From: Pseudomonadota bacterium
GTDB taxonomy: Bacteria > Pseudomonadota > Gammaproteobacteria > Steroidobacterales > Steroidobacteraceae
Length of the DNA: 26,819 nucleotides
Assembly: GCA_021850555.1 (NCBI GenBank)
Contig: JAJZLX010000528.1
Span: forward strand, 1-26,819
Direction: 5' to 3'
Shown: positions 1 through 26,819 of the stretch, one piece after another
Layout: each line of letters begins with the position of its first letter
How positions within the stretch are numbered: the first letter of the stretch is position 1
The notes under the pieces: model-generated
Databases searched by the model: none
Told to the model about the DNA's origin: nothing
What the model saw: the letters and a program-made list of their open reading frames with translations, nothing else
Position numbers and translations under genes: made by a program

Positions 1-865
1 AGCCCACCAGAGCGCCGATGAGCACATAGCTGCCTTCTTGCACGCCCATACCCAGGGGGATGAAGAAGGCGATGCTGCGTACCATGGTGACGAGACTCTC
101 CAGGAGCAGCGTCTTCGGCATACTCAGTGGATGGCCCATGAACCGAAGGCCGATCCAGACTTCCAGGGCGCCCATCACCCAGGCCGCGAGATGAAGCAGA
201 ATGGACCCGAAAAAGGCGCGGCGGTGTGCGTAGAGGGCCAGCACGCGCTCATGCAGCGTCTGATCCGCCCGGGTTTGTGTGCTGCGGCGGTTATTCCTGA
301 TCCAATCGAGCGGTCGCTCGATGAGCCGGAACAACCCCTTTCTCTGTGCAAGGAGGAAGCCCCCAAACTGCACGGCCATGAGCCCGATGCCGAGGGCGAC
401 CCAGCCGACAGCCTGCAAGGCGGGATGGGTCGTGAGGAGCAGGGCAAGGCCGAGGGCGGCATAGAGCACCTGTGCCAGCAACTCGGCTGTGAGGTCCACG
501 ATAACGCTGGCCCCACCCAGGATCGCTCCGCGCAAACGCAGTATGCGCGTCGCGAGAAATTCTCCGCTCACCGGGAAGAGACCGTCCGTGCCGTCTCGAA
601 TCCAGCGCAGCCAGACCAGCACGGTCCAGCGCTCAGCCGAGTGGGGCCGTAGCACGAGCCACCATGCCAGACCACAAATCAAGGTCGGCAGGGCGTGCAA
701 GAGTGTGATGGCCCCGATGGCTGGCCAACCGGCCGTCTGCAAAGCGTGCAGCACGTCCTGCCAGCCGTGATCGAGGACGAGATAGACGGCGACGCCGAGT
801 CCGGCGAGGGCGGTGAACAGCCGTGCGATCCGTATGTGAGGCGCTTGTGCGTCTGCTCCAGGCAT
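1..865 (-). CDS. UPF0104 / lysylphosphatidylglycerol synthase-type membrane protein (HpnL/YbhN-like), partial
   Basis: Reading the minus strand from the ATG at 865 gives 288 codons with no stop, so the C-terminus lies outside the window. An in-frame TGA sits two codons upstream of the ATG, and TGAGGT provides a ribosome site, so the start is well fixed. The protein is strongly hydrophobic with several membrane spans. It carries a WLRWIRDGTDGLFPVSGEF-type segment near residue 90 and an IPLGMGVQEGSYVLIG segment at the truncated end. These resemble the flippase-like domain of MprF and the HpnL/YbhN family (UPF0104), which are inner-membrane proteins linked to lipid or hopanoid transport. The lipid substrate cannot be told from the sequence. 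Family assignment is from remembered motifs. The gene is transcribed away from all others here. Confidence 0.8.
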   Translation of the reverse strand, partial: MPGADAQAPHIRIARLFTALAGLGVAVYLVLDHGWQDVLHALQTAGWPAIGAITLLHALPTLICGLAWWLVLRPHSAERWTVLVWLRWIRDGTDGLFPVSGEFLATRILRLRGAILGGASVIVDLTAELLAQVLYAALGLALLLTTHPALQAVGWVALGIGLMAVQFGGFLLAQRKGLFRLIERPLDWIRNNRRSTQTRADQTLHERVLALYAHRRAFFGSILLHLAAWVMGALEVWIGLRFMGHPLSMPKTLLLESLVTMVRSIAFFIPLGMGVQEGSYVLIGALVG

Positions 866-1121
866 CGATCAACCTCAGGCTTGTATCGGCTCGTCAAATG
901 CGACAACCGTGGCGCAGGACGCGAGTCTGTCTTGCGTCCAGGGTGCCATGGATGACTGTCGTCCCGCCTGCCGGGAAGACCGTAAGAGAAGCCCGGATTT
1001 GCCCTCCGCGATCCCGACGCGCAGTGCAATATTTCCTCTTCCGAGTGGTCTCACTATTGGTCTGGGATTCCATCCTGCCGTCGAGGCGCGCTCACATGAA
1101 AATCCATAAAGCCCGGGGCGG

Positions 1122-1400
1122 GTGGCCTTTGATCCTCGGGGAAACGCCACCTGGGAGTGGCTGGATGCGACCAGCACCTTCCACCCAGACTTCGATACCC
1201 AGCGGCTGAAGGCTCTCGGAGCGGATCTGAGCGTTCAGGGTGAGCCGGCACCGAATGATTTCGTTACCCATGATCCCTATAATCGATCGCCCTTGGCGCG
1301 GTCGAACGAATTGCGTCCAAGGCGGCGCTCGCTGGATGATTTGCGGCGATTGAGCGAGGAGATCAAAGCGGCGAGGACAACGAAGGATCCCAAGCGATAA
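1122..1400 (+). CDS. Small conserved hypothetical protein (about 92 aa)
   Basis: The reading frame from GTG 1122 encodes about 92 residues, beginning with AFDPRGNATWEW and ending in a basic, helical tail (RRSLDDLRRLSEEIKAAR). Its composition is that of a real soluble protein, unlike the Pro/Arg/Ser-rich shadow frames around it. I recall similar small proteins of unknown function in proteobacteria, but no function can be given. An in-frame TAA at 1107-1109 limits the start to GTG 1122. The ribosome site is poor. A better-looking ATG lies at 1096 in a different frame and reads MKIHKARGG just before the conserved part, which raises the possibility of a frameshift or sequencing error at the G-rich run near 1114-1121. 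Confidence 0.55.
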   Translation: MAFDPRGNATWEWLDATSTFHPDFDTQRLKALGADLSVQGEPAPNDFVTHDPYNRSPLARSNELRPRRRSLDDLRRLSEEIKAARTTKDPKR

Positions 1401-1584
1401 ATCGTATCTGCGTGCCGCCCAGTCCCGCGAGGGGTGTGCGGGGACGTGATGACCGAGTGCAAATCGGCGCCCGTCGTGGGAGAGCGGGATGGCGAGATGA
1501 CCGGCCACATGCTCTGGATTTGGATCTTCGAGGTGTACGTGCGGCACTTTTTCCGCGCATCGGTGACGGATTGCGGAGAACACC

Positions 1585-2097
1585 ATGTCAATCAAGCCCG
1601 GCACGAAAGTTCCGGCACTTAGCCTGCCGATCCTGGACGGAGGGCACTTCGATGTGACGCTGGCGCGGCCCGCCGCGTTCTCGATGTTGGTCTTCTATCG
1701 AGGTCTGCACTGCCCGATCTGCAAGGCTTATCTGCGTGATCTCGAGGGCACGCTGCACGAATTCGCGCAGCGGGGCGTCGAAGCAATCGCGATCAGCGTG
1801 GATACGGAGGCGCGGGCACGGCAGGCGAGAGAAGAGTGGAATCTCAAGGGCCTGCCAATCGGCTATGGCCTTAGCATCGCGGCGGCTCGGCACTGGGGGC
1901 TATACATCTCGCGTGCGAATGGCCCGCACGAACCGGCGCTGTTCAGCGAACCTGGTCTATTTCTGGTCCGGCCCGACGGGACGCTGTATTGCGCCTCGAT
2001 TCAGACCATGCCTTTTGCCCGACCGTCCTTTGCCGACGTGCTTCAGGCGGTGCGCTTCGTCACCGAAAAGGACTATCCGGCGCGGGGCGAAGCGTGA
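1585..2097 (+). CDS. Peroxiredoxin-like AhpC/TSA-family protein with CPIC motif
   Basis: This 170-residue protein has a thioredoxin-fold peroxiredoxin-like layout: an N-terminal PGTKVPALSLPILDG strand region, then FYRGLHCPICKAYL with C43 and C46 forming a CxxC pair, then AIAISVDTEARA and a later SEPGLFLVRPDGTLY segment. The YRGxxCPxC arrangement is typical of the AhpC/TSA 'peroxiredoxin-like' branch rather than of 2-Cys AhpC. It has no signal peptide and is probably cytoplasmic, acting as a thiol peroxidase or thiol-disulfide protein; the substrate is unknown. GGAGA seven bases before the ATG supports the start. The dehalogenase gene follows 19 bases downstream, suggesting co-transcription. 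Confidence 0.85.
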   Translation: MSIKPGTKVPALSLPILDGGHFDVTLARPAAFSMLVFYRGLHCPICKAYLRDLEGTLHEFAQRGVEAIAISVDTEARARQAREEWNLKGLPIGYGLSIAAARHWGLYISRANGPHEPALFSEPGLFLVRPDGTLYCASIQTMPFARPSFADVLQAVRFVTEKDYPARGEA

Positions 2098-2116
2098 GTT
2101 CGTCGCAGGAGGCACC

Positions 2117-2803
2117 ATGAACCTATCCCCGTTGAGCGGAATTCGCGCCTGCGTCTTCGACGCGTATGGCACCGTGTTTGACTACGCCTCCGCGGCCTCG
2201 CGCTGCCATGAGGTGCCGCAGCCGCTGCGCGAGAAGCTCAATCGGATATGGCGCGAGAAGCAACTGCAATACACCTGGCTCCGTGCCCTGCAGGGCCGGC
2301 ATGCGGACTTCTGGCAGGTCACGGGTGAGGCCCTAGATTTCGCCCTGGAGACCGTCGGAATCGCCGACACCGCAGTGCGGGAGCAACTGCTGAGTCTGTA
2401 CTTGCGGCTCGAGACCTTCCCCGAGGTGCCGCAGGTGCTCGAGCAGCTGAAGGCGGCTGGCTTGAAGACCGCTATCCTCTCGAACGGCTCTCCAGAGATG
2501 CTGCAGGCGGCAGTTCAGCACTCGAAACTCAGCCCTCTGCTGGATGCTGTGCTGTCGGTGGAAGTCGTCGGGGTCTACAAACCCCATCCCAGAGTGTACC
2601 AACTCGCGGTGGACCGCATGGACGTGGAGCCGCAGGCGATCGCGTTTCAGTCCTCCAACGCCTGGGATGCCTGGGCCGCCTCGGCTTTCGGACTGCGCGT
2701 GGTGTGGTGCAACCGCTATGGCCAGCGGCGGGAACGTCTTCCAGGGCAGCCCGATCGGCAGATCACCTCGCTCGCGGCGCTGCCGGCTCTGCTGGGTGTC
2801 TGA
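2117..2803 (+). CDS. L-2-haloacid dehalogenase (HAD superfamily, type II)
   Basis: The 228-residue protein has every landmark of (S)-2-haloacid dehalogenase (EC 3.8.1.2), which hydrolyses L-2-haloalkanoates to D-2-hydroxyacids through an aspartyl ester. FDAYGTVFD places the nucleophile at D15 with T19. The helical cap contains WREKQLQYTWLRALQG with R46. SNG lies at 122-124, KPHPRVY gives K155 and Y161, and SSNAWDAW at 179-186 supplies S179, N181 and D184. These line up with the remembered catalytic set of Pseudomonas L-DEX (D10, T14, R41, S118, K151, Y157, S175, N177, D180) with a constant offset of 4-5. The AGGAGG sequence before ATG 2117 fixes the start; an open frame reaching back into the previous gene is not translated. 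Activity on natural halo-acids is inferred. Confidence 0.92.
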   Translation: MNLSPLSGIRACVFDAYGTVFDYASAASRCHEVPQPLREKLNRIWREKQLQYTWLRALQGRHADFWQVTGEALDFALETVGIADTAVREQLLSLYLRLETFPEVPQVLEQLKAAGLKTAILSNGSPEMLQAAVQHSKLSPLLDAVLSVEVVGVYKPHPRVYQLAVDRMDVEPQAIAFQSSNAWDAWAASAFGLRVVWCNRYGQRRERLPGQPDRQITSLAALPALLGV

Positions 2804-2905
2804 GCAGGAGGTCCTCTTGCGGGGGTGGGCCGAGGGTGCAATCCCAGGCGCCCCTCCCCGGTCTTCCGGATGTCGTCCCGTCTCGGGTACGCCGGAGAGG
2901 CTCTG

Positions 2906-3655
2906 ATGTTGCGCAGGCTGGGCGGTTGGCTGGCCCGCTATCTCGATCAGCCCATTCCCCATTACGAGCCGCTCGCGACCGTCTCACTCGATTGCCTCGG
3001 CAAGGTGCTGAGGCCCGCCGATGTCGTTCTGGTCGAGGGCAAATCCCGGATCAGCACGCCGATCAAATACCTCACCCAGTCGACTTGGTCGCATGCGGCG
3101 CTTTTCGTCGGGGACTTCGGTCAGACAGGCCGCGGGATCGATGCGCCGACACTCATCGAGGCCGATCTGCGCGAGGGCGTGCGTGCTGTGGCGCTATCGC
3201 ACTATGGCGGACACAACTTGCGCATCTGTCGGCCCGCGGGGCTCACGGAGGCTGACGGTGTCCTTGTGTGCCGCTACGCGATCGAGCGCCTCGGGCTGAA
3301 ATACGACCTGAAGAACGTCACCGATCTTGCCCGATACCTCCTGCCAGTACCCCCGGTGCCGGTGTACTGGCGCAGACAGCTGTTGGCGCTCGGCAGTGGC
3401 ACCCCGACGCGGGCCATCTGCTCGACACTCATTGCGCAGGCCTTTCAATCAGTACGCTACCCCATCCTGCCGTACATCGAGACCGACGGCGGGCGGCTCA
3501 CCCAGGGCGCTCGCGAGGTGCTGCAGGTGCGGCATCACAGTTTGTTCACGCCGCGCGATTTCGACATCTCGCCGTACTTCCAGATTCTCAAGCCCGAGGT
3601 CGAGTGCGGCTTCGATTACCACCGGTTGACCTGGGGCGCGGTGGCCACGGTGTGA
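2906..3655 (+). CDS. Permuted papain-like amidase (YiiX/YebB-type, NlpC/P60 superfamily)
   Basis: This 249-residue protein shows the circularly permuted papain-like order: His first (STWSHAALFVG, H63), an acidic residue next (LIEAD, E85), and Cys last (ICSTLIAQAF, C172). That arrangement is typical of the YiiX/YaeF/YebB group, thought to act on amide or lipid-linked amide bonds; the substrate is unknown. There is a modest hydrophobic N-terminus but no clear signal peptide or lipobox. I chose ATG 2906 because GGAGAGG lies just upstream; a longer frame opens at 2825 with an atypical Pro/Arg-rich leader. It lies 102 bases after the dehalogenase on the same strand. Confidence 0.8.
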   Translation: MLRRLGGWLARYLDQPIPHYEPLATVSLDCLGKVLRPADVVLVEGKSRISTPIKYLTQSTWSHAALFVGDFGQTGRGIDAPTLIEADLREGVRAVALSHYGGHNLRICRPAGLTEADGVLVCRYAIERLGLKYDLKNVTDLARYLLPVPPVPVYWRRQLLALGSGTPTRAICSTLIAQAFQSVRYPILPYIETDGGRLTQGAREVLQVRHHSLFTPRDFDISPYFQILKPEVECGFDYHRLTWGAVATV

Positions 3656-3656
3656 T

Positions 3657-3779
3657 TTACGCTGCGTCTATTTCCGGTGCGAGCGCCTCATCGTAAGTGA
3701 TGAACACGCCCTCGATCCCCGCATCGTGCGGCCCATCCTGCCGCCTACGGGCGCGAAGGCGGAACAAGCAGCCGGTCAT
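3657..3779 (-). CDS. Possible 40-residue protein downstream of dsbD
   Basis: On the minus strand an ATG at 3779 opens a 40-codon frame ending in TAA at 3657. It begins 12 bases past the dsbD stop, in the same direction. The N-terminal half is Arg-rich and the C-terminal half (GIEGVFITYDEALAPEIDAA) is acidic and reads like genuine protein. No family is recognised and the ribosome site is weak, so it may be the tail of a decayed gene. It abuts the stop of the convergent amidase gene. Confidence 0.3.
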   Translation of the reverse strand: MTGCLFRLRARRRQDGPHDAGIEGVFITYDEALAPEIDAA

Positions 3780-3791
3780 TGGCAAGGCATC

Positions 3792-5669
3792 TCATGCCGG
3801 TGGCCGCTCGTCAAACGCGGCCCGTACCCTTCGCAGGAATGCCGCGACATTCATGTAGCCGACCACCTGGGCGCCTCGCACCTGGTGTCCGCTGCGATTG
3901 TAAAACACAACGGTCGGAGGACCGAAGATACCGAAGTGCCGCAACAGTGCCTGATCGACTGCATTGTTCGAAGTGACATCGGCACGCAGCAGGACGGTAT
4001 GCGCGAGCGCTTGGCGCACCGCGGGATTCGTGAATGTCGTGGCCTCCATTTCCCGACAGGAGGTGCACCAGGTTGCATAGAAATCCACCATTACGCTCTG
4101 GTGCCGCGCGGCGGCACGCCGCACGATGCTGTGCAGATCGGTGATCGAGTGGATGGGCGTAAAGCGTAACGCCGGAGCGCTGCCCGTGAGCGAGAGCGGC
4201 GCCAGGGGATTCGTCCCGCCGAGGGCAGCGCTGGTGATCAGTACGAGCGCGTATGCGCCGCTCAGGGCGCCCGCGATGCGGGCCGGCCAGCGAGAGGCGC
4301 GCAATCGGCGCGCCTCAAAGCTCAGTGTCCATGCCGCCGCCAGTGCCGGAGCGGCCCACAGGGCCAGCGTCACCCGTGCCGGGGTAAGCCTCGAGAGCAT
4401 CCATACGGCGACTGCGAGCAGCAGGGCGCCGAGGAGCTTCTTTACCAGATCCATCCACGGGCCGGCTGAGGGCAGCAGCCGCCCGGCGGAAGCTCCGACG
4501 GCGAGCAATGGCGTGCCCATGCCGATGCTGAGTGCAAACAGCGCCGCGCCACCGCGCACGATCGCACCCGACTGGCCGATCACGGCGAGCGCCCCGACCA
4601 GCGCCGGTGCGACACAGGTGGTTACGATCAGCGCCGACAGGGCGCCCATGGCGGCCACCCCCCCCACGGTGCCGGCTGTGCGCCGGTTGGCGAGCGCGGC
4701 AAGGCGTGTCTGCAGCCCGGTAGGCATCTGCAGAGAGAAGACACCCAGCATCGCTACGCCCATTGCTGCAAGCACGGCTGTGAAGATGCCGAGGATCCAG
4801 GGCCGCTGGAAGGCAGCCTGGACTTCCCCGCCCGCGGCGGCCGCCGCGATTCCGGCCAGGGTATAGGTCAAGGCCATACCCATGACGTAGGCGCTCGAGA
4901 GAAGCAGCGATCGGGCCGCGCTCAGCTTGCGACCGCCGGCAATCAACCCCGAGAGAATGGGGATCATGGGCAGGCAGCAGGGCGTGAATGCGAGCGCCAG
5001 GCCGGCGAGATAGAACGCCCCGAGCATCGCAAGGAGGTTCCCGGAGCGGATCAGACCCGCGAAGCGGCCCTGGCTCGATGTGATCGCTGGGCGGGAGGTC
5101 GAGCCGCCCCGCATCACCTTCATCGCGTGGGGCACCGGCCGCAGCCTCTTGCCTGCGGGCCCGGCGTGCAGCGCGACGAGGAGGGTGTGGGTGATCGGCG
5201 GGTAGCACAGCCCGGCATCGGCGCAGCCCTGATACGTCACCGCCACGGAGGCGTTCCGTGGTGCTGCGGCCGTGCCGCGCATGACAGGCAGATCGGCCGT
5301 CACCGCGTTGCGGTAGATCTGCTCGCGACCCAAGTATGGATCGATCTTGACGATTCCGCGCGGCAGCTCGAGCGTCCCGATCACAGTGCCGGCGAGCGGT
5401 TTGACGCGAAAGCGGCTGCGATACAGGTAAAAACCAGGCCGGATGGTCCAGGAGAGCTCGATCCGGTGAGCGCCCGGCGCGGCTGCCAGATGGAACACCG
5501 CGCCGGGCGGTGGAAACCTGGCGCGCCCGGACAGTCCCGCGTCAAGGGCGGTCATGATCGGCGGGGACCCCACGGGCACCGCCGCCGAGGCCGAGCCCGC
5601 GGCACAGAGCAGCATCGCCAGAGCGGACAGCGCGTGCAGTGGGTGCCAACGATGCGATCTTGAGCTCAC
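3792..5669 (-). CDS. dsbD: Thiol:disulfide interchange protein DsbD
   Basis: DsbD passes electrons from cytoplasmic thioredoxin across the inner membrane to periplasmic thiol proteins. All three redox parts are present (numbering from GTG 5669, 625 aa). The periplasmic alpha domain has the C149/C155 pair in CADAGLCYPP. The eight-helix beta domain has TPCCLPM (C231/C232) and TTCVAPALVG (C352). The C-terminal thioredoxin-like gamma domain has FYATWCTSCREME (C535/C538). The GTG at 5669 puts a signal peptide directly at the N-terminus (hydrophobic run ending ASASA). A GTG at 5777, only four bases after the doxX stop, would add 36 atypical residues, and neither start has a clear ribosome site. It is the last large gene of the bufferin operon, where it probably keeps bufferin or metal-binding cysteines reduced. 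Confidence 0.93.
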   Translation of the reverse strand: MSSRSHRWHPLHALSALAMLLCAAGSASAAVPVGSPPIMTALDAGLSGRARFPPPGAVFHLAAAPGAHRIELSWTIRPGFYLYRSRFRVKPLAGTVIGTLELPRGIVKIDPYLGREQIYRNAVTADLPVMRGTAAAPRNASVAVTYQGCADAGLCYPPITHTLLVALHAGPAGKRLRPVPHAMKVMRGGSTSRPAITSSQGRFAGLIRSGNLLAMLGAFYLAGLALAFTPCCLPMIPILSGLIAGGRKLSAARSLLLSSAYVMGMALTYTLAGIAAAAAGGEVQAAFQRPWILGIFTAVLAAMGVAMLGVFSLQMPTGLQTRLAALANRRTAGTVGGVAAMGALSALIVTTCVAPALVGALAVIGQSGAIVRGGAALFALSIGMGTPLLAVGASAGRLLPSAGPWMDLVKKLLGALLLAVAVWMLSRLTPARVTLALWAAPALAAAWTLSFEARRLRASRWPARIAGALSGAYALVLITSAALGGTNPLAPLSLTGSAPALRFTPIHSITDLHSIVRRAAARHQSVMVDFYATWCTSCREMEATTFTNPAVRQALAHTVLLRADVTSNNAVDQALLRHFGIFGPPTVVFYNRSGHQVRGAQVVGYMNVAAFLRRVRAAFDERPPA

Positions 5670-5781
5670 GGTGTGGCCATATGGACGTGGCGGAAGAGCG
5701 ATCCGACTTCCGAGCGTGGACAGACGAGTCTCGTGCACTGTGGACCGCGCGAACACTGCACGCAGCGGCTCTGTCACGCAC

Positions 5782-6312
5782 TCATTCGGGGGCGAGCGCT
5801 CGCGCCGTGCGTCTTTTGAACCACGTCTCGATGGCGAAATCCAGGGAGAGCTTGCCCGGGCCCAGCGTGATGATGGCGAGAGCGAGACCCGTCCAAGGCA
5901 GATGGAAATTCGCCCAGCCTGAAGGGTCCGTGAGTTGGATGACCGGAATCATGCCGAGGATCCCCAGTGCGCTGAGTCGCGTCGCAAAGCCGGCGAGCAA
6001 CAGCACAGGAAAGAGGACCTCTGCAATCGCATCGATATGCGCGAGCACATTCGGTATCGGAAACGGGTAGAGGTGGCCGAAAATATGCAGCTGGAACATC
6101 GATTGGAACATGAAGTCGGCCACCGGGGAGACGTGGAACCAGCCGCTCCACTTGGTGAGTCCCGACTTGAGAAACGGGATCGCGAGGGCGACCCGTGCCA
6201 CGGGAGGGGCGAGCAGGCCTGCGGCCCATGCAAGCCATCCGAGTGTGGAGTGAACGGCCTGATCGAGGCCTCGGGCGGAGGTCGAAGGTCGTTTAGCAGG
6301 GCGTTGAGACAT
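5782..6312 (-). CDS. DoxX-family membrane protein of the bufferin operon (GigD-like)
   Basis: The 176-residue protein has four predicted membrane helices and the DoxX pattern: a first helix followed by IPFLKSGLTKWSGW, a middle segment with FPIPNVLAHIDAIAEVLFPVLLL, and a final helix in WTGLALAIITLGPG. DoxX proteins commonly accompany bufferin/gig operons (gigABCD in Caulobacter), where they are thought to assist redox chemistry or quinone-linked steps; the exact role is unknown. It starts 3 bases after the bufC stop, and dsbD follows closely, so it sits inside one transcription unit. Assignment rests on family motifs and position. Confidence 0.88.
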   Translation of the reverse strand: MSQRPAKRPSTSARGLDQAVHSTLGWLAWAAGLLAPPVARVALAIPFLKSGLTKWSGWFHVSPVADFMFQSMFQLHIFGHLYPFPIPNVLAHIDAIAEVLFPVLLLAGFATRLSALGILGMIPVIQLTDPSGWANFHLPWTGLALAIITLGPGKLSLDFAIETWFKRRTARALAPE

Positions 6313-6314
6313 AG

Positions 6315-7106
6315 TCAGTGACCTCGTGATCGGCGTCGTTTTAAACGTCCGGCAATGACCAGACGGGACTCGAGGAGTCCGGTCAGGTGAGTTGTCAGAT
6401 CAAACTGGGGGCAAGATCGGCTGGCACGCTCTGCGGCCCTGGCAAGGGGATGGCCGTCCGCAAGGGAAAGAAGAAACGCGGCGCCTCCGGCGGGCAGTTC
6501 GCGAATTTCCACTTCCGCATTGGGTCGCGCCACCAGTGCATCCTCGCCGCCGGCTCCGATATCGAGCGGACCCACCTCGGCATCTGCAAGATTCATCTGC
6601 CAGATCGACAGTGCCGGAAATGGCGAGCGGACCACACGGACCGAGGGGTGCAGCGTGAGACACAAGTCCCCGACGCGGTTCGCGGGCACATCTGCGAGCA
6701 CCGCCGGGTCAAGTGGCGGGGCGTCCGCGGCGTGATATGCCTCGAGCCACGCTCGCTCGATGCGCGCGACATCCGCCAGATAGGGCAGTTCCGCAAGGGG
6801 CTCAAATCGCTCGAGAAACGCGGCGAATCCTCCGCCGTATTCCAGCATCACCGCCGAGCGCGGCAGCTCCTGCGCCGCGTAGAGACGGGCGGTTTCGCGG
6901 AAGCACTCCTCGCCAAGCAAGCGTCGGACGGCGGGGTAACCATCGGCGATGCAGTCAATGAGGCTCGAGACCACATTGTTCCGGTACACCGCAAAGCGTT
7001 TCGCATCGGACTTTCCGGCCGGATCCCGGCAATCAGCGGGCACGGGCAGTTCGGGATCGAGGAGCGCCGCGGCGAATGCGCGCTGCACTTCAGCCAGCGG
7101 CCGCAT
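6315..7106 (-). CDS. bufC: HvfC/BufC-family protein (DUF2063), partner of the MNIO enzyme
   Basis: The 263-residue protein carries the DUF2063 pattern: RFAVYRNNV (41-45 is YRNNV) followed by the GYPAVRRLLGEECF segment, then LPYLADVARIERAWLEAYHA around 107-126. DUF2063 proteins pair with DUF692/MNIO enzymes and are believed to deliver the precursor peptide to them; the older 'DNA-binding' label is doubtful. ATG 7106 overlaps the end of bufB by 17 bases and has GAGGAG upstream, which indicates translational coupling. A longer frame to 7169 would lie inside bufB and is rejected. Confidence 0.92.
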   Translation of the reverse strand: MRPLAEVQRAFAAALLDPELPVPADCRDPAGKSDAKRFAVYRNNVVSSLIDCIADGYPAVRRLLGEECFRETARLYAAQELPRSAVMLEYGGGFAAFLERFEPLAELPYLADVARIERAWLEAYHAADAPPLDPAVLADVPANRVGDLCLTLHPSVRVVRSPFPALSIWQMNLADAEVGPLDIGAGGEDALVARPNAEVEIRELPAGGAAFLLSLADGHPLARAAERASRSCPQFDLTTHLTGLLESRLVIAGRLKRRRSRGH

Positions 7107-7992
7107 GCAGCGTCTCCTCGCTCTGGCGGTGGCTTGAAAGAACGGCTTCGGCGCGCCTCGCCTCGGCATGAAGTTCGGTCCATTCGGGGAGCCTTTGATC
7201 CCACTCGATCAGCGTCGGGATGGGGCCCAACCGCTCGATGGCACGGGCGTAAAGGTCCCAGACGAGCTGGCTGACCTGCCGATCGTGCGAGTCGATGAGC
7301 AGCGGTTGTCCGCTGTCATCGGCATCCGTGGCGTGGCCCGCGAGGTGGATCTGGCGTACATGGGCCAAAGGGAACTGCTCAATGTAGTGCACGGGATCCC
7401 AGTGCTGGTTCGTGCACGCGACATACACATTGTTGACATCGAGCAGCAGGCCGCAACCGCTGCGGCGTGCGACTTCAGATATAAAATCGACTTCCCAGTA
7501 CGTGCTCTCGGCAAAGGCGACGTAAGTGGAGGGATTCTCGAGCAGGAGCTGTCTGCCGAGATACTCCTGAACCTGCTCGATGTGCTCGCATACCCGCTGC
7601 AAGGTTTCTCGGGTATAGGGCACGGGGAGCAGATCGTTGAAGAACAGCCCCCCGTGCGAGGACCATGCCAGGTGTTCCGAGAACAGACCCGGCTCATAGC
7701 GTCCAACGAGCTCGGCGAGCCGCCGCAAGTGATCTCGATCGAGGGGGCGATCGGCGCCGATTGACAGCCCCACTCCGTGCAGAGAGAGTGGGTAGCGTGC
7801 GCGAATCTCGGTGAGATATCGATGCGGCGGCCCGCCGGCACCCATGTAATTCTCCGCGTGCACTTCGAAGAACCCGATGTCCGGTCGCGATTCGAGAATC
7901 CGCCGGTAATGCGGTGCCTTGAGGCCGACCCCGGCGCGGGCCGGAATCTCCTTGCGCGATGGGGCACGAATCATCGTCTCGGGAAGAACCAT
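7090..7992 (-). CDS. bufB: MNIO enzyme BufB (DUF692), multinuclear non-heme iron oxidase for bufferin maturation
   Basis: The 300-residue TIM-barrel protein keeps the DUF692 metal-ligand set: H72 in LHGVGLS, H107 in FSEHLAW, E152 in LLENPS, D185 and N187 in LLLDVNN, H216 and H220 in IHLAGH, H236 in DSHD and E263 in LIEWD. MNIO enzymes use iron clusters and oxygen to convert precursor cysteines; in bufferins they are reported to form thiooxazole heterocycles. It acts in the cytoplasm on the BufA precursor, with BufC as partner. The gene begins 45 bases after the bufA stop and overlaps bufC. The start is taken at ATG 7992; an in-frame ATG at 7974 is also possible. Confidence 0.95.
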   Translation of the reverse strand: MVLPETMIRAPSRKEIPARAGVGLKAPHYRRILESRPDIGFFEVHAENYMGAGGPPHRYLTEIRARYPLSLHGVGLSIGADRPLDRDHLRRLAELVGRYEPGLFSEHLAWSSHGGLFFNDLLPVPYTRETLQRVCEHIEQVQEYLGRQLLLENPSTYVAFAESTYWEVDFISEVARRSGCGLLLDVNNVYVACTNQHWDPVHYIEQFPLAHVRQIHLAGHATDADDSGQPLLIDSHDRQVSQLVWDLYARAIERLGPIPTLIEWDQRLPEWTELHAEARRAEAVLSSHRQSEETLHAAAG

Positions 7993-8037
7993 GGGTAGGA
8001 CCTGATGTGCTGGAGGATCAGTCAGTGCCTTGCCTGA

Positions 8038-8415
8038 TCAGCTTCCGCTCTCCGTGATCTTGTGCAAGCTTCCGTGGCCGTTCACGATCGTGACGTACGG
8101 CGTGTGGATGGCGGTGCATGTCCCGGTGGGCACGAGCTTAAAAGCGTTGCCCTGGAAGTTGCGGGCCGCGGTGCCGGCGCAGGTCGTGCCAGGACCGGCA
8201 TAGCAGTCATTGTGACCGGCGCGCGCCACACCCCAGCACTTGACGAATTTGCCCGTCTGGAGCTCCTTCATGGTGTGTTCCCGCTTGGCCATCATCATTT
8301 TCATCATCCCGGGGCTCATCTGCATGCCCCCCGCGGTGGCCGCAGGCCCGCTGGCGGCCGTGATTGCAGCGGCCAGGGCACCGGCCACGGCCCAAGATAC
8401 ATTTCGTTTAGACAT
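8038..8415 (-). CDS. bufA: Bufferin precursor BufA1 (DUF2282), secreted copper-buffering RiPP
   Basis: This 125-residue precursor has an Ala-rich signal sequence (to about residue 28) and the DUF2282 core. C60 lies in [13 protein letters not shown] (which also holds C71), C79 in [13 protein letters not shown], and C100 in LVPTGTCT. Four cysteines at this spacing are the bufferin signature; the central two are reported to be modified by the MNIO enzyme, and the exported peptide chelates copper. Unusually, residues 31-49 contain eight methionines between signal and core. ATG 8415 is preceded by GGAGAA. The frame extends to 8469, but that would bury the signal peptide. An ECF-type promoter lies about 75 bases upstream. 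Confidence 0.93.
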
Positions 8416-8490
8416 TGCGATTTCTCCGAATAGGTTTGCCTGAGGGAGCGGTGGACCCGAGCGATCCAAGTTTTCCCCGTCCCGTAGGTA

Positions 8491-8518
8491 GATTCGGGTC
8501 GCGGCGCAAAAAGGTTAC
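8491..8518 (-). promoter_or_regulatory. ECF sigma (SigF-like) promoter of the bufferin operon
   Basis: On the minus strand GTAACC (8518-8513) is followed by exactly 16 bases and CGAATC (8496-8491), about 75 bases before bufA. The same -35 (with a shared T run and GC before it), the same 16-base spacer and the same CGAATC occur before the Cys-Pro repeat gene. The match to the GTAACC-N16-CGAA motif of Caulobacter SigF is from memory. Confidence 0.82.
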
Positions 8519-8718
8519 GCTCAAGCGCGGTGGGGCCTGCGCCGCGCTCGGTGCCGGTGCCCCGCGAGTCACCCTCGGCGGGTGCCGCAGGTGCCAGGCA
8601 GAGTCGAGCAAGCGGCGCGAGCCGAGGTGAAACGCCTGCACTTGCCGCCCGGGGCCGTAACATCTCTCAGGAATCCCCGGTCCTATTCCTCGGAAGCGGG
8701 TTGAGCCTGTGGATTTCT
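8519..8718 (+). other. Leader region before the radical SAM operon, no gene seen
   Basis: These 200 bases separate the bufA promoter from the radical SAM start. The frame is open in phase with that gene but the translation is Pro/Arg/Ala-rich and unlike its family, so I treat it as untranslated leader. It contains a short hairpin (CACCCTCGGCGGGTG, near 8570-8584) and a CTCTCAGG at 8664-8671. No clear sigma-70 promoter or known riboswitch is evident. Confidence 0.35.
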
Positions 8719-9810
8719 ATGAGCGGGAGTCGTTACACACCAATGGAATCGATCTACTACGTGCTCTGCTGGGCGTGTCACCGCAAGTGTCGCCATTGCT
8801 ACGAACCGCGTTTTCGGCCCTATGTGCGCGGGGCGCTGGAGGCGGTCATCGCCGAGGCGGTCGCCCATATGCCGCGCATCATCGAGCACTTGCCGGCGCG
8901 CATGAGCTACCTAGACCGGGAGCGCGCAGCGCCCGACGGGAGCCTGCCTGAGCGCCGGGGTCGGATCATTCTCGCCGGCGGCGAAGTGCTGCTCGAGCCG
9001 GTGCGCACCCGGGTGCTGTATCCGGCCATGGAGCGGATCCGGTCGCGCTATGCCGGGCGGGGCGGCGTCGAGCTCATCGTCCAGACGACAGGCGACCTGC
9101 TGACTGACCCGATCATTGATGAGTTGCTCGCGCACGGTGCCGGTACCGTCTCAGTATCGGGTGTCGATGATTTCCACTCCGGCATGCAAGGGCCCGCCAA
9201 GCAGGCCGCGTTCAGGGAGCGTTTGACCCGGATGTTCGAAGCCCATGGTCTGCGGCCCGTGCCCGCACCGGTGAACGCGCAGGCGCATTCCGAGGAGAAT
9301 TCCGGACCCTATTACCATTTCTTCGGCGCCACCCCGGATGCCTGGATCGGTAGTCTGTGGCCCAGGGGTCGGGCGTGGGAGAATGGTCTTTCGACGGCGA
9401 CCCTAGCGGATAACTTTTGTAACCGCTGGTCGGGGGGGTTACGCTTCTTGGAGCATCGCTACAACGGCTCGGAAGTGTCCATCGATCCGAGCGGCGATGT
9501 GTTCCCGTGCTGCCTCAAGACTCGTGCGCCGATCGGCAATCTGCTCGAGGACGATTTGATCGCGATTCTGGATTCCCTTGCCGAGGAGCCTGCGTATCAG
9601 GCGATCTCGGCAGGGCATCCCGAACGGATGGGTCGAGCTTATGGCTGGAGTGATGAGCGCTTCCTCGAGGCCTGTCGTACCACCACACCGAAAGGAGAAC
9701 CCTATGTCAATCTCTGCATCGGCTGCGATCGCTTCCACGATGCCGTGCTGGGACCGGTGATCGAGGCCGCTCGCGCCCGGCGCGCGAGCGCGAGGATTCG
9801 AGTCGCGTGA
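8719..9810 (+). CDS. Radical SAM protein with SPASM-like C-terminal cysteines
   Basis: The 363-residue protein (from ATG 8719) has the radical SAM cluster motif CHRKCRHC with C20, C24 and C27 binding a 4Fe-4S cluster, and an early GG-E SAM-binding stretch (LAGGEVLLEP). The C-terminal third has further cysteines: NFCNRW, FPCCLKTRAPIGNL and NLCIGCDRFHD. That SPASM-like pattern implies extra iron-sulfur clusters, as in peptide- or small-molecule-modifying enzymes. The substrate is not known. The start may instead be ATG 8743; neither has a strong ribosome site. Its TGA overlaps the ATG of the next gene (TGATG), so it leads a seven-gene operon with an ABC importer, a flavoprotein and two transferases. 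Confidence 0.85.
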   Translation: MSGSRYTPMESIYYVLCWACHRKCRHCYEPRFRPYVRGALEAVIAEAVAHMPRIIEHLPARMSYLDRERAAPDGSLPERRGRIILAGGEVLLEPVRTRVLYPAMERIRSRYAGRGGVELIVQTTGDLLTDPIIDELLAHGAGTVSVSGVDDFHSGMQGPAKQAAFRERLTRMFEAHGLRPVPAPVNAQAHSEENSGPYYHFFGATPDAWIGSLWPRGRAWENGLSTATLADNFCNRWSGGLRFLEHRYNGSEVSIDPSGDVFPCCLKTRAPIGNLLEDDLIAILDSLAEEPAYQAISAGHPERMGRAYGWSDERFLEACRTTTPKGEPYVNLCIGCDRFHDAVLGPVIEAARARRASARIRVA

Positions 9811-11024
9811 TGCGTCCGTACGCCTTGTGGGTCAGCGCAACCGCGGTTGTCCTGGCGACCTTCGCTACGTTGCCTGGCACTGCGCTCGGGGCCTCGATGC
9901 CCTGGAAGGACGTCCTGGCGCGGGCCCGCGGTGAGACGGTTTATTTCGACGCATGGGCCGGTGACGAAAGGGTCAACGCATACATTGCCTGGGTGGCGCG
10001 GCAGGTCGCTGCCTGCTGCGACATCACGTTGCGCCAGGTGCCGCTGCAAGATACGTCCGAGGCCGTGACGCAGATCATTTCCGAGAGAGCGGCCGGGCAA
10101 AATGCAGATGGGACCGTCGATCTCGTGTGGATCAATGGATTGAACTTCTACGCGCTTCAGCGGCGGGATCTCTTGTACGGGCCCTTCACGCAGCGATTGC
10201 CCAATTACGCGTGGGTCAATACGCGGGACCCATCGAATCTCTATGACTTCACCGTACCGGTGGATGGGTACGAGTCGCCCTGGCGCAAGGCCCAACTCGC
10301 CTTCATCTACGATTCCGCGTACGTCAAACACGTGCCGCATACCATCGGCGCATTCCCCGCGTGGGCGAAACGCCATCCCGGCCGCTTTACCTTTCCCCAG
10401 GTACAGAACTTCCTCGGGATCGCGTTCCTCGAACAGGCGCTCTACGCGCTCACGCCCGACCCGAGGGTGCTGCAGCGCCCGGCGAGTCAGGCCGAATTCG
10501 AGAAGGTGACAGCACCGCTTTGGGCGTGGTATGGGCGGCTGCAGCCGTATCTGTGGGACCACGGGCGGGAATTCCCCGCCAGCGGACCGGCCGAACGGGA
10601 GCTTCTCGAGGATGGCGAGATCGATCTGATGCCCACGTTCAATCCGACTGAGGCCGCCGCCGACGTCGAGGCGGGTCTGCTGCCGAAGACAGTCCGCACT
10701 TTTATCCTCACCGACGGTACGATCGGCAACACGAGCTTCGTGGCGATTCCCTACAATTCACCGCACAAGGCCGGCGCGATGGTCGTGGCGAACTTTCTGC
10801 TCTCACCGCGGGCGCAGGCGCGCGCCGGTAACATTCGCTACCTCGGGGGCGCTACCGTGCTGGATCTTGCGAAGCTGCCGCCGGCTGAACGGGTGCTGTT
10901 CACTTCGCGTCCCTCAAGCCCCTGGGTGCCGCCGCTCGCCGCACTGCATCATGTGCTCCCCGAGCCGCAGCCCTCTTGGGCTCGCCGCCTCGCACAAGCC
11001 TGGCAGCAGCGATACACGCCCTGA
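9810..11024 (+). CDS. ABC transporter substrate-binding protein, YnjB-like
   Basis: A 404-residue periplasmic solute-binding protein. The N-terminus is a signal peptide (RPYALWVSATAVVLATF, then LPGTALGAS). The body matches the YnjB-type family related to iron/thiamine-type binding proteins: TVYFDAWAGDERVNAYIAW near the N-terminus, VDLVWINGLNFYAL, and LMPTFNPTEAAADVEAG later. YnjB proteins are often labelled thiamine transport components, but the ligand is unproven. ATG 9810 overlaps the stop of the radical SAM gene (TGATG) and its own stop overlaps the permease start in the same way. Confidence 0.88.
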   Translation: MRPYALWVSATAVVLATFATLPGTALGASMPWKDVLARARGETVYFDAWAGDERVNAYIAWVARQVAACCDITLRQVPLQDTSEAVTQIISERAAGQNADGTVDLVWINGLNFYALQRRDLLYGPFTQRLPNYAWVNTRDPSNLYDFTVPVDGYESPWRKAQLAFIYDSAYVKHVPHTIGAFPAWAKRHPGRFTFPQVQNFLGIAFLEQALYALTPDPRVLQRPASQAEFEKVTAPLWAWYGRLQPYLWDHGREFPASGPAERELLEDGEIDLMPTFNPTEAAADVEAGLLPKTVRTFILTDGTIGNTSFVAIPYNSPHKAGAMVVANFLLSPRAQARAGNIRYLGGATVLDLAKLPPAERVLFTSRPSSPWVPPLAALHHVLPEPQPSWARRLAQAWQQRYTP

Positions 11025-12769
11025 TGCGCAGCACGGTGCTCGGATCGAACGCTGTCTCAGCGCTACGCCTCGCGCAGATTCCCTTTTGGCTGCGTCAAGC
11101 GCCGCGGGTGACGGTGGCCCTGTTTCTGGTGCCCATCGCGGCGGGCCTGTTCGGGACGGTGCTGCCCGCGTTCGGCTGGTTGCCGGCGATCGGCGGGGAC
11201 AGCGTGAGCCTTGCGCCCTGGAGAACGCTCCTCGCTCAGCCGGGGATCGGTGAGGCGATTGGCCTGACACTTGCGTCGGGCTTCATTTCGACCGCTCTGT
11301 CGGTCGTTCTCGTCTTCGGCTTTTGCGCCCTCGCGCATGGACGGAAACCGGGGCGAATCGGACGCATCCTGATGGCGCCGATTCTCGCCGCGCCGCACGC
11401 GGCGATGGCCATTGGACTCGGATTTCTCATCGCTCCAAGTGGCTGGATCGTCAGGCTCCTCTCACCCTGGCTGACCGGCTGGCATCAGCCGCCGGACCTC
11501 GCCACGGTACAGGACCCCTACGGCATCGCGTTGATCTTAGGGCTGCTCGTGAAGGAAGTGCCGTATCTGCTCTTAATGACGATCGGGGCGCTGGGCCAAG
11601 TGCCTGCGGTGCGCCAAATGGAAGCCGCCGCCGCGCTGGGTTACGGGCGCACTCTCGCCTGGTTCAAGCTGGTTCTCCCCCAGGTCTATCCGCAAGTGCG
11701 ATTGCCGATCTACGCAGTCCTCGCCTATGCGCTCTCGGTGGTGGATATGGGGCTGATACTGGGGCCCAGCAATCCACCGACGCTCAGCGTGCTGGCGCTG
11801 CGCTGGTTCACTTCGCCCGATATACGGATGTATTTCCCGGCCGCGGCGGCCGCGCTGTTGCAGCTGCTGATCGTGCTGGCGAGCATCCTGCTGTGGCGCG
11901 GGGGGGAGAAGGTCTTCGCTCGCCTCGGTCGGCGCTGGATCGCCCGCGGCTCACGCCGTACCTGGCTTGAGCCGCTCGCGTGGCTCGCCGCTGCGGCCGT
12001 GGCCGGGCTTGCGGCCCTGGGGGTGGGGTCTCTGGCCGATCTGGCGCTGTGGTCGTTTGCGGGCGGATGGCGCTTCCCGGACGCGTTGCCGGCGCACTGG
12101 AGCACTCAGACTTGGTCGGGTCAATTCGAGACGATTCTTTGGCCTCTTGAGACCACGCTCCTGGTCGCTATCGTGGCGAGCGGGGTGGCGCTGTTGCTCG
12201 CTCTGGCGTGCCTGGAGAACGAGCAGCGCCGCGGTGTGGCGGCAACGTCGCGGACGCTATGGCTGCTCTACGTTCCGCTCCTGGTCCCGCAGATTGCGTT
12301 CTTGTTCGGCATGCAGGTCTTGCTGACGGTCTCGCATCTTGACGGCTTGCTCATCGCCGTGATCTGGTCGCATCTTCTGTTCGTGCTGCCGTACGTATTT
12401 CTCTCCCTCGCCGATCCGTGGCGAGCGCTCGATAAGCGCTACGCGCGCACCGCGCTCAGCCTCGGTGCCCGGCCATGGCGGGTGTTTCTGAGGATCAAGA
12501 TACCTTTGTTGCTGCGTCCGCTCCTCATCGCCACCGCCGTCGGTGTGGCCGTGAGTGTAGATCAGTACTTGCCCACCCTCTTCGCCGGGGCTGGTCGAGT
12601 GGTCACCCTGACCACGGAGGCCGTGACGCTCGCAAGCGGGGGTGATCGGCGCTTCACCGGCGTGTTCGGGCTGCTGCAGGCGCTGATTCCGCTGGCGGTC
12701 TATGGGGTTGCCCTTGGCGCCTCAGGGCGGGTCCGATTCCCCAGAGGAGTGCTCGGAGGACCCCCATGA
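11024..12769 (+). CDS. ABC transporter permease with two fused permease modules, YnjC-like
   Basis: The 581-residue inner-membrane protein contains two BPD-type permease modules in one chain. The first has an EAA-loop sequence (MEAAAALGYGRTLAWFKLVL) near the middle of the N-terminal half. The second has ARTALSLGARPWRVFLRIKI in the C-terminal half. Each is surrounded by hydrophobic helices. This fused layout is that of YnjC and other Fe/thiamine/putrescine-type importers, so a single gene supplies both membrane halves. ATG 11024 overlaps the stop of the binding-protein gene, and the stop overlaps the ATPase start (ATGA), indicating coupled translation. Confidence 0.9.
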   Translation: MRSTVLGSNAVSALRLAQIPFWLRQAPRVTVALFLVPIAAGLFGTVLPAFGWLPAIGGDSVSLAPWRTLLAQPGIGEAIGLTLASGFISTALSVVLVFGFCALAHGRKPGRIGRILMAPILAAPHAAMAIGLGFLIAPSGWIVRLLSPWLTGWHQPPDLATVQDPYGIALILGLLVKEVPYLLLMTIGALGQVPAVRQMEAAAALGYGRTLAWFKLVLPQVYPQVRLPIYAVLAYALSVVDMGLILGPSNPPTLSVLALRWFTSPDIRMYFPAAAAALLQLLIVLASILLWRGGEKVFARLGRRWIARGSRRTWLEPLAWLAAAAVAGLAALGVGSLADLALWSFAGGWRFPDALPAHWSTQTWSGQFETILWPLETTLLVAIVASGVALLLALACLENEQRRGVAATSRTLWLLYVPLLVPQIAFLFGMQVLLTVSHLDGLLIAVIWSHLLFVLPYVFLSLADPWRALDKRYARTALSLGARPWRVFLRIKIPLLLRPLLIATAVGVAVSVDQYLPTLFAGAGRVVTLTTEAVTLASGGDRRFTGVFGLLQALIPLAVYGVALGASGRVRFPRGVLGGPP

Positions 12770-13515
12770 GCGGCCCGTTGCGCCTCGAGGAGGTCGCGAT
12801 CGAACTCAACGGCTGCCTGCTCATACCGCCCCTCAGTGTTGCGGTAAGGCCTGGGGAGGTCCTCACCTTGATGGGTCCGAGCGGCTCGGGTAAATCTACC
12901 TTGCTCAGCGTCCTCAGTGGCACCGTCGCACCGGTCTTTCGTGTCGGGGGCCGGGTGTGGATCGGTGAGCGGGAGGTGACAGATCTGCCGCCTGAGCGCC
13001 GACGCATGGGCATTCTGTTCCAGGATGATCTGCTGTTTCCCCACCTGTCGGTCGAGGAGAATCTAGCGTTTGGGCTGGCCTCCTCGGTGCGCGGCCGAAG
13101 CGTGCGCGCGGCGCGGATCGAAGCGGCGCTGCGCGATGCGGGGCTGGCAGGATTTGCGCGGCGCGATCCGGCGACGCTCTCCGGCGGACAGCGTGCGCGT
13201 GTGGCGCTGATGCGTCTGCTATTGGCTGAGCCGCAGGCCCTGTTGCTCGATGAGCCCTTCAACAAGCTCGACGCGGCGCTGCGCGCGGACTTCCGCCGCT
13301 TCGTGTTTGCGCATGCCAGGACGGCCGGTCTGCCGGTCTTGATGGTCACACACGATGCGAAGGACGCTGTCGCCGCCGAGGGGCCGGTGCTCGAACTGTT
13401 GAAGACACCCGAGGGCATACCCGTCATCCACGGATCAGACCCGGGCCGGACGATTCGCGCGCTCAATGACATCACCCCAGGCATGGTCCGGCCGCCCTTG
13501 GCCGAACGGATTTGA
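12766..13515 (+). CDS. ABC transporter ATPase, YnjD-like
   Basis: A 249-residue nucleotide-binding subunit. Walker A is GPSGSGKST at 37-45, the Q-loop is LFQDD with Q86, the signature is LSGGQ at 138-142, Walker B is ALLLDEP ending at E163, and the switch histidine is H196 in MVTHD. It powers import through the fused permease. The C-terminus lacks the regulatory TOBE domain seen in larger ATPases, consistent with the short YnjD type. It overlaps the permease gene by four bases. Confidence 0.93.
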   Translation: MSGPLRLEEVAIELNGCLLIPPLSVAVRPGEVLTLMGPSGSGKSTLLSVLSGTVAPVFRVGGRVWIGEREVTDLPPERRRMGILFQDDLLFPHLSVEENLAFGLASSVRGRSVRAARIEAALRDAGLAGFARRDPATLSGGQRARVALMRLLLAEPQALLLDEPFNKLDAALRADFRRFVFAHARTAGLPVLMVTHDAKDAVAAEGPVLELLKTPEGIPVIHGSDPGRTIRALNDITPGMVRPPLAERI

Positions 13516-13517
13516 AT

Positions 13518-14933
13518 GTGACAACACCCATGACGTGCGACATCTGTGTCATCGGCGCTGGTTCCGCGGGACTCTCGGTCGCCGTGGGGGCCGCGCAGCT
13601 CGGTGCTCAGACCATCCTGTTCGAGAAGGGCGAGATGGGCGGGGACTGCCTCAATTACGGCTGTGTCCCCTCAAAGGCGCTGCTTGCGGCAGCGCATACG
13701 GCGCAGACGATTGCGGATGCCGATCAGTTCGGCATTCACGTCGGTTCATCGCACGTCGATTTCTCCGCGGTCATGGCCCATGTGCATGACGTGATGGCGC
13801 AGATCGCTCCACACGATTCGGTCGAGCGTCTCGAGAAATTGGGGGTGCGCGTCATCCGGGCTCCGGCTGCATTCGCTGGTCCTGACGAGGTCACCGGAGG
13901 TGGCGTGCGCGTTCGCGCCCGCCGTATCGTCATCGCCGCAGGCTCATCGGCGGTTGTGCCGCCCATCCCGGGTATCGAGAGCGTTCCCGTCCTGACCAAT
14001 GAAACGCTCTTCGCACTGAAGGAACGTCCGCAGCACCTGCTCATCATCGGCGGCGGTCCGATCGGTGTGGAGATGGCCCAGGCATTCAGGCGTCTCGGCA
14101 GCGCCGTCACGGTGTTCCAACGCGATCGGCTCATGCCGCGCGATGAACCGGAACTCGTGGAAATACTCCGGACGCGGCTCACTGCCGAGGGGATCACACT
14201 GCACGAATGTTCGAACATCACCCATCTATCTCGCTCGGGTGAGCGCATTGTGCTTCGGCACGATGACATGGAAGCCGTCGGCTCACATCTGCTCGTCGCA
14301 GCGGGTCGTCAGCCGCGGCTTGCGGGGCTTAACCTCGAGGGCGCAGGTATCGCGCATACCCCGCAGGGCATCACGGTCGACGCGCGGCTACGCACGACTA
14401 ACCGACGAGTGTATGCATTGGGCGATGTCACCGGGCGGCCCCAGTTTACGCATACGGCGGGGTATCAGGCCGGAATCCTGATCCGCAATATGCTGTTTCG
14501 TCTGCCGGCGAAGGTCGATTACCGTGCCTTGCCCTGGGTGACCTATTGTGATCCGGAGCTTGCGCATGTGGGCCTTACCGAGCAGCAGGCCCGCAAGCAA
14601 TTCGGCGCATCCGTGCAGGTGGTACGGGTGAATTTTGCGGAAAATGACCGCGCTCAGGCCGAACGCCAAACGGCCGGGCGCATCAAGGTGGTGATCGACA
14701 AGCGAGGCACCATCCTCGGGGCGGGGATCGTCGGTGCGCAGGCCGGTGAGCTCATCGGGCTGTGGGGTCTTGCAATCACGCGAGGGCTGAAACTGAGTGC
14801 GCTCACCGGGGTCATCTTTCCCTACCCCACCCTGGGGGAGCTCTCGAAGGCCGCCGCCGGGTCGTTCTACGCGCCCAAGCTCTTCAGCCCATGGCCGAAG
14901 CGCTTGGTTCGCCTGCTGCTCTCCCTCGCCTGA
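13518..14933 (+). CDS. FAD-dependent pyridine nucleotide-disulfide oxidoreductase (Lpd/MerA-like)
   Basis: The 471-residue flavoprotein has an FAD-binding GAGSAG at 13-18, a redox disulfide in GGDCLNYGCVPSK (C44, C49), an NAD(P)H-binding GGGPIG, and YALGDVTG. It is close to dihydrolipoamide dehydrogenase and mercuric reductase. It lacks the C-terminal His-Glu active-site pair: the expected HxHPTxxE reads FPYPTLGE, with Tyr in place of His. It also lacks the C-terminal vicinal cysteines of MerA and any N-terminal heavy-metal domain. The role is therefore probably not classical lipoamide or Hg(II) reduction. Start codons TTG 13512, GTG 13518 and ATG 13530 are all possible, and none has a good ribosome site. 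It follows the ATPase with no gap. Confidence 0.88.
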   Translation: MTTPMTCDICVIGAGSAGLSVAVGAAQLGAQTILFEKGEMGGDCLNYGCVPSKALLAAAHTAQTIADADQFGIHVGSSHVDFSAVMAHVHDVMAQIAPHDSVERLEKLGVRVIRAPAAFAGPDEVTGGGVRVRARRIVIAAGSSAVVPPIPGIESVPVLTNETLFALKERPQHLLIIGGGPIGVEMAQAFRRLGSAVTVFQRDRLMPRDEPELVEILRTRLTAEGITLHECSNITHLSRSGERIVLRHDDMEAVGSHLLVAAGRQPRLAGLNLEGAGIAHTPQGITVDARLRTTNRRVYALGDVTGRPQFTHTAGYQAGILIRNMLFRLPAKVDYRALPWVTYCDPELAHVGLTEQQARKQFGASVQVVRVNFAENDRAQAERQTAGRIKVVIDKRGTILGAGIVGAQAGELIGLWGLAITRGLKLSALTGVIFPYPTLGELSKAAAGSFYAPKLFSPWPKRLVRLLLSLA

Positions 14934-14939
14934 TCAACT

Positions 14940-15635
14940 ATGAGGCACGATGCCAGCGCCGGTGCGCTCGACATTTCGGTGATCGTGCCGACCCTGAATG
15001 CGGCGCGATATCTGCCCGCGACGCTTACCGCCTGTCGCGGCGTGCGCGAGACCCTTGTGGTCGACGGAGGCTCGGCCGACGAGACTGTCTCGGTCGCGCG
15101 ATCGCTGGGGGCGCAAGTCATCGCCTCGCAACCCGGGCGGGGTATCCAACTGCATGCGGGTGCCCAAGCCGCCGCGAGCGACTGGCTGTTGTTCCTGCAC
15201 GCGGACACGGTGCTCGGTGCGCACTGGTCGGAAGCGGCGCGTGAGTTCATCGGGAATCCATGCAATCATCTGTGTGCCGCAACATTCCGCTTCGCACTCG
15301 ATGATGCGAGCCGAGCGGCCCGCCGGCTCGAGCAGCAGGTGGCGTGGCGCGTGCGCCGCCTCGGCCTCGCTTATGGCGATCAGGGACTGCTCATTCATCG
15401 GCAGCTGTACGAATCGCTCGGCGGCTATCGGCCCTGGCCCCTGATGGAAGATGTGGATCTGGTGCGGCGCGTGGGGCGCCGTCGGCTGCGGGTACTCGCT
15501 CCGGTGGCGCTGACTTCGGCCGAACGGTGGCGCGCCGATGGCTGGCGCCGCCGCAGCGTACGCAATCTCGGCTGTCTCGCCTTGTATTTCCTGCGCGTGC
15601 CGCCCCGGCTCATCGCCAGGCTCTACGGCGGATGA
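14940..15635 (+). CDS. TIGR04283-type family 2 glycosyltransferase (rSAM/selenodomain-associated transferase 2)
   Basis: A 231-residue GT-A glycosyltransferase. It begins with the nucleotide-sugar strand ISVIVPTLNAARYLPATL, followed by LVVDGGSADETVSVA, GRGIQLHAGAQAA and LLFLHADTVL, where HAD is the metal-binding acidic motif. GGYRPWPLMEDVDLVRR near the C-terminus is the acceptor-side motif. This set is that of TIGR04283, which occurs with radical SAM proteins in selenium- or arsenosugar-related clusters. The sugar and acceptor are unknown. It begins 6 bases after the flavoprotein stop, and its own stop overlaps the next ATG (ATGA). Confidence 0.9.
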   Translation: MRHDASAGALDISVIVPTLNAARYLPATLTACRGVRETLVVDGGSADETVSVARSLGAQVIASQPGRGIQLHAGAQAAASDWLLFLHADTVLGAHWSEAAREFIGNPCNHLCAATFRFALDDASRAARRLEQQVAWRVRRLGLAYGDQGLLIHRQLYESLGGYRPWPLMEDVDLVRRVGRRRLRVLAPVALTSAERWRADGWRRRSVRNLGCLALYFLRVPPRLIARLYGG

Positions 15636-16225
15636 ACCCCCGTATGCGCCACCTTGTGATTTTCACACGCGCGCCTCGTATGGGCCGGGGTAAGCGACGT
15701 CTCGCGCGCGATGTCGGCGAACTCACGGCTTTTCGGTTTCAGCAGGCCACGCTGGCCCGATTGTTGCGAGAGCTCGCACGCGATGCCCGCTGGCGGACCT
15801 GGCTGGCGGTCACGCCGGATGGTTCCGGCCCCTGGCCGCGAGCCTTGCCCGTCCTGCCCCAGGGGCGTGGCGACCTGGGGCGGCGCATGGCCTCTGTGGT
15901 GGGCCGCTTGCCGCCGGGCCCGGTGGTGATCGTCGGCAGCGACATCCCGGGAATTCGGCGCGCAGACGTCGCGGCGGCCTTCCGCGCCCTCGGTGCGCAC
16001 GAGGCTGTCCTCGGGCCGGCGCTCGATGGCGGCTACTGGCTCATCGGGTTGCGGCGACGCGATCGCTTCCACGATCCCTTCGGGAATGTGCGCTGGTCGA
16101 GCGCGCATGCGCTCACCGACACCCTGGAGAATCTGCGCGATCGGCGCGTGGCACTCCTGCGGCCGCTCGCCGACATCGATGACGGAGCGGACTGGCGCCG
16201 GCATCAACGCGGTGAGATCACCTGA
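15632..16225 (+). CDS. TIGR04282-type transferase (DUF2064, rSAM/selenodomain-associated transferase 1)
   Basis: The 197-residue protein has the DUF2064 landmarks: FTRAPRMGRGKRRLARDVG at the N-terminus, VIVGSDIPGIRRADVAAAF in the middle and LGPALDGGYWLIGLRR after it. The usual K-T-R-L signature near residue 20 is K-R-R-L here. Members look like nucleotidyl- or glycosyltransferases and are regular partners of TIGR04283. It closes the seven-gene operon. The overlap with the preceding gene argues that the two act together on the same product. Chemistry is inferred from family only. Confidence 0.9.
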   Translation: MNPRMRHLVIFTRAPRMGRGKRRLARDVGELTAFRFQQATLARLLRELARDARWRTWLAVTPDGSGPWPRALPVLPQGRGDLGRRMASVVGRLPPGPVVIVGSDIPGIRRADVAAAFRALGAHEAVLGPALDGGYWLIGLRRRDRFHDPFGNVRWSSAHALTDTLENLRDRRVALLRPLADIDDGADWRRHQRGEIT

Positions 16226-16318
16226 GCGCACGCGCAGCCGAGTCCCTGTCGCACTCAACCAGCCTCCGGTCCAACGGTCAACGGAGCACGTGCCTGTACG
16301 GGCGGCCCCGCTGTGTGT

Positions 16319-16334
16319 CGCGGCGAGTGCCGCG
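16319..16334. terminator. Hairpin between convergent genes
   Basis: CGCGGC-GAGT-GCCGCG forms a perfect six-pair stem between the stop of the transferase gene (16225) and the stop of the TonB receptor (16345). No T-run follows on either strand, so factor-independent termination is uncertain. Confidence 0.3.
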
Positions 16335-16344
16335 CATTGGAAGC

Positions 16345-18732
16345 TCAGAAGGCATGGCGGTATTGCAGCAAGACCGTCAGGGGCCGCAGTGTGGCCACTT
16401 GGGGAATGACCGTCCCGTTGGCGGTGTACTGCGCATAACCGATGTAGCCGATATCACCGAGGTTCGGCCTCGCATTGGTGGCATTGCGCACGTTCAGCGA
16501 GACCGACGTCCGTCCGCGGCGCACGCCGATCCGTAAATTAACCAAAACATATGAGCGGCGCGTGGCGAAGGTGTCATTGGCGCCGTTCAGCAACGCCCGG
16601 CTGTTTCCGGTGTAACTCGCGTCGGCTTCAAGAAAACCGTCAACCGTGGCCGAGATCGGCTGGGTGTATACACCGGCGAGCGTCGCCGTCCAGGTCGGTG
16701 TCCCGAGCACTCGTGAACCGGGTGTAACCCCGACAATGGCCAGCGCGCCCGGCTCGGTGATGTCAGTTTTTTCGTAACCCACGCCGGCGCGCAGCGCAAG
16801 TGAGGGGACCACATGACCATCGAGTTCGAGTTCCCCGCCATTGATCTGTGCTCGTCGGCCATTGATGTCGAATATGGCTTCGCAGGGCAGGGCGACCTGC
16901 TGCTGGAGATTGCGCCAATCGATGTGGAAGGCGGCGGCGGAGAGCAGCAAACCAGTGTCCGGGATCTGCGTCTTGCCGCCGATCTCGTAGCTCCAGAGCG
17001 TGTCGGATTTCAGGTGCGTAATATCGTTGATCGGCAGGTTCGGCAGCGCACAGAAGGGCAGATACGTTTGCGCGGCGCCGGCACGAAATCCTTCCGCGGC
17101 GGACGCATAGATCATGGCCTGCGTGTCGATTTGGTAGGATAGGGCAACTTTCGGATTTATCCCGGACTGACGGCTCGACTGCGGCGCGCTCGGCGTGACA
17201 CCGAAATTGTTGAAACCATTGGCGGTGAAATCCGAGGTCTGGTGGAGCCAGTATTGCCGTGCGCCCAGAGTCAATTTCAGGTGGCGCGCGAGCGGCACAT
17301 AGATCTGCCCGAACAGCGCGACGTCGCGCTGCATGGCCGGGTTGTAATCCGTCCAGAGCAGGTCGTTGGGCCATGGACCGACGACCGTATTGTTGCGGGT
17401 CGCGGCCACCAGCCCCCGGGCGTACTCGGGCGGAACCGACAGCGCCGAGCGGCTGCGCGCAAAGAAGGCGCCCACCGTGCCGCTCGTGCCGAGAACGCCT
17501 TTGAAAGCGAGGCGCAGCTCTTCCGTGAACTGATTTTCGTAGTTTTCCTGATCCCAGAGAAACGGTTGAGCAGGCAGGGTCGCAACGCCATAGTAGCTCT
17601 GGAGGATCTGCTCGGTGCCGTAGGTCGAGTCCTCGATGTCACGGTTGTGGTGATAGAAATAGCTGGTGGCGGAGACGATCCGTAGCTTGCCGCGTCGATA
17701 GTGAATCTCGAGCGACGGGAGCACCCAGGCGTCGGTCGCGCCGGGCTGGACGTTGAAGGCTCGATTGAGCGTGTAGGTGGGCTTGAAAGCCGGTAGCGGC
17801 GCGAAAGTCGCCGGAAACCCCTTGTCATGCGTGTCTTGCGCCATGACCCGCAGGCGCACCCCGAGTGCCGAACTGAGGTGCCAACGGGTCGTAATCGAGC
17901 CGCCATAGGTCGTTTTGGCGCCTTGATCGCCCACGCTCGTGCGCGGTGCCGGCAGAAAGGGGTTCTCGACCGCCGGGCTCGATGGTGCGGGGTACGTGCG
18001 GGTGAGGTATCCGGCCTCATGAGCGCCAAAGATCACGATGCGGGTCGCGAGGTGCCCCGGAACGAGCGCGATGTTCTCGATGAGGCTCGCCCCCCCATCG
18101 GCGCTGCCGCCGCCTGAAGTGACCCCGACATCAGCGGTGTAGCCGAGTTCGTCGCGACGGAGGTTCGGCGATTGAGTGATGATGCGCACGGTGCCGCCGA
18201 GAGAGCTCTCGCCAAAGAGCGTCCCTTGCGGTCCCTTGAGGACTTCGATCCGCTTGACGTCGACGATGCGCGGATCGATCGACTCCGGGAGCGGCGTGTT
18301 ATCGATATAGAATCCCGTCGCGCCCGATGTACCGAAGAGATTCTGTCCCGTGATGCCCCGGATCGCCACGGTTCGGGCATTGGAAATTCCGGTCGACCCT
18401 GCCCCGTACACGAACGAGAGGTTGGGCGTCTTGGTCGCATAGCCGTCGAAGGAACGAATGTCGAGCGCGGACAGAGTTTCGGATGAGAAGACCGTGATGC
18501 TCTCCGGGACTTTGGCGACGGGTTCGCGCTGCTCCTGCGCAGTGACGATGACGGTACGCAACGCCCCGAGGTCCGTCTCTGCGCTCGCCGCCTCTGCCAC
18601 CATACAGGGGCCTAAGGTCAGCGCAACGAGCATGAGCACGGTCAGAGGGCGCAAAGGAGTGCGCATCGCCGTTGCGATGCCTGTGGGCGTCAGAGGGGGC
18701 GTCGCCCCGCGATTCAGCTGATTCATGGACAT
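16345..18732 (-). CDS. TonB-dependent outer-membrane receptor
   Basis: The 795-residue protein has an N-terminal signal region (hydrophobic run LTVLMLVALTLGP, after a long N-region), a TonB-box-like RTVIVTAQ, a plug domain with PNLSFVYGAG, VAIRGITGQN, VDVKRIEVLKGPQGTLFGESSLGGTV, and a long beta-barrel ending in the outer-membrane signature QYRHAF. It imports a ligand too large or scarce for porins, powered by TonB. The ligand is unknown. The barrel resembles siderophore- and catecholate-type receptors only loosely. The start is taken at ATG 18732, though ATG 18666 gives a more usual signal peptide. It converges on the radical SAM operon, and no regulator adjoins it. Confidence 0.9.
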   Translation of the reverse strand: MSMNQLNRGATPPLTPTGIATAMRTPLRPLTVLMLVALTLGPCMVAEAASAETDLGALRTVIVTAQEQREPVAKVPESITVFSSETLSALDIRSFDGYATKTPNLSFVYGAGSTGISNARTVAIRGITGQNLFGTSGATGFYIDNTPLPESIDPRIVDVKRIEVLKGPQGTLFGESSLGGTVRIITQSPNLRRDELGYTADVGVTSGGGSADGGASLIENIALVPGHLATRIVIFGAHEAGYLTRTYPAPSSPAVENPFLPAPRTSVGDQGAKTTYGGSITTRWHLSSALGVRLRVMAQDTHDKGFPATFAPLPAFKPTYTLNRAFNVQPGATDAWVLPSLEIHYRRGKLRIVSATSYFYHHNRDIEDSTYGTEQILQSYYGVATLPAQPFLWDQENYENQFTEELRLAFKGVLGTSGTVGAFFARSRSALSVPPEYARGLVAATRNNTVVGPWPNDLLWTDYNPAMQRDVALFGQIYVPLARHLKLTLGARQYWLHQTSDFTANGFNNFGVTPSAPQSSRQSGINPKVALSYQIDTQAMIYASAAEGFRAGAAQTYLPFCALPNLPINDITHLKSDTLWSYEIGGKTQIPDTGLLLSAAAFHIDWRNLQQQVALPCEAIFDINGRRAQINGGELELDGHVVPSLALRAGVGYEKTDITEPGALAIVGVTPGSRVLGTPTWTATLAGVYTQPISATVDGFLEADASYTGNSRALLNGANDTFATRRSYVLVNLRIGVRRGRTSVSLNVRNATNARPNLGDIGYIGYAQYTANGTVIPQVATLRPLTVLLQYRHAF

Positions 18733-18873
18733 AGGGGCAGCCGGCTTTCTTGTCGGGCGCGGACTATTTCCTTAGGGACTGGCGGCGGCGCCGTATTCGG
18801 TCCGATGCGGCAGGGGACGGGGCATCCAGGTGCCGCGCGTACGGGTCGGGACGGCGTCGCCGCCAAGGGATGC

Positions 18874-18898
18874 GGTCCTACCCTCCTGTGGCAGGACC
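18874..18898. terminator. Hairpin after the Cys-Pro repeat gene
   Basis: GGTCCT at 18874-18879 pairs with AGGACC at 18893-18898, with two more inner pairs after a mismatch. It lies just past the stop of the minus-strand repeat gene and before the TonB receptor start. There is no T-run, so it is only a candidate terminator. Confidence 0.3.
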
Positions 18899-18914
18899 TT
18901 CCTAGGGTCGCACG

Positions 18915-19202
18915 TCAGCGGGTTTTCGGTGAGCAGGGGCTCTTCGGGGCGCGCGGATTCTTAGCCGCGCAAGGATTTGGCGCCTTCGCCGCACGGGGCT
19001 TTTTCGCTGGCGCACAGGGATTCTTCGCTGCACACGGGCTTTTGGCCCCGCAGGGGTTTCTGGGTGAGGGAGTGCTGCGTGCGGGGAGCGGCTTGCACGG
19101 TGCCCGCGTGTGCGCGTTCTGAGCGAACGAGGGGGCGGCGAGGGCGCCGCCGACCACAATCGCTGCGCCGAGAGTGAGGGCGGTCTTGCTGAAGGACTTC
19201 AT
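18915..19202 (-). CDS. Secreted Cys-Pro repeat peptide (NPC/SPC repeats), candidate metal-binding RiPP
   Basis: The 95-residue protein has a clear signal peptide (KSFSKTALTLGAAIVVGGA, cut near APSFAQ). A mature part of about 65 residues follows, built almost only of Ala, Lys, Arg, Pro, Asn, Ser and Cys. Six cysteines (C36, C51, C57, C63, C78, C90) lie in repeats of the form [N/S/A]-P-C-x-x-K, most with an AK pair after the Cys. It is strongly basic. No enzyme domain is present. ATG 19202 has CGGAGA upstream; the frame runs much further up but that part is out of character. It shares an exact ECF promoter with bufA. I infer metal binding or modification by an MNIO enzyme; neither is shown by sequence. 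Confidence 0.8.
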   Translation of the reverse strand: MKSFSKTALTLGAAIVVGGALAAPSFAQNAHTRAPCKPLPARSTPSPRNPCGAKSPCAAKNPCAPAKKPRAAKAPNPCAAKNPRAPKSPCSPKTR

Positions 19203-19234
19203 GAGCATCTCCGAGTGCGGGGTGATTATCTGAT

Positions 19235-19262
19235 GATTCGGTCGAGGCAATGAAAAGGTTAC
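19235..19262 (-). promoter_or_regulatory. ECF sigma (SigF-like) promoter of the Cys-Pro repeat gene
   Basis: On the minus strand GTAACC (19262-19257) is followed by 16 bases and CGAATC (19240-19235), about 30 bases before the ATG. Both elements, the preceding GC, the following TTTT and the spacer length are identical to the bufA promoter. Confidence 0.82.
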
Positions 19263-19299
19263 GCATGTACTGTGAAACCGCGAGCCGCTCACGAGAGGC

Positions 19300-19325
19300 G
19301 AAACCTTTTGGCGACTTCGAGCGAA
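19300..19325 (+). promoter_or_regulatory. ECF sigma promoter, one mismatch, of the nrsF gene
   Basis: On the plus strand GAAACC (19300-19305), a 16-base spacer beginning TTTT, and CGAA (19322-19325) lie about 76 bases before nrsF. It differs from the two minus-strand copies at one -35 base, so it may be a weaker, autoregulatory promoter divergent from the repeat gene. Confidence 0.65.
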
Positions 19326-19401
19326 CCTGAGGTATGCGGGACGGCGATTCCGGTCCCGTGAATTCGCCCCGGCGTCCCGTACCGGCCTGGAGAATTGTGC
19401 A

Positions 19402-20067
19402 GTGACCGCGCTCACGACAGAAGAACTGATCGACATCCTGGTGTCGCGGATGCGTCCGGTTCGCGCTCTGCGCACACCGGCGCTGCGCGTCGCTGCCTGG
19501 GTGGCGATCTGTCTGCCGTGGCTGATCCTCGTGGTCCTCACCATGGGGTTGCGGCCCGATCTGGCGCCGCGGCTGAGCGATGCGCGCTGGCTGATCGAGC
19601 AGGCCGCCGCGGCGGCAACGGCCATCACGGCGGCCCACGCGGCATTGGGGGCGGGTATTCCAGGGCGCGGGCGAGCGTGGGAGCGTCTCGTGCCGCTGGC
19701 GTTGCTCGCGGTGTGGCTGGGAACGCTGGGTCATGGGTGTTTCACGGCGTTGCACCGGCAGGGGCCGCACGGCCTCATGTTGCACTCCGACTGGGCCTGT
19801 CTGCCGGGGGTGGCCCTCGTGGGCTCGATTCCCGCAATTGCCATCGCTCGGATGATTTCCCGGGGGGTGCCGCTCGCGCCCGTCTCGACCGCGGCGCTCG
19901 GCGCGCTCGCCGCTGCGGCGCTGGGTGAGGTGGGCCTGCAATTCTTTCACCGGGCCGATTCGAGCCTGACGGTACTCCTCTGGCAGGGGGGAGCGGTGAT
20001 CGGGTTGACGGTGCTCGGCGCCTGCTTGGGATCGTCTTGGGTGCGCAGGCGGTCTGCAATGCCGTGA
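19402..20067 (+). CDS. nrsF: NrsF-family anti-sigma membrane protein (DUF1109)
   Basis: The 221-residue protein has about six membrane helices and the DUF1109 layout: a short cytoplasmic N-terminus (LTTEELIDILVSRMRPVRAL), a loop LRPDLAPRLSDARWLIEQA after the first helix, then SDWACLPGVALVGSIPAIAI and MISRGVPLAP. In Caulobacter NrsF holds the ECF factor SigF at the membrane until metals such as chromate or cadmium act. Two cysteines, recalled as C131 and C181, are important there. Here C133 is kept, but the second position reads LQFFHRADS with no Cys. GTG 19402 has GGAGA eight bases upstream. No sigma gene adjoins it, and the DUF6969 gene overlaps its stop. Confidence 0.87.
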   Translation: MTALTTEELIDILVSRMRPVRALRTPALRVAAWVAICLPWLILVVLTMGLRPDLAPRLSDARWLIEQAAAAATAITAAHAALGAGIPGRGRAWERLVPLALLAVWLGTLGHGCFTALHRQGPHGLMLHSDWACLPGVALVGSIPAIAIARMISRGVPLAPVSTAALGALAAAALGEVGLQFFHRADSSLTVLLWQGGAVIGLTVLGACLGSSWVRRRSAMP

Positions 20068-20798
20068 AGACCTTGCATGAGCACAGCTTGCCCGAGAGCC
20101 TCGCGCAAACCGAGTCCGAACTCGAGCGGCTGGCGCAAGCCGCGGCGGAAGTGGTCAACTGCATCCGCGTCTTGGAGAAAAGCGGCAGCAACCTGGTCAC
20201 CGAAGTGCTCGGCGAACGCGAGTTTGTCGAGTTCGAACACTACCCGAAGAACGACGTTTACGACCCGGAGACACACGCACAATATTACTTTCACGCGCAC
20301 CCCCCGACGCGTGGCGAATGGAATGACTACGGGCACTTTCATACCTTCCTGCGACCCAAGGAATGGGTCCGGGAGCTCCGTCTGGCCGCGCCCGGCACGG
20401 AGCCCACCACCGAAGTCAATGACCCCGTGTGCCACCTCGTCGCGATTTCGATGAACCCGCACGGCCGCCCGGTGCGACTCTTCACCACCAACCGCTGGGT
20501 GACCGGCGAGACCGGGTGCGCAGCGCCGGAGCTCATCGGCATGCTCGATCGGTTCGTGGTCGATTTGGCCAAGCCGTCTTGGCCACTCAACCGCTGGATC
20601 TCGGCGATGATCCGGCTGTATCGGGAAGAGATCGTGAAACTTATACATGAGCGCGATGCGAGCATTGCCGAGTGGCAGATCACGCATCCGGAGCGGGACG
20701 TATTCGAGGACCGCGCGCTCGAGGTGACCTCCGCAATGACCATTGACCTCGATGCACGCCTCGCGCTCATTCGGTCTCGCCTGGGTCTGACGGACTGA
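20064..20798 (+). CDS. DUF6969 family protein of unknown function
   Basis: The 244-residue soluble protein matches what I know as DUF6969: EVVNCIRVLEKSGSN near residue 30, then EHYPKNDVYDPETHAQYYF and HAHPPTRGEW, GHFHTFLRPKEW, HLVAISMNPHGRPVRLF and TTNRWVTGETG. Six histidines (59, 71, 77, 79, 91, 93) lie close together and could form a metal site. No signal peptide or helices are seen. GTG 20064 overlaps the nrsF stop (GTGA), so the two are probably translated together and DUF6969 falls under the same ECF promoter. A TTG at 20037 would lie inside nrsF. Function is not assigned. Confidence 0.85.
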   Translation: MKTLHEHSLPESLAQTESELERLAQAAAEVVNCIRVLEKSGSNLVTEVLGEREFVEFEHYPKNDVYDPETHAQYYFHAHPPTRGEWNDYGHFHTFLRPKEWVRELRLAAPGTEPTTEVNDPVCHLVAISMNPHGRPVRLFTTNRWVTGETGCAAPELIGMLDRFVVDLAKPSWPLNRWISAMIRLYREEIVKLIHERDASIAEWQITHPERDVFEDRALEVTSAMTIDLDARLALIRSRLGLTD

Positions 20799-21046
20799 GT
20801 CGAGTGTGGGCGGTGTGGTCTGTAAAAGGCCGCACTCCAGCGCGTCAAAGGGACAAGACACCCGTTCTGGCGATGGGTGCCGGACCCTCACGCACGGAAC
20901 CGGAGATCGAACGATGTCTCGCGCTGATACTTCGCACAGCACCTGCTCCGATACGAACGGTAATGCCATGGCGGTACCGGTAACTCCACCTCGCCCACAT
21001 GCCGCCAGTCGTTGGTCGCTCAGCTGTCCGCGCACCCCGGGCTCGT

Positions 21047-21222
21047 TGACCCATCATTGGGACGAATCTGTGGCCACCCACTGCAGACTCGCTGCGTTCG
21101 CGAGCCGGCAAGCCTGGCCGCCCTTGAACCTTGTGGTGAGTGCGCACCCGCGAGCGAACTGGATGGCCCATGCCAGGTCGAGTTGGACAGCGATGCGCCG
21201 CAGCACCTGAAATGATGGGTCA
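21047..21222. repeat. Inverted-repeat-bounded 176-bp segment (possible MITE or IS remnant)
   Basis: TGACCCATCATT (21047-21058) recurs as its exact reverse complement AATGATGGGTCA (21211-21222). The 152 bases between show no gene. No target duplication is seen outside the repeats, so this may be an eroded element or chance. Confidence 0.35.
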
Positions 21223-21302
21223 GCCCACACAACTCCGCCGAGCGCCATTGTCCGACCTCTGGAATCCGCGACAGAGCGGTAGTTTGGGTCGCGCGAGAGA
21301 CA

Positions 21303-21377
21303 ACGCGCCGAGCTCGCGAGCAGCGTCATGGAGCCGATCGCGCCGGTTTTCGCGAGCACGCGGGCAACGGAGGGCAT
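21303..21377 (-). pseudogene. merC-like 5' remnant
   Basis: From ATG 21377 the minus strand reads about 25 codons resembling the start of MerC, the mercury transport membrane protein. RVLAKTGAIGS lines up with the remembered RIADKTGALGS, and the Cys ten residues on matches the second Cys of the MerC GCAAC motif; the first is Ser here. After that the frame loses all membrane character, so the gene is broken. It lies where a mer structural gene is expected, divergent from merR, with a MerR-type promoter before it. Confidence 0.45.
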
Positions 21378-21430
21378 GTCCGCAACCCCTCTGCATCATG
21401 GTGTCGGTCGTATTGATGCGAACCGATCCG

Positions 21431-21462
21431 GGCTTACGACTGTTCTGAAAGTATCGAGGCAA
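21431..21462 (-). promoter_or_regulatory. MerR-type promoter/operator facing the merC remnant
   Basis: On the minus strand TTGCCT (21462-21457) and TAAGCC (21436-21431) are separated by 20 bases, the overlong spacing typical of MerR-controlled promoters. The spacer holds an imperfect dyad (ACTTTCAGAACAGT). It lies between merR and the merC remnant. The -10 choice is approximate. Confidence 0.45.
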
Positions 21463-21473
21463 TCCCGCTCCTC

Positions 21474-21995
21474 ATGGATCACCTGGCACAACCCCTGACC
21501 ATCGCAGGTCTGGCCAAAGCGGTCGACGTCAACGTCGCAACCATCCGGTTCTATCAACGCAAGGAGCTGTTGCGAATTCCGAGTCGCCCGCCGGGCGGTA
21601 TTCGGCGCTATACCGACGCAGACATGGAGCGCGTGAAGCTCATCAAGGCGGCGCAGCGGTTCGGATTCAGTCTGAAGGAAATCGCTCACCTGCTGCGGTG
21701 TGATGAAGACATGCGCTGCCATGCAGCGACCGAACTGGTGTCCCGCCATCTGGCCGATGTGCGGGCTCGGCTGCGGGATCTGGCGCAAATCGAGGCGACG
21801 CTGGCCAATCTGCTCGAACAATGTCGCCAAGTGCACGAACAGGGTGGCCAAAGCAAGGCGAATGTGGCGTGTCCGCTGATGGCGTGGTTGCATGCCGGCC
21901 CAATGGACAAGGACGTCGAATGCGGAAATATCAGGACCGTAGCTCGCGCGCAAGCTCGCGCCGAGCGAAGTACGTCAGGAGACCGATCAGGATGA
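21474..21995 (+). CDS. merR: Hg(II)-responsive MerR-type regulator
   Basis: The 173-residue protein starts with the MerR helix-turn-helix (TIAGLAKAVDVNVATIRFYQ, then GGIRRYTDADMERV). It keeps the three mercury ligands: C82 (MRCHAAT), C117 (LLEQCRQ) and C133 (VACPLMAWLH), the first two at the same numbers as in Tn501 MerR. The loop between the second and third Cys is 15 residues rather than the usual 8, and about 30 extra residues follow CPLMAWLH. Both features are unusual. It would repress and, with Hg(II), activate a divergent mer promoter, but its neighbour on that side is a merC remnant. Its 3' end overlaps the convergent TVP38 gene by 65 bases. Confidence 0.85.
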   Translation: MDHLAQPLTIAGLAKAVDVNVATIRFYQRKELLRIPSRPPGGIRRYTDADMERVKLIKAAQRFGFSLKEIAHLLRCDEDMRCHAATELVSRHLADVRARLRDLAQIEATLANLLEQCRQVHEQGGQSKANVACPLMAWLHAGPMDKDVECGNIRTVARAQARAERSTSGDRSG

Positions 21996-22614
21996 TCGTT
22001 GCCGCAAGTCCCACCCACAAGAGAATGTTACCTTCTTGACCCATTTGCGTTCGGCCGCTGATGATTGCGGTGAGATTGGCGGCGGCGGTGCCGGCATACA
22101 CGTACAGAAGCGTTCCCGGCAGCATGCCGATCCAGGAGGCGATGAGGTAATCGCGCACGCGCACGGTGGTGATGCCATAGGCATAATTGAGCAGGCCATA
22201 GGGGATGATGGGTGAGAGGCGGGTGAGGAATACCATCCAGAAGCCATGCCGGGCGATCGCACGATCGAGCGCTTGAAATTTGGGCCAGTGCGCGGCGCGC
22301 CCGTGAACCCAGTCCCGCACCAGGGTTCTGCCGAGGAAGAATGCCAGCGTCGCGCCGAGCATACTGCCCATTGACACCAGCAGGAGTCCCCCGGCGAGCC
22401 CAAAGATCGCACCCGCCGCAATGGTGAGGAGCGAATCGGGAAACAATACAATCGCAGCCACCGCATAAATGATGACAAACGGAATCGCCGCCGCGCTGCG
22501 CCATGCTGCGATCCACTCGAGAACCGATCCGAGACCGTATTGAGACAGTATGACGGCGGCAGCGGTGGTGCTGAACAGAATGAGGGCGCTCGCCAGGAGT
22601 ACGCGGGGCCTCAC
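21931..22614 (-). CDS. TVP38/TMEM64 family membrane protein
   Basis: The 227-residue protein has an N-terminal hydrophobic anchor, several membrane helices and the DedA/SNARE-associated domain motifs: VLFPDSLLTIAAGAIFG, GSMLGATLAFFLGR, FLTRLSPIIPYGLLNYAYG, and WIGMLPGTLLYVYAG. TVP38 proteins lie in the inner membrane. In proteobacteria they are often found beside mercury-reductase-like genes, with selenite or mercury import suggested but not settled. The start is GTG 22614. It lies on the minus strand 112 bases after the dsbG-like gene. Confidence 0.9.
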   Translation of the reverse strand: MRPRVLLASALILFSTTAAAVILSQYGLGSVLEWIAAWRSAAAIPFVIIYAVAAIVLFPDSLLTIAAGAIFGLAGGLLLVSMGSMLGATLAFFLGRTLVRDWVHGRAAHWPKFQALDRAIARHGFWMVFLTRLSPIIPYGLLNYAYGITTVRVRDYLIASWIGMLPGTLLYVYAGTAAANLTAIISGRTQMGQEGNILLWVGLAATIILIGLLTYFARRELARELRS

Positions 22615-22726
22615 CCTGACTCCCTCAAAGACTGACGCCGCACGGAAGGTGCCTCAGGGGCAACTGCTGTCGCTCAGGATGCACGCTTTTCCAAGGCCTT
22701 TGGGTGTCTCTGCGTGCTTCTGCAGG

Positions 22727-23341
22727 TCAATGCCCCTTGGCGGAGCGTTCGGCATGTTGTGGAACACTGGCGGTGGCCACGACTTGACCGAGATCGCTCT
22801 TCGGCGGCAATCCTCCGATGGTATAAACCTTGCCTCGCGCATCGATGAGCACGAGGCCGGGCGTGCCGTCGAAGCCGAAAGCCTGCATGAGCGCCTCGTT
22901 GTGGGCGAGTTCACGTAAATCTTGCACGCTTGGGTGCGCGACGGGCGTGATGCCGCCGCCGGCATCGACTCCGCGACCCCAGCGGGCTTCATTCATGCGC
23001 AGGGCCGCCGAGGGATCGGCGGCGTTGAAGATCGCCGCTGCCTTGCCGGGACTGCTTGCCGAGATGACCCCGACCAGAATGTCGCGAACCTGCAGACCCG
23101 AGCGGTAGTACGGCTTCAGGGCCATCCACAGCACGTGGCAGTATGGACAATTGGCGTCCATGAACACGTAGATGACATGGCGCGGATGCGCGCTGCCCTC
23201 GGGTATCCAGTCGGTCTGCTGCAAGGCGCGCATTTGCGCGCGCGCCGTTGCATCTCGCGCGGATGCCGCCAGCGGCAGCGTCAGGGTGAGTAACGCGGCA
23301 GCCACATACACCAGACCCAGTTTCATCCCACTACGCATCAT
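22727..23341 (-). CDS. DsbG/DsbC-like periplasmic thioredoxin-fold protein
   Basis: The 204-residue protein has a signal peptide (to about residue 28, LPLAASA) and a thioredoxin-fold domain with YVFMDANCPYCHVLW, a C65-P-Y-C68 redox pair, and a cis-Pro loop GTPGLVLID at P161. The segment GVISASSPGKAAAIFNAADP and the lack of an N-terminal dimer domain put it near DsbG-type thiol-disulfide oxidases or isomerases. The periplasmic DsbD, also encoded in this window, could reduce it. GGAGGAG precedes ATG 23341 and 23338; either may be the start. It lies between the CueR-like merR and TVP38, all on the minus strand. Confidence 0.85.
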   Translation of the reverse strand: MMRSGMKLGLVYVAAALLTLTLPLAASARDATARAQMRALQQTDWIPEGSAHPRHVIYVFMDANCPYCHVLWMALKPYYRSGLQVRDILVGVISASSPGKAAAIFNAADPSAALRMNEARWGRGVDAGGGITPVAHPSVQDLRELAHNEALMQAFGFDGTPGLVLIDARGKVYTIGGLPPKSDLGQVVATASVPQHAERSAKGH

Positions 23342-23457
23342 GTGCTCCTCCGCCCATGCCTGGTACGAGACCGGGCGGGACGCGCGGATATTGCGATGAG
23401 TGCTCCGAGCCTGCCGTCCGCCGTTCTCGACTCCTTGTAAGGTCATCGCAAACGCCG

Positions 23458-23850
23458 CTATCCGCCCTCGATCCGCTCGAGGATCGGGCAGCACGACCCG
23501 GATCCGGTGCAGAGCGCGAGCAGGCGGGTGAGCTCGGCGTGCATTTTCTTCACTTGCCGCATCTGCACTTCGAGCGCATCGCGCTTTCGCTGTGCAAGTT
23601 CCCGCACCGTGCGGCTGGCGCGAGTGGGTGACTCCCGCAGTCGCAACAATTGACGTATGTCGGCGAGACTAAACCCGAGAGCCTGCGCCTGCTTGAGAAA
23701 ACGCACTCGCGCCAAGTCCTCCTCGCGATAGACGCGACGTCCGGCCGCGTTGCGGCCCGGCGGCGGCAAGAGTTGAAGCTTCTCGTAATAGCGCAGCGTA
23801 TCGGGCGTGATGCCGATTGCCTTGGCGGCGCTGCCGATGCTTTGAGTCAT
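23458..23850 (-). CDS. MerR-family metal-responsive regulator, CueR-like ligand pattern
   Basis: The 130-residue protein has the winged HTH (SAAKAIGITPDTLRYYEKLQ, then GRRVYREEDLARVRF), a dimerisation helix, and a C-terminal metal loop CTGSGSCCPILERI with C114, C120 and C121. Where ZntR and MerR have a Cys at about position 79, this has Ser (PTRASRT), the CueR-type pattern associated with monovalent Cu, Ag or Au. I infer a monovalent metal, with low certainty. ATG 23850 is chosen; the longer frame to 24033 would overlap the operator. It is divergent from the exporter genes, which it probably controls. Confidence 0.85.
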   Translation of the reverse strand: MTQSIGSAAKAIGITPDTLRYYEKLQLLPPPGRNAAGRRVYREEDLARVRFLKQAQALGFSLADIRQLLRLRESPTRASRTVRELAQRKRDALEVQMRQVKKMHAELTRLLALCTGSGSCCPILERIEGG

Positions 23851-23940
23851 GGCGAGAGTGCCTCGAGGGGGAGGAACAGCGGGCAAAGCCGCCCGAGCCG
23901 GTACAGGGGATTCTACCCCATACGCGATCGCCGAAAGTCC

Positions 23941-23971
23941 TTGACATGGAGTGCACTCCAGGTTCGAGGAT
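23941..23971 (+). promoter_or_regulatory. MerR-type promoter/operator of the exporter operon
   Basis: TTGACA (23941-23946) and GAGGAT (23966-23971) are separated by 19 bases, the long spacing that MerR regulators correct. The spacer contains a perfect 14-base palindrome TGGAGTGCACTCCA (23947-23960). It sits between the divergent merR (start 23850) and the exporter gene (start 24038). Confidence 0.82.
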
Positions 23972-24037
23972 GACCGGTATGGTGCGTTCCCCAAGCAATT
24001 GCCGCTGCGCGCGATGAGGTCGGAGGAGGCCAAAACG

Positions 24038-25522
24038 ATGACTTCGGGTGCCCGCCGTCACCCGGGTAGCGCGGCGATTCTGCTGGCGGCGAGCGCCCTC
24101 GTGCTGGGCGGTTGCGCAGCGGGCCCGAACTATCGACCTCCGGTGCCGCCGCAGCACTCGGGCTATCTGCGGCTCGCGCCCACGCAGGCTCTGCGCCCCG
24201 GGAGGGGCCAGCCTGCTCAGCGCCTCGTTCCGGGAGCAGACGTTCCACGGCGCTGGTGGTCAATGTTCCGATCCAAACCTCTCGACCGGCTGGTGCGCGC
24301 GGCGCTCTCGGGCAGTCCCACCATCACGGTGGCACGAGAGAGACTCGCTGCCGCGCGGGAGGCGGTCCGGGCGGCAAGAGGCGGCGATTACCCACAAATC
24401 GATGCGTTCGCCACTGCGGAACGTGAAAAGGGTCCGGCGTTCGCCACAGGGTTGCTGCATCCGCGCACCGTGCCGACCTACGACCTGTATTCCGTGGGGC
24501 CCACCGTAGCCTTCGTGCCCGATGTATTCGGGCTCACCGCGCGGCAGGTGCAGGAGCAGTCGGCGTTCGCGGCGCGGCAGGCCGATGAGCTCGAAGCGGC
24601 ACAGCTTGCCGTGACGGGCAACGCCGTGGTTCAGGCTCTGACCCTGGCTTCGCTCCGAGCGCAGCTCGATGCCCTGCACGACATGGCGCGCGACGATCAA
24701 ACGACCCTCGCGCTCGTGCGCCAGCAGTACGCCGCGGGCCAGGTGGACCGTACGGCGGTCGCCCAGGCGCAGGCACAGCTCGCACGCGATCGTGTTCCGG
24801 TGCCGTTTCTGAAGCAACGGGTCGCCGTCTCGACCGATGCGCTCGCGGTGCTCGTGGGGCGCTCCCCCGGTGAGTGGCGACCACCGCGCATCACCCTCGA
24901 TGCCCTTACCTTGCCGCCCGAGCTGCCGCTCACTCTGCCCTCGGCGCTGGTGCGTCAGCGGCCGGATATCCAGGCCGCGCAGGCCGAGCTGCACGCGGCG
25001 AGCGCGGCCGTCGGCGTGGCGACGGCGCGGCTCTATCCGACCCTCACGTTGTCGGCGGCCCTTGCGCCGGCCGCGCTGACGCCCGCGGCGCTCTTTGACG
25101 GATCGAACCTCGATTGGAGCATCTTCTCCGGGATCACCGCGCCGCTATTTCACGGCGGCACGCTGCATGCCGAGAAGCGCGCGGCGGTCGATCGATTTCG
25201 CACCGCCTTGGCCCTCTACCGGCAGACTGTCCTCGAGGCGTTCCGGCAGGTCGCCGACACGCTACAGGCACTCGCGCACGATACCGAGGAGATGCGCGAC
25301 CAGCGGCGCGCGTTAGACGCCGCTCGCCGCATCTGGGATTTGCAACGCAGCCGCTATACGGCTGGCAAAGTCAACCTGGTGCAACTGCTTACGACCGAGC
25401 GTCGCTACGAGCGCACCCGGGTGAGCTATGCCCAGGCGCGAGCCGCGCGCTATCTCGATAGCGCGCAGTTGCTGATCGCCTTGGGCGGCGGTTTTCAAGG
25501 AAAAGTGAGGCAAGCGCGATGA
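24038..25522 (+). CDS. NodT/TolC-family outer-membrane efflux lipoprotein
   Basis: The 494-residue protein begins with a lipoprotein signal: hydrophobic AAILLAASALVL then lipobox LGGC with C26, and AAGPNYRPP, the usual NodT-family start. Two repeats of the outer-membrane factor coiled hairpin follow; examples are VRQQYAAGQVDRTAVAQAQ and LQRSRYTAGKVNLVQLLTTE, with ALVRQRPDIQAAQAEL typical of this family. It forms the outer-membrane tunnel of the tripartite exporter. GGAGGAGG eight bases before ATG 24038 fixes the start; the longer frame from 23951 starts inside the operator. It overlaps the adaptor gene by four bases. Confidence 0.93.
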   Translation: MTSGARRHPGSAAILLAASALVLGGCAAGPNYRPPVPPQHSGYLRLAPTQALRPGRGQPAQRLVPGADVPRRWWSMFRSKPLDRLVRAALSGSPTITVARERLAAAREAVRAARGGDYPQIDAFATAEREKGPAFATGLLHPRTVPTYDLYSVGPTVAFVPDVFGLTARQVQEQSAFAARQADELEAAQLAVTGNAVVQALTLASLRAQLDALHDMARDDQTTLALVRQQYAAGQVDRTAVAQAQAQLARDRVPVPFLKQRVAVSTDALAVLVGRSPGEWRPPRITLDALTLPPELPLTLPSALVRQRPDIQAAQAELHAASAAVGVATARLYPTLTLSAALAPAALTPAALFDGSNLDWSIFSGITAPLFHGGTLHAEKRAAVDRFRTALALYRQTVLEAFRQVADTLQALAHDTEEMRDQRRALDAARRIWDLQRSRYTAGKVNLVQLLTTERRYERTRVSYAQARAARYLDSAQLLIALGGGFQGKVRQAR

Positions 25523-26664
25523 CGATCGAATCCCCTAAGCGGATCCTCGCCCGGCGTTCGGGGCGATCCTGGCTGCTGGGTGCCGGTGTTGCCGTTGCGC
25601 TCATCCTCGTGGTGGGTGTCCTTCTCTTCAAGCCAGCCGCTGTCGCCGTGGCACGAGTCAAGCGTGGCAACCTTCCGGATGAGGTGGAGGCGACCGGTAC
25701 GGTGACCGCGGACGCACTCGCGAACATCGCTGCACAAATTACGGACCGGGTGCAGAGTGTCGCGACCGATCAAGGGGATCTCGTGCACAAGGGTGAGATC
25801 CTTGCAACCCTGGACCCGACCGGTTGGCGCCGCAAGCTCGCGGCGGCCGAGGCGCGCCTTGCAGTCGCGCAGGCCGTGGCGCTCGAGCGCCGGCGAGAGT
25901 GGGTGCGCGAGATGGGTCTGGTGAAGACCGGCGCGGCAAGCGTGCAAGATGCGCAGCAGTACACGGAACGTCTGCAGGTCTCCGTGGCACAAGAGCGGGC
26001 GGCTCGAGCGCAACTGCGTGTACGGCGGTATCAACTGTCATTGACGCGGATTCCGGCGCTACTCGGGGGCATCGTGACGCGGCGATGGGTCGTACCCGGC
26101 GCATCGGTGGTGCCTGGAGAGACGATGTTCACTGTCGCCGATACTCGCCTGATCTATGTTCGCGCGCACTTCGACCAGGATTTCAGCGGCCAGGTGAAAG
26201 CCGGCGAGGCCGCGACGGTCATTCTGCGTGGCCGCCAAAACCAGCCCCTGCACGGCACCGTGTTGCGTATCGACCCTGAGGCGGATGCGGCGACGGAGGA
26301 GTCGGTGGCGGAGGTGGCGTTTCGGATTCCGCCGGAGGAATTTCAGCTCGGTCAATGGGCCAACGTGTTCATCCGGGTCGCCATGGCGAAGGACGCGCTC
26401 TTGGTTCCGAGCGAAGCGGTCGCCTCGATGGCCGGGCGTTCGTTCGTATTCGCTGTGGACCGTCACAACGTCGTCCATCGAGTGCCGGTGCGCATCCTGG
26501 CGCAGAGCCCCCGCTCGCCGTTGGTGGCAGTCTCGGGCGCACTGCGGCTGGGCGAGCAGGTGGCGCTCATGCCGATGGGGCTCAAATCCGGTGAGCGAGT
26601 CTCGCCCCGCACGCCGGGTCAGGGCGGCGGCATGGGCGGGCCCGGCGGCGGGGGCGGGCGGTGA
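25519..26664 (+). CDS. HlyD/MacA-type periplasmic adaptor of the exporter
   Basis: The 381-residue protein has one N-terminal membrane anchor (WLLGAGVAVALILVVGVLLF, about 19-38), a barrel-sandwich lipoyl half (VEATGTVTADALANIAAQ, DQGDLVHKGEILATLDP), a coiled-coil arm, and the second lipoyl/beta-barrel half (GGIVTRRWVVPGASVVPGE, LIYVRAHFDQDFSGQVKAG). This is the membrane-fusion protein of a MacAB- or RND-type pump, linking the permease to the outer-membrane factor. The extreme C-terminus is a Gly-rich tail (GQGGGMGGPGG). It is flanked by overlapping genes on both sides (ATGA and GTGA). Confidence 0.9.
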   Translation: MTIESPKRILARRSGRSWLLGAGVAVALILVVGVLLFKPAAVAVARVKRGNLPDEVEATGTVTADALANIAAQITDRVQSVATDQGDLVHKGEILATLDPTGWRRKLAAAEARLAVAQAVALERRREWVREMGLVKTGAASVQDAQQYTERLQVSVAQERAARAQLRVRRYQLSLTRIPALLGGIVTRRWVVPGASVVPGETMFTVADTRLIYVRAHFDQDFSGQVKAGEAATVILRGRQNQPLHGTVLRIDPEADAATEESVAEVAFRIPPEEFQLGQWANVFIRVAMAKDALLVPSEAVASMAGRSFVFAVDRHNVVHRVPVRILAQSPRSPLVAVSGALRLGEQVALMPMGLKSGERVSPRTPGQGGGMGGPGGGGGR

Positions 26665-26819
26665 ATCTCGCCTTCCGCGACGTCCGCTACCATGGAGTGA
26701 AGTTCTTCAGCTCGACGCTGGGGGTGTCGCTTCTGATCATGGTGGTGGTCACCATCGGCGGCATCATCCGTGGCGTGATCCTGGATTCCTCGACACTGAT
26801 CGAGAAGACCGGCGCGCAG
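26661..26819 (+). CDS. ABC transporter permease (MacB/FtsX-like), N-terminal part only
   Basis: The 53 visible residues from GTG 26661 (NLAFRDVRYHGVKFFSSTLG followed by a hydrophobic helix) look like the start of a FtsX/MacB-type permease: a short amphipathic N-terminus, then the first membrane span and an extracytoplasmic segment (GVILDSSTLIEKTG). The GTG overlaps the adaptor stop. The window ends before the domain is complete, so this rests on context and the N-terminal pattern. The ATPase partner should follow. Confidence 0.7.
   Translation, partial: MNLAFRDVRYHGVKFFSSTLGVSLLIMVVVTIGGIIRGVILDSSTLIEKTGAQ

Follow-up and report, generated by a model that had tools for sequence, protein, structure and literature searches.

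A putative ECF16-type regulon joining a bufferin operon, a cysteine-rich repeat peptide, and a detached nrsF gene

Do three promoter-like sites, lying before a bufferin operon, a gene for a cysteine-rich repeat peptide, and the anti-sigma factor gene nrsF, mark a single regulon? A sequence-only reading of the window (the whole stretch of 26,819 nucleotides analyzed here) had placed GTAACC-N16-CGAATC before the first two and GAAACC-N16-CGAA before nrsF, and assigned all three units to one metal-responsive ECF sigma factor. We consider it probable (roughly 0.8) that the sites are promoters of one ECF16 sigma regulon of the Caulobacter SigF or Cupriavidus RpoQ kind, with NrsF as a brake that metal releases and that feedback through the GAAACC promoter restores.

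Promoter sites and genes of the island

Pattern counts against shuffled sequences confirm the sites (Table 1). GTAACC-N15-17-CGAA has exactly two matches in the window, both with 16-nucleotide spacers (8493-8518 and 19237-19262, minus strand) and both continuing as CGAATC; shuffles gave a mean of 0.06 and at least two matches in 0 of 100. The wider GNAACC pattern, which takes in GAAACC-N16-CGAA at 19300-19325 (plus strand), has three matches (shuffle mean, 0.17; three reached in 0 of 100). All three sites share GNAACCTTTT and, with up to two mismatches allowed, are its sole matches in the window (shuffle mean, 0.20; three matches in 0 of 100). By coordinates, the motif ends 77, 34, and 76 bases from the start codons of bufA, the peptide gene, and nrsF, respectively. 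As in ECF16 SigF/RpoQ regulons, a GTAACC-N16-CGAA promoter precedes the target genes; the window nrsF carries the GAAACC variant.

TABLE 1 Genes and promoter sites of the island, in window coordinates
Feature	Position	Strand	Basis
DsbD-type thiol:disulfide interchange protein	3792..5777	-	PF02683, PF11412; PRK00293 531.8 bits, cut-off 330
DoxX-family membrane protein	5782..6312	-	PF07681 48.8 bits, cut-off 23.6
bufC, DUF2063 partner protein	6315..7106	-	PF09836 92.7 bits, cut-off 27.2
bufB, MNIO bufferin maturase	7090..7992	-	NCBIfam MNIO_BufB 398.2 bits, cut-off 310
bufA, Buf1 bufferin precursor (DUF2282), 125 aa	8038..8415	-	PF10048 71.3 bits, cut-off 22.4
ECF-type promoter P1 GTAACCTTTT...CGAATC, before bufA	8491..8518	-	pattern and shuffles
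TonB-dependent receptor	16345..18732	-	PF00593, PF07715
NPC-repeat peptide, 95 aa, 6 Cys	18915..19202	-	conservation in relatives
ECF-type promoter P2 GTAACCTTTT...CGAATC, before NPC peptide	19235..19262	-	kept in relatives
ECF-type promoter P3 GAAACCTTTT...CGAA, before nrsF	19300..19325	+	pattern and shuffles
nrsF, RsqA-like type (type B)	19402..20067	+	PF06532 74.4 bits, cut-off 26.8
DUF6969 gene, overlaps nrsF 3' end	20037..20798	+	PF22308 270.4 bits, cut-off 27

The buf genes have the content of a Buf1 bufferin cluster, namely, a DUF2282 precursor with four cysteines, an MNIO maturase, a DUF2063 protein, and DoxX. The translated precursor is methionine rich in its N-terminal part, and the DUF2063 protein scores under the HvfC equivalog cut-off (42.7 versus 142). 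The DsbD-type gene is probably the last of the operon; the order up to this gene is the same in two related loci (L065 and L066).

The second unit begins with a gene that had been described as encoding a Cys-Pro repeat. The repeat is there, but its unit is Asn-Pro-Cys (NPCAAK-like). The NPC peptide has a start that resembles a signal peptide by eye, 6 to 9 cysteines across the four genomes in which it occurs, 68%, 66%, and 68% identity to its three relatives, and dN/dS values of 0.12 to 0.21 (six pairs). It has no Pfam or NCBIfam match, matches no known family of MNIO-modified RiPP precursors, and adjoins no MNIO gene. Relatives occur in 3 of 396 genomes, all three of them island genomes, and a word-based search of a database of 5.8 billion proteins, which distant relatives of such a low-complexity query may escape, returned two matching proteins. 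The peptide is a candidate metal binder and may be a second such product in the bufferin response. The TonB-dependent receptor gene, syntenic in L001, L065, and L066, follows after a gap of about 180 nucleotides in which no terminator-like site was found on the minus strand, and is possibly cotranscribed with it.

Recurrence of the motif and the sigma factor candidates

The island layout and all three promoters are common to four genomes, that of the window and three related ones. A P1-type promoter also precedes bufA in related genome G001 (L005 and L076) and in L065, L066, and L067 to L070; P2 is conserved in L001 and L065, and in L066 with a 15-nucleotide spacer; and P3 retains its GAAACC form in all four aligned genomes. 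Across a set of 99 genomes, GNAACCTTT-N13-CGAA occurs at 19 places versus 3 for the reversed control in the 28 genomes with NrsF, and at 16 versus 15 in the 71 without it, so that the excess is restricted to NrsF-bearing genomes. Genes for buf, sigF, nrsF, NPC, or DoxX proteins lie at 18 of the 19 places, which contradicts chance scatter of the motif over these genomes; the 2 of 16 places inspected in genomes without NrsF (G093 and G079) are at no reference gene. Genome G042 has exactly three matches in 3.5 Mb, all within the island, and the motif or a close variant lies upstream of sigF1-nrsF1 operons in 10 of 13 inspected loci. The restriction of the excess to NrsF genomes, together with the recurrence of layout and promoters in three related genomes, therefore supports the regulon reading. 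As a separate observation, the seventh GTAACC place of G001 (L007) is without CCTTT and has no reference gene beside it.

The sigma gene itself would lie outside the window, in which none of 43 collected sigma proteins has a match at E 0.01 and no sigma domain occurs among 30 Pfam-scanned open reading frames. Synteny with G001 ends at window position 645, about 1.7 kb short of the position of the G001 SigB gene. The relatives do have SigF-type sigma genes, the absence of which would have told against the earlier claim: a sigma gene directly adjoins an NrsF gene in 25 of the 28 NrsF genomes. In G001, three sigma genes are candidates (SigF1, SigF2, and SigB), and three proteins score above the NrsF cut-off. 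By type, SigB is the best-matching partner there, and its gene shares a contig with nrsF at a distance of about 18 kb; among island genomes it was found in G001 only, and the closest relatives among the 99 genomes come from G010 (45%) and G059 (44 to 49%). G042 has the three promoters, yet none of its matches to sigma factors of the ECF16 type is better than E 4e-12. G011 has a single sigma factor, of another branch and without adjoining NrsF. Both assemblies may be incomplete.

Because G001 has three candidate sigma genes, more than one sigma factor may act. In a tentative alternative that we take seriously but do not favor, the promoters are real but are used by distinct or multiple ECF16 paralogs (SigF1, SigF2, and SigB), and the detached nrsF encodes a cross-acting inhibitor outside any single closed loop. 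The three NrsF proteins of G001 fit it, as do the GTAACC promoters that SigF1 and SigF2 themselves own (with CGAA and CGTA -10 elements); against it, CCTTTT is common to all promoters, and in G042, where the three promoters are the only matches of the genome, the detached NrsF is the sole one over the cut-off. Far less credible is sigma control of bufA alone, with the other two motifs being chance occurrences or sites of another binding protein. Short motifs do arise randomly and the -35 element before nrsF is a variant, but three such sites arose in none of 100 shuffles, the NPC-peptide and nrsF sites form conserved blocks within their intergenic region in four genomes, and most nrsF sites elsewhere (10 of 13) likewise have GAAACC. 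Of the original claim, the shared regulon thus stands on promoter excess and layout, while a single sigma factor and a metal inducer are inferred.

The detached nrsF gene and a proposed circuit

Because histidine replaces the second sensor cysteine, we class the NrsF of the window as RsqA-like (type B) and separate it from the kind described in Caulobacter. Its key residues are Cys113, Cys133, and His183. Cys133, the counterpart of the first periplasmic cysteine of Caulobacter NrsF (C131), is present in 54 of 54 aligned rows, whereas the position of the second (C181) is His183 in 52 of 54. The NrsF1/NrsF2 kind has cysteine at this position. In a separate NrsF column count, rows L036, L168, L071, and L156 are wrong-frame picks; the correct L036 protein is in the four-genome alignment. 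By these residues, the window nrsF is different in subtype from the usual SigF partner of its clade, being RsqA-like with an extra cysteine. Its identity is 40 to 45% to the Burkholderiales type versus 22 to 24% to NrsF1/2, on which ground a decayed SigF partner was rejected. The structural model (mean pLDDT, 85.6) has six long helices (residues 26-48, 61-83, 92-125, 133-153, 160-179, and 189-218), predicted to be transmembrane, which would place the protein in the membrane; fold comparison returned no PDB relative (best E, 0.72).

Type-B nrsF relatives normally adjoin a sigma gene, whereas in the clade of the window the gene is detached and has the GAAACC promoter. No remnant of a sigma gene was seen by eye upstream of it in the four-genome alignment. 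The overlapping DUF6969 gene is probably on the nrsF transcript, and one also lies near a sigma gene and an NrsF fragment in Skermanella (L168).

From the computed promoter sequences, their conservation and excess, and the NrsF subtype, we infer sigma binding, a metal signal, and a function for the peptide, as follows. At rest, membrane-bound NrsF would retain the sigma factor, which would be released when a metal or metal-thiol signal in the periplasm, most likely Cu(I), acts on Cys113, Cys133, and His183. The GTAACC promoters would then drive two units, bufABC-doxX-dsbD and the NPC-peptide gene, the latter perhaps together with the TonB receptor gene, yielding periplasmic metal-binding peptides, and the GAAACC promoter would supply more NrsF (with DUF6969), ending the response. 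The Cys-Cys-His pattern offers a concrete sensor hypothesis for type-B anti-sigma factors, and the NPC peptide (as a candidate metal binder) and DUF6969 would be added members of the response.

Probable promoters inside type-B sigma genes, and known systems

In 13 of 14 type-B loci that also have buf-type genes, the sigma gene itself contains, in frame, the probable promoter of nrsF. The set is our own selection of SigPf/SigB-branch sigma genes that are followed by nrsF and have buf-type genes in the same stretch, excluding two alphaproteobacterial loci; L172 and L173 entered on weak buf-type evidence, one MNIO match each (29% and 37%) about 1 kb away. L183, the sixth prospective locus, has GAAACT at the site. 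A first survey found the internal promoter in 8 of 40 sigma genes, and it is absent from 8 of the 16 surveyed genes whose best match was to the SigPf or SigB query. No such promoter was found upstream of the sigma gene in type-B loci. Codon choice at the site is extreme: Glu is GAA in 11 of 11 cases (41% elsewhere), Val is GTA in 3 of 3 (7%), Thr is ACC in 13 of 14 (44%), Phe is TTT in 10 of 12 (28%), and Ala or Thr before Asn is GCG or ACG in 14 of 14. This evidence points to selection at the DNA level.

The stretch could instead reflect constraint on the linker at the protein level (E/V-T-F...A-N), an unlikely reading in our judgment. The linker residues are conserved as well, codon shuffles recreate the motif in 1 to 20% of trials per motif-bearing gene, and kinship among the sequences means that the counts are not independent. 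The motif is also missing from alphaproteobacterial L169 and L171, despite nrsF and buf genes alongside, and from L147, L168, L170, and L178, each followed by an NrsF-like frame or fragment, with no buf genes found. Against a linker feature stand the synonymous codon choice and the absence of the motif from L076 and L144, where nrsF does not follow. With the site read as a promoter, the type-B sigma factor likely induces its inhibitor and not itself. We lean slightly toward a general form of this design, in which type-B ECF16 systems outside the sampled alphaproteobacteria have one-sided feedback: the sigma factor would drive its targets and, through the in-frame internal promoter, its inhibitor alone and not itself. 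In the clade of the window, the inhibitor gene would have become detached, with a GAAACC-form promoter in an intergenic region shared with a new Cys-rich NPC peptide, through which the bufferin response might gain a second metal-binding product. A promoter would then be kept within sigma factor coding sequence across several lineages.

The consensus, NrsF link, and buf-type targets given in the sequence-only reading proved correct: GTAACC-N16-CGAA is the published consensus of Caulobacter crescentus SigF, an ECF16 factor with an NrsF anti-sigma factor and buf-type target operons (DUF2282-DUF692-DUF2063-DoxX) (PMC3511200; for the same promoter form, an excerpt of PMC6180224). Its targets also include YedY/MsrP; the regulon is copper induced, and a sigF mutant is copper sensitive (excerpt of PMC8224329). 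Unlike in Caulobacter, the window nrsF lies away from a sigma gene and encodes histidine for the second cysteine and an extra cysteine; the target table of PMC3511200 does not list the NPC peptide, the TonB receptor, or DUF6969. The RpoQ-RsqA/gigPABT system of Cupriavidus metallidurans, copper and gold induced (excerpt of PMC10304878), has the same protein set in a divergent layout, and Burkholderiales relatives (L165 to L167) have the same promoter before buf genes, but its sigma and anti-sigma genes adjoin. The sigma-internal promoter, found in relatives of this system (CH34 is not among them), is not mentioned in the literature excerpts on it, and RpoQ control of gig has not been demonstrated (PMC10304878 and PMC11022561). 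Type-B wiring offers a possible reason for that difficulty, since the sigma gene of the relatives is without such an upstream promoter and the response would damp itself.

In Sinorhizobium meliloti RpoE7-EcfR7, also ECF16, promoters of the same form precede both rpoE7 and the DUF692/DUF2063 operon that it targets; unlike in the window, its sigma and anti-sigma genes adjoin and a promoter precedes the sigma gene, and H2O2, Cd, and chromate each failed to induce reporters of rpoE7 and the target (excerpt of PMC6180224). With the regulon proposed here, the copper-bufferin response would extend to a lineage represented in this analysis by assemblies alone. Neither an NPC-type precursor nor promoter analysis is mentioned in the excerpt of the Buf1 survey PMC12452194, the clusters of which share the DUF2282 precursor, MNIO, DUF2063, and DoxX with the window and were already known to include sigma and NrsF genes.

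Predicted promoters of the bufferin, peptide and anti-sigma genes

The sequence-only reading had proposed that the bufferin genes, a Cys-rich peptide gene and an anti-sigma gene form one regulon. Our results support this proposal, as the promoter motif is in excess just in genomes with NrsF and the layout is kept in relatives. We infer that a single sigma factor serves all three units and that the signal is a metal. New here are a second type of NrsF, a detached inhibitor gene and a probable promoter that lies within the sigma genes of relatives.

As claimed, GTAACC-N16-CGAATC occurs before bufA and before the gene for the Asn-Pro-Cys-repeat (NPC) peptide, and GAAACC-N16-CGAA occurs before nrsF. 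The three sites have in common a longer core, GNAACCTTTT, which at up to two mismatches has no further match in the window; three matches were obtained in none of 100 shuffles. The Caulobacter SigF consensus is printed as 'GTAACC-N16-CGAA' (PMC3511200, excerpts), as the sequence-only reading had stated, and matches the two GTAACC sites of the window. S. meliloti RpoE7 promoters agree with it (PMC6180224, excerpts, where RsiA1 and RsiA2 are also named).

Features of the window, with predicted promoters
Feature	Coordinates (strand)	Remarks
Membrane-protein-like frame	1-870 (-)	Runs off left window edge
Buf1 bufferin cluster	Leftward from 8415	DUF2282 precursor, MNIO maturase, DUF2063, DoxX, then DsbD
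Promoter before bufA	8491-8518 (-)	
Run divergent from bufA	8530-16225 (+)	Radical-SAM/SPASM, solute-binding protein, permease, ABC ATPase, MerA-like reductase, family-2 glycosyltransferase, DUF2064
NPC peptide	19202-18915	95 residues, signal-peptide-like start, Asn-Pro-Cys repeats
Promoter before NPC gene	19235-19262 (-)	
Promoter before nrsF	19300-19325 (+)	
DUF6969 gene	20037-20798 (+)	Overlapped by nrsF (PF06532); right of NPC gene
MerR-type regulators	21474-21995 (+), 23458-23853 (-)	
Outer-membrane efflux protein and HlyD/CusB-like protein	23951-26664	Close to the MerR-type regulators

One scan of genome contigs returned a single locus, L001, in the MAG 'Proteobacteria bacterium isolate SKS4.bin46' (G001), with an nrsF 76% identical to that of the window. 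The layout of the nrsF region and all three promoters recur in G001 and two further genomes, G042 and G011 (in G011 the NPC promoter has an N15 spacer), and in G042 these promoters are the sole motif matches genome-wide. The exact GTAACC pattern occurs seven times in G001, compared to two for the reversed control. Six of these places carry CCTTT and precede the syntenic bufA, a second buf operon, a DoxX gene, the NPC gene, a sigF-nrsF operon and a PEP-CTERM-like gene; the seventh coincides with no reference gene.

Across 99 genomes around G001, GNAACCTTT-N13-CGAA was found at 35 places, versus 18 for the reversed control. The counts are 19 versus 3 in the 28 genomes with NrsF above the Pfam cut-off, and 16 versus 15 in those without, where gene context was opened for two of the 16. 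In the genome scan suggested by the sequence-only reading, run here in relatives, 18 of the 19 motif places of NrsF genomes are at buf, sigF, nrsF, NPC or DoxX genes. The exception, G001:C34:1709, stands before a PEP-CTERM-like secreted protein (L003 1501-2451, judged by eye), possibly an unexpected regulon member.

A second kind of NrsF and its likely sigma factor

A sigma gene, which the same reading had expected, directly adjoins an NrsF gene in 25 of the 28 NrsF genomes (all except G042, G011 and G051). A SigF1-NrsF1-YedY(MsrP) operon was observed in at least 13 genomes; at 10 of these 13 loci it is headed by a promoter of this kind, either in the usual form or slightly altered (-10 CGTA, or GTAACCGTT). 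The sigF1 promoter of L151, L152, L153 and L158 is GAAACCTTT-N13-CGTA, both elements of which differ from GTAACC...CGAA.

The window nrsF was rejected as a member of the clade's usual NrsF1 and NrsF2 kinds, to which it is just 22-24% identical. It aligns at 43% and 40% identity (BLAST, 45% and 42%) with NrsF from plasmids of Paraburkholderia fungorum and Burkholderia glumae, respectively, both with the gene order sigma-nrsF-bufABC-doxX. A second-kind sigma factor of G001, SigB, is 47% identical to the Paraburkholderia sigma, and its gene lies on the island contig, about 18 kb from nrsF; synteny between the window and G001 ends at window position 645. The nearest SigB relatives among the 99 genomes are in G010 (45%), about 2.1 kb from the radical-SAM/ABC operon that separates bufA from nrsF in the window, and in G059 (44-49%). 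Because G059 pairs its SigB-like sigma with an adjoining NrsF of the window's kind, both divergent from a buf operon, SigB is the likely partner of this kind of NrsF.

Caulobacter NrsF needs periplasmic C131 and C181 to keep the regulon quiet (PMC3511200, excerpts). In a 41-row NrsF alignment, the first Cys is present in 37 rows, the other four being in the wrong frame; the second position is Cys in 24 (one in the wrong frame) and His in 12, including all four detached NrsF. An extra Cys occurs in 11 rows, all with the His. The window NrsF differs from that of Caulobacter in having His183 in place of the second Cys, plus an additional Cys; among it and 53 relatives, Cys113 is found in 47 of 54, Cys133 in 54 and His183 in 52. 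The structure model (mean pLDDT, 85.6) has six long helices; an N terminus on the inner side would expose Cys133 and His183 to the periplasm, with Cys113 in the third helix. We hypothesize a Cys-Cys-His metal site.

In the excerpts of PMC10304878 and PMC11022561, the rpoQ-rsqA region of C. metallidurans is reported to be RpoD dependent, and RpoQ control of gig is assumed, not demonstrated. Excerpts of other papers state that rpoQ itself rises with copper (PMC7563307), that copper induces the Caulobacter SigF regulon, loss of which causes copper sensitivity (PMC8224329), and that sigma and NrsF genes occur in Buf1 clusters (PMC12452194).

A probable promoter within sigma genes

S. meliloti RsiA2 offers an earlier case of an anti-sigma gene that is unlinked and a member of its own regulon. 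In eight of 40 sigma loci, GWAACC-N16-CGAA lies on the coding strand within the sigma gene (the P. fungorum and B. glumae plasmids, two Cupriavidus plasmids, one Paraburkholderia PGU19 plasmid, and G059, G603 and G480), always in the reading frame, with 237-243 nt left to the stop codon and nrsF as the following gene. The other 32 lack it, including G001 SigB and the G010 gene (no nrsF behind either). Also among the 32, and exceptions to the pattern, are alphaproteobacterial L169 and L171, despite adjacent nrsF and buf genes, and L147, L168, L170 and L178, where a frame or fragment resembling NrsF was found but no buf genes. A further search with the Paraburkholderia sigma in 296 genomes, part of them searched earlier for other things, added six genes of this sort, all from outside the set of 99. 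The motif occupies the equivalent position in five of them (237-249 nt ahead of the stop codon), while the sixth carries it with one mismatch. The total for this branch is therefore 13 of 14 among loci that have both nrsF and buf-type genes, a set that leaves out L169 and L171.

Part of the motif could be a protein-level feature, as the sigma linker reads E/V-T-F...A/T-N. However, codon choice speaks against this. At the motif, Glu is GAA in 11 of 11 cases (41% in the rest of the 14 sigma genes), Val is GTA in 3 of 3 (7%), ACC is used in 13 of 14 (44%) and TTT in 10 of 12 (28%), and the codon before Asn is always GCG or ACG (14/14), although these counts are not independent trials because the sequences are related. 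The Glu/Val alternation corresponds exactly to GAAACC/GTAACC, and among 100 columns ranked by synonymous identity, motif columns take three of the top four places.

In none of the 14 loci do the 500 nt ahead of the sigma gene contain the motif in sense orientation, whereas four SigF2-like sigma genes (L175, L176, L177 and L179) are preceded by GTAACC-N15/16-CGAA and have no internal copy. Directly before buf genes, the GTAACC form occurs in eight of the 14; in L172 and L173 it is directed towards a weak MNIO match at a distance of about 1 kb, and the remaining four loci have no such motif before buf genes. GAAACC is the form used at 10 of the 13 sites within sigma genes and at each of the four promoters of detached nrsF genes; our guess is that the inhibitor's promoter is perhaps weaker than those of the targets. 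Judged by title and the start of the abstract, no paper listed in our literature searches describes this arrangement; the searches covered internal promoters upstream of ECF anti-sigma genes, DUF1109 together with promoter motifs, and pairwise combinations of DUF6969, DUF1109, orphan anti-sigma, bufferin and NPCAAK.

Accompanying genes

The window MNIO maturase scores above the MNIO_BufB cut-off. The NPC peptide, whose gene is followed by a TonB receptor gene, shares 66-68% of its residues with its counterparts in three relatives and evolves under purifying selection (dN/dS, 0.12-0.21; six pairs), with six to nine Cys across the four island genomes. Protein P0001 equals the window peptide except for Arg84 to Cys (18951-18953). 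The gene after nrsF is DUF6969 in each of the four island genomes, and Skermanella L168 encodes a DUF6969 protein (2048-2743; 56% identity) close to a sigma gene that is accompanied by an NrsF fragment; the family is tied to the bufferin/NrsF regulon. The run divergent from bufA, or its in-contig part, accompanies bufA in L065-L070 and L082, and adjoins a SigB-like sigma gene in L144. The MerR and efflux genes are perhaps a second, differently controlled metal-resistance system. In G001, the N-terminal end alone of the frame at the left window edge was matched, fused to another frame.
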